The notes under the pieces: generated by a model
Databases searched by the model: none
Told to the model about the DNA's origin: nothing
The model's input: the letters and a program-made list of their open reading frames with translations, nothing else
Part shown: in pieces, positions 1-64,000 of the stretch
Numbering within the stretch: the first letter of the stretch is position 1
Layout of the letters: each line of letters starts with the position of its first letter
From: Loripinus fragilis
Taxonomy: Eukaryota > Mollusca > Bivalvia > Lucinida > Lucinidae
Direction: 5' to 3'
Length of the DNA: 64,000 nt
Assembly (NCBI GenBank): GCA_964019695.1
Contig: OZ026517.1
Coordinates: 77,851,252-77,915,251, forward strand
Position numbers and translations under genes: made by a program

Positions 1-1116
1 TTTTCTTTGTAGACCTTGCAAAGAATCTCTAAATTGATAGCCAGGAATAGTAATTTTGCCTTGAAAGAGGCTTAAACATCACAATGTGACGTCACTAGCA
101 TAATTTTGACTAGGCGTAAAATCGAAACATTCAAGCAATCCTTCTTTTACTGATGCAAAATTAGGACAAGGTCGTAGCAAGAAGATTTCTTGCTCGTGTA
201 GCGGGTCGCTGACATCGACGGAGCGTAGGTATCAACGTTTTTTATAAACGTCAATCTCTAAAACTTCGTATACACAAACCCAAGAGTATCTGTGTTGAAC
301 TTAATGTTAGATAATACTCGCACTAACAGATTAACACAAATTTTAGAAGATTTAACACGCTAGCGTTGCGAACAATGACTGGCGACGCACTCAAAGTTGA
401 CGTCAATGTTGCAACGTCAAATTTTTAGAGGATTTGTATGACGTTTTGCATGTGTGTGAGTTTGTATGATGGAAATAAGCATTGTGTAGAACACTAGGAC
501 TGTAGAAATCACAATTAAATATTTTACGTGAATTTTTGTCGGACCACTCCATATTTAAGCTAACATAGTGATATTGTTCGCGTTAGTGTAGTGTTAGCTG
601 TTGCATCACAACTGTCAAATTTGTGGCGAAATGACAGGGAATCTAATTGCAAACAGAAAACATTTAAACCAGATTTTGGGGTCTTTTTGTGTACGTCCAA
701 AATGCGATTAATCCAATTTTGAGGCTAACGTTACGTCATGTGTTAACGGAGTCACTAGAATTGAAATTTTTGTGCGAAAACATCGCATTTGTCCCAAACA
801 ATAATTATAAATAACACAAATTTGCACAGTTTTTGATAGGCCACAAATATGCGCATCGGAAGAGTGGTGCGTTTTCATTGGACATGAGTATACTTGAGCA
901 GGAATGTTAGATTCTATTTATCACATGACATTTAAACTACTTTTAATTCGCGTTTTTGGCCCGAAAGCGTCAAGATTTTGCCATATACATATGTCTATGC
1001 TACTGAGGTCATATACTAAATATGTAAACCATTACTACTGTACATCCAAGAATTCGGTGGACTAAAATTTTGCACATGCATATGATAAAACACTGCCTAA
1101 TATACTATAATTGCAT
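1..1116. other. Non-coding flank, no gene recognised
   Basis: No open frame of note. The sequence is relatively rich in CpG-containing words (GACGTCAC, ACGTCAA). About 895-1030 resembles 34857-34985, so its right part belongs to a dispersed repeat. Confidence 0.6.
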
Positions 1117-1125
1117 ATTTATGAT

Positions 1126-3646
1126 GGCACTGTCTCCGGGTCCGGTACCGGACCTCTAGACTACGGGGCTACGGGTCCGGTACCGGACCCCTAGACTATG
1201 ATTCTATGGGTCCGGTACCAGACACCGAGCCACGCCTATGAGGACTGTCTCGGGGTCCGGTAGTTTGTGAAACAACTACTGATTAGTCTAGGGATACGGG
1301 TCCGTACCTGCACGTATATGTAGTAACAGTTTTTTACCAACAAAACCTCATGTTGAAGTTCCACTTTGCTCCTCAAAGGGAAACCAATCTGTATTTACTG
1401 TCATGCGTCACACTATTCAAACAATTAAACTTATACAAAAGGTATATAAATAATAACGGTAAAGAAAAAAAAAGAACTTATCTCACCTGTAACAAATCAA
1501 TTATCTTCTCATCTTCAATTAAAGGAACCAATTAAACTATTTGTTGGCAGCTGATTAGTGATATGAGTGAGTAGTGTCAAATGAGCTTACACAGTCTGTA
1601 GTGTAGATTAGCTTTCAAAGAGACTCACTACTGGGACAATGAGTCTTTTTTCTGTCTTTCTTTTAAACAACTGATATGATCCAAAAAGGAAATGATTTTT
1701 TAGCATAAATACAAACAGTGTTGAACAAGATCAGACTGCTCATACGATAACAGTCTGATCTGGATCCACACTGTTTGCTGGAGAGACGTTACAAATGGAT
1801 ATCCTAAGGTTGAAGACTCGATCGCGGAAATGCATCTAAAATAATGACAAACAGTGATGAAAAAGATCAGACTGCTCCTATGATAACAGTCTGATCTCGG
1901 TTAACTCTATTTGCTACAGAGACGTTACAAATGGATCTACATAGGTTGAACGACTCAATCACGGAAATGCATCTAAAATTTACGTCTGCTGGAGTTATCT
2001 GCTGCATGGAAATGCTTACGCCAACGGCTAATTTCGCCGTGGTTCCTGATCAGACTGTTCCTAGGAGAGCAGTCAGATTTGAGTCCAAACTGTTTGCTAT
2101 ACAAAGACGTCTTACGGACAGACAAACATTGCGAATCCGGTTCAGGCCACTCCTAGGATAGCAGTTTGATACGGGTTCACACTGTTTGCTACAAAGACGG
2201 CTTATGGGTCGTTATGTCAGGGAAATGCAACTTATGCTTACGTCAATGGCCAATATCCGTGTACAGACAAACATTTGGGACCAGGATCAGACTGCTCCTA
2301 TGAGATCTGGGTCAATATTGATTGCTTCAAAGACGTCTTTAAATAACGAACTAGTAGACGACATATGGGTCGTTATGTAAGGAAAATGCAACTTATGCTT
2401 ACGTCAATGGCTAATTTCTCCGTACAGACAAACATTGTGGACCTGGATCAGACTGCTCTTAGGAGAGCAGTTTAATCCGGATCCACACTGTTTGCTACAA
2501 AGACTGGACTGGAATAATCCAGCAGAACAAAAATGGCGTTTCGCTGGCGTGCTAATGATGGCCCAACATTGCTGGCTTAGTAGCTTTTTAATTGTTCAGG
2601 GGATCCTGATCAGTATTGCTAAGAAACCCTATATTTCTTATGATTTTTCAGGGGGAAGGGGCTGCGGAGCCCCCCCCCCCCCCCCCCCCCGCCCCCGTCC
2701 CCTCTGGATCATATATAGCTGTTTTGTTGTGAATAACGTCCTGTGCCAGCATGCTATTGCCGTGCCACCATCGGCCCATGCGTTTGGCTGGTGTTCGACA
2801 GTGGTCTGATTTTGTGTGCTTATTTGGTCTTAAGCTTTTGGGTGCTCAAAAGAACCGTCTCACCGCTGTGAATAACTTCCCATGCTAGTATGTTATATCG
2901 GGCCAAAATAGGCCCATGTTTTAAGCTGTTTTATTTTGAATAACTTCGGACCACCATCGGCCCATGCGTTTCACTGGTGGTTGTGGTGGATGGACGGGCG
3001 GACAGACAGACAGTTATGTGACCAATTAGCCGGTAAGAAAGCAATTAAACAATGCACCTGCAATCACCGTTTGCTTACTTCAATGAAAGTGCAAATTGGT
3101 ATTTACCTTTAGGTAAATAATCAAGTAGACAGATACCAACAATAAAATAATAATCACATTGAGACAAACACCAATTAAAGGACATCAAACCCTACGCCAA
3201 TTCACTGATGTGATAGTAAGTTCCCCCTTAGATTAATTACCTTTATTCATGACCTTATTGAAAAAATAAGGATAAGAAAAAAAATAAAAAGAATAAAGTA
3301 AGACAAATTATATCTAGTTATGTTTTTTTTCACTCTTGTCCGTTAAAAATCTTATACCTTTTGTATAAGCTTATACTTGTTTGAATAGTGTGACAGTAAA
3401 TACAGATGATCAAAGATGGCGGACGAAGCAAAGTGAAACTTCAACACGAGTTTTTGTTGGTAAAATAACAGTTACTACATATACGTGCAGGTACGGACAC
3501 GCATCCCCGTATCCCTAGACGTGTCGAGTAGTTGTTTCACAAACTACCGGACTCCGAGACAGTCCTCAAAGGCGTGACTCGGTGTCCGGTACCGGACCCG
3601 TAGCCCCGTAGTCTAGGGGTCCGGTACCGGACCCCGAGACAGTGCC
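1126..3646. mobile_element. MULE-like DNA element with long TIRs and 9-bp TSD
   Basis: This 2521-bp element is flanked by an exact 9-bp duplication ATTTATGAT (1117-1125 and 3647-3655). The ends begin GGCACTGTCTC and are inverted copies over roughly 340 bp (1126-1480 and 3310-3646). Each TIR carries repeats of the perfect palindrome GGGTCCGGTACCGGACCC. A 9-bp TSD with long TIRs fits the Mutator-like superfamily. No transposase is present. The interior (about 1700-2570) has diverged repeats around GATCAGACTGCTC and ACTGTTTGCT, a 21-base C run at 2670-2690, and a GACGGGCGGACAGACAGACAG stretch near 2995. Confidence 0.75.
1700..2570 (+). repeat. Diverged tandem units inside the MULE-like element
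   Basis: GATCAGACTG recurs near 1730, 1866, 2048, 2285 and 2446, each followed by a GATCC-type word and ACTGTTTGCT, with ACGTTACAAATGGAT or TTATGCTTACGTCAATGG between. The first spacing is about 136 bp, later ones irregular. Open frames here of up to 124 codons look incidental. Confidence 0.6.
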
Positions 3647-3655
3647 ATTTATGAT

Positions 3656-4020
3656 AGGAAAATAACTCTGGAATAAAATAAATTCCACATTTTCCCTCAT
3701 TGAATATCATAATAGCTACACCAAATTGTACTGACCCCAAACACAAAATATGACATCCCCTGATATATTGTTAACAAGATTTTGAAGCACATTCTCACCC
3801 CATCACTAGTTCCTCTATCAGACCACAAACTGTATAGAGCTGATGAGCTGCTTGACGATTTACACAGAATCAACCAGCATTTTATTGGATGAGTCTGTTT
3901 TTACTAGTATTACGAGACGGTGTTGGAAGATCCCTGTGATCATTTTCTTTAATCAATTATGGTTGTCTGGAATTACATTTTGGCATGCTAAATATGTTAC
4001 CCTGTGTCAACAAATCAATA
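3656..4020. other. Short unique stretch, nothing recognised
   Basis: This AT-rich sequence lies between two DNA elements and shows no coding or repeat signal. Confidence 0.5.
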
Positions 4021-4479
4021 CAGTCAACCCTCTTTATAACAACACTGTTTGATCCAAGCTATCTTTGACGTTAAAGAGAATTTGCTGTTATAAAGAAATT
4101 CCGATAATCATTTGGTAAAAGAAAATATTGTACAAATGAATTAAAAATGCTATTATTCTAAATGTATACATCAGTTCAATTTCATATTGCATCAAAATGC
4201 ACAAAGCTTCCCACTTATCAAGTGAGACAGAAACATGTTCATGCAAAAAGACCTTGTTCTGGTCACAAAATTGTCTGACACATGGTAACAATTCTGTTAT
4301 AATGAATTTATTTTCAATAGAAATTGTATATCTGTTCCCAGAAGATACTGTCAGTGTCGTTAAGTGAATATTCTGTTATAAAGAGGGAATTTTAATGGAA
4401 ACAGATCCGTTCCCAGCAATTTTATGTTGAATATTGAATATTCTGTTATAACGAGTGACGTTATAAAGAGTTTTGACTG
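4021..4479. mobile_element. Tc1/mariner-type MITE
   Basis: Inverted ends CAGTCAACCCTCTTTATAAC and the reverse complement of CAGTCAAAACTCTTTATAAC are flanked by TA at 4019-4020 and 4480-4481. It is 459 bp and has no transposase. Sub-copies of TGTTATAAAGAG occur inside. Confidence 0.8.
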
Positions 4480-4535
4480 TATTTGGAGAACACACACAGA
4501 AAGGACACTTCAAGTTAAAACATTGTTTAAATATA

Positions 4536-6083
4536 GCAAGAAGTGAGCAAAGCTCACATACCCCCGGCGGTAGCCATCAGAGGTTGTAACACTTTCAGAG
4601 AAAAGACAAAATTGTCAAAGATTTCATAATGCTAAATCAATTATTTTCTGAGAAAACTTTGATGAAAAATGTCCATATGTGTTATATAAGAGTGACAGAA
4701 GGAAAAATTGAAAATTTGAAAAAAGAAGCAAAATGAGGGTTAGCACCTTAATTTTAATTTACACAATTCACTTTGCCTACCTGAAAGTGTACATTTCATA
4801 ATCCTAAATCAAGTAGTTGCTGAGAAAACTCTGACAAAAACGTCCATACGTGATGTATAGGAGTGACAGAAGGAAAAATTGAAAAAGAAGGCAAAATGAG
4901 CTTTAGCATCTTTATTTTCATTTACACAATACACTTAGCCTACCTGAAGGTGTAAACAAAATTTGAAAACACTGGCTCCAATAGGAACCGAGAAATCTGC
5001 GACAGAAGTTTTCATTGGAGAGAAAGAAAAATGAACAAATAAAGGCACTGATAACCAAAATGATAACCAAAATGTGTCTGTTCTTTTGTTACACCATACA
5101 ACTAATCACTATCAATCTTCCTACCAAATTTAAGAATCCTAACTCAAGTAGTTGCTGAGAAATCTTTGACAAAATGAGCTTTAGCATCTTTATTTTCATT
5201 TACACAATACACTTAGCCTACCTGAAGGTGTAAACAAAACTTGAAAACACTGGCTCCAATAGGAACAGAGAAATCTGTGACAGAAGTTTACATTGGAGAG
5301 AAAGAAAAATGAACAAATAAAGGGACTGATAACCAAAATAATAACCAAAATGTGTCTGTTCTTTTGTTACACCATACAACTAATCACTATCAATCTTCGT
5401 ACCAAATTTAAGAATCCTAACTCAAGTAGTTGCTGAGAAATCTTTGACAGAACCGAGAAATCTGCGACAGAAATTTTCATTGGAGAGAAAGAAAAATGAA
5501 CAAATAAAGGCACTGATAACCAAAATGAGTCTGTTCTTTTGTTACACGATACAACTAATCACTATCAAGCTTCGTACCAAATTTCAGAATCCTAACTCAA
5601 GTAGTTGCTGAGAAATCTTTGACAGAAAAAAATGTCCATATATATGTATTATATAAGAGTGAAAGAAGGAAAAAATGAAAAATTGAAAAAAGAAGGCAAA
5701 ATGAGGATTAGCATCTTAATTCCCATTAACACAGTACACTTTGCCTTCCTGAAGGTGTACAAGAAATTTTAAAACACTGGCTCCAATAGGAGCTGAGAAA
5801 TCTGTGACAGAAGTTTCCATTGGAGAGAAAGAAAAAAGAACAAATAAAGAGACTGATAAGCAATATGTGGCTGTTTTTTTTGTTACACAATACAACTCAT
5901 CACTATCAAGCTTTGTACCAAATTTCAGAATCCTAACCAAAGTAGTTGCTGAGAAATCTTTGACAGAAAAAAAAAGTTTACAGACAGACAGACAAACCAA
6001 CAAACAGACAGACAAACAAACATAATTACAGAAAAAGCAAAAACTATATACCCCCTATATACTTCGTACCGGGGGTATAAAAA
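4536..6083. mobile_element. ORF-less dispersed element with internal tandem repeats
   Basis: The body has 4-5 diverged copies of a roughly 250-300 bp unit (landmarks ACTGGCTCCAATAGGA, CAAGTAGTTGCTGAGAAATC, GTTACACCATACAACTAATC). The left end has ACATACCCCCGGCGG. The right end has a CAGACAGACAGACAAAC tract and ACCGGGGGTATA, making short inverted ends. No protein is encoded; the 73-99 codon frames near 5716-6025 are repeat artefacts. Confidence 0.65.
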
Positions 6084-6795
6084 TCTGATGAAAAGGGGCA
6101 TAAAGCTTTTATGGAGCAGGAAACATAGAAAATCATGAATTTGAATTTGAGGAACAAGGGAACACAGTGATTCATAGGAACAAATGAATGGGTACCTGCT
6201 GGGAAGGCCACAATATTTTCTTGTATGCCAAACCTCTGTGAACCTGATTTAGGCACAGAATCGTTATCATGGCCTCACTTGGAATTGGATGGAACTGTTT
6301 AGATAATGAAAAGAAAACCCTTCTCTCAAAAATGTACTACTAACACGTTACTTCATCTTATAATAAAACAGTATAATAATTTATTGATAGTCAACTGAAG
6401 GCAATGCTCCCTACAAAGGTGCATTTAGAGAAAAGTATAAAATCAGATGCGTAAATGAGGACAACAGCCAATTTGACAATCCCTTTTATAAATATCACCA
6501 ATTAGGCGGTCCATAGAATTATTAAATTCTAAAGTTCATTGTGCGATCAAACTACACCTATAAAATTAATCACCAAAAAGTGATGTCCACTGAAATCCTG
6601 GAAACACAGTACGCGTACATATGTAAACCACTAGGGTTTTATCAATTTTATTACATGGTATTATATCACTTCCAGACGCGACATCATGTGATAAACTAAT
6701 TTTCACACAAGATTGCAGACAGCCCAAAATCTCCATAATCTCTTAGGGCCACTTGATGTAACTCGGACCCTCTTTTATGGAATGAAAAAATACCC
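6084..6795. other. No gene recognised; part of an old dispersed repeat
   Basis: The segment around 6609-6720 (ATATGTAAACCACTAGGGTT onward) resembles 37412-37500, so it is the right part of the dispersed repeat whose left part is seen at 895-1030 and 34857-34985. Confidence 0.5.
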
Positions 6796-6799
6796 TTAA

Positions 6800-6993
6800 C
6801 CCTTTTCCCAGCAGTCAAGTCTTTTTGTCTACTCTCTCATCTGCTAATGTTCTTATGTAGCCTATATTGCAAACACTATGTACCAAGGTCAGACTGCTCC
6901 CTTAGGGGTGCTTCCATGAAAAAAATCTGGTCTGGTCTGAAGTATATTTGAATATAAGAGCAGACATTACAAAAAATAGTGAGGGGATAAGGG
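6800..6993. mobile_element. MITE with TTAA target site (piggyBac-like)
   Basis: The ends CCCTT and AAGGG are flanked by TTAA on both sides (6796-6799 and 6994-6997). It is about 194 bp and contains GGTCAGACTGCTCCC in the middle. TTAA with C-rich ends suggests a piggyBac-derived MITE. Diverged relatives lie at about 7703-7890, 8170-8406 and 16934-17130. Confidence 0.6.
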
Positions 6994-7309
6994 TTAAAAT
7001 GTATTACGACAATCATTGAAGGTTCAGATCTTAAGATTTGCACTAATTGCTATAAAGGCATGACAGATATAAAATGTGATTTGAAAATTCTTACCAAAAC
7101 CAATTGTATATCAGTCACAAGGATATTGATTATGGCACTTATCTTCATTGTCACCGTAATCAATATTTCATGGGTGAAAGTTCAAAATTTAAAAAATCCT
7201 GAATTTTAGAAATCAGTATCTTAAAACTTGTAGTATACCTACCAAATGGCACATACATGGCAGTACATAACGATTTCATTGAGGCGAGGCTTACAACAAG
7301 AGCCTAGTT

Positions 7310-7520
7310 CAACCTCAGTTTGAGTTTATGCTTTATGTCTCAAATAACAATTTTCAGTCATGTTGGGACAACTTCCCGTCTTCCTAGGTTGAACCAGTAC
7401 TAAGCAACTGATAAAGTATCTTGCTCAAGGACACAACACAGTGACTCTGAATAGTCTCGAACTAGCAACTCTTTGATCCCCTGTCTAACCCTCTACCAAC
7501 TGAACCACTGCACTCCTCAA
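7310..7520 (-). mobile_element. tRNA-derived SINE, family B
   Basis: On the minus strand a tRNA-like head carries a box A-like TGGTTCAGTTGGTAGAGGG and a box B-like TAGTTCGAGAC. The body has GTGTCCTTGAGCAAGATAC and TACTGGTTCAACCTAGGAAG. The same body recurs at 39106-39270. The 3' end is approximate. Confidence 0.65.
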
Positions 7521-7702
7521 CTGAGTATTGTGATAATATTTCCAAACACATTTTTTATCTTTCCCTAAATAATGAATGCTATTTTACTAGAATTTACTGA
7601 TTCACAAATTTTGTTGAATCCTTTATAATTTGAAGTTTGTGAAGGATTCATCAAAGTTCATATATCAGTAAAATCCACAAATTTTTTACTCTTTTCTTTC
7701 TA

Positions 7703-7890
7703 GCGGCGACTCTTGTAGTCTGCTGATGATCTTTTCAGACAGTTTCGACCCAGATCAGTCCAGGTGATAGGACTTGATGTGGATCCAAACTGTTAGTTGC
7801 ACAAAGACATTTTTTAAAAAAGTTAATTTTGAAAAGAATCAGCAGATGACAGAAAAGCATGAATATTTACCCAGCATGCAAAGAGTTAAT
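7703..7890. mobile_element. Diverged relative of the TTAA MITE
   Basis: It contains TCAGTCCAGG and GATGTGGATCCAAACTGTTA and ends CAAAGAGTTAATT, in the same order as in 6800-6993. It is degraded. Confidence 0.4.
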
Positions 7891-8169
7891 TCCTTTTAAT
7901 TCATATTAGGTCATCAAAATGATTTTTACATAACTGCTACTCATGGATTTTATTGAGCTTTAAATCCCACAACATATCCAATTGCATGAAAACTCCTATC
8001 ATCAGGATGCCTGAGTGAACAAACTAACCTAGGCCTTTTGAAAGGACTCACAGTTCATATAATTACTTTGCAAATATGACAAAGTTTAAGATAGGGCTAG
8101 GATAACTCTCAATATTTGAAAGGGACTGTAGATCTACTGTATGTATAATGAATAGTAGTATTATAAAGG

Positions 8170-8406
8170 GACTGTATCCATTTCTCGCCATTCCCGACAA
8201 ATGTCATCTACTTTGTCACCTGTTGATGTACTTTGGCATTCTATATTGCAATCAATATGGACCCGGAACAGACTGCTCCCAAGTATGACCAGAGCTCATA
8301 GTGTTTGCTTCCATGATAAAGGCAGTAAAGAGAGTATTAGAATGTATGCAGCAGACACAATAAGCAGATGACAATTTCAGGAAAAAACACTGGCAGGATA
8401 AGGGTT
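8170..8406. mobile_element. Relative of the TTAA MITE
   Basis: It has TTCTCGCCATTCCCGACAAA at the left, CAATATGGACCCGGAACAG and ACTGCTCCCAAG in the middle, and GGCAGGATAAGGGTTAA at the right end. Confidence 0.5.
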
Positions 8407-9254
8407 AAGTACATAAATGTTAGTTTTTATATACATATAATTTTTAAAAAATCAGGTACAGTGCCATCAAAGGGGGAACAATAAATATGTATAAAATGTA
8501 CATGAATGATAAATATATAGAATATATGGCATCAACATGAGAAATGAGCATAAATGCAACATAACATGCCTACAGGCCTTTGCCAACAATCCAGACTCTG
8601 ATCAGTCTGAGCATATCCACAGGACATATCAAGGCATTCATGAGTCCCCCCCCCCCTCAAATGAGAGTGGACTACTGTTTCCATCTAAAAATACTAAACC
8701 TACTTCCCCTGTTCCAAAGCCTTTGTTTACAACGGTTCTGGTTCCCTAATCCCTTTGTTCCCTTCATTTTAAGACCTTTGTAATAGTGTTCCCCTGACAT
8801 AAATGCCCTAATTACCCTGTTTCCCAAATCCCTAAGTGGGCCTCAATTAATGTGAAAATTGAACTGCTCATAATTAAGGTGGGGGGGGGGGGTAATTGAT
8901 CTTTGACAGCTGTTGAAGGCCACCAAGGGATCTTGTGTTGCATTGAAGCTCAAATATGAATAAGAAAACCCTGCTCCAAATCAAGAATACCTCTTTATCA
9001 CAATACATTTAACACAGTTAGTGAAATTAAGCAATGTATCAACGGGCACCTTGCAATTGCGAATTTTTTGCAATTAGCAATGATATCTTTTGCACACTTT
9101 TTGCAATTTCAATTGTGCACTATTTTCACATCCCAATCAGGATCAATTAGTGGCCTGGAAATGATGACTTGTACAGGTAACTGTACATATGAAATGCATA
9201 CTTAGTGATTTTTCCCCCTGTTCTTTCTTAATCTACAATGCCTGTGCAATGAAG
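8407..9254. other. No gene; homopolymer tracts
   Basis: It contains C and G runs near 8646 and 8880 and a TTTTTGCAATT-rich stretch near 9050-9110. The two overlapping frames at 8537-8783 have no recognisable features. Confidence 0.5.
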
Positions 9255-9720
9255 TCAGTGAAGTTTTCACCGACGGCACATTTAAATGTTCAAAGTTCTT
9301 TTTTTAATGTGTACAATATACTTTGATTATGCAACAGACATTATGTAAGACGTAATTTATATCTTGAACCTACCACCATTCCCATAGACTTCGAAGTAGC
9401 TATACATACAGTGGGTCGAGAAGCTATTCCATCAGCTACCATCAAGTGCTGCAGATTTCACTTGGGCCAAACATGGTGGCGGAAGATCCACACTATAGGG
9501 CTTGGTGCTCATTACAAAGATAACCAAAGTGAAATTAGAAAATGGCTTAAATGTGTTTTGGTTTGCACTCCAAACATGTGGGCTGGTATTCCCTCAGAGG
9601 AGAAGAAAACAATGACACAGAATTGTTTCATGCTCACTTTAACGGACAGTTCTACGCATCTCATCCAACCTTTTTATATTCAACAAGTTGTATCTAGCTG
9701 TTATGTTTTTCAACTACCTT
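9255..9720 (+). pseudogene. Relic of a MULE transposase
   Basis: Broken plus-strand frames give FTDGTFKCSKF near 9265-9300, then after stops IPIDFEVAIHTVGREAIPSA and TIKCCRFHLGQTWWRKIHTI up to about 9560. DGTFK, then DFExA, then CxFHxxQxxWRKI is the motif order of MULE-type transposases. The part between DGTFK and DFE is much shorter than normal, so there is a deletion. The frame from 9411 to 9725 is the longest intact piece. It is not a host gene. Confidence 0.7.
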
Positions 9721-9727
9721 ACTAACC

Positions 9728-10223
9728 CCTAATTTATTTGTAATGAGGTGAGTAAAAGTTGCAATTATGATATGCAGAATCGTGCGCAAATGAAGAAATC
9801 AAAGTGCGCAAAAGATATTCTGATGTGCACAAATAAAAAGCGCTGGTATCAATAGTAAGGTGTCAAGTATATATACAAAAATGTACAAGATATACATACA
9901 ATTGATTCTTTATAAGTCAAATTATGACAACTCAAATTACTTGTGTTGAAGTACAATTGGGATCTGATTGGATTCAGATCTGACCCTGAGGTTATGAAAC
10001 TGTTTTAATGCTCAACTCAACTAAGCATGAAATTTCATTTCTGATAAAGGGAACAATGATGAAAAATAAAAATACTTTTTTTTGCTTTCAAACTCTCAGA
10101 TGTTCTATTTATCATGCTCATAAATGTTGGCATTTTTCAGTTGAGCATGAAACAAGTTTTATAATCTCAAGGACAGGAAGAATATAGTGGAGTATAAGTT
10201 TTCTAGCACTTCTGTGCTATCAG
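9728..10223. other. No gene recognised
   Basis: AT-rich. GTGCGCAAAAGATATTC near 9811 is a loose inverted match to TGATATCTTTTGCACAC near 9082, so the MULE relic may sit inside a decayed TIR element. Confidence 0.4.
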
Positions 10224-11453
10224 AAGGTCCTAAACTAGACCATGAGCTGGTCCTAATACTCTTTCTTTTAGTATAGACTAGACCATGGGCTGGTCCTAAT
10301 ACTCTTTCTCTTAGTATGCACTAGACCATGGGCTGGTCCTAATACTCTTTCTCTTAGTATGCACTAGACCATGGGCTGGTCCTAATACTCTTTCTCTTAG
10401 TATAAACTGGTCCTAATACTCTTTCTCTTAGTATGCACTAGACCATGGGCTGGTCCTAATACTCTTTCTGTTAGTATACACTAGACCATGGGCTGGTCCT
10501 AATACTCTTTCTCTTAGTATGCACTGGACCATGTGCTGGTCCTAATACCCCTTTTCTTAGTATGCACTGGTCCTAATACTCTTTCTCTTAGAATGCACTA
10601 GACCATGGGCTGGTTTTAACACTCTTTCTCTTAGTATGCACTGGTCCTAATTCTCTTTCTCTTAGTATGCACTAGACCATGGGCTGGTCCTAATACTCTT
10701 CGTCTTAGTATGCACTAGACCATGGGCTGGTCCTAATACTCTTTCTCTTAGTATGCACTGGTCCATGTGCTGGTCCTAATACTCTTTCTCTTAGTATGCA
10801 CTGGACCATGTGCTGGTCCTAATACTCTTTCTTTTAGTATGCACTGGTCCTAATACTCTTTCTCTTAGAATGCACTAACCATGGGCTGGTCCTAATACTC
10901 TTCGTCTTAGTATGCACTAGACCATGGGCTGATCCTAATACTCTTTCTCTCAGTAGACCATGGGCTGGTCTTAATACTCTTCGTCTTAGTATGCCATAGA
11001 TAATGGGCTGGTCCTAATACTCTTTCTCTTAGTATGCACTGGACCATGTGCTGGTCCTAAACCTCTTTCTCTTAGTATGCACTGGTCCTAATACTCTTTC
11101 TCTTAGAATGCACTAGACCATGGGCTGGTCATAATACTCTTTCTCCTAGTATGCACTGGTCCTAATACTCTTTCTCTTAGTATGCACTAGACCAGGGGCT
11201 GGTCCTAATACTCTTCGTCTTAGTATGCACTAGACTGTGGGCTGGTCCTAATACTCTTCCTCTTGGTATGCACTAGATAATGGGCTGGTCCTAATTCTCT
11301 TTCTCTTAGTATGCACTAGACCATAGGCTGATCTTAATACTATTTCTTTCTTAGTATGCACTAGACCATGGGCTGGTCCTAATACACTTTCTCATTTAGT
11401 ATGCACTAGACCATGGACTGATCCTAATACTCTTTCTCTCTTAGTATGCACTA
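10224..11453 (+). repeat. 43-bp minisatellite with short deletion variants
   Basis: About 30 tandem units of the form CACTAGACCATGGGCTGG then TCCTAATACTCTTTCTCTTA. Full units are 43 bp. Units of about 31 bp lack AGACCATGGGCT. Within a full unit TAGACCA and TGGTCCTA form an imperfect hairpin. It lies about 3.2 kb beyond the GDAP2 stop codon. Confidence 0.95.
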
Positions 11454-11658
11454 CAGTTAAACCTGTCTTAAGCACCCACACAAAAATAGACAAAAGAAAC
11501 ATCTTAATGAAAAATGGTAGCTTAATGAAGGTGAAAGTATTGCAGAATGCTCCCATTGGAGCATTCTGCAATACTTTTGGCCTGCATTAAGCGCTAATCT
11601 GTCTTAAAAACAACTTTTGGTCTTCTTTTTGAGTGGCAGCTTAAGACAGGTTTTACTA
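11454..11658. mobile_element. Tc1/mariner-type MITE with perfect central hairpin
   Basis: The ends CAGTTAAACCTGTCTTAAG and the reverse complement of TAGTAAAACCTGTCTTAAG are flanked by TA at 11452-11453 and 11659-11660. Inside, AAAGTATTGCAGAATGCTCC and its exact reverse complement are separated by CATT. Length is 205 bp. Its left edge abuts the minisatellite. Confidence 0.85.
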
Positions 11659-11660
11659 TA

Positions 11661-12903
11661 TCTTAATTTGAAATGATAATAGAGCCTGTGCCTGACAAAA
11701 CTAAAAATATGAATTTGCATTCAGCAATGACTTGGAGCAGAATAGACCCAGTCTATATAGAGTCCTTGCTGGGCGCTTGGAGAAAGCTTGGGTCCTTAGC
11801 TATTGATCACACAGCAAACACTCTGATCAGCCTGGGCAAATGCCGAGAATGATCTGAGTCTGTGCTGGGTGCAAAGTCAAATTTTTGGCTTTGGCATCAA
11901 CAGGCTCATTTATGAAATTACCCTGGGTTTTCCTGAAGGATTTATCATGCACAAAGGCAAAACCATGAGAACATGAATCTGCCATACATAGGTCATTTCT
12001 TGTTACATTCAAAGCTGCCATACATGGCTCAATTCTTGTTACATTTCATGAATCTCATAAACAAATTACGGCACAACTCTTTGATAATAACACGCAGTTA
12101 AATAGGTATTCATTTAGGGTGCTTACATATCAAGCATACAGTATTCAGCCTAATAAGTGCACAGTGATCCGGATCTACACTGTTTACATAAGAGGGTGTA
12201 AAAGAGGGTGTAAAAGTTATGTGTAAAGCACACATATTAGGGCAAACACAGTATACCATGTCAGAGCTAGGTAAACAAATATCTAACATCATCAGAATTT
12301 ATGGCAAAAAGCAACAAGTGAGGAGATACGTCAATGCTGTTGAAAATAACAGTAAAAGTATGTTATAAAACTTTGGACTGTGTGAACTATTGAAGTACAG
12401 TGTATTAGCAGAATTTAAAAGAAACTGAAAACTGCCAAATACATGATAGAATGTTATGACCTGTGTTCATGTAACAAGATTATCTTCACACATGAGCACA
12501 CCTTTAAATCACACATACCTAGTTAAACTTATTCAAGCAGAGGAATCATGGGCTATACAATTATGTCTGAAGCCATTTTTTCTCAACCCAAATGTAACTA
12601 CCAGATTTGACCAAATTAATGCACATGTTCTTATAAGTGTACAATGAATGCTTTTTGGGTTGTTTACACAATATGAACTTGATTTATATAAATCCAGTAG
12701 TGAAAAATCATGTTTAATATGTACATGTGGATGAAAATATGCAGATCCTGATCAGCTGGTTTCATCAGGAGCCAGCCAATCTGGATCTACACTTTTTTCA
12801 AACTTGGGTTTCTGGAAAGAAAGTATGCACTAAGTGCACAATAAGGTTCAATACACTGTTTTACAAAGAGGGTATATTATTTTGAATAAAAGGTATGTAT
12901 ATA
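11661..12903. other. No gene; scattered fragments of GATCAG-type repeat
   Basis: Words such as CTCTGATCAGCCTGGGCAAA (11820) and GATCCTGATCAGCTGG (12744) are traces of the same dispersed family found in the TTAA MITEs. Frames at 11827-12647 show no domain. Confidence 0.45.
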
Positions 12904-13926
12904 CACTGAACCGATGTTCTAAGTGGCCACTTTTCAATTTCATTTTTTTCTGACTAAGAGCTAATGATATTGAAATGAATTTTTGCCCTAATATATGCAT
13001 TCCAATGGACTAAAGTTAGGCGGTGCTTAAGAAGAGTTTTCTATTACTTCACAATTTTGGGTTCAAAAATGTCAAAATCAACTTTTTGAAGAATTTAAGC
13101 GTTTTGAGAGCAGATTTTATCGAATTGATTGATAACAAACCCATCTAGCCAACTTGAAAAGCACCAAACACTGTATTTTTTGCTTATGACCCATTTTTTA
13201 TGATCTTATTTTTCAATTTCTGCATTTTCTGATATTTTCGAAAATCACCAGCTGTACATACTACAATAGTTGCATGTGTTTTATTTAATGTGATCATGTT
13301 AGACCAAACACAATACAGCTTGACCAACCCATTTTTTTAGCGATAATTTTTTCAAGACTGGTGTTCACTTCCGGTTTTAAAGTGAAACTTTAAAGGTCAT
13401 TTAAATGATATATGTAAAAGATTTTTTAATTTTTTAAGCAAAATAGTGACGCCTATTCATAATAAATAATCGCTGAAAATTGCAATGAAGATAATTAAGT
13501 GTACAGAGCAATGCAAAGTTTGTATGCAAATTGCATGGTTAAAGCTAAAACTCTTTGACAAAGCTGTGATAGTGGCTCTCTTCAGGTTAACCTAGAAGAG
13601 AAATAGAGAGTTCAATTGTCACAAAACTTTTGATTCTTTTTCATCTTATACCACAGCTGTTATTAACAGCTTCAACTAATTAAAATATAAATGGGTAACG
13701 TATCTGAGTAATATTTTATATCACACTAAAAAGTGTGACTTTTTGAAATGAGGGTACCCTTTCTCGGACTTTGTGCATGATCTACCTGTCATTTTGAAAT
13801 GAGATAATTTGCAGAGTCTCAACAAAGCCTTGGATTTTTTCATAACATTAAAATTTTGTAGATCGATTTTTATTTTCTGAACAAGTGCCAAAATGTAAGG
13901 TGGTCACTTATAACATCGTTTCAGTG
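12904..13926. mobile_element. TA-flanked TIR element, non-autonomous
   Basis: CACTGAACCGATGTTCTAAG at the left and the reverse complement of CACTGAAACGATGTTATAAG at the right are flanked by TA (12902-12903, 13927-13928). It is 1023 bp with no transposase frame. Confidence 0.8.
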
Positions 13927-13928
13927 TA

Positions 13929-14690
13929 GTGCATTAATGAGGGTTAATACCGTTTTTTTATTAACTTCTCTATGGAAGCATCTCGGCCAGCCGGTTAGAT
14001 AATAAGAGTATTTTGGTTATCTCACAGCATTTTGGTTATCGCCTGAAGTATCAACCCGAGACTCCATTATAAGCCCAAGAGTTTTAGTGATAACCAAAAC
14101 CCTGTGAGATAATATGTTTATCACATATTCCAATTCACTGTTTTAACACGTTTTACATACAAAAATGTAAGTAAAACATGGGATTGATGTAAACTTTGCG
14201 CTACATCACGCCACTTGTTTGCATCTTTTCAAGCCTGTGCAAACCCTGCATAATTATTGTAAAGTCAATCTTTAGAAATACATGCAACGATATTTGGTGA
14301 GACTAGATGTCCAGGTTTCACTTACAACCATGGCTTAAAGTGTGTGATCAGTGAAGGCTCTGGCAAGACTGTACTACTGTGCAGGCTTGTCTGAGCCTTG
14401 GCTGGTCATCCTTGTGATAAGTACCAAACCCTGACAATTTTATACTGATTTTGGTCCTAATTAAAAGGGTTAAGTCTTACACAAAATAGTATCAAAAAGT
14501 TCAAGTAATTTTTATATCCTTATTCCATGTGTTTTTCCAGCACTTTTCAAAGAAGACTTATTTTCAGGCACTTTTCAAGAAAGACCTCTATTTGAAAGTA
14601 CTTTTTAAACCTGAGCGAATCTTATTTCATGCTCAATAGATGAATCCTCTTGTTATCTGAAGCTCTATACAGCCTTAATCTAGTTATTCA
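13929..14690 (-). other. GDAP2 3'UTR and downstream region
   Basis: Sequence downstream of the GDAP2 stop. A short inverted repeat pairs TTTTGGTTATCTCACAG near 14014 with GATAACCAAAACCCTGTGAG near 14089. Fragments resembling the 45709-46109 MITE (TTTTCAAGCCTGTGCAAACC at 14226; CACTTTTCAAGAAAGACC at 14570) lie within. Confidence 0.5.
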
Positions 14691-14747
14691 TCATAAGTCA
14701 CCATTGTCCTCCTCATCAAATGGAACATAGTACCGTGGACCATTCAC
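14691..14747 (-). CDS. GDAP2: GDAP2 terminal coding exon with stop codon
   Basis: The acceptor TATATTTGCAG is followed by 18 codons (VNGPRYYVPFDEEDNGDL) and TGA at 14691-14693, with a second in-frame TGA directly after. The NGPxYY motif near the stop matches the GDAP2 tail. The 3'UTR runs to lower coordinates. An AATAAA on this strand at 13957-13962 is a possible poly(A) signal about 730 bp downstream, but I cannot confirm its use. Confidence 0.9.
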   Translation of the reverse strand: MNGPRYYVPFDEEDNGDL

Positions 14748-17700
14748 CTGCAAATATAGACAAGCTACATAACAAATGATATAAGTGGCCAGGAAACTCC
14801 AATATGCTACATGCAATGACCAGCAGGTCAAATTCAAAGCTGTATGAGTATGCCTGACATTGTTTATAAATACACACCAAATTCAGGGCGCTTCATCCAT
14901 TAACACCTCCTCTCACATATGTGTGTTAGTTGAGAAAGTTTGTTTGTTTGTTTTGTTGCTTTACATCCCAAGTCAACAGCTATGGTCATTGCGGGACGGT
15001 CAGTTCACCTAACCACACTTTTTCCTGGGCAGGCTTGAACAAGCGGTTAACCAGTAATTCGTGCACATACTTTCTCTTGTAACTGACAACAACCCTTCTT
15101 GAATGAATCAGCGGAAGGGAGGAGAATGACCGTAGAAATCATTTCATGATCAATCTCCACGAAAGTATGGGACCGGACCAGGATCGAACTCGCGACCCCT
15201 GGATCTGCAGTCAGACACGCATCTGAAGCCAGACACGTTACCGACTGCGCAACGCGGCCCGGCTTAGTTGAGAAAGGGGTTAAATTGCGAGTGCACCAAT
15301 ATGCTAAGGCATATCTATTTTTCTTCTGTTTGTGTGGCAACGATGTGCAAAACTCTCAACTGGGACGGCATGCACCCCAAGAGAATGGACCCCAAAGTCA
15401 GAATTGCTCTGACTTAAAAAATATGTGAAAGGTAAGGGTGAATGGCTGACGTGGTCCAGGCTCCCAATATGCATAGCTTACTTGCATAAAAAAAGCATAA
15501 TAAACGGCAACATACATTACTAGTGTTGTCCAATAGTTATGGACTTCCTCAGAGGATTTTACAGCCTGATCTTGAGGCGATCTGCACCATATTTATAGTC
15601 GTCAGGGGGTCGGTGAACCAGCCCTTGTTTGGCAATACATTGTAAAGTCATCAGGGGACTGGTTCAAAACGGTCCTTATTTCACAATATTTGACAATATA
15701 CAGGCCCCTGGTTAATTTGCTGTATCATGTGACCCGGGGGCTGGTTACGTGCATTTCCGCTATACACCAATGTTAAACAAAGGCTGGTTCACCTGCCCCC
15801 TGATGACTATAAATATGGTGCAGATCGCCTCTAGCAGGCTGTAAAGTCCTCCAATAAAGTTCATAACTATTGGACTAAACTAGTAAGCCTAGTATGTTGC
15901 CATTTATTTATGTTTTTATGCCAGTAAGCTTTGCACATCGGGAGTCTGACCATGTCAGCCACTCACCCTTGCATAACAAATGACCTTATCTTTATCACTA
16001 TCACACTCTAAGTGGTTTAAGTACCAAAGGTCATGATAAACATATTTTTGAGCGTGAAATTGTGAATATTTTTATATCCATAACCTTTAACATTTAAATT
16101 TTGTGATCAAAAGAACCATCTCATTGAGACAGTTCTGTGGTTCTTTTCAGTACACATAACATATGTTTTGGTTGAGAAATTTGAAAACTAAGTTTTAATT
16201 ACCCACTCTTATCTAAAAGCCTGACAGTACAATCAAGTTTTGGCCAATGTATAGAATAAAGAGTTACAGAGTCTCAGAAAATGGGCAGGCTCACTAAGTG
16301 CATTTATGCTAGGTGTGATACAACTAACTCTTGTTAACTCGAGTCCATGGAACAGAGTTTTTATTGAGTTACAAGTGGTTTGAGGTAAATAGTCCTTACC
16401 ATTTCGACTAAAATTTAGAAATTTTCTAGCTTGGCTTATCTTAATTGAATCTGACAACTAGGAATCTTCAGTGTTTTCTAACCTCATTAAAATCCAATAT
16501 CTTGCAGAGAATATTTATACCACTTTATGCATTGTGAGACAAACTTAGACAAATGTATAATTAATCAAGACATAAGACTGCCCTGTATGTTTTATACTTT
16601 TTTTTCTGAACTCTAAAATATTTTGATTAATGTTTCGGATTTATAAACGCATTCATGGTCAGGGCTCATTGCTACCATGATGAAAGTAGTCTGAAATTCA
16701 TTTAAATATATGTAGCAGATGTAATCTGCAATGTTTTCAGGACAGAAAACAAATGACAGGATAAGTGTTAAATCACCTTCTTCTATCTGAGGTAAATGCT
16801 TCACAAAAGGGCTATATGGGTCTGCATTTTTTGCCAAGACCCACTTTGTGGAGGCCAGGCACAAGTGGCTATTGTGTTGCTGCTCATTATCTACACAAGT
16901 CACTTATTGCTATCCTGTATGGTAAGGTATACTAAATCCTTTCCCTGCCATTCTCAACAAATGTTGTCTCCTTTCTCATCTCATGATGCACTCTGGTGGT
17001 TTTTATTGCAAACAATGTGTACCCAGATGTTGAGTCTCATCAGGGTCCATACTGTTTGTATCTATGAGTCTAAGGTTCATTAGAATATATGAAGCATATT
17101 GGCGAACAATGGATGACAGACAATGGATGTCATGGTTAGCAAATAGCAGTACCCCAAATCCATCCGTGCTCTTAACCTCTGTCCTTTCAAGACGAGGAGT
17201 AAATCTTACATCATCATCATCATAATCGGATTTTTGATTAACGTGCAGGTGCAGGGGCATCATCCACATCAGTGGGCCCCTTTCCAGGTAACTGGCTAGC
17301 TGCATGCATGGCAGATCTCACACCTGATCTCCAGGTGCTCCTTTCTTGAGGGTCAACTGTCGTGAGCTTCCATTCATGGAAGTCTTTCTCCATCAGTTTC
17401 TTCCATGTTAGCTTGGGCCTCCCTGCCCCCCGCCTACCCTCAATCTGTATATCACATGCTGTTCTGATTGCACCACTAGAACCCTCCACATGCCCAAACC
17501 AGCCAAGCCTTCTCTCTCTCAAAATGGGGTCGAGGTCCTCAAGCTCGAGCTTTGCCAGTAATTCACTTGACAATACCGTGGCCACATCCTCTGGCTTGTT
17601 ACTGCAGATCTGTCTGATCATGGCACTACCATTGCGCTGCAAGCGCTGCAGGTTCGTCTTGGTCAGTGGCCAAGTTTCACTGGCATGGAGCATGGCGCTC

Positions 17701-20700
17701 CGCACGCAAGAGCTGTATACATGGACACAGGTCTTGTAAGAGAGATGGCGGGATGTGAGAACTGGTAGTAGCTCCCTGAACTTCTTCCAGGCTGTTTTCA
17801 CACAAGTAGTGACTGTTATTTCACAGCCTCCACCAGCAGAAAGCATGTCACCCAGGTAGCAGAAGGAAGCTACCACCTCCAGCTTATCAGGTCCAACCTG
17901 GACTTCACTCTGTGGCCTGCCGTCAATAGGGCGGGCATTTCCCATGCACCGTGCACACCTATAATCAGGATTTGGTGTCAGTCGTTGTAGCCCACTGCAT
18001 TTCTTATGCACCCAAAGTTTGCAGCCATTGCAGTAGATGCTGTTGTTGCCTACTCCTGTACGACAGACAGCGCATTGGTATTTGCCTGAACTCTTCAAAA
18101 GGTCCTGTACCACAGATCATGACCTTTGTCTTTCCTGCATTTACCCTCAACCCCTTCATCTCCATGGCTTCTTTCCATATCAAGAGCCTCCTGACACATA
18201 TTATATTACAAGTATATATCATCAGTTGTGGCAGAACTTGGTAAAAGAATAGAAATTTATGTTCAGTTTGTGGTTTTATCAATTACAAGATGTAAGATTA
18301 AATCCACACAGTACTGTTACATGATATGATTCATTTTCAGAAATTTTCTGAAATCTTGGCAAAATGCTGAGCATAATAAAAGGAACTAATCTGAAAGGTC
18401 ATAGCTCCTGGCCTTGAGGTTATAAAACTATTTTCATACTAAACTTAACTGAGCATGAAATTTCAACTACTCATAAAAACTAAAGTACTGAAAAAAAGAT
18501 TTGTTCCTGCTTAAAAGACTCAGATGTTGCATTTATCCTGCTAATAAATGTACAGATGCCAACAAATGACAACATTTTCACATTTATGATCAGAATAAAT
18601 TTCATGCTCAATTTCATTGATATAGAGGTTATTGGAACACTCGGGCGAGGAAGCCCCAAGGTGAAGTGGAACAAAATTGACACAGAAAGTCTGCCTTGTG
18701 TGGACCTTGAGATCAAGTTAAGAGCTGCTCTGCATGGAGCTAGCCAGCTACTTGGAGGGGGCCCACTGATGTGGATGATGTCATGCACTTGCATGTTAAT
18801 CTAAAACCTGATGGTAATGATGATGGCATGTTAGTTTTGAATAGTCTGTAGGGTTTATAGTGAATTTAGATTGGTATAATATCTGTATGATTTATGGTGA
18901 ACTTAGAATTACAAAATGTCTGTGAGGTATATAGTAACTTTAAATTGACAAATATATTTATGATTGATAGTGAATTTAGTTTGACAAAATACCTGTACAG
19001 TTTATAGTATTTAACTTTAGATTGACAAAATATCAGTATGGTTAATATTAGTAAAATTTCAGAGAACAACTGCAAAATGGCATGGAGTATTTATGTATGG
19101 TCAATAATCACTATTGACAAAATATCTGTATGGTTTTGGTCAACAAAATATCTTTATAATTTAAATGATTTTAGACTGAAAAATATCTGTATAGTTTGTA
19201 GTGATTTTAAATTGACAGAATTTCTTGTATGCTTTATATTGGAATGGAAAATCAGCACAACTCAAATGTTTTCTTTTACAAATTAGCTTTGAATTGTATT
19301 CCTTCTTCAGTGCAAATAGGTTGATTGTATATTTATAATGTATGCTTTATAGTGATTTTAGATTGACAAAATATTTGTAAGGTTTATATTGATTGACAGA
19401 ATATTTGTATGGTTTATACTGATTTTCAATAAAACAGTTTGTAAAAAGAGAAAGTGTTCACCTGTATATCATGGTCTAGAACAAAAGGAGGTATATCTAA
19501 CTGATCAGGGTTTATCCTCGCATAGAGAAACTGTACACCTTTCAAGGAATGGACCTTCTGTTTAATATCTGAGGCTGTGAATGTTGTGAAGAACCAGGTG
19601 GCAAGCTGAAGAAGAAACAGTAGTCAAATTATTGTATATATCCCAAACTATTTCCTCCCTAGCGCTGGCTTTTGATGTCCGCTGACTTGTTAGAAAAATT
19701 ACCCAGTGTGCCACTGTGCCTAGATTTAATATTCAGAACCTCATCTTATTTTACAACCTTTTGAAGTGTGTTAAAGGAAGTGATGGAATGTAAATGGAGT
19801 GTTAATCCTGATCACTAATTGCCATTCTAATGTTGCCTTTAAGTACTTTTACACACCACACAGGTTGTTAAATAGACTTGCTTGAATTACAGGATACGCT
19901 TGGTGATTATAACTCTGCACCATCCTACTCAAAGTAGGGTGGGACGATTGTATTCATTTAATTTTCTCCTTAAAAAGAGTATGTTTGTTCCCGCCCCCAT
20001 CCCCCCCCCCCCCTTTAAAAGCAAAACAGTACATCAGATTTTGGGAGATGAGGGAGGACCACAACAAGCCTGTGCATATGTGCAGTCATGCCAGAGCCTG
20101 TGTTATTTGCAAACTCAAGGTAGAGAATTAGACCTCTAACCCCACTAGATAGCTGGGAATGAACTTGTTAAGAGTGGCTTTATGCTTATGCAATAAGAAA
20201 CAAAATCTCATGACCTTATTCGTGATTTTAATGCTGACCTTTTGGAACTTTCCTTTAGTGTCCAAAACCTTGAATTCAGGCATTGTCCTGAAAACTTTCA
20301 CCAATGTGAGTACACATATTTGCAAGGACTAGAAAATATTATATGCCACAAAATGAAAAATGTCAGCAAATTTTCATAAAATGCAGCCATGACTGAGCCT
20401 TTAAAGACAATGACAGCAACTTACATTTGACCACCAAGTAGGATGTACTTAGTAAAATGACAGAAACATACGTTTGACCACCAAGTAGGATGTACTATGT
20501 AAAATGACAGCAATATACCTTTGACCACCAAGTAGGATGTACTATGTAAAATGACAGCAACTTACATTTGACCACCAAGTAGGATGTACTATGTAAAATG
20601 ACAGCAACATACCTTTGACCACCAAGTAGGATGTACTATGTAAATGACAGCAACATACCTTTCACCACCAAGTAGGATGTACTATGTAAAATGACAGCAC

Positions 20701-23700
20701 CTTACCTTTGACCACCAAGTAGGATGTACTATGTAAAATGACAGCAACATACCTTTGACCACCAAGTAGGATGTACTATGTAAAATGACAGCAACATACC
20801 TTTGACCACCAAGTAGGATGTACTATGTAAATGACAGCAACATACCTTTGACCACCAAGTAGGATGTACTATGTAAAATGACAGTAACTTACATTTGACC
20901 AACAAGTAGGATGTACTATGTAAAATGACAGCAACATACCTTTGATCACCAAGTAGGATGTACTATGTAAAATGACAGCAAATACCTTTGACCACCAAGT
21001 AGGATGTACTATGTAAATGACAGCAACATACCTTTGACCACCAAGTAGGATGTACTATGTTAAATGACAGCAACATACCTTTAACCACCAAGTAGGATGT
21101 ACTATGTAAAATGACAGCAACATACCTTTGACCACCAAGTAGGATGTACTATGTAAAATGACAGTAACTTACCTTTGACCACCAAGTAGGATGTACTATG
21201 TTAAATGACAGCAACATACCTTTGACCACCAAGTAGGATGTACTATGTTAAATGACAGCAACATACCTTTGACCACCAAGCAGGATGTACTATGTTAAAT
21301 GACAGCAACATACCTTTGATCAACAAGTAGGATGTACTATGTAAAATGACAGCAACATACCTTTGACCACCAAGTAGGATGTACCATGTAAAATGACAGC
21401 AACATACCTTTGACCACCAAGTAGGATGTACTATGTAATATGACAGCAACATACCTTTGACCACCAAGTAGGATGTACTATGTAAATTGACAGCAACATA
21501 CCTTTGACCACCAAGTAGGATGTACTATGTAAAATGACAGCAACATACCTTTGACCACCAAGTAGGATGTACTATGTAAAATGACAGCAACATACCTTTG
21601 ACCACCAAGTAGGATGTACTATGTAAAATGACTTTAAATTCTTTCTGTACCTGACCACCAAGTAGGATTTACTGTGTAAAATAACAGCAACATACCTTTG
21701 ACCACCAAGTAGGATGTACCATGTAAAATGACAGCAACATACCTTTGAACACCAAGTAGGATGTACTATGTAAAATGACAGCAACATACCTTTGACCACC
21801 AAGTAGGATGTACTGTATTAAATGACAGCAACATACCTTTGACCACCAAGTAGGATGTACTATGTAAAATGACAGCAACATACCTTTGACCACCAAGTAG
21901 GATGTACTATGTAAAATGACTTTAAATTCTTTCTGTACCTGACCACCAAGTAGGATTTACTGTGTAAAATAACAGCAACATACCTTTGACCACCAAGTAG
22001 GATGTACCATGTAAAATGACAGCAACATACCTTTGACCACCAAGTAGGATGTACTATGTAAAATGACAGCAACATACCTTTGACCACCAAGTAGGATGTA
22101 CTGTGTAAAATGACAGCAACATACCTTTGATCAACAAGTAGGATGTACCATGTAAAATGACAGCAACATACCTTTGATCAACAAGTAGCATGTACCTTGT
22201 AAAATGACAGCAACATACCTTTGATCAACAAGTAGGATGCACTATGTAAAATGACAGTAACTTACATTTGACCAACAAGTAGGATGTACTATGTAAAATG
22301 ACAGCAACATACCTTTGATCAACAAGTAGGATGTACTATGTTAAATGACAGCAACTTACATTTGACCAACAAGTAGGATGTACCATGTAAAATGACAGCA
22401 ACATACCTTTGATCAACAAGTAGGATATACTATGTAAAATGACAACAAATACCTTTGACCACCAAGTAGGATGTACTATGTAAAATGACAGTAACTTACA
22501 TTTGACCAACAAGTAGGATGTACCATGTAAAATGACAGCAACATACCTTTGATCAACAAGCAGGATGTACTATGTAAAATGACAGCAAATACCTTTGACC
22601 ACCAAGTAGGATGTACTATGTAAAATGACAGTAACTTACATTTGACCACCAAGTAGGATGTACTATGTAAAATGACAGCAACATACCTTTGATCAACACG
22701 TAGGATGTACTATGTAAAATGACAGCAACATACCTTTGACCACCAAGTAGGATGTACTATGTTAAATGACAGCAACATACCTTTGACCACCAAGCAGGAT
22801 GTACTATGTTAAATGACAGAAACATACCTTTGATCAACAAGTAGGATGTACTATGTTAAATGACAGTAACTTACATTAGACCACCAAGTACGATGTACTA
22901 TGTAAAATGACAACAACATACCTTTGACCACCAAGTAGGATGTACCATGTAAAATGACAGCAACTTACATTTGACCACCAAGTAGGATGTATTATGTAAA
23001 ATGACAGCAACATACCTTTGACCACCATGTAGGGTGTACTATGTAAAATAACAGCAACATACCTTTGACCACCAAGTAGGAAGTACTATGTAAAATGACA
23101 GTAACTTACATTTCAGCAACAAGTAGGATGTACTATGTAAAATGACAGCAACATACCTTTGACCACCAAGTAGGATGTACTATGTAAAATGACAGCAACA
23201 TACCTTTGACCAACAAGTAGGATGTACTATGTAAAATGACAGTAACTTACATTTGACCACCAAGTAGGATGTACTATGTAAAATAATAGCAACATACCTT
23301 TGACCACCAAGTAGGATGTACCATGTAAAATGACAGCAACATACCTTTGACCACCAAGTAGGATTTACTGTGTAAAATAACAGCAACGTACCTTTGACCA
23401 CCAAGTAGGATGTACTATGTTAAATGACAGCAACATACCTTTAACCACCAAGTAGGATGTACTATGTAAAATGACAGTAACATACCTTTGACCACCAAGT
23501 AGGATGTACTATGTAAAATGACAGTAACTTACCTTTGACCACCAAGTAGGATGTACTATGTTAAATGACAGCAACATACCTTTGACCACCAAGTAGGATG
23601 TACTATGTTAAATGACAGCAACATACCTTTGATCAACAAGTAGGATGTACTATGTTAAATGACAGTAACTTACATTAGACCACCAAGTACGATGTACTAT

Positions 23701-26700
23701 GTAAAATGACAACAACATACCTTTGACCACCAAGTAGGATGTACCATGTAAAATGACAGCAACTTACATTTGACCACCAAGTAGGATGTATTATGTAAAA
23801 TGACAGCAACATACCTTTGACCACCATGTAGGGTGTACTATGTAAAATAACAGCAACATACCTTCGACCACCAAGTAGGAAGTACTATGTAAAATGACAG
23901 TAACTTACATTTCAGCAACAAGTAGGATGTACTATGTAAAATGACAGCAACATACCTTTGACCACCAAGTAGGATGTACTATGTAAAATGACAGCAACAT
24001 ACCTTTGACCAACAAGTAGGATGTACTATGTAAAATGACAGTAACTTACATTTGACCACCAAGTAGGATGTTCTATGTAAAATAATAGCAACATACCTTT
24101 GACCACCAAGTAGGATGTACCATGTAAAATGACAGCAACATACCTTTGACCAGCAAGTAGGATTTACTGTGTAAAATAACAGCAACGTACCTTTGACCAC
24201 CAAGTAGGATGTACTATGTTAAATGACAGCAACATACCTTTAACCACCAAGTAGGATGTACTATGTAAAATGACAGTAACATACCTTTGACCACCAAGTA
24301 GGATGTACTATGTAAAATGACAGTAACTTACCTTTGACCACCAAGTAGGATGTACTATGTTAAATGACAGCAACATACCTTTGACCACCAAGTACGATGT
24401 ACTATGTTAAATGACAGCAACATACCTTTGACCACCAAGCAGGATGTACTATGTTAAATGACAGCAACATACCTTTGATCAACAAGTAGGATGTACTATG
24501 TAAAATGACAGCAACATACCTTTGACCACCAAGTAGGATGTACCATGTAAAATGACAGCAACATACCTTTGACCACCAAGTAGGATGTACTATGTAATAT
24601 GACAGCAACATACCTTTGACCACCAAGTAGGATGTACTATGTAAATTGACAGCAACATACCTTTGACCACCAAGTAGGATGTACTATGTAAAATGACAGC
24701 AACATACCTTTGACCACCAAGTAGGATGTACTATGTAAAATGACAGCAACATACCTTTGACCACCAAGTAGGATGTACTATGTAAAATGACTTTAAATTC
24801 TTTCTGTACCTGACCACCAAGTAGGATTTACTGTGTAAAATAACAGCAACATACCTTTGACCACCAAGTAGGATGTACCATGTAAAATGACAGCAACATA
24901 CCTTTGAACACCAAGTAGGATGTACTATGTAAAATGACAGCAACATACCTTTGACCACCAAGTAGGATGTACTGTATTAAATGACAGCAACATACCTTTG
25001 ACCACCAAGTAGGATGTACTATGTAAAATGACAGCAACATACCTTTGACCACCAAGTAGGATGTACTATGTAAAATGACTTTAAATTCTTTCTGTACCTG
25101 ACCACCAAGTAGGATTTACTGTGTAAAATAACAGCAACATACCTTTGACCACCAAGTAGGATGTACCATGTAAAATGACAGCAACATACCTTTGACCACC
25201 AAGTAGGATGTACTATGTAAAATGACAGCAACATACCTTTGACCACCAAGTAGGATGTACTGTGTAAAATGACAGCAACATACCTTTGATCAACAAGTAG
25301 GATGTACCATGTAAAATGACAGCAACATACCTTTGATCAACAAGTAGGATGTACCATGTAAAATGACAGCAACATACCTTTGATCAACAAGTAGGATGCA
25401 CTATGTAAAATGACAGTAACTTACATTTGACCAACAAGTAGGATGTACTATGTAAAATGACAGCAACATACCTTTGATCAACAAGTAGGATGTACTATGT
25501 TAAATGACAGCAACATACCTTTGACCAACAAGTAGGATGTACTATGTAAAATGACAGTAACTTACATTTGACCAACAAGTAGGATGTACCATGTAAAATG
25601 ACAGCAACATACCTTTGATCAACAAGTAGGATATACTATGTAAAATGACAACAAATACCTTTGACCACCAAGTAGGATGTACTATGTAAAATGACAGTAA
25701 CTTACATTTGACCAACAAGTAGGATGTACCATGTAAAATGACAGCAACATACCTTTGATCAACAAGCAGGATGTACTATGTAAAATGACAGCAAATACCT
25801 TTAACCACCAAGTAGGATGTACTATGTAAAATGACAGTAACTTACATTTGACCACCAAGTAGGATGTACTATGTAAAATGACAGCAACATACCTTTGATC
25901 AACACGTAGGATGTACTATGTAAAATGACAGCAACATACCTTTGACCACCAAGTAGGATGTACTATGTTAAATGACAGCAACATACCTTTGACCACCAAG
26001 CAGGATGTACTATGTTAAATGACAGCAACATACCTTTGATCAACAAGTAGGATGTACTATGTTAAATGACAGTAACTTACATTAGACCACCAAGTACGAT
26101 GTACTATGTAAAATGACAACAACATACCTTTGACCACCAAGTAGGATGTACCATGTAAAATGACAGCAACTTACATTTGACCACCAAGTAGGATGTATTA
26201 TGTAAAATGACAGCAACATACCTTTGACCACCATGTAGGGTGTACTATGTAAAATAACAGCAACATACCTTTGACCACCAAGTAGGAAGTACTATGTAAA
26301 ATGACAGTAACTTACATTTCAGCAACAAGTAGGATGTACTATGTAAAATGACAGCAACATACCTTTGACCACCATGTAGGATGTACTATGTAAAATGACA
26401 CCAACATACCTTTGACCAACAAGTAGGATGTACTATGTAAAATGACAGTAACTTACATTTGACCACCAAGTAGGATGTACTATGTAAAATAATAGCAACA
26501 TACCTTTGACCACCAAGTAGGATGTACCATGTAAAATGACAGCAACATACCTTTGACCACCAAGTAGGATTTACTGTGTAAAATAACAGCAACGTACCTT
26601 TGACCACCAAGTAGGATGTACTATGTAAAATGACAGCAACATACCTTTGACCACCAAGTAGGATGTACCATGTAAAATGACAGCAATATATCTTTGACCA

Positions 26701-29700
26701 CCAAGTAGGATGTACCATGTAAAATGACAGCAACATACCTTTGACCACCAAGTAGGATGTACTATGTAAAATGACAGCAACATACCTTTGACCACCAAGT
26801 AGGATGTACTGTGTAAAATGACAGCAACATACCTTTGATCAACAAGTAGGATGTACTATGTAAAATGACAGCAACATACCTTTGATCAACAAGTAGGATG
26901 TACCATGTAAAATGACAGCAACATACCTTTGATCAACAAGTAGGATGCACTATGTAAAATGACAGTAACTTACATTTGACCAACAAGTAGGATGTACTAT
27001 GTAAAATGACAGCAACATACCTTTGATCAACAAGTAGGATGTACTATGTTAAATGACAGCAACATACCTTTGACCAACAAGTAGGATGTACTATGTAAAA
27101 TGACAGTAACTTACATTTGACCAACAAGTAGGATGTACCATGTAAAATGACAGCAACATACCTTTGATCAACAAGTAGGATGTACTATGTAAAATGACAG
27201 CAAATACCTTTGATCACCAAGTAGGATGTACTATGTAAAATGACAGTAACTTACATTTGACCAACAAGTAGGATGTACCATGTAAAATGACAGCAACATA
27301 CCTTTGATCAACAAGCAGGATGTACTATGTAAAATGACAGCAAATACCTTTGACCACCAAGTAGGATGTACTATGTAAAATGACAGTAACTTACATTTGA
27401 CCACCAAGTAGGATGTACTATGTAAAATGACAGCAACATACCTTTGATCAACACGTAGGATGTACTATGTAAAATGACAGCAACATACCTTTGACCACCA
27501 AGTAGGATGTACTATGTTAAATGACAGCAACATACCTTTGACCACCAAGCAGGATGTACTATGTTAAATGACAGCAACATACCTTTGATCAACAAGTAGG
27601 ATGTACTATGTTAAATGACAGTAACTTACATTAGACCACCAAGTACGATGTACTATGTAAAATGACAACAACATACCTTTGACCACCAAGATGGATGTAC
27701 CATGTAAAATGACAGCAACTTACATTTGACCACCAAGTAGGATGTATTATGTAAAATGACAGCAACATACCTTTGACCACCAAGTAGGAAGTACTATGTA
27801 AAATGACAGTAACTTACATTTCAGCAACAAGTAGGATTAACTATGTAAAATGACAGCAACATACCTTTGACCACCAAGTAGGATGTACTATGTAAAATGA
27901 CAGCAACATACCTTTGACCAACAAGTAGGATGTACTATGTAAAATGACAGTTACTTACATTTGACCACCAAGTAGGATGTACTATGTAAAATAACAGCAA
28001 CATACCTTTGACCACCAAGTAGGATGTACTATGTAAAATGACAGCAACATACCTTTGACCACCAAGTAGGATGTACTATGTAAAATGACAGCAACATACC
28101 TTTGACCACCAAGTAGGATGTACTGTGTAAAATGACAGCAACATACCTTTGATCAACAAGTAGGATGTACCATGTAAAAAGACAGCAACATACCTTTGAT
28201 CAAAAAGTAGGATGTACCATGTGAAATGACAGCAACATACCTTTGATCAACAAGTAGGATGCACTATGCAAAATGACAGTAACTTACCTTTGATCAACAA
28301 GTAGGATGTACTATGTTAAATGACAGCAACATACCTTTGACCAACAAGTAGGATGTACTATGTAAAATGACAGTAACTTACATTTGACCAACAAGTAGGA
28401 TGTACCATGTAAAATGACAGCAACATACCTTTGATCAACAAGTAGGATGTACTATGTAAAATGACAGCAACATACCTTTGACCACCAAGTAGGATGTACT
28501 ATGTAAAATGACAGCAACATACCTTTGACCACCAAGAAGGATGTACTATGTAAAATGACAGCAACTCACCTTTGACCAACAAGTAGGATGTACTATGTAA
28601 AATGACAGCAACTCACCTTTGACCAACAAGTAGGATGTACTATGTAAAATGACAGCAACTCACCTTTCACCACCAAGTAGGATGTACTATGTAAAATGAC
28701 AGCAACTCACCTTTGACCACCAAGTAGGATGTACTATGTAAAATGACAGTAACTTACATTTGACCACCAAGTAGGATGTACTATGTAAAATGACAGCAAC
28801 ATACCTTTGATCAACAAGTAGGATGTACTATGTAAAATGACAGCAACATACCTTTGACCACCAAGTAGGATGTACTGTGTAAAATGACAGCAAAATACCT
28901 TTGATCAACAAGTAGGATGTACCATGTAAAATGACAGCAACATACCTTTGATCAACAAGTAGGATGTACCATGTAAAATGACAGCAACATACCTTTGATC
29001 AACAAGTAGGATGCACTATGCAAAATGACAGTAACTTACATTTGACCAACAAGTAGGATGTACTATGTAAAATGACAGCAACATACCTTTGATCAACAAG
29101 TAGGATGTACTATGTTAAATGACAGCAACATACCTTTGACCAACAAGTAGGATGTACTATGTAAAATGACAGTAGCTTACATTTGACCAACAAGTAGGAT
29201 GTACCATGTAAAATGACAGCAACATACCTTTGATCAACAAGTAGGATGCACTATGCAAAATGACAGTAACTTACATTTGACCAACAAGTAGGATGTACTA
29301 TGTAAAATGACAGCAACATACCTTTGATCAACAAGTAGGATGTACTATGTTAAATGACAGCAACATACCTTTGACCAACAAGTAGGATGTACTATGTAAA
29401 ATGACAGTAGCTTACATTTGACCAACAAGTAGGATGTACCATGTAAAATGACAGCAACATACCTTTGATCAACAAGTAGGATGTACTATGTAAAATGACA
29501 GCAAATACCTTTGACCACCAAGTAGGATGTACTATGTAAAATGACAGTAACTTACATTTGAACACCAAGTAGGATGTACTATGTAAAAGGACAGCAACAT
29601 ATCTTTGATCAACAAGTAGGATGTACTATGTAAAATGACAGCAACATACCTTTGACCACCAAGTAGGATGTACTATGTTAAATGACAGCAACATACCTTT

Positions 29701-32700
29701 GACCACCAAGCAGGATGTACTATGTTAAATGACAGCAACATACCTTTGATCAACAAGTAGGATGTACTATGTTAAATGAAAGTAACTTACATTAGACCAC
29801 CAAGTACGATGTACTATGTAAAATGACAACAACATACCTTTGACCACCAAGTAGGATATACCATGTAAAATGACAGCAACTTACATTTGACCACCAAGTA
29901 GGATGTACTATGTGAAATGACAACAACATACCTTTGACCACCAAGTAGGATATACCATGTTAAATGACAGCAACTTACATTTGACCACCAAGTAGGATGT
30001 ACTATGTGAAATGACAGCAACATACATTTGACCACCAAGTAGGATGTACTATGTAAAATGACAGCAAATACCTTTGACCACCAAGTAGGATGTACTATGT
30101 AAAATGACAGCAACTTACATTTGACCACCAAGTAGGATGTACTATGTAAATTGACAGCAACATACCTTTGATCAACAAGTAGGATGTACTATGTAAAATG
30201 ACAGCAACATACCTTTGATCAACAAGTAGGATGTACTATGTAAAATGACAGCAACATACCTTTGACCACCAAGTAGGATGTACTATGTAAAATAACAGCA
30301 ACATACCTTTGACCACCAAGTAGGATGTACTATGTAAAATGAGAGTAACTTACATTTGAGCAACAAGTAGGATGTACTATGCAAAATGACAGCAACATAC
30401 CTTTGACCACAAAGTAGGATGTACTATGTAAAATGACAGTAATTACATTTGACCACCAAGTAGGATGTACTATGTAAAATGACAGCAACTTACATTTGAC
30501 CACCAAGTAGGATGTACTATGTAAAATGACAGCAACATACCTTTGACCACCAAGTAAAATGTACTATGTGAAATGACAGCAACTTACATTTGACCACCAA
30601 GTAGAATGTACTATGTAAAATGACAGCAGCTTAACTTGACCACCAAGTAGGATGTACTATGTAAAATGACAGCAACATACCTTTGACCACCAAGAAGGAT
30701 GTACTATGTAATATGACAGCAACATACCTTTGACCACCAAGTAGGATGTACTATGTAAAATGACAGCAACATACCTTTGACCAACAAGTAGGATGTACTA
30801 TGTAAAATGACAGCAACATACCTTTGACCACCAAGTAGGATGTACTATGTAAAATGACAGCAACGTACCTTTGACCACCAAGCAGGATGTACTATGTAAA
30901 ATGACAGCACCTTACCTTTGACCACCAAGTAGGATGTACTATGTAAAATGACAGCAACATACCTTTGACCACCAAGCAGGATGTACTATGTAAAATGACA
31001 GCACCTTACCTTTGACCACCAAGTAGGATGTACTATGTAAAATGACAGCAACGTACCTTTGACCACCAAGTAGGATGTACTATGTAAAATGACAGCAACA
31101 TACCTTTGACCACCAAGAAGGATGTACCATGTAAAATGACAGCAATATACCTTTGATCAACAAGTAGGATGTACTATGTAAAATGACAGCAACATACCTT
31201 TGACCACCAAGTAGGATGTACTATGTAAAATGACAGCAACATACCTTTGACCACCAAGTAGGATGTACTATGTAAAATGACTTTAAATTCTTTCTGTACC
31301 TGAAAAAGGAAAATATATGCTGGCATATCACTAGTTAAACAAGTGAACCTATTACCAGTATAATCAAAATTTTTGAGCGTAAAATAAAGAATGTTTTCTT
31401 ATCCATCAATTTAGTATTTGTTTTGGGAGCTCACCAGAACCATCTCACTGGAGACAGTTCTTATGAGATCCCACAACATATGTTTTGGTTGAGAAATAAG
31501 AACTTTGATTATGCACTCTTAGCTAGAGGCCTTTAAATTACTGTGTGTGCTGGTTTTGTTTAACAGTCCACCAACAGCTCAAGTCATATGGAGATGGGGC
31601 CACAATTTAAAATATCATCCAACAGCCAGCAGACCAACAAGGTGTGTGACTTATCCACTGCACAACCGCGGCTCTTGTGTTAAGAAGACAAAATCGTCGA
31701 ATATATATCCCCGACAAAGGGTTATTTAGGAGAAACATGTAAACCACAAAACATATATGCCATTTATCTAAACCCTAAGTTCACCTTCGGTATCATTCAG
31801 ATCATAACAAACGCCTGTCAAGTATATTTTAGTGCTTAGTTTAATAAAAAAAAATATTCTTACATCTGCTGCACAATTTCAATATCTGACCTTTCAACCC
31901 AACCACAGAGGTCAAGGATATGTGTAAATTCATAATGTTACCTTGCATGTTGGTCTACACTTCTTTCACTTTAATTTGATATGCAACATGACCACTTTCA
32001 GAAAAGAAAAAATATTTGACCTTTTGACCCTACCCCAGGGGTTGAGGGTGTGTGTAAGGACAACATATTTGCTTTCAAGGTGCTCTGTGCTCATTTCCCT
32101 TTAATTTGATATGCAACATGACTACTTTCAGAAATAGATATGGTTTGACCTTTTTGACCCCACCCCTGGGTCGAGGGTTTGTCCGTGGGCAAAATATTTG
32201 CTACCATGTTGCTGCATGTGTCGTTAGCTTTAATTTGATATGCAACATGACCATATTCTGAAAAAGTTTACTTTTGGCCTTGGCCTCACCCCCTAAGTCC
32301 ACCCCAGGGGATCAGACCCAGGCCTTCAAACTAAAATTCCCTTTGATATGTTTCATATCTATTGCTCCTCTGCCTACATGCAAAATTTGGGCAAAAAGTG
32401 TTAACTGCCTTAGTTATTGCAAAATTTAAATATTTGACTTTTGACCCTGTAGGTGGTGTAAAATTTTGACACTGCCATGCTTATCTACAGGTGCTGGGCA
32501 ATCAGGGTCTATAGTGATAAGTTGTTAAATATAATAGCTTTGAGGAAATTTGAAGATCATTAAATAAAACTAGAGGACCTGACGGTCCTGAAGCGCTCAC
32601 CTGATCCCCTTAATAATGTTAAAATAGGTCAAGATCAACTACAGCTTATAATGAAACATATTTTGTTTTATGGGGGTTGCGGCCATTTTGGTCAAGTGAC

Positions 32701-35700
32701 CTAAAACAATCTAATGAATACTCCATCAAACAGCCCAGTGATTTCTGAGAAAAAGATGTTTAGATAGGTATGTGACAGTCCAAATGGGTGGCCTTGGATA
32801 AAAGGTCACAGGTCAGCTTGACATTTGTTACTTATATAAAACCCTTGTCTCATTAGGTTAAATATTTCTTGCAAGTATTTTGACGGCCTCAACAGGTACA
32901 GAAAAATGAACATTTCAAGATTTTCCCCAAATAAATGCATTAAGAATCAAATTTGACCTTGCCATAAAGTAGGTCAAGGTCAACCTAGATTCATCATTTG
33001 TGCAAATCTGGTAGGGCCCACATACCCAATGCTACATACCAAGTCCCAAGGCTATTCACCTTTTGGTTCCAGAGAAGAAGATATTTAAAGGGTTTTTACC
33101 ATGTATGGGTGTGGTGGCCATCTTAGTCATGTAACCAGTACAATTGGTATAAATTTTGGCTAACCTATCATAAGGAGTCTTCATATGAAATATGAGTTCA
33201 AATGGCCTAGGGTTTCTGAGGAAATTATGTTTTAATGTGTTGATGGGACTCCAATATGAGCGAACTTGGCTGAAAAGTTAAAGGTCAACCTTGACCTTTG
33301 AAACTTATTTATAGCCATTGTCTCATCAGGTTTAACATATCGAGTGAGAATAATGACTTTGGCCTCAACAGTTTCAAAAAATGAAATTTTCAAAAAAAAA
33401 TCCCATTTAAATGCATTAGGAAGCAAATTTGACCTTGACGTTAAGTAGGTCAAGGTCAACTTAGGTTCATCATTTGAACAAACTTGGTGAGCCCCACATC
33501 CCCAATGCTACATACCAAGTCCCAAGGTTGTCGACCTTCTGGTTATGAAGAAGAAGATTTTTAAAGGGTTTTTACCATATATGGGCATGGCGGTCATCTT
33601 GGTCATGTGACCAAAATATTTTGCATAAATTTTAGCTAACTTATCATAAGGAGTCTTCACATGAAATTTGAGTTCAATTGGGCCAATGGTTTGTCAGAAA
33701 ACTATGTTTTAATATATTGATGGGACTCCAATATGAGTGACCTAAGCTGAAAGGTTAAAGGTCAACCTTGACCTTTTGAACTTATTTATAGCCATTGTCT
33801 CATTAGGTTAAACATATCAAGTGAGAATAATTACTTTGGCTTCAACAGTTTTCAAAAAAATCAACTTTTCAGAAATTTTCCCATTTAAATGCATTTGGAA
33901 GGCAAATTTGACCTTGACGTTAAGTAGGTCAAGGTCAACCTAGGATCATCATTCGAACAAACTTGGTAGGCCCCACAACCCTTATGCTACATACCAAGTC
34001 CCAAGGTCATTGGCCTTCTGGTTCTGGAGAAGAAGATTTTTAAAGGGTTTTTACCATATATGGGCATGGTGGCCATCTTGGTCATGTGACCAAGACCATT
34101 TGATCAAACTTTCGTTCCCCCATCCTAAGGAGTCTCCATATGAAATATGTGTTCAATTGGCCCAGTAGTTTCAGAGGAAAAGATGTTTGAAAATGTTGAC
34201 GGACGACGGACTGACGCCGGACGCCGGAGTCACTGGTATACTATTTGCTCACCAATGAGCCTTCGTCTCAGGCGAGCTAAAAAAGCTAATATGGGTTTTA
34301 CATTACAATTGCCTATACTAAGACAAGTGCAATAACTCAAGTGTTAAGGGGTTGAGTTTGACGAAACTTATAGGATATCAAGAGTGTATGGTACTTATCA
34401 TTTATACCAAATATGCATCAAATCTAACCAGTAGATACTGAGATATAGTTTCGGAGGGACAAAAAGGTGTGGCGGATGGAGGGAAATTGTCAGGGGATAA
34501 TTATTGTAATAGGCTTAAGATTACTTGTGGAGAGATCATGCTACTTGTTAACATGAAATTTACAATTTTAATGTAAATTGTGAGAATTTGAAAGACATGA
34601 TGCATGTCAGCCATTGGTTTCCAATTATTGATGTTAGGAGTTTAATGTGATCTTTTGGTAAGGAAAAATATGCCTTTCCTTAAAACCTTCTACAATTTTT
34701 TGCAGTATTGCCTCAAACATGTGTTAAATAGAGGATCTAACATGAATGCTTATATATTATTGAAGTCATTAAACAAGATGGGGAAAACGATAAAATGTGA
34801 GACTTGCTGAGCATTTAATTGCTTTTCCGCAACAAGTTTAATAAATTAAATAATACAGGAGCACAAATATTAGATTCTATTTATCATATGACACTAAAAC
34901 TACTTTAAAATCTGATATTGGCGTGAAAATGATAAGATTTTGCCATATATATGCAATGTTGTTATGGCTGTCATTACATAATGTTAATACAGTCGACTCT
35001 TGTTAACTCAACTATGCATAACTCAATACTATCCCTTATCTCGACTCGGTGGCCCGGTCCCGGTATTTTTCCCTATATATTATTGCAATTCCACAACGTT
35101 TATCTCGACAACGGCTAAGTCAATAAAACTGATATCTCGTTACGAAAAACTGGTCCCGCTGATCAATTGTAGTGTATTTTACAACGCCTAACTCAATTCC
35201 ATTTCAAAAGAAAAAGACAGTCATTAACTTACCTTTTTATCCGAATGTGATTCCAATTAATCCACCGTTTTTAACGTTAATTATCCCCATTTAAGAACCT
35301 CGGACAGTCTTAATGAAGGATTGCCCATAAAAATGACCAGAGAAAAGTTTCAAAGAAAATGATATTTTTTCTATGAAAAAGATAGTAGGTTCAATCCTCG
35401 ACTTACCTACAAAAGCCGTTTTCTCATTGGACAAGTACCTATTGAAAAATATGGGCTGAAAACTCTGTTTTTGCTATTCAACATATAGAAAATAGAAAAA
35501 GTTTTACTGAAGTGCTTTCCCCCCCGTGACCAAACTAATCCTTTTGCATACATTTGTAGTTTTACATTTCACACATCATATAAAAACGGCATGATTGGTC
35601 ACGGGGGGGAACGATGTCAAAATGCTCAAAAACACTTTATTATAAAACTTTATTAGAAACTTATTTTGTAAAAGACCTGTAGGTAAAAAGCATGTATCAG

Positions 35701-38700
35701 GGCTTTAGTTATGAGTGCTTACAAAGTAATTAATTGTCTCATTTCTCAACCAAAACATATGTTGTGGGTATTCAAAAGAACCGTCGCAATGAGACGGTTC
35801 TTTTAAGCACCAAATAATAGATTAAATCTGATGTGTAAGAAAAATATTAACAATTTTACGCTCAACATCTGTGTTTATCTAGACTATGATTTATACAGTA
35901 TGCAGATATGATACACCTCAGTGCACAAGTCAACTGGATGAACTTGAAACATTACAGGTAATAGTCAAAAGTCATTGACAGCACACTTCTTTAGATGAAA
36001 CAATGTAATCTTCTCAACCCGAATTTTATGCAAAACGCATCACTTTCGTCTCAAGTTTTATGCCGGAAACATAATATTTACATGTATTTAGGTGAATACT
36101 CGACGACTCTTTGACTTTCTGTGAAATAAAATTTGGTCACAAAAAATACCCCCACTCCCTAAATCCTAAATCCCTGGCATAATTATGCAATATTTCCAAA
36201 ATATTTTTATTTTGCTAGGTGCACTAAATGTAAGGGTTTGATTTAAGCACAAAACTATAGTTGTCAGTTATGCGTTATTCTAGCCACAGGCTGTCAAAAT
36301 TTGGGCAGATTGAATAGGAAACTGTCCGAGGTCCTTTAATAACCACCAATTGTTTGATCACTTGGTCCACGTGTGTGAGTGACACTTGTGTGTTGTAAAA
36401 TTACATAATTGTCCGCGGTCGGCAAATTCTATTGATCTATTGTGTACAATTTCAAAGCGGGAACATGTCTATCTCTGTAAGTGACAGTTTGAGCTAATGT
36501 GTCATATTTGAGCAATCTATTGAGTATTAAGCCTGTCCGATGACTGCTTGTTTTAAATAAGGCTAAAGTATAATTTAATTGTTTCTTGAGCCAATTTTTG
36601 ATTTTTGAAAACAGATGCATCGTTTTATTTTAGGCACTGGACAGTTGTGCGTGTAAGGGTATTTTTGGACATTGGTCATGTCATGACAAAAGCTGATGAA
36701 AATTAAAACGTGCATGTACACTGTTGGGGCTTAAACATTGCCAAAATGTCAATATGAGCCGGGACATGTGATTTCCAACAATGTGGCATTTTGACAAGTG
36801 TAGACTTAGACGAGCCTGTGCAGCTTCCTTTTAAGCTTAAAAACTCCACAGATTATGTTCGTCAGTAGCTTAACATTCATAGAATATTCAAGGGACTAGT
36901 AAAGGCTCTGATCAGACTGCGCGTTTGCGCAGGCTGATCTCAGGCTTTGCTGGTCTCATATACCACGTTGTTGGAAATCCCATGCCACGGCTCAATTATG
37001 ACGACGTACGAAAGGGTAAAACCTGCGACCGCGGGACCAGTCGCCGATACATACTTATAACTGAAAAAGCTTTGTTTATTTTATTTTGCCTTAGAAAATG
37101 AAAGAAATGGCCATAATGTCGGGACTTCAGTGGTACCTGAAAATCGATTCTATTTTTCCCCTTTTTTATTCTTGTTTTTTTTTTAATTTCAATTCCCAAT
37201 GTCAATTGATTCTTGGAACAATTCATCCCGCAATTCATCAATGTAATTATATAATAGCTACCAATAACGATCTATTAATGGACGAGTTGAACGTAAGTTA
37301 TTTTGCCCCAAAATTGTGGCTATACATCATGATATGGTTACCTCGAACTACTGATAACTCGACACATTTTGCTCAGTCCCTTGAGATTCGAGGTATCGAG
37401 AGTAGACTGTAATTATGTAAACAGCTAGTGGTTTATCGATTTTAATACATGGTGCTATATTACTTCCAGACATGATGCCATGTGAATAATAGCAACATGA
37501 CTTACTTGTTATCTAAGGCCATGTAGACAGTCTTCAGAAAGTTTATGTCTGGTAGATTTTCATTGGTAGTTAATGTGTGGAAGTAAACAACAACATACTC
37601 CTTCTCTGCTATATGGTCCATCATCCTGATCAGGTATAACAGGGCCTAGAAAACATCATTATAACTCTTACAATAATGCAAATTAAATGCCACAGACTAC
37701 ATACCAACCCACAACACCAAGAGGAAGAGACATAAAACTCTAGCTACACGACAGATTACCAAACTTTGCTGTAAAAAATTTAGCAAATAGCAGAATCCCA
37801 CATATACTGCTCAACAAAAGTTGAGCACCGATAAATAAAGATTAATTCATGTGTGAGCAAATTATTTAAGAAATAGATCAGCTCTAGCAGTGAATTGGTG
37901 AGTAATAATTCACTGTTTGGAGGTCAGTTGTAAAGAAGATCAAATCACAACCTGAAGCTGATCTATTTCGATTCTGACACACAATAAACGACGAAAACAC
38001 ATTTGAAGTCTTCAGCCTCTTTCAACTTTCCGCCATTGCACTGAAGAACTCCCGCCAATAGTTAGATTGATTGCATACATTGACATGCATTTGTAGCATC
38101 TTTCAAGCGTAAAAACGGCATTACACCGTCTAACACCATAAATGTATCATTTTAAAGTAACAGATGATGTCAGCTAACATGCGCTTTCCTCACGCTTTCA
38201 AAACAGTGAATTATTGTTTGATATATCACGTTTTTCCCTATTGGCTCTATAGGCGAGGTGTGTTAGAGTTAAACGGATAAAATATCTGCTGAAATAATTA
38301 CTTTATATGTGTTAAAGTTAAGGAAAGCAAAGGGTGCAATTTAATTTGATTTATACTGCATCATTCATTGCGTAAAAAATGGAAGGGGTCAAAAAGTACT
38401 TCAACTGCATTATTCTCAATACAAAATTAATACAGCATTGGTTTATAAAGCCTTCATGCAGAGCGGCGTTAATCTGAATTCAAGGCTAACTGTAGGCGGT
38501 AACACTATCCATAGAAGACGTTTACAAATGATTGACTAAAAGAACTGTTCCGTGCTTGTGCTACCATAGCATCAAAAGCATTACTTGAACGCTTAATTCG
38601 GTTCGCTTAAAAGACATGAAATGTAAAAAGAGCATTTTAACCTCATAAAGGAATGCAGAAACATGACATAAACGAGAACCATTCTCTGACGTTTTTCATC

Positions 38701-41700
38701 ATTTTGAACCTTTTACTTTACGTTAGAATCGAAAGTATTAATTTTGGATGTAGGCTTGTATCCTTTACATGCGCATGACTTAAAATGTAATGTCAATATA
38801 CTTACGCCTAAGGAGATTACGTTTTGTCTGGCTGACACTTAAAAACATTCATTTTAAGATCCCCATACATGTTGATTTACACCAAATAAAATGTTTCATA
38901 TTCATAAAAACCTGGACGCGATTTTAAAATGCTAAACTTTTGTTAAGCAGTATAGTTAGAGGTTAGCAAATTTGACAAAAAATGGTGTTTCTACTCCAAT
39001 TTTACAGTATGACCCTAACTGATCTTACTGCAGCTGTGTCCACTGGTTATAGACTGTGCCTCAATTTTTTGTTTCGCTATAATCTAAAAATATAGCTAGA
39101 AATCATTTGTTTGTTTTATTTGATTCCTTATGTCCCAGTCAACAATTTTTCAGTTATGTCCAAAGGGGTCTTCCTGGGTTGAACCAGTACTAAGCAAGGA
39201 TTAATGAATCTTGCTCAAGGACACAACACAGTGATGATGGTGAGGCTCGAAACCCGCTACCCTTTTGGTCTAGGGGCCAAATCTCAAATTTTGAGTTCTG
39301 TTGCACCCCCCAGGAAGAAAAAATCGGTTACTATTTTCAGTCAGGGACATGTCTGGGGGCCTCAGAAACCCATGTTTTACTAAGTTTTCTGTGGTTAATT
39401 TTCTGTAAATGGCCTGTAATCACCGTTAACCCACAAACATCGAAAATAACATTACACAAAATACAAAACTAATAATATATTTTATAATAGTATCAATGAC
39501 TTTATTTGTGGTTTAAATGTTTAACATAGTCATAAAAATCAATTGCAGACATCTGTGAGATGTATTGCAACTGGCCAGCGTAACGTATGTTACATTTTAT
39601 ACGAAATTGCAGATAATGACTTTATAGATTGCATTTAAGAATGAACCATGTTCCCCAGCCACAGGAAGAGACACTTGGTAACTATTTTCAGTCTGGGACA
39701 TGTCTTGAGGTATTCGAAACCCATGTTTTACTACGTTTTCTTTGGTAATTTTCTGGAAATGGCCTGTAGTTAATGTTACCCTACTAACATTAAAAGTAGC
39801 AGTACACAAAATATAGGACTAATATGATGTTTTCAAAAGTATAAATGAAATTATTTGAAATTTACATTGTTTGAGCTAGTCATAAATATCAATTGCATAC
39901 ATGTGTGAGATGTAGTTCTGGTTGTCAAAGTTACTTATGTTACATTTTTACGAAATTGCAGATAATGACTTTATAGATTGCATATTAGAAAAAAAAACAT
40001 TTCCCCCAACCTTAAATGTGTATTAATGATCTCTATTCTATTAATGAATTTCCATTTTCACATATTTTAGGCTATTTGCAACTTTTAACTGGCAATAGAG
40101 GTTGAAAATAAATATTTAAGTTTGTTTATGAGCATGTCACTTCTAATATCGCGTAGAGATTTTCTATCTGACAATTTACATTGCATTGGAATGTACAATG
40201 TCTCCTTTACCACTTTCACGATGAAACGAAATAATAACTATAAACAAATTCAACTACGATGGATAGTCTGTTGCTGTTAATATATATCAGGTAACGTAGG
40301 TAACAACATTGCCCCTTGCATAAATGGATAAAAATACTAACTTAAAAGTGTGGAAAGTAAACTCATATTTTACCTGGGCCTGATAACAAGCCAGGCTTAG
40401 AATATATTTGAGTCTTCTCTCCACATATTATTTAAATATTTTCAATTATGGACAAATTATTCTAAATAAACACTTGATTGATTACTTTACTTTGATATGA
40501 CAGTTTACAGGTTTTTAATCAATGGTACATGACAATATGTATAGTATCTACTTCATAATTCAAATATTGGACTGAATGTTTTACTACGTTTCTTGTGGTC
40601 TGTTTAATTACTACGTTTCCTATTGTCAAAGTTTCAAAATAGGCTTGTAAAGTACGTTACCTAATAAATGAGGATAGAAAATTTGTAAGCTAATAAACAT
40701 ATTTATTAATTAATTTCACTACAGTTACAAGTCATTAACAGCTTCAAATATGTAAGAATTGAAATTTACAATTAAAATATATATCTACATTATGAATTTA
40801 AGGTTGGGGAACATGTTTGTTCTAAAATGCAATCTACAAAGTCATTATTTGCAATTAAGTATACAACATAACAGAAGTAACGCTGACGAGCAGAAACATA
40901 TTTCACAGATGCCTGCAATTGATGTTTCTGTCTAGCTCAAACCAGTAAAGCTAAAATAAGTTCATTGATACTATTAAAAATATCCTTCTAGGGAAGTGTG
41001 TCTTGAATGGCCTTTTGGTGACTAAGGCTCTTAACAAGGTTATTCACTGATATATACACATGCTATGGAAGAATCTGTCATTCATCATATTGCAGCAGCT
41101 AATAGCTTGAGTGTACATCCAGTCTATTATCAGTTAATCTGAGACCATGTCTATGTTTGGAGAAATTACATCACGAAATGTTTATCTAATACAAATTTAC
41201 ATTGCATTAGTTAGATGGCCTCCATGCTTGTACTTCAACAACAGCAGAATCTAGGGCGAAGATTTGGTACCAGTAAAATGCATTTAAGCCCCCTGCTAGC
41301 TTAGGCTGCTGTCCGTTCTAAGGCGGTGGTTCTGTTGTTGTTGACTTTTTGTTCATTGTTACTCCCATTGTGGGAGTCTGTAATTGTTATATGTTTTGTT
41401 GTACGTTACTTTATGTCCATTCTAGGATTGCAATCATCTTGATGGGGAAGAGAGAGCTGGTTGCTTTGCTTAATTTGTCTTCCTGGTGTCTCGTGATGGT
41501 TGAGCGACTCTTCCTCTCGATGCCACAGGGTTGTCTGCGGTTTGTGATTGTGGTATTTCCTGATCATACTCACTTACTATTTTTATATATTACAAACATA
41601 ATCAATTGGTTTAATGTCCTATTTGCTTGATGTAGAAAAATCCCTAAGGTCTGAAACTCGCCTGTCCTTACATATTAGCAATGCATCTGTGTTTTAACAG

Positions 41701-44700
41701 TGATTCGTTGCATATAAGGTTGGTCTTTACATTATAGTTATCTACTACACGTATAACCCAGTGCAATATGCAAGATTAGCTTGCACTTGTAATTTGTAAC
41801 ATATTCATAATTTGTAATCTTAATATGGCATTAGACTTAAAATAAAAACTGAATTACTTTCTTTTAACCAGAAACAGCCCTCAAACAATGTTAGTATTAA
41901 CAAATATATACAAGGATATGGGTGCAATGAGTCAGTTTATGACTAAAATTATGTTTACGAGCTGTTGTTTGCAGTATTGCTCACAATTTTTGATGGTTTT
42001 GCAAACAATAAGGCTATTTCAGTAAATCTTTGAAACCAACAAACTGAGCATAAGTCTCTTACCCCTCATGTGTAAACATGTATCAGTGTTACAAATAGCT
42101 CAACATCACACAAAGGTGTAAAAAAGAAAGAAAAAAGAACTTCCTTGTGATTAATGTAAGAAAGCTAACAGCTTCACGTGAGTTGTGGCACTACTTTTTC
42201 AACCGACACTCATTTGACAATTTACTCTGAGTGATTCAGAAATTCAAACCATGTTGTTGAATTACAGTGAGTCATGTTTATGATTAAAGCTTTAGAATAA
42301 CTCCTCAAAATGGACTTATAAAGCTTCACTAACAGAAAAAAAACATTTGCAATTAAGGTTAACATGAAATAGCTTTGTAATTAATGTTACCACGTAAAAT
42401 GCTTTTAAGTCTATGCGTGTCGCTCAGGTTGCTTTACGTCAAACTTTATTTGTTAACAAACAAATTAATGTCTTTTGAAATTTCTGTATATATAATAAGA
42501 TAATAAGCATTTTACAATATGATATAATGAAATTGTGTTCAACAAGAGAATAGACCATTGCAGTTGTTACATGCCTAGGGATACATTGATTTTTTGCAAA
42601 ATGTAATTGTCAACAGTGAAAATTAATGTATTAAGCACAAAAGAAAAAAAGTAAATGCTTGATCTACAAAGCATCAGGTACATTTTGGTATAAACCGTGA
42701 TTGATAGAGGAATTTTAGATTATAGCAAAATGCAGCCAAGACTTAAAATGTATTGTGTTTCTTCCTCAGGGTACCTTTGTTTGATCTACAGTCTGCGATT
42801 GTGACATTTTATGGTCATTCTCACTTGTTAGCAAACATAGTTTTTTCAGGCATGATAAAATACTTCTACTAGCAAAATGGAGCAAGTTATCGCAGGAAAA
42901 CATATTTAAGCTAAAATAATGACAGCGTGCTGTTACATATGTTATGGGCTTGACAAATATATGCATATAGTGTGACGGGTTAATATCTTGTAAAACAGTG
43001 AATCGTCAAATTTGACCAATTTGTTACCCATTTAACGAAGGCTCAGCCACAACTTTACTAGTTTTAAGATGTGGCCTCTGTGTAAAGTCGACAGAAAGCC
43101 ACTGCTCTGGAAGACACCCACACTATCCTCATGCCTTGCCACCAGATGCAGGAAATATTGCTTTTCTATTTAAATTTATTTACTGAGGTACGGTATATTC
43201 AGAAAAAAAAATATTTGAATCATAAAGTAAATATCAGGTTTTTTGCTATGAACCATTGATAAAAAAATCTGCAAATTACAATACATGTGTCAAAGTAACA
43301 GGATCAAACAAAATTACAAAACTCTCTTAGATTAGTGTTTATTTTAAATAATTTGTCTAATATTGAAGTTATTAAAATATGTGGAGAGTAGACTCTGCAT
43401 GTCGTCAGGCTTAGGTAAAAATATAAGTCTACTCTCCACAATTTTTAGTATATCCATTTATGCAAAACACCATTGTTGTTACCTACGTTACCTTATTTAT
43501 ATATTGACAGAAATTAAATGTCTATGGTAGTAAAACTTGTTTTTTATAACTGTTATTTCATTTCATTGTGACATAGATGAATGAAGATACTGTCAATTCC
43601 AATGCAATGAATATGGTTGAAATAGAAAATCTGTATGCCAGTAGAAATGTTTAAAGTTCTTGCCACCGCGTAAACAATGAAATGATATCTCATAATACTT
43701 CAGACCTTCATTAAGTTTTTTGGATGGCAATTTCGAATTCTAAAGAGGAAAAGTCCTCAAACTTTTTTTCCCTATGTTCAGCATTTTAAGACATTTAAAA
43801 TTTATTTTACTACAAATTATCTCCAGTTACAAATTATAAATAGATTCAAATATGGAAAAAATGGAAATTCATCATTAGAATAGGGATCTTTATCGCACAT
43901 TTAAGGTTAGGAACATGGTTTATTATAATATGCAATCTATACAGTTATTATCTGTAATTTCGTAAAAAATGTAACGTAAGTAACTCTGACGAGCAGAAAT
44001 ACATATTACAGATGTCTGCTATTGGTGTTTATGTCTAGCTTAAAACATGAAAAGCTCAAATAATTCCATTAATACTATTGTTAACTATCCTAGTATTCTT
44101 GTATTTTGTTTACTGCTATTTTCAAAATTAGGGTAACATTGATTACAGTTCGCTTACAAAAAACTAACAATAGAAAACTTATTAAAACATGGGTTCCTAT
44201 AGTCCCAAGACATGTCCAAGACTGAAAATAGTAACCAAGCTTCTCTTCCTGTGGCTGGGGAATATGGTGCATTGTTATATGCAATCTTTAAAGTCATTAT
44301 CTGCAACTTCGTATAAAATGTAACATACGTGACGCTGATGAGCGGTAAAACATCCCACAGATGTCTGCAATTAATGTTTATGACTCGATCAAACATTTAA
44401 ACCTCAAATAAATTCATTGATACTATCATAAGATATATTAATAGTCTTGTATTTTGTGTACTGCTATTTTCAATGTTTGTGGGGTAACGCTGATTACAGG
44501 CCATTTACAGAAAATTGACCACAGAAAACTTAGTAAAACATGGGTTTCTGAGGCCCCCAGACATGCCCCTGACTGAAAATAGTAACAAACTTTTTCTTCC
44601 TGGGGGGTGCAACAAACTCGCAAAATAGCCCATATATATCAGTTTGGCCCCTACACTATTTAATTTGATATGCAACATTACCACTTTCATAAAAGAAACA

Positions 44701-47700
44701 AAAAATTGACCCTTTGACCCGAACAAAGGGGTCGAAGGTGAGTGTAAGGACAGATATTTGCTTTCATGGTGCTCTATGCTAAATTCCCTTTAATTTGATA
44801 TGCAACATGACTACTCTCAGAAAAAAAATGGTTTGACCTTTTGACCCTGCCCCCCGGCCTTTAGACTAAGATCCTATTTGATATGTTTCATATCTATTGC
44901 TCCTCTGTCTGCATGCAAAATTTCAGCAAAAAATATTGACAACTGCCTTAGTTTTTGCGAAATTTAAATATTAAAAAAAATTGTTTGATTTACAAATACC
45001 AGTCACAATCAATATGGCGTTCATTAAATGTGTTGTTCAAAAACAGATCACTCTCACAAATGATTTCTAGCCTAATATATAACTGGCTGGAGGTCAGTCT
45101 TTAAACTGGATAAATCATGAGCGTGAAGTGTGAGTGATTTATAAACACACAACTGACAGACTGACAGTGATATATAAAACAACAATTCAATGCCAACACA
45201 AATCCATTTCGATTCTAAAACACAAAAAGATTGGAAATATGAACAATTTCTTCAACGTGTATAGGGATTCCACCATCTTAAAAAGAGCATTAGAATTTCT
45301 CATTAATCTTGCTTAGACTGAAAGGCGTATTTTTATGAACATTTTGAATGTTCACTAGTTGTAAAAACAATGTACAAAATCTAATGTTAATTTAACAAGG
45401 TTGTATATGATAGATGATGTCATAAATAGCAAATTGGCAGCCGAATGATGTCAAATTAGTCAATGCTGTACAGAACTTTCTGAAATTTGAGAAGGCTTTA
45501 TGAGACTTGTGGTTGAAAGGAGACCTGCTCAAAGCAAAGTCTCAGTGATTTTGATATAAAGTTGTTTAGATTGTCTAAACAATTGAAAGAATGCTTTGCA
45601 ATCCATGCGGTCTGAGACTCCCTATTACAGATGGAAACAAATTGAATTCTGTTGTGGCTAGTTTTTGCTTTTGTTGCTCCACCTGTTGTTGTGGTTTTAC
45701 AGTGTTTTCAGGGCTCATACAGAAAGGTTTGAGAAAAATTCAAGGACTTTTCAAGGACTTCTAAAGGACTTTCCTACAGTTTTTCAAGGTCTAAATATTA
45801 TGAATAAAATACAGATTTAAGTGCTAAAATTCTATTTCAGAAATGCTAGACTGAGATAATGAAGATATAAGTACTGGAGAATTAGTATAAAATCGTTGTG
45901 TCTTTATTTGGTGCAGCATATGCACAACAATTCTATACTGATTAAGGTCTCTATTAACTGTGCTAAGTCCTACAGAAAATAGTAGAATTCAAGGTCTTGT
46001 CATGGCTTTTGAGTGATTTTCCAGTACTTTTCAAGGCAGAATTAATTTTCAAGGACTTTTCAAGAAAGCCCTCTAAATTCAAGTACTTTTCAAGCCTGTG
46101 CGAACCCTGGTTTTGTGAACTTTCTCGTTAGGCAATTGTCTCACTGAGGAAGAGATCTAAAGAGCTGATGATTGGCTTATTTGTTCATGCTTGTACACAT
46201 GTTCTTGTGTTATTTCGTTTTGGGTGCCATTGATTAGCTGTGCCATTTCATGGTCATATTCACTTGATTTTAGTGATAAAGAAGTACCTTTTCCAGGTCT
46301 ATAGTGGCAGCTGGAAAGTTTTTCCCCACAAACACTACAACTGGTCTGCCAAGTCTGTCCTGTCCTGTCTGGTACATACAGCGCAGTGAAGCTATATCAA
46401 CTAGATCCTCTGTTTTAGCTCGCTTTAATAAACGCTCATATCTGTTGGGAAGAAACATAGTACTTACTATTCCTAGAAAACAATATACATAAGCAAGCCC
46501 TAATCCACAAAACACTTTTATTTGGAACCCTGGCCTTTATCAGAATCCTGAATGGTAAAATATAGCTCTTTACATTTATCAGTGAAACAGCCTGTGGTTT
46601 AGCCAAATAGAGCAGCATTCTTTTCTAAAAAGTTTATTACAAACAAGAATTAAAAAGATCTGAATAAAAAAGGTGAAAGTATATTTTCAGATGCTCAAGG
46701 GCAGCTAACTCTGTAGTCAATGATGGGATCTGACCGATCCATACTTTAATGTATGTCCTGATAACCTAGAAGGATTAAACAAGTAGCCCAATGAGCAACT
46801 ATCGCCCACCTGGGAGCCAGCATAATGTTTTAAGATACATTAATTTATGATGCTTAAAGGCAGGTAACTCTGAACTTGAAACAGTGACCAGGAATTAATT
46901 AAAAAACATAAGATATTATGCCAGTCCTGGTTATCTGCAAGTATTAAAAAGATCTCAATAAAAATGATGAAAGTATATTTTGAGATGCTCAAGGGCAGCT
47001 CACTCTGTAGTCAGTGATGGGATCTGACCGATCCATACTTTAATGTCTTTTGTGATAACCTTAAAGGATTTCAAATGAAAAATCAAGGCGCTAGAGTGGT
47101 TACAACATTATACAGCTATATTTTAGACGCTCAAGTGCAGCTAACTCTGTTTGCGTGTGGGGATACTCTAACTCATTCAAGCTTTTATGGGTGTCCTTGA
47201 TACCGGCAAAACTGAAGAAGATCCATTCAAAAACAAGCAAATTCAGAGAATTTATGTCCCCCGCCACTTTTTGTCTATATGAACTATCATGGAACAGCTT
47301 AAGTTCGCAGAACAGAAAACAGAAACAAAACCAAAGCATATCCATATCTTCAGGCCAAGACATAAGCACATACAGATGCTTCATAAAGAATTGTATAAAA
47401 CTGTAGGAGCTTTTGCACTCAAAGGTACTTCATATATATAGACATAGATAAGATATTGATAGCACTGACAGCGAAAAATGCTGGAAAAAAGATAAACGTT
47501 AAGCTGAGGTTTTATTTGATAAAATTAATCTGAGGATTATATCCAAACCATATGCATATCTTCAGACCATGAACAAAACACCAGTAAAATGGCTAAGTTC
47601 AACTTGTGAAAAAAGTGACAAAAATAATCTGAGGTTTATATCCAAACCACATGCATATCTTCAGACCATGACCAAAACACCAGTGAGGTTTCAAAAGAAT

Positions 47701-50700
47701 CAGTGTAAAAGTGTATTGATCAGAAACCACAATTAAGCCAAAATCTAAGTCAAAAAAAGGCCATAACTCGGTCATAATTTTGCGAATTACCCCCTTTATT
47801 GAGCTTGACCTGTATTTAATGATGATTGACCCTTCTGTAAAATTTAAATGAAACTTATGCATCGCTTTATGAGTTATCAATCGGAAACCAAAAGTGTGAC
47901 AACGCGGATGACGCTGACACCCGAGTCATGATCCCTATGTGTTGACAATGCTTCGAAGGCGACAAATTAAACTGACTCATAGCTTTAGAAAAGATGAGCA
48001 CCCAGACTGCTAGCTTTGTTATTTCTCCACAAAAACATGTGTTTTGGATACTCCCTGGAATGGTCTCTTTAAAACACTTCAATTAAGCACTGTAGCACCC
48101 GTTAATGTAAACGCTCCCGTTAGTGTAAACGTTTACAATAACGGGAGATATCGCTCCCGTTACTGTAAACAGGACCATGTTTACACTAAGCGGTGATAAT
48201 GCAGACCCAAAAATCAATATCAACCGTAAGTGTCAACATTATGAAAAAAATACAAGAGATGACAAGGTTGGGCGGTCGAAACCACCCCCGGTTTTAACCA
48301 GCGGTTTTAACCGGTTAAAACCGCCCTGGTCAATATGCCAAAAAGTGGTCAATACTGGTCAATACGAATTTGAGCGGTCGAATGAAAATTTTAAGTGACC
48401 GTTTAAATGGTGGATTGAGATATTAGGTAAGGTTTTATGTTATATTTATTAAAAAAAAAGAAGGCCCTTTTCACCTTAGCACTGACTTCTGCATTACAGT
48501 CCAGGCACCTAAAATGTATAGTCTTTTTATTATCATTAAGGGCAGAATAGAATACCCATAGAGCCTAATAGGGTCTTTTTTCATCATTTTGAGACAATTA
48601 CAGTAATTAATGACACTGGTAAAATTATTAACTTAACTGACAACAGCACATGACAGAATGACCACACTTTCACACCTCTATATTAACACAGATGCCAGTC
48701 AATTAGCCAATGCATTTTAAGCTCAGTGATTGGATAGGTCTTAAAAACTGGACACACCTTCTTCAGCCTGAGAGACATGTCCAGTGTTTTGACACTTTTG
48801 TTTGCCCTGGGGTAATTAACGTTGAAATTTAACTTCTTGATATATTGTTCAACATTTAGTGTTTTCTTTACAATTTTCACACCTTTGTCTTTTCAGGTGA
48901 GAAGCCAATTCAATTTACATTTTAACTAACAGAGCTAAGAGTAATTTGTACATGATGACCTCTTTAATGGTCAATTTGAAGTATTGATTGATTTCTTGTA
49001 CTTTATTTCATTTAATTAGACACCGATTTAAATATTTTTTGATTATGAAAAAGCTACAGTAGTTTTAAAATTTATTTGATTTCATTACTAGCATTTGCTC
49101 ACCCCCCTTTTTTTAATGGTCAATTGAAAATAAGTTAAAGTTTTAAGTCTGATCAGTTGTGGTAATGATTCAGTTTGATTGAGACGGAAGATCTAAAACT
49201 ATTGACATTTCATTTTTGGTTTGTTTTACTGCCTATTTAAATAATTAATAATACATTTTTAAAGCAATAGCAACTCATGAAACAAATTTTCAATTAAGCC
49301 TGTATTATCTTATATTGAAACTGTTTTAAGTCTGTTTATATCTAGTCCAGTAAAATGGAATAACTAATGCTAAGTATCTTCACATCAACCATGTTTTTTC
49401 AATCGACCAATTGACCACCAATCGACCAGTAATGACCGGTTAAAACCAGTAATGACCACTGGTCTGGTCAATATGCATATTGACCGGTCGATTGCCAACC
49501 TTGAGAGATGACCATTTATCGCAGACATATGAACCAACTTTTTGACATTGACTACTGGATTAAGACCAGTCTAACCTACTAAATTAAGTTCCAGTGATTT
49601 TACCTTATATCTTGATAACTATTTGAACCATGAATAGTGAGTAAGTGAGCAAGTGATTTATTATCTTGACCTGTGCATATCCAATATTGTAAAACAACAT
49701 ATGATCTAACTAGACAACACATATAAATATATGTAATCAAATGTCAGGAAAGTGACTGGGATGATTTGCATTTTCCGTTATACATAGTAAATCTACAAAT
49801 GCATATTTGGTTCATGCCAATTCCAAGGAATGCTCATAGGGGAATGAGGCACTTGTACTGCAAATGTGAAATCAGCGAATATTACAATGTAGACCCATGT
49901 AAGAGGCGATTAAGAGTAGTGTTGCATCGTAGTCTGTCCTGCTTACTTACATTCAAGCCGCAGTCTTTATCTACCGAAGTACTACCGGAGTGAATAATAC
50001 TCCAGTTCAATACAATAGAAAATGTAATGCTGACAATATGTGCATCTCACATAGACAGCTTAATAGTTTATGAGCATTTTGGTGGAAGTGGAGGGGAAAC
50101 TCCAAATATTGGAGATTTTGCTTGGTTGATCGTGATCAGACTCCTCCAAAGAGCAATGGGTATATGCCATTATCGAACGGTGACATTCAAGGGAGCGCTA
50201 AGGTATGTGTCTATTGGTAATTTCAGCTGCGCTCTCTACATCTGTGGTCTATTAAATTGTCCATATTTAAGTATATCTACAAATGCAGAATCGTACCACG
50301 CAAATATGACATTAGCATATAGTACAGACCCAAATGAGATGTAACCAGTGTGGAATCTCATTGGAGTCCGCCCTGTTTGTTAACATTAGAGCTTTTCTGT
50401 AAACTAGGAGATTGATACTTTGGGTGTTTTCCAATAACAGGCCAATTTAATATGTTAAAAATGATTAAATTTGCTTGTTAATGTGATACTTGATGATTGC
50501 AAATAAGTATGACCTGAATGTTGTCCTAAGATTAATACATGTCACTCTGACCTATATTTCATGGTTAAATAATTTTGCCTTATCTTTTTAAGGACCCAAA
50601 ATTCTATCATTAAACGAAAGGAAATAAAATCCAACACTGTTAACAAAAAGCGTTGATATCATACATATTATCATCACACGCTCCCGTTAGCATAAAAGTT

Positions 50701-53700
50701 GGCAATAACTGGAGAGATCGCTCCCGTTACTGTCAACGTTTACACTTACGGCACCGTTATTGTAAACGCATTTACAGTAATGGGAGTGATATCCCCCGTT
50801 ATTGTCACCGTTTACACTAACGGGAGCGTTTACTCTAACGGGTGCTACAAAGCACCATTACAACTGTTTTAATAGAGTGAATAGCAAAATATCGCCATTT
50901 TGAGGATAAAAAAATCTTCGTACTTAAGGCTATGAATTGCCATGAACTATGATGAAATGATGTCTACTTAGTCTGGCTCCCATTGACATAATACAGAAAA
51001 ACCCTTACCTTTTCTTCTGTTCTAACAACCTCTGTTCTGTTGTTGTTCGCCTCATTGCTCTCTTCTTCAAATCTGGATTTTCTTCCATCTGAGCAAAAGC
51101 ATGTTGACCTACAGTGCCATTGATAGAGCGTCCAAACTCTTGGTTCAGATCAGTTGTCTTCTCTAGTTCACTCTCCTCAGAATGGCCTATAAAAAGTGAA
51201 GCTATACAATGTGAGTATATAACTTATCACAGAATAGGCCACTGGCTGGATATAGTTTACCTCCCCCCCACAGGGAATTTTGTGGACAATATTTTCCTTA
51301 AAGCCCAATGGATTTTGCAACATATTAGCCCTCTGACAATGGCAGTGTTAAGCTGTAACACCCTGTTATATACATTACCCTACAAAAGATTTGATAATTA
51401 ACTTTCTTTTTAAGACTTCAGAAAAATGCAAAAGATAAGGTAAGATTTCCAAATAGGTTACATCTTCTAACTAGGCTATTACTGGGCCACAGATATTGAC
51501 ATTTGAAAACAAATATAGCCACCCCCAATGTAGTGTATGTTACATTTTTTCATTGGACCCCCTTTTAAATGATACAAGAATCTAATATAGTTTGTCTTAA
51601 ATTTTATTGAAACCAGTTTATGTTCATTAATTTGGTATTATATTAAAGAATTTTTTTAACCTTTTCAAAACTGCAAGCATTATGTTTCTATGTTATATAC
51701 TTTTTGAGTTATTAGATGTTGAACATAGTAGCCCCATATCACACAAAATGTCAAATGTAATTCTCTAGGCCTTGAGCTGGCTATTGTACCCCTTCCCCCA
51801 GGGGGAATTTTGTACACTATGATTTCCAGATACTACATTATTTAAGCTACAAAATGAAATATGTCAGCCCTCCGAGAGTGGCAGCGTTAGGGTGTAACAT
51901 CATGTTATGTACGTTACCCGCAAAATAACATTAAATTTTCCTGATAATGTCTCCAACATGACATATTTACACTTTTTTAAGTCTGGTACAGGTTTAAGAA
52001 CTTCTTATAACACAGTTACATGATTTTAGCATTTAATTTTTAAAACTTTTGGAGTTTTTGCCATTGTATGCTTAGTGTTTCATATGTTATTTCCAAGTCT
52101 CAGTACGGCAGTTATTGAATATACATGTTTGTTTGTTTATTTTGTTGCTTTACGTCCCAAGTCAACAGCTATGGTCATGGCGGGACGGTCAGTTCACCTA
52201 TCCACACTTTTTCCTGGGCAAGCTTGAGCAAGCAGTTAACCAGTACTTCCTGCACATACTTCCGCTTGTAACTGACAATAACCCTTCTTGAATGATTCAG
52301 CAGAAGGGAGGAGAATGACTGTAGAAATTATTTCATGATCAATCTCCACGAAAGTATGGGACTGGGCCGGGATCAAACTCGCGACCCCTGGATCTGCAGC
52401 CAGACTCGCATCTGTTGCCAGACACGTTACCGACTGTGCTACGTGGCCCGGTGAATATACATGTAAAACATCCGTCAGTGAATATAGCAAATCTATAAGG
52501 CTGCTATTCAAATGAATTGAAGTTCCTTATAATGGTGTGTTACACTATTTTACGACCTAGGTTACATACGTTACTCTCCAAATACCACTAAACGTTCAAG
52601 ATAAGGTTTCCAAAACGACCTGCTTGTACTTATTTGCATGCTGACACAGGTCTATGTACTTCATTTTTACTTTGGCTCATTTGCTGCGGAAGTAACTCAA
52701 ACCATAAACTACCATAAACCCTCTTTTCTTTTATAGAGACATCAAATAAAGTTAACATAATGCTCATGGAAAGTTTGTAACATACAGTGCAATATGTGAG
52801 TAACCAACTTAAAAGATCAAAGAAAACCCATCAGGTAGAAGTTATAGAGCTGTTTTTGCCAAGCTAGCAACTCTTCGTATATTAACCAAGGGTTTAAAGA
52901 ATTTTCGCATTAGGGTTATTAATCCTCTATCAGATTCAGCTTGCAAGGGTTCTGCAATATGCTAGCACTCTGGAAATGGCACCATTACCTTGTAACTGCC
53001 AATTACATATATTACCCATCAACATCTATGATAATTTTAGTAAATGACATGACTTCTGAAAAGTTCAAACCATAAGGTAAGGTTTCCAAATTGGCTATAT
53101 CATCCAAGTAAGCTATTTTTGTATCATAGATATGGACCTTTGAAAACAAATATGCACCCGAAAGTGCTAAGTATGTTATATTTTTTCATTATTCCTATAT
53201 AAATGATTTATAAAACTAATATAGTTTGATATTTTTTTTAAATGTGAATGTGTTTACTAATTCATTTTGTATTAAAGAATGTTTATGTACCTTTTGGAAA
53301 CTGAAAATATTATGTTTCTATCTTTTATAAGGTTTGAGTTGTTGAGTTTTGAACATGGTAACCCCATATCACACAAAATGTGAACTATAATTCTGCGGCT
53401 CTTTTGTAAGGGTATAATCAAGTTTTCTTTCACTCAGAGGTACTCGATTTCCTTCCCATTTATTTTTCACACATTTTGTCCATATCTGGAAAGCCTCACT
53501 TGTTTTCATGGGAAATACTTGGTAGTTCAATCTTTGTATGTACATCTTAAGGACATATGCTACTAAATACTTCCCATATTGAAATATTTTCAAAACTTTG
53601 CATACAGTTTGTTTTATGCATGGGCTATCCATTTATGAAATAAAAAGGATATGTCACCGTGCTTATTTTTTCAGAATCTCATATTGAAGTTTGCAGCATT

Positions 53701-56700
53701 TGACCAATTTTCTAGAAATATAAAATAATAACACTAGTCCTAATTATCGAGCTAAAACGGTTGTAATCTTCAGCCAGCTTCTTTCTTTTAACTTAAATTA
53801 CTGCCCATGACCTCAAACTTTTATGAAAATGTGCATGTTTACTTGTTATCCCATGCTGTGACAAGATACTGCATGATATACTTTGGCAATTCGTCGAAAA
53901 ATGGAATTTGTTTTTAGAATAAATCATGTATTAAAAAATCTGATATTGAAAATCTTGAAAATTTATTTTTAATTCATGGACTATTATAATACCTTTCAGA
54001 AAAAAGAATAAAAATCTGGGGTCACCGAACTAATTCTCTTTCTAGAGGGCCAAATTTAACCCCACCCCCATAGGTTTCATGCGTAATTCAATATAAAAAG
54101 TTCGGGGATGACCATTTCGGTCGTTTTGATGATGCCATTTTACTAGTATAAGAAGCAATTTAGCATTAAAATGTTAAAAAAGAAAGAAAAAACACACTGA
54201 AAGTATGTGCGCATCCGGGAATCGATCCTGGTCCTCTGGCTTTGTTGCCAGACACGCTAACCACTAGGCCACGAGGTCAGGTCGTGCGCCGCTCGAAATA
54301 ACCATACAAATAGTATAGACTCGGCCACTATCGTATTCGTAACCAGGGTTATTGTGTACGTCGTTTGATTTCGACTGAGCTACATTTATCTGTCTTTAGT
54401 GCTGAGACGATCAGTTCTGAAAAGATGTCAATAGATATTTCGAACACACTTTAATTAGTTATTTTGTGAAGAAAATGTCGGAACACAGATATGACATAAG
54501 AATATCGGAAGCTGTGTTGATCCGAATCCGTTAAGGGTCGAAAGACAGGACCCAGATTACTTTCCCCGTTTGCAGACGCGGGAAAGGTGCGCATTGGAAA
54601 TAGCCGCATATGTCTTTAAGCACAGAGAAGCAGGGTGGAAGTAGGCTTATGGTCATGCCATTTGAAATAATCAATATATGTGTATGGCTCGGTACTTTTT
54701 TCAGAAACATGTCATGCTGTAGATAATTCACATTAACATAAATAGCACATGTTAGGGCTTCATGTCACTGATGAGTGCCTAGAGCAATTCTTTGTTTGTT
54801 TCCTACCCTGCTTAGAATGTAGATGAACTAGTGGGAAGGGGTTCTCTATTAGTTTGATATGAACAACCTGTCCGTGGTACTAACACATTGGCTCATTGGT
54901 AGTGTCACAATCTGTTAAACAGTGCATGACTGTAGATCTCTTTCCCCATATTCTGGCCAATGTTGTTGACATTTAGAAGGAGCACATTTTGTTGCATAGA
55001 CCAATGTTGAACAAAACATCCAGGTTATCCTCTGCGAGAATGTTTGTAAGACTTTATAGACTGCTGCTTATATGTTGTATAGATGTATCAGTGACAAAGT
55101 AAGTAAGGGTGCAAAGATCAGGAATTGATACAATCAAGTACCACACCTGACCCAGGATACCAATGGGAATGTAACAAACTCACAGTTAGACTACACAAAC
55201 AAGAGCCAAGAGGTCAGCCCTTTCCCAGCAGGTGACCACAAGGCACATATAAACAGACGCGTACAAAGGCATAGCAAACACAAGACAGAAAAACATAAAA
55301 CCAACATGCCCTACCGAATATTGTTTCCATCAGACCCTTGAAGGTGACAGGAAAAGCTATTATGCTCTGTAGTATGACATTACCATCAAAGTTATGCCCA
55401 GCACTACATGGTCAATCTAATGTTGGTTCAATGTGTGATTGCAAGCCATGCAGAAGTTTGGACTTGTCAGTTTTGGTGGAAAATCTATCAGGAGTTGACA
55501 GTAACCATGGTACATGTCCCAGAAGGAATGGCAGTGTTAACTCAAGGTCAACATTATGTCCAATAGATAGAAGATCAAGCTGATCAAAGACGCTCCTTTA
55601 AGCTGTCATCTGGCTGATTACGTTTTGTAAATTGGACAATTTCTTCTTGACCTCGCAAGCCCCAAAACTTTATTAGCTTGTAGCATTTGATGGGATTGTG
55701 AAAGACAAATTTTCAACTAAAAGTGAGTCAATGAAGTCTGCAACAGCTTTCCTGCCAATGTCATCAGCCTCAATGAGATCCTTATCTATGCCAGGCTTAG
55801 CAGGAACACCGAAAGACAAAAAGTACACTTCATTGTCTTCAAAACTAAAACTAAAAGGATTGGTGAAGCCAGAAACTGTCTCTAGTACTCGTTCTACTTT
55901 GCATCTGAGCAGATTTAATATTTGATTTCAGTGCATTGAAGAGTTGTTTCAATATATTGAGCTCTAATGTGATGAGTAATACACCATTCCATCTACAGTA
56001 CAAAGCGTAGTTCTAGCTGCTAAAGCTTTGACTCGGCATGGGGTTTATTGTTTGCCTTAAAGTTATGTCAAAAGTATTTCTCAAGCAAGACCAATGATTA
56101 TGACACACTAGACCTATTTTGTTCGAGAAGTTCTTTGCATCTGTGATGTGTATCAGACAAATTTATAAGTGTAATCAGTTCCACAGGTACATATTGTGCT
56201 TATTAGTTGTTTTGTTTGTTTGTTTGTTTTTGTTGCTTTACGTCCCATGTCAACAGCTATGGTCATTGCGGGACGGTCAGTTCACTTAACCACACTTTTT
56301 CCTGGGCAGACTTGAGCAAGCGGTTAACCAGTAATTTGTGCACATACTTTCGCTTGTAACTGACAACAACCCTTCTTGAATAAATCAGCGGAAGGGAGCA
56401 GAATGACCGTAGAAATTATTTCATGATCAATCTCCACGAAAGTATGGTACCGGGCCGGGATCGAACTCGCGACCCCTGGATCTGCAGTCAGACACGCATC
56501 TGTAGCCAGACACGTTACCGACTGCGCTACGCGGCTTATTAGTAGTGATTGTGTGCAATGAACATTTGGAAAAAGGCATACAGATAGAGCTGACATGCAA
56601 TTCAAAGTTGTTTTCCTTGTAGCCCTAATCAGTGCCAACACCATCTGAATTATAAACATATATCTTGCCCAGAACTGAGCTGTTTTACAATGATTGTCTT

Positions 56701-59700
56701 TCAGAACTTCCTCTTTGAATGCATGGTATCTACTGCTTATGTGAGCAAACAGCGAAGGTTGATAGATCACATTAAAATAATAGTTTACATTACCATAAAT
56801 TAACAAGGAACTTCAATTTAATTCAGCCTTATAAATTTTCTAAATTCTCTGACATTTAAAAGAAGTACATAAACCTATACCAGCATGCAAATAAGTATAA
56901 ACAGGGCTTGTTAGAGACATTAACTTGAATGTTTAATCCTATTTTTAGCGTAACATACGTAGCATGGGCCTGAAAAATAGTGTAAACCACTATAATAAAG
57001 AACTTTAAATCATTTAAGTAGCAGCCTTATAGATTTACTATATTCTGTGACAGAAGTTATACACGTATAGTCTTTAAATACCATACTGATACTCGGAAAT
57101 AATGCAGGGAACACTAAGTAAGGTATACAACGGATAAAAACTCAAGATATTTATAAAATTAATACTAAAAATATGTAACTGTGTTATAAGAAGTTCATAA
57201 ACCTGTGTCAGCATGCAAATATGTACGAACATGTCATAGTTGAGACATTATCAGGGATGTCAAATGCTATTTCGGGGGTAAAGTATATAGCGTGATGTTA
57301 CACGTTAACGCTGCCACTCTCAGAGGGCTAATATCTTTTAATTTGTGTCTTATATAATGTAGTTTCAGAAAATTATAGTGCATAAAATTCCGCACGGGGG
57401 AGGCGGGTCTGTGGTCAGCCCAAGGCCTAGAACATCAAACAATTGTTTTTAAATAAGTTGAATGTAAACTAATTAAGAGTTGGTGCTGGTATGGAGACCT
57501 AGCCTCCTCTGTGAAGGTGTAAATACTATGTAAACAAGAGAGAAATACGATGGCCCTGAATCATGTACCTGAATTGTTGGAGGCAGAATGAAATCATTTG
57601 AGCAACTTTGGTAGATGGTGATATAAGGAACATGGAGCATTGTAGATTTGATCGATGAGAAACATTTGTGTGTCATTAATTTGAATCTGGACCAATGGAT
57701 CAGATGTTATGCATAGAGATTTATTTTTAGCTTTGGTGGCCACTTTGTTCAGTGGAGTGGAACTGGTTGAATTATTTTGGTAGAGAGCCTTATGAGGAAC
57801 ACTTATGTGAAACTGTTTTGAATTTGAGCCAGTAGTTCAGGAGGAGAGGTTGTTTAAAGACGCTTCTATTTTTAGCTATGTCAGCCATTTGTTCAGTGAA
57901 GTGAAACCAAATAAGCAAATTTGGTAGAGAAGTTTTGGCGACGACCTTAATTATCATGATTATGTTCATCGGACAAAACCCATATTCATATATTAACAAT
58001 AGTTTGATGAAAGTAGTCCATATATGAAATTTGGAAGAAATCAGTGATAAATGACTAAGAGTCTCCACAAATGCAAAAAATGATAATAGACGGCCCTTTT
58101 GGTGGCCATCTTAGTTATTGTTCATCAGACAAAACCAATATTCAAAGTTTGGCCAGTGTGTATGATAAAACTAATAAGTATATAATTTGGAACTTGAGAA
58201 ATCGGGTGATAAATGACTAAGTTATAGTGTCCACAAGTGCAAAACCCATAGGTTGGGGCCATTTTGGAGGCCATCTTGGTTAGCTGACAAAGCCCATATT
58301 CAAACTTGGATGAGAGTTTGATAAAAGAAATCTATATATGAAATTTGGAAGCAATCAGGTAATAAATGACTAAAGTAATGTGTCCACAAGTGCGAACTGG
58401 TAGGCGACAGCCATTTGTCGACCATCTTGGCTATCGTTGGTAGGACAAAACTCATGTTCAAACTTGAACCAGAGTGTGATGGAAGCAATCCATATATGAA
58501 AATTGGAAGAAATCAGAATAAAAATGACTAAGTTAGAGTGACCAGAACAGTAGACGGAATCAAACAGATAGTCGGCGGCCATTTAGTCAGACATCTTGGT
58601 TATAGTTTGACCGACAAAACTCATATTCAAACTTGAACAGGGTTTGATGGAAGCAAACCATATATGAAATTTGGAAGAAATCCGATTAAAAATGACTAAG
58701 TTAGAGTGACCACAACAGCCGATGGATGCAAACTGATAGGTGGCGGCCATTATGTCGGCCATCTTGGTCATCCTTTTTGGAAAAAACTCATATTCAAACT
58801 TGAACAAGGGTTTGATGGAAGCAAACCATATATGAAATTTGGAAGAAATCCGATTACAAATGACTAAGTTAGAGTGCCCACAACAACGGATGGATGCAAA
58901 CTGATAAGCGGCGGCCATTTTGTCGGCCATCTTAATTATCGTTCGTCGGAAAAACACCCATATTCGAACTTGAACCAGAGTTTGATGGAAGCAATCCGTA
59001 TATGAAATTTGGAAGAAATCCGATTAAAAATGACTAAGTTAGAGTGACCACAACAGCCGATGGATGCAAACTGATAGGTCGTGGCCATTATGTTGGCCAT
59101 CTTGGTTATCGTTTTTGGACAAAACTCATATTCAAACTTGAACCAGGGTTGGATGGAAGCAAACCATATATGAAATTTGGAAAAAATCCGATTACAAATG
59201 ACTAAGTTAGAGTGCCCACAACAGCGGATGGATGCAAACTGATAGGCGCGGCTATTTTGTCGGCCATCTTAATTATCGTTCGTCGGAAAAACACCCATAT
59301 TCGAACTTGAACCAGAGTTTGATGGAAGCAATCCATATATAAAATTTGGAAGAAATCTGATTAAAAATGACTAAGATAGAGTGACCACAACAGCGGATGG
59401 ATGTAAACTGATAGGCGGTGGCCATTTTGTTGGTCATCTTGATTATCGTACGTCGGAAAAAAACATTTTCGAACTTGAACCAGAGTTTGATAGAAGCAAT
59501 TCTTATATGAAATTTGGAAGAAATCCGATTAAAAATGACTAAGTTAGAGTGACCACAACAGCGGACGGACAGATGGAGGGACGAACAAGCCGAAACCAAT
59601 AGAGCTCCCCCAACTCGTTGGGCCCCAATAGAGCTCCACCAGCTTGTTGGTGGGGCCCTAAAAATAATATTTTGATATGAGCTTGATAATATGTACATTG

Positions 59701-62700
59701 TAATCAATTTTCAGATGGGAAAGCCTTTCCAGTGGTTTTCAGTACTCTCAGTGCTTTGATAAGTATTAATTGAACGGTACATTTCAGGATAAAATTTGCA
59801 GAAAAAGTCTTTTTACGGTATTTGCTGCATGCGGAACCGACTGACAGTTACCATTTTATGGTGTAATATTATAATCACAATAAAATGAGAAATAGTTTTA
59901 TCCGATTCCGTATGCAGACATAGGAGGTTCAGTCAAAAATAACTGAGCCCTACCTCATAACATTTTAGTTTGGTATTGTAGACTACAAAAGTGATTATGT
60001 TCTATAAGTATTATATGTCATATATGTTTTGACCCTGAAGAATTACCCTAGTGAAGCTTTTATTATGGGTGCTAGGCAACTGAAGATCGTCAGTCAGAGT
60101 GATGCGTTCAAGATCTCAGCCACAAGGAATATACAGTACATCTTTGAAAAGCTTGTGTATTTGAAAGTTTTTGTGAAAGACATATTTGACATTTATTTGA
60201 ATAACATAATATTGTCTTTTGATACACTTTGTTTGTTAATGTTTAGGTGAACATTGATGGCATGCATTGCCTAGGAACAAAAAACGCCAAAATTCCACAA
60301 ATTTTCAAATACATGATGATTGTGTTGCCATGGAAACAAATTGTGGGTTTAAATCAAGGAACTTAATATGTCTGTCAGTACTGTTGAAGCATTATTAGGC
60401 TAATATTTTATGTTTTCTGTTAAAATTGTGTAAATATAAATGTGGGCAGGGTAAATTAAAGGACTTCAGGTATGTTAAAATTTGATAAATTCTGAAATCA
60501 AACTACCACAGCAACTATAATTTGGGGTCAGTTGGTTTCTGTTCTGTGACATTGAATAGGTACATATTATAGATATCAAATGACAGTAAATAAAGCCGTG
60601 TTTTAACATTACTGTTTCCATTGCAATGCTAAGATTTATATGTATCACAGCGTGAACGCACCCTTTTGACAGGTCATATTCTGTTGCCTAGCAACCCTTA
60701 CAAAAAGCCTACCATCAGAAATAAATTAAGTGATTAAATAGATCACATATAACTGCAATGAAATATCATCTAAATATCTGTCCATTTTACTTGATTCAAA
60801 TGTTATGAGGTAGGGCTCAGTTATTTTTGACTGACCCTCGTATATGTAATTTAGTCACAAAGTACATGCATCCTTTCAAGACATAAACCTAGAGACTCCA
60901 GGGTATCATTTGGTAATGTTTTGTGTGTATTTCTTTACAATCGTTTTTTTACTGTAAAAGTTGGCACATTGTAATACAAAACAGTTACACATCCTTTGTT
61001 TAGCTAGTTTTGTAGCAGGTCACCAAGTGACTATTTCTGTCAAATTATTTTGAATTCTGATAAAGCCATTTCAGAGTTGAAGATTTTTAGTTTCCTTAGC
61101 CGTAGTAAACCACATCCCCTGTCAGCCATATTTTTGACACATCAAACTTTTTGTAAGCTTTTTTGTAGAGGGGGTCAACCTAGGAACATTCATGTGAATA
61201 ATCTGGAAATACGGATCCTTCAGAAATAGAGAGAACCTACAATATAAGAAGACTCGGCTTCATTGAGTCTGTTCATGAGAACTACTGTGTTTCCAGCTCT
61301 TAAGTGACCCCCTTTTTTGCTAATTTTTCCTTAATGGTGATTTTAATTGAAAAATAAATTAGAGAAATGAATTTAGATATAGACCGCGTAGTTGAATTTA
61401 TTTTTTCCACATAAATATGAGTTTTGAATAGGCTTGGATTAGATGGAATTTTGGTGTGTTTTTGCTTCTCCTCTTTGAATTAGTCCCCAAGTGAACCTAA
61501 CGATATAAATAAAACATGGCTTATACAGGTCAGTGGAGTTAATCGTCAGTCCCACAGATAAGAGTACATCACAGAAAATTATTTTTCATATTTCTCAAAG
61601 CTGGATAAAATATAATGAAAAACTTGCTGTTGATGATGAATTCATATTAAAAAGTCCAATATTATTTAACAAAAACAAACTGATTGGGGGACAGACTATA
61701 TATTATGATAAATGGTTCAAAAATGGGGTAAGATTTATCAATGATCTAGTTAAAGACAATGGGGAGTTTTTCAGTTATCAAGAATTTTTGGAGAGATCAA
61801 GAGTACAAACAAATTTTCTACAATATGTGGGGACAATACAGGCCATTAAGGCATACATTAAAAAGAAAAAAACTGATGTTGTCAAAAAATAGCAGAGCCC
61901 TTTTATACCGGCCCACTTTTCCAATATAATAAAAAACAAACAAGGGGCCAAGATTATGTATGATATATTAAATATAAATGAGGATAAACCAACAGCACAA
62001 CAAACTTGGAACAACCTTTATAATATTCAAGAAAAAGACTGGAAAAAGATATATATGTACCCAATGAAAATAACAAAGTACTGCACACTACAGTGGTTTC
62101 AAATTTGTATAAACCATAACATATTAATCACAAACAAACGTCTACAATATATGGGTATAAAGGACGATCCACTATGCACATTTTGTAAAACTCATGTAGA
62201 AACAACTGTCCATCTACTGTGGGATTGCAGCATAACAAAAGATTTTTTTTAAAAAAAATTATCATGGCTGCGAGGTTTCCATATTCATATAGAACTGTCT
62301 GAAAAACTATTCTTATTTGGACTAGAATCAGGGGAAAAAGTATCAAATGTCAGTAAATATATTTTACTGTATGCAAAATATTACATCTACTGTTCTCGCT
62401 GCAACAATCATTCATTAATGCTTGAAATTTTCAAGAAAAAATTATATTTCATGTATAAAATACACATGGAAATAGCATATGCCAATAACAATTTGGATAA
62501 ATTTCAAAATGAATGGAGACCATATGAGGATCTACTTAAGGGTATAAATACTTATTAACTCCTTACCAACTAAATGAGCAAATTTTAAATAAAAGTCAAA
62601 AACCAGAGCCAATCCATATACAGCTAATTTAAATCATACATGCAACCCTTTGAAAAATTATATAGGGCAGACTCCAGCTTTCCCCCCCCCCACAGTCCCC

Positions 62701-63690
62701 ATTTTTAAGCTGTCAGGTATACACTTGCATACACATAAAATATCTGTTTGTTCTATTGTTAAGATGTACAATGAAAGATGGTATATATTATAGATATGAT
62801 ATAAGTATATATTGTACAATAAATATTATATTGTCACTATGTTATAATAGAAATAAACAGACATACAAAAAAAATATATATATATAAAATAAAATATCAA
62901 CACTATATTGATGCACGGGGAGAAGTTTTACCAACTCCACACAGAAACAACGACAGCTGTTGTGATTGTTAGATTAAAACTGGCTCTGTGTTGTGCAGTG
63001 GAAGATTTATCATTTATAGCAAAATGTTGACAATGACAGATGGTGGACATTGAGTGATCCCATAGCTAACTTTGTTGTTGTTGTTGATCTGTTTATTGCA
63101 ATATGTTGTGGCCCATAGACTTTCTTTACAAACAATTCTTTACTGTAAAAGTGGTCTGGGCACATTCTATTACAAAACCGTTACACGTCCTTTGTTTAGC
63201 TATTTCTGTAGAAGGTCACCAATGCCTTTCATAGTGTACTATATACTCATCATGTTATACAGCTATGTACAAATGGTTCAGGTGACCTAAAACAAATCAA
63301 TTAACACCATACTTAGCTGTGAATATCGGATCAATGGTTCTCCCATGAACCACTTAGACAAAGGTATTACAGTATGTTTCTGATTGCTATCAAAGAAATT
63401 GTTAGTCAAATTTTGACAACGTTGAAAGCTTAGTTTCACCTTAAGTCAGCCCAACTGTGTTGCAAATCAGTGATATTTTGCAATGTATTGTCAGCAAGTG
63501 TCTTGATGGATATAACACTGATCTACTTACGCCCTGGTAGAAATGGTTTGTCCTGAATTCTGATCTGTCTCTCTTCTATCACTGGTTCCCCCATATCATT
63601 TCCGATGTCTTTTGGTAAACTCTGAATGGAATCTTCTTCTTCCTGAGGACTTCTTGGGAAATACAGGGGTAGTAACTTACTGTAAGCACC
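14691..63690 (-). CDS. GDAP2: GDAP2 (macro/CRAL-TRIO protein), 3' seven coding exons; gene continues past the right edge
   Basis: Seven minus-strand exons splice in phase into 295 residues plus stop (888 nt): 63531-63690, 51009-51186, 46288-46441, 37506-37645, 31245-31299, 19462-19605, 14691-14747. Residues about 1-15 (GAYSKLLPLYFPRS) match the segment after the macro domain of animal GDAP2. An acidic linker follows. From about residue 112 (YERLLKRAKTEDL) the CRAL-TRIO/Sec14-like domain runs to the end, with GRPVVVFVGKNFP, ALLYLIRMMDHIAEKEY, VVVYFHTLTTNEN, FYIVHPTWWSK, LATWFFTTFTASDIK and LDIPPFVL in family order. GDAP2 carries an N-terminal macro domain, which would lie beyond position 64000. 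The family is linked to stress responses and, in humans, to recessive ataxia; its ligand is not settled. The seven exons span 49 kb, with introns of 12.3, 4.6, 8.6, 6.2, 11.6 and 4.7 kb filled with transposons. The assignment rests on remembered family motifs and consistent splice phase. Confidence 0.95.
14939..15263 (-). mobile_element. tRNA-derived SINE, family A, copy 1
   Basis: The 325-bp insertion is flanked by an exact 13-bp TSD TTAGTTGAGAAAG (14926-14938 and 15264-15276). On the minus strand the head has box A-like TTGCGCAGTCGG and box B-like GAGTTCGATCC. The body includes CGTGGAGATTGATCATGA and the 3' end is an AAAC/CAAA tail. It lies in the last GDAP2 intron. Confidence 0.92.
15434..15970. 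mobile_element. Foldback element: imperfect 0.5-kb palindrome
   Basis: Left arm (AAGGGTGAATGGCTGACGTG through GGCGATCTGCACCATATTTA) and right arm are inverted copies over about 230 bp, separated by about 80 bp. Conserved words include CAATAGTTATG and TGGTTCACCTG. No frame is present and I see no clear TSD. Confidence 0.8.
16043..16229 (+). repeat. Dispersed hairpin repeat, copy 1
   Basis: It has TTTTTGAGCGTGAAAT at one end, AGAACCATCTCATTGAGACA then GTTCT in the centre, and CATATGTTTTGGTTGAGAAA near the other end. Further copies lie at 31368-31535 and 35700-35874. Confidence 0.65.
16230..16933. other. Intronic, no gene; fragment of a Tc1-like TIR
   Basis: ACTCTTGTTAACTCGAG near 16327 resembles the terminal repeat of the 34990-37409 element. 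Around 16740-16775 there is a right end of the TTAA MITE family (ATGACAGGATAAGTGTTAA). Confidence 0.45.
16934..17130. mobile_element. Relative of the TTAA MITE
   Basis: AATCCTTTCCCTGCCATTCT, then TGCAAACAATGTGTACCCAG, then CATACTGTTTGTATCTATGA follow the order seen at 6800-6993. The ends are degraded. Confidence 0.45.
17205..18195 (-). pseudogene. 5'-truncated RTE-type LINE, 3' end of ORF2 with zinc finger
   Basis: The minus-strand reading starts at WKEAMEMKGLRVNAGKTKVM (end of the reverse-transcriptase palm/thumb). After one frameshift near 18105 it continues open for over 280 codons. The second part has a PHD/RING-like cluster (CAVC, CNGCKLWVHKKC, CARC), then VASFCYLGDMLSAGGG, SETWPLTKTNLQRLQR, RRLGWFGHVE and GRPKLTWKKL, the typical ORF2 tail of RTE/BovB-like LINEs in invertebrates. 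The 3' end runs into a short ATG microsatellite (17213-17222), as in RTE elements. It is inserted in the last GDAP2 intron in the same orientation as the gene. Confidence 0.88.
18635..18825 (+). pseudogene. Second, smaller relic of the same RTE family
   Basis: The plus-strand reading LGRGSPKVKWNKI, then LRAALHGASQLLGGGP matches the GRPKLTWKKL to MHAASQLPGKGP tail of the 17.2-18.2 kb copy but is shorter and diverged. It ends near a GATGATG run. Confidence 0.7.
18845..19435. repeat. Degenerate AT-rich minisatellite beside the GDAP2 exon
   Basis: Roughly a dozen diverged units of about 38-50 bp share AGATTGACAAAATATCTGTA and GTTTATAGTGA. It lies within 30 bp of the donor of exon 19462-19605 but does not resemble that exon. 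Confidence 0.75.
19462..19605 (-). CDS. GDAP2: GDAP2 exon: CRAL-TRIO C-terminal part
   Basis: This 144-bp exon is exactly 48 codons in phase 0. The acceptor is CTGTTTCTTCTTCAG and the donor ACAG|GTGAAC. It encodes LATWFFTTFTASDIKQKVHS and then LDIPPFVLDHDIQ. STWFFTTF-like and IDFPPFVL-like motifs are hallmarks of the GDAP2 C-terminus. It is the first exon after the 10.8-kb exon-derived satellite, so normal protein requires splicing across that array. Confidence 0.95.
19606..20408. other. Intronic, no gene; C-run
   Basis: This is the non-repetitive remainder of the satellite-bearing intron on the acceptor side of exon 19462-19605. A C run lies near 20000. Frames at 19882-20325 have no features. 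Confidence 0.5.
21596..21650 (-). repeat. Full-length 55-bp copy of the GDAP2 exon inside the array (1)
   Basis: Reading by eye, this is identical over all 55 bp to exon 31245-31299, with a GTATGT donor. The polypyrimidine tract is missing; the preceding bases are TTGGTGGTCAG, so an AG is kept but a strong acceptor is not. Confidence 0.9.
21884..21938 (-). repeat. Full-length 55-bp copy of the GDAP2 exon inside the array (2)
   Basis: This has the same structure as copy 1 and lies 288 bp from it. Donor and exon are intact, and the upstream flank is truncated repeat ending TGGTCAG. Confidence 0.9.
24755..24809 (-). repeat. Full-length 55-bp copy of the GDAP2 exon inside the array (3)
   Basis: This is the counterpart of copy 1, displaced by exactly 3159 bp, within a duplicated block of the array. 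Confidence 0.9.
25043..25097 (-). repeat. Full-length 55-bp copy of the GDAP2 exon inside the array (4)
   Basis: This is the counterpart of copy 2, displaced by 3159 bp. Confidence 0.9.
31245..31299 (-). CDS. GDAP2: GDAP2 55-bp exon, progenitor of the 47-bp satellite
   Basis: This 55-bp exon has a strong acceptor (TTTTCCTTTTTCAG) and donor CAAAG|GTATGT. It completes the split Lys codon and encodes YRKNLKSFYIVHPTWWSK, the conserved CRAL-TRIO strand and loop (family pattern YxxNLKxxYxVHPTxxSK). It ends on a codon boundary, in phase with the exon at 19605. Its last 37 nt plus the first 10 intron nt form the repeated unit of the array that begins at its donor. Every later copy also carries a donor, so the exon end is set here by homology and phase. 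Use of the next donor would add 47 nt and shift the frame. Confidence 0.93.
31300..31367 (-). promoter_or_regulatory. 3' splice-site region of the 55-bp exon
   Basis: Just upstream (minus strand) of exon 31299 is TATATTTTCCTTTTTCAG, a strong polypyrimidine tract and AG. This is the only full acceptor of this type at the array; embedded exon copies have lost the tract. Confidence 0.8.
31368..31535 (+). repeat. Dispersed hairpin repeat, copy 2
   Basis: It starts TTTTTGAGCGTAAAAT, has AGAACCATCTCACTGGAGAC and AGTTCT in the middle, and CATATGTTTTGGTTGAGAAA and CACTCTTAGCTAGAGGCC at the end, matching 16043-16229. Confidence 0.7.
31900..32565. repeat. Dispersed repeat with about 130-bp units (TTTAATTTGATATGCAAC family)
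   Basis: TTTAATTTGATATGCAACAT recurs near 31971, 32099 and 32229, each followed by TTTGACC and GACCC-rich sequence. The same unit order is found at 44655-44960. Confidence 0.7.
32570..34300. mobile_element. ORF-less dispersed element with 480-bp internal repeats
   Basis: The left end has AGGACCTGACGGTCCTGAAG (an AGGACC/GGTCCT hairpin). The right end has GACGCCGGACGCCGGAGTCA and CTTCGTCTCAGGCGAGCTAA. The body has about three diverged copies of a unit of roughly 480 bp (landmarks AAGGTCAACCTTGACCTTT, CTACATACCAAGTCCCAAGG, AAGGAGTCTTCA). No protein is encoded. Confidence 0.7.
34300..34987. other. Intronic; contains left half of an old dispersed repeat
   Basis: 34857-34985 resembles 895-1030 (AGATTCTATTTATCA, GATTTTGCCATATA). 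No coding signal. Confidence 0.55.
34990..37409. mobile_element. Tc1/mariner-like element, non-autonomous, 2.4 kb
   Basis: CAGTCGACTCTTGTTAACTC at the left and the reverse complement of CAGTCTACTCTCGATACCTC at the right are flanked by TA (34988-34989, 37410-37411). No transposase motif is seen. It holds a hairpin repeat copy (35700-35874) and a GGTCACGGGGGGGAACG stretch near 35598 inverted relative to CCCCCCCGTGACC near 35520. Confidence 0.7.
35700..35874 (-). repeat. Dispersed hairpin repeat, copy 3, nested
   Basis: This is the inverted copy of the 16043 and 31368 repeats, with the clearest hairpin: AAGAACCGTC and its complement around GCAATGA (AGAACCGTCGCAATGAGACG then GTTCT). Confidence 0.7.
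37506..37645 (-). CDS. GDAP2: GDAP2 exon: CRAL-TRIO core
   Basis: This 140-bp exon has acceptor TTTTCTAG and a consensus donor ACAA|GTAAGTC. It starts in phase 0 and encodes 46 codons plus AA of a split Lys codon. ALLYLIRMMDHIAEKEYVVV and YFHTLTTNENLPDINFLKTV match the central helix, the beta strand and the long loop of the GDAP2 CRAL-TRIO domain. It sits just beyond the right end of a 2.4-kb TIR element (34990-37409). Confidence 0.95.
37807..38950. mobile_element. TA-flanked TIR element, non-autonomous, 1.1 kb
   Basis: CTGCTCAACAAAAGTTGAGC at the left and the reverse complement of CTGCTTAACAAAAGTTTAGC at the right are flanked by TA (37805-37806 and 38951-38952). No long frame; Tc1/mariner-type by target site. 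Confidence 0.8.
39106..39270 (-). mobile_element. tRNA-derived SINE, family B, truncated copy
   Basis: It shares GTTGAACCAGTACTAAGCAA and CTTGCTCAAGGACACAACAC with 7310-7520. The tRNA head is cut short where the 39273 element starts. Confidence 0.6.
39273..44651. mobile_element. Large TA-flanked element with about 1.2-kb inverted arms
   Basis: The ends GGGGCCAAA and TTTGGCCCC are flanked by TA (39271-39272 and 44652-44653). The left arm (39273 to about 40450) and right arm (about 43380-44651) are inverted copies at modest divergence, including GGGGGCCTCAGAAACCCATG, TGGCCTGTAATCA, TTGCAGATAATGACTTTA and GGTAACGTAGGTAACAACA. Each arm itself has two tandem copies of about 340-bp. A further partial inverted copy lies at about 40800-40930. 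No transposase is recognised. Short frames at 41349-41630 and 42766-42966 are unremarkable. Confidence 0.8.
44655..44990. repeat. Second copy of the TTTAATTTGATATGCAAC repeat
   Basis: It matches 31960-32420 in order: TTTAATTTGATATGCAACAT, GTGTAAGGACA, TTTCATGGTGCTCTATGC, a second TTTAATTTGATATGCAAC and TTTGATATGTTTCATATC. Confidence 0.7.
44991..45708. other. Intronic, no gene recognised
   Basis: AT-rich; CCATTTCGATTCTAAAACAC near 45206 loosely resembles CTATTTCGATTCTGACACAC in the 37807 element. No supported coding sequence. Confidence 0.45.
45709..46109. mobile_element. hAT-like MITE
   Basis: The ends CAGGGCTCATACAG and the reverse complement of CAGGGTTCGCACAGGCTTG are CAGGG-type, with many CAAGGACTTTTCAAG words inside. 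I could not align a clean 8-bp TSD. Related fragments lie at 14220 and 14540-14620. Confidence 0.6.
46288..46441 (-). CDS. GDAP2: GDAP2 exon: start of CRAL-TRIO domain
   Basis: This 154-bp exon has acceptor TTCTTCCCAACAG and donor AAAAG|GTACTTC. After completing a split Arg codon it encodes 51 codons starting YERLLKRAKTEDLVDIASL, then CMYQTGQDRLGRPVVVFVGK and NFPAATIDLEK. GRPVVVFVG is the first core beta strand of the CRAL-TRIO fold. Reading past the acceptor on this strand gives a longer open frame with an ATG, but that part is intron, because the polypyrimidine tract and AG sit exactly at the conserved junction. Confidence 0.94.
46640..47890. repeat. Intronic block of direct repeats
   Basis: GATGCTCAAGGGCAGCTAAC and GATGGGATCTGACCGATCCA recur about 300 bp apart (near 46690 and 46985), with a further GACGCTCAAGTGCAGCTAAC near 47127. 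AAACCATATGCATATCTTCA recurs near 47546 and 47645. It is an ORF-less dispersed repeat. Confidence 0.6.
48093..50847. mobile_element. TIR element with repeated ACGCTCCCGTTA motifs
   Basis: TAGCACCCGTTAATGTAAAC at the left is matched by the reverse complement of TAGCACCCGTTAGAGTAAAC at the right. The inverted similarity continues for about 85 bp through GCTCCCGTTAGTGTAAACG and ATAACGGGAGATATCGCTCC. TA could be the target site, or the ends may start with TA. No protein is recognised (frames at 49766-49993 and 50027-50344 have no known motif). It hosts a nested insertion at 48263-49503. Confidence 0.8.
48263..49503. mobile_element. hAT-type element nested in the 48-50.8 kb element
   Basis: Perfect 8-bp TSD AGAGATGA (48255-48262 and 49504-49511) flanks inverted ends CAAGGTTGG and CCAACCTTG. 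Subterminal GGTTTTAACCGGTTAAAACC and GGTCAATATGC motifs appear at both sides. It is 1241 bp with no transposase. The 8-bp TSD and CA-starting ends fit hAT. Confidence 0.88.
51009..51186 (-). CDS. GDAP2: GDAP2 exon: linker
   Basis: This 178-bp exon has acceptor TTTTTATAG and donor AAG|GTAAGGG. It reads 58 full codons between split codons at both ends. It is rich in Glu, Lys and Arg (SEESELEKTTDLNQEFGRS, then GQHAFAQMEENPDLKK), matching the variable linker that carries the short GxHAFAxME motif of GDAP2. The 3' half (RAMRRTTTEQRLLEQKK) is probably helical and leads into CRAL-TRIO. A SINE and a long-TIR element lie just upstream in the intron. Confidence 0.92.
51237..51765. repeat. Extra copy of the arm of the adjacent long-TIR element
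   Basis: It begins TAGGCCACTGGCTGG, like the end of the 51768 element, and shares AGGGAATTTTGTG, TTAGCCCTCTGACAATGGCA and ACATTTGAAAACAAATAT with it. It also matches 52870-53400 directly, so this is a tandem arrangement. Exon 51009-51186 lies directly to its left. Confidence 0.65.
52128..52451 (-). mobile_element. tRNA-derived SINE, family A, copy 2
   Basis: It is flanked by an exact 12-bp TSD TGAATATACATG (52116-52127 and 52452-52463). Head, body and AAAC-type tail match 14939-15263. Confidence 0.92.
53400..54205. other. Intronic interior of the long-TIR element, no gene
   Basis: AT-rich. A minus-strand frame of 87 codons at 53369-53632 has no recognisable motif. Confidence 0.4.
54206..54280 (-). 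mobile_element. tRNA-like sequence (SINE head or tRNA pseudogene)
   Basis: The minus strand has box A-like TGGCCTAGTGGTTAGCG and box B-like GGATCGATTCC, with an anticodon-like stem TCTGG/CCAGA. The 5' bases GACCTCG find no partner at the 3' end, so no acceptor stem forms. A functional tRNA is unlikely. Confidence 0.6.
54281..55284. other. Intronic, no gene recognised
   Basis: No coding or clear repeat structure seen; the minus frame at 54531-54731 is unremarkable. Confidence 0.4.
55285..55911 (-). pseudogene. Decayed gene of a repeat-associated uncharacterised family
   Basis: A single minus-strand frame reads about 209 codons with four internal stops. It runs from CKVERVLETVSGFTNPFSFS through VYFLSFGVPAKPGIDKDL and GRKAVADFIDSLLVENLSF, then two stops, then a third stop, FDQLDLLSIGHNVDLELTLP, FLLGHVPWLLSTPDRFSTKT, a fourth stop, and GHNFDGNVILQSIIAFPVTF. 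The order (LxSG/FGxPA, DxxxxGxxAxxxFIxxRL, then LPxxLGxxPWxLxxxDG) recalls a multicopy uncharacterised protein common in molluscan and cnidarian genomes. I do not know its function. Plus-strand frames over it are shadows. Confidence 0.6.
56208..56533 (-). mobile_element. tRNA-derived SINE, family A, copy 3
   Basis: It shows the same head, body and TTTG-rich tail as copies 1 and 2. A 10-bp repeat GCTTATTAGT (56198-56207 and 56534-56543) is the probable TSD, with the 5' GCCGGG end slightly truncated. Confidence 0.88.
57430..57689. other. Intronic, no gene recognised
   Basis: Short stretch between two elements without supported features. Confidence 0.4.
57690..59660. mobile_element. ORF-less element built of about ten 169-bp tandem units
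   Basis: CCATATATGAAATTTGGAAG recurs near 58657, 58826, 58997, 59164, 59333 and 59502 (spacing 167-171 bp), with more diverged units to the left. Each unit also has GACTAAGTTAGAGTGACCAC and GGCGGCCATTTTGTCGGCCA. The right end has GCGGACGGACAGATGGAGGG and hairpins such as CCACCAGCTTGTTGGTGG. Minus-strand frames of up to 144 codons are repeat artefacts. Confidence 0.8.
59923..60840. mobile_element. Mariner-like TIR element, 918 bp
   Basis: Inverted repeats of about 43 bp with two mismatches (GGAGGTTCAGTCAAAAATAA at the left, reverse complement of CGAGGGTCAGTCAAAAATAA at the right) are flanked by TA (59921-59922, 60841-60842). A second internal inverted pair GTGCTAGGCAAC / GTTGCCTAGCAAC lies about 130-150 bp in from each end. 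The 73-codon frame at 60029 does not look like transposase. Confidence 0.88.
60843..61515. other. Intronic, no gene; contains a duplicated 95-bp segment
   Basis: About 60940-61030 (TTACTGTAAAAGTTGGCACA onward) repeats at 63130-63220. Nothing coding recognised. Confidence 0.5.
61525..62872 (+). pseudogene. 5'-truncated L1-like LINE, C-terminal part of ORF2
   Basis: Plus-strand frames read FHISQSWIKYNEKLAVDDEF, then LIGGQTIYYDKWFKNGVRFI, then after a frame break TAQQTWNNLYNIQEKDWKKI, ITNKRLQYMGIKDDPLCTFC and THVETTVHLLWDC. ISxSxWxxxN, a tryptophan-rich (K)WxxxGxxxxxDL block and the CxxC-x7-H-x4-C motif (DPLCTFC to HLLWDC) are typical of the C-terminus of L1-type ORF2. A further frame break follows near 62250, and the frame ends near 62557 (EWRPYEDLLKGINTY). 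AATAAA and an A-rich/TA tail follow around 62850-62890. Confidence 0.85.
62873..63530. other. Intronic, no gene; second copy of the 95-bp segment
   Basis: 63130-63220 matches 60940-61030. No exon other than the one starting at 63531 is seen. Confidence 0.5.
63531..63690 (-). CDS. GDAP2: GDAP2 exon: end of macro-domain region and start of linker
   Basis: This 160-bp exon is bounded by acceptor CTCTCAAAACAG and donor GC|GTAAGTAG. It begins in phase 0 and encodes 53 codons plus one base, starting GAYSKLLPLYFPRS, the conserved segment that follows the GDAP2 macro domain. An acidic stretch (PQEEEDS) and then GEPVIEERQIRI follow, also recognisable in GDAP2. It joins the next exon in phase to make an arginine codon (C|GC). 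The exons encoding the macro domain itself must lie at higher coordinates. Confidence 0.93.
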
Positions 63691-64000
63691 CTGTTTTGAG
63701 AGAAAGCAATGGCTGATTTCAAAGAAACTGGATTATCATCACTCAAAAGGTACAAGCTTCATCTGCATATTTCAACAAATGATGGCCCGGTTTCTTATCT
63801 ATATGGGACCAAAAAAGATAGAATGTAACGAAGATAAAAATATAACGTATAAATGAGAGTACAAATTTCAATCAATGTACATTTTTGCACAGGTTTCATA
63901 GTTTGTACATTTCCTGTGATAATGACAGCAAAATAGAATCATCACATATTTCAAGCAGTTTAGACAACTCAGGCTGTAATGTAAAACAATAATGAAAACC
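63691..64000. other. Start of next upstream GDAP2 intron
   Basis: No further GDAP2 exon can be read before the window ends, so the macro-domain exons lie outside. Confidence 0.6.

Follow-up and report, generated by a model that had tools for sequence, protein, structure and literature searches.

Tandem repeats that copy an exon/intron boundary have precedents in lancelets and in humans. The "mirages" of the amphioxus Adh3 and globin genes are minisatellite-like tandem duplications of such boundaries, the units measuring 10-72 bp in Adh3 and 150-160 bp in BflGb6, where two haplotypes carry 6 and 3 units; the accessible portion of that report describes length instability, together with data suggesting that regular splicing is undisturbed (PMC3087553). 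Lancelet TnC and PGBD5 also contain boundary-spanning repeats, according to excerpts of a second paper (PMC3902484). In human IFI6 (6-16, G1P3), two downstream minisatellite units are described, in the available part of the text, as being used as donors, giving rise to three mRNA species (PMC4526556), and a similarly partial account of human segmental duplications reports internal tandem repeats at exon-intron boundaries that change intron structure (PMC2812944).

Here we describe a tandem array built from the donor end of a coding exon of GDAP2 in a bivalve, found in a 64,000-nt window, by which we mean the whole stretch of DNA analyzed. The original prediction had singled out an array of a coding exon end with its donor as the strongest candidate for something undescribed, a claim that must be given up, since the amphioxus mirages and human IFI6 already establish boundary-spanning minisatellites as a known kind. 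In those portions of the open-access literature that could be searched, no report of the GDAP2 array was found, nor any paper combining GDAP2 with a mollusc. By analogy with the amphioxus clusters, the array can be read as a very large mirage, residing in a bivalve.

The GDAP2 exon and its tandem array

The 3' part of GDAP2 occupies the minus strand of the window as seven coding exons, which join into 888 nt with GT-AG borders and remain open until the stop codon. Six of these sites were placed by tblastn, using human GDAP2 and molluscan C-terminal peptides; the seventh is the 55-nt progenitor exon of the array. The features are as follows:

63531-63690, minus strand: GDAP2 coding exon, the first one found in the window (tblastn; frame)
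51009-51186, minus strand: GDAP2 coding exon (tblastn; frame)
46288-46441, minus strand: GDAP2 coding exon, start of the CRAL-TRIO domain (tblastn; domain search; frame)
37506-37645, minus strand: GDAP2 coding exon directly upstream of the progenitor exon (tblastn; frame)
31245-31299, minus strand: progenitor exon, 55 nt, peptide YRKNLKSFYIVHPTWWSK; acceptor TTCCTTTTTCAG, donor GTATGT from 31244, phase fitting both neighbours; segment in 6 of 7 aligned homologues
20409-31281, minus strand: array of 231 tandem 47-bp units (TRF and cyclic alignment; GT in 224 of 231 donor columns)
20409-20414, minus strand: GTCATT closing the array on its downstream side, with unrelated intron GTCTTTAAAGG beyond it
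19462-19605, minus strand: GDAP2 coding exon downstream of the array (tblastn; frame)
14691-14747, minus strand: last GDAP2 coding stretch, with stop codon (tblastn with molluscan peptides; frame)

Both the identity of the gene, predicted to be GDAP2 on the minus strand, and the presence of a progenitor exon with a real acceptor at the upstream edge of the array are borne out by these exons and by the CRAL_TRIO_2 domain carried by the spliced peptide (E 5.8e-38). In a tree of 13 rows, this GDAP2 groups with that of Mya (98/96) inside a molluscan clade (97/97), a position in keeping with a bivalve. Use of the 55-nt exon in GDAP2 mRNA is very likely, judging from the sequence, because homologues have the corresponding segment, the frame fits, and omission of the exon shifts the frame. 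The segment is present in all but one of the seven aligned homologues, which were picked out of 91 matches, and Ser-Lys-Leu at the exon junction is identical in the three molluscs covering it (Solemya, Batillaria and Mytilus). The exception is a gene model of Mya arenaria (P0054), which is without the progenitor-exon segment, the segment of the following exon and the end of the preceding one; this gap could stem from a faulty model or could point to an unusual locus in that species too.

Tandem-repeat analysis (TRF), proposed as a check by the original prediction, detected a single 47-bp array at 20409-31281 on the minus strand, with 231.1 copies, 91% matches and a score of 17623; cyclic alignment counted 231 full units between 31281 and 20409, in good agreement with the predicted figure of about 230 copies of a GDAP2 exon end with its donor. 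The predicted span of 20412 to 31299 had captured the array, with the 5' part of the exon added to it. On the minus strand the unit reads TCATTTTACATAGTACATCCTACTTGGTGGTCAAAG followed by GTATGTTGCTG, that is, the terminal 36-37 nt of exon 31299-31245 and the initial 10-11 nt of its intron, donor included. Its boundary can slide because GTCATT occurs at both edges of the array, so that the predicted composition of 37 nt of exon and 10 nt of intron is right to within one base, 36 plus 11 being equally valid. The exonic hexamer lies at 31276-31281 (AAA-GTCATT-TTACAT), and that after the last unit stands in the context GCT-GTCATT-GTCTTT. The first two units are identical to the modal unit, which is what an origin from the exon would predict, and the intron (31244-19606) consists largely of the array. 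A search of the window with a 30-nt core of the unit, allowing up to 8 substitutions, yielded no further copies outside the array, and no RNA structure was found in the first units (330 nt; z +1.31; 88 of 100 shuffles folding at least as well).

Several other repeats and open frames were observed in the same window. A 43-bp array of about 30 copies lies at 10234-11453, and its plus-strand unit contains CCTAATACTCTTTCTCTTAG, a look-alike of a branch point, pyrimidine tract and AG, on a strand to which no gene was assigned. A degenerate minisatellite with 30-37-bp units (18840-19047 and 19339-19426) lies past the next GDAP2 exon (exon end 19462), starting some 35 nt beyond the donor of that exon and leaving the donor itself out, and a 168-bp array of about 7 copies is located in another GDAP2 intron, at 58391-59569. 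The last GDAP2 intron contains a 292-aa open frame on the minus strand (17238-18116) with a PHD finger (E 1.2e-6), the remainder of which, by eye, is presumably akin to a fragment of a non-LTR retrotransposon. Two further minus-strand open frames, at 15047-15355 and 56324-56812, share a long similar peptide (VAQSVTCLA.DACLTADPGVASSI) and likely represent a dispersed repeat.

Donor choice and the reading frame

The donor GT is retained in 224 of the 231 units, and four of the seven exceptions carry the 5' part of the exon in its place. The exact 9-mer of the first donor, AAGGTATGT, recurs in 148 of 231 units (the first included), and a second 9-mer, AATGTAAGT, occurs 43 times at the donor. Scored with a donor matrix, 11 of 231 donors exceed the first and 148, itself among them, have the same score; ranked by U1 pairing energy, 12 surpass it. 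Donor strength alone thus cannot explain a choice of the first donor. Splicing from that donor leaves the frame open. The unit length, 47, is not divisible by three. Translation from each of the 223 later GT donors, irrespective of phase, ends at one common stop codon in the second unit; with donor 2, this stop falls 167 nt ahead of the final exon junction. The first donor alone keeps the frame, and splicing would therefore have to pick the first of 224.

Starting from what is observed of the array and its make-up, the intact frame, the frame effect of every GT donor and the internal segmental duplications, we consider it probable, with some confidence, that the array is a mirage-type passenger minisatellite, tolerated since splicing would take the first donor, the sole one to keep the frame. 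The intact reading frame and, by analogy, the amphioxus precedent suggest such use. The first donor could prevail through exon definition, as it lies 55 nt from the sole acceptor whose pyrimidine tract is good, and through being transcribed before its rivals, whereas rare use of later donors would lead to the stop in unit two and to mRNA decay. Against this reading, reporters with competing identical donors often favour the donor nearer the 3' end of the intron, and the Mya arenaria model, the nearest in the tree, is without the exon segment.

In a comparison of 90 distinct units, based on 227 of the 231 (the four with the 5' part of the exon were left out), the 47 pairs of neighbouring columns comprise 14, with the GT pair counted among them, that vary no more than the GT pair. 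Selection for keeping donor copies is thus unsupported, the donor columns being no more constant than many others. Third codon positions of the exon-like part do show more variation (8.7 variant types per column, vs 3.0 and 2.7), which suggested coding use of the array; this was rejected, as the changes behind the excess number among them the replacement of Trp by Cys in 77 units and by a stop in 47.

An alternative is that the array controls dosage, some transcripts being spliced from units 2-231, meeting the shared stop and decaying, such that GDAP2 output would depend on array length. That every later GT donor leads to one early stop, which would be open to decay because exon junctions lie downstream, accords with this proposal, as does the use of two downstream repeat units as donors in IFI6, so far as the available text goes (PMC4526556). 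The lack of any sign of constraint on the donors speaks against it, however, as does the portrayal of amphioxus mirages, in the accessible part of the report, as not disturbing splicing (PMC3087553), and we regard such control as unlikely. A more specific version, to which we would assign a still smaller chance, is a length-coded splicing rheostat, in which U1 and a single acceptor are contested by the roughly 224 near-identical donors, all but the first lead to the shared stop, and the number of repeats, which unequal exchange would alter, determines how much GDAP2 each individual produces. If true, minisatellite copy number would be read as gene dosage by way of splice-site competition.

Internal history and other sequence records

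Within the array, blocks of 97-98% identity recur 3206, 3159, 1549 and 799 bp apart, the identities being approximate and no average, as they derive from ungapped offsets and only from windows selected at 97% or more. The longest exact repeat is 952 bp, and the mean difference between units is 3.84 per 47 (227 units). The duplicated blocks have the pattern that unequal exchange would be expected to leave. Four exact copies of the whole 55-nt exon also lie inside the array:

25043-25097, minus strand: exact copy of the whole exon; AG ahead, without the original pyrimidine tract
24755-24809, minus strand: exact copy of the whole exon
21884-21938, minus strand: exact copy of the whole exon
21596-21650, minus strand: exact copy of the whole exon

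Each is preceded by ...CTTGGTGGTCAG in place of the original pyrimidine tract, and the copies are spaced by 288 bp twice, with 3159 bp between the pairs. This spacing and the shared TCA(G) suggest that a unit recombined once with the start of the true exon and that the product was subsequently duplicated twice. Under the passenger reading, the array would have been born by tandem duplication between two GTCATT hexamers, one exonic and one starting at intron position 11, and would have grown by unequal exchange, one event capturing the whole exon at the TCA(G) match. As to the birth step, a truncated copy could just as well have left behind the GTCATT that stands at the array's downstream end.

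It is very unlikely that parts of the array serve as exons, whether the four exact copies as spare, interchangeable exons or the units as 23-nt microexons running from an internal ATAG to the donor. Any of the four copies substituted for the exon would give an identical protein, and an AG stands ahead of each, but the original pyrimidine tract is missing ahead of the copies (pyrimidines at 8 of 16 positions, vs 9-13 in five real acceptors), and the exon plus one copy shifts the frame. That the array acts as a landing strip for U1, preventing early cutting and polyadenylation of the transcript or titrating U1 snRNP locally, strikes us as scarcely credible: the array does hold 202 strong donor-like motifs in 10.9 kb, vs 0-3 in each of six other GDAP2 intron stretches (with approximate borders, off by up to 31 nt), and is free of AATAAA/ATTAAA, vs 0.85-3.74 per kb in those stretches, yet both properties follow from the unit sequence alone, and the donor shows no excess conservation.

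A search of 5.8 billion proteins with the array reading frame gave three matches among 19 candidates, and a second array query returned the same three proteins among 3 candidates. Two of them, P0092 (100 aa) and P0093 (84 aa), are encoded on a 1.17-Mb ENA contig and correspond to translations of about six and about five tandem units, respectively. Cut into 40-residue pieces, neither protein has a match in the window (0 of 60 pieces for P0092, 0 of 44 for P0093), though some 25-residue pieces are found there (7 of 75 for P0092, 6 of 59 for P0093). The array thus exists in a second record as well, with different unit variants. The third protein, P0094, from another contig, has the identical exon peptide RYRKNLKSFYIVHPTWWSK, followed by VSPLIIVN and the protein end, i.e. 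a donor-like VS and then intron codons unlike the 47-bp unit. It fits an unexpanded relative, with about 24 nt of intron visible as amino acids only.

An assembly artefact, in the array or in its length, was the outcome that the original prediction had named as fatal to it, and that threat is weakened by the same unit in the other record, which supports the kind of array and not its length, because only about five to six units are present there. Although tandem arrays are hard to assemble, the 952-bp exact repeat exceeds short reads, one amphioxus mirage was apparently mis-assembled in a draft genome (according to the accessible portion of PMC3087553) and the second record is short, we find an artefact hardly tenable in view of the 91% mean match with ordered variants and indels, unlike stutter, and of the other variants in which that record encodes the unit.

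Relation to known boundary-spanning minisatellites

In GDAP2, a conserved gene, one acceptor faces 224 GT donors, 148 of which have the same 9-mer, so that the array puts splice-site choice to a natural test; owing to the shared stop, any wrong choice would show up as a product that is longer but truncated. What would let a single donor prevail over so many thereby becomes a testable question. If the first donor alone is used, exon definition or a first-transcribed-first-served rule holds against about 158 equal or stronger rivals (by the donor matrix); if later donors are used, repeat length controls dosage.

The array resembles the IFI6 minisatellite in its position at the donor of an exon and in having units that carry donors. 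The IFI6 minisatellite with multiple donor sites described by Turri et al. in 1995 reportedly has a short in-frame unit. Later units serve as donors for productive isoforms in IFI6, whereas in GDAP2, on translation, every later GT donor (223 in all) leads to the same stop. The internal tandem repeats of human segmental duplications average 30-bp units, 4 copies and 160 bp in the accessible part of their description (PMC2812944), as against 10.9 kb here. The system described in PMC2891723, to judge from the portion available, is alike in that a tandem duplication copies a splice signal, but in GDAP2 no new intron position is seen, and an existing intron has been lengthened.

The closest likeness is to the amphioxus mirages, in which repeats span a boundary with its splice signal, lie beside the authentic boundary and undergo turnover within the cluster. 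The GDAP2 unit likewise joins an exon tail to a donor (GT in 224 of 231), the authentic boundary has stayed at the edge of the cluster (exon 31299-31245, with its acceptor and in frame), and blocks of 97-98% identity stand out against mean differences of 3.84 per 47, indicative of homogenization and turnover. Expansion is on the donor side, as in amphioxus BflGb9. The mirage class would hence extend from lancelets to a mollusc and to kilobase scale, so that boundary-spanning minisatellites may be commoner than reported. The differences are the host, a bivalve and not a lancelet, the size, 231 units of 47 bp vs 6 and 3 units in BflGb6, and the four whole-exon copies inside the array; it is in scale, phylum and whole-exon copies that the GDAP2 array is unusual.
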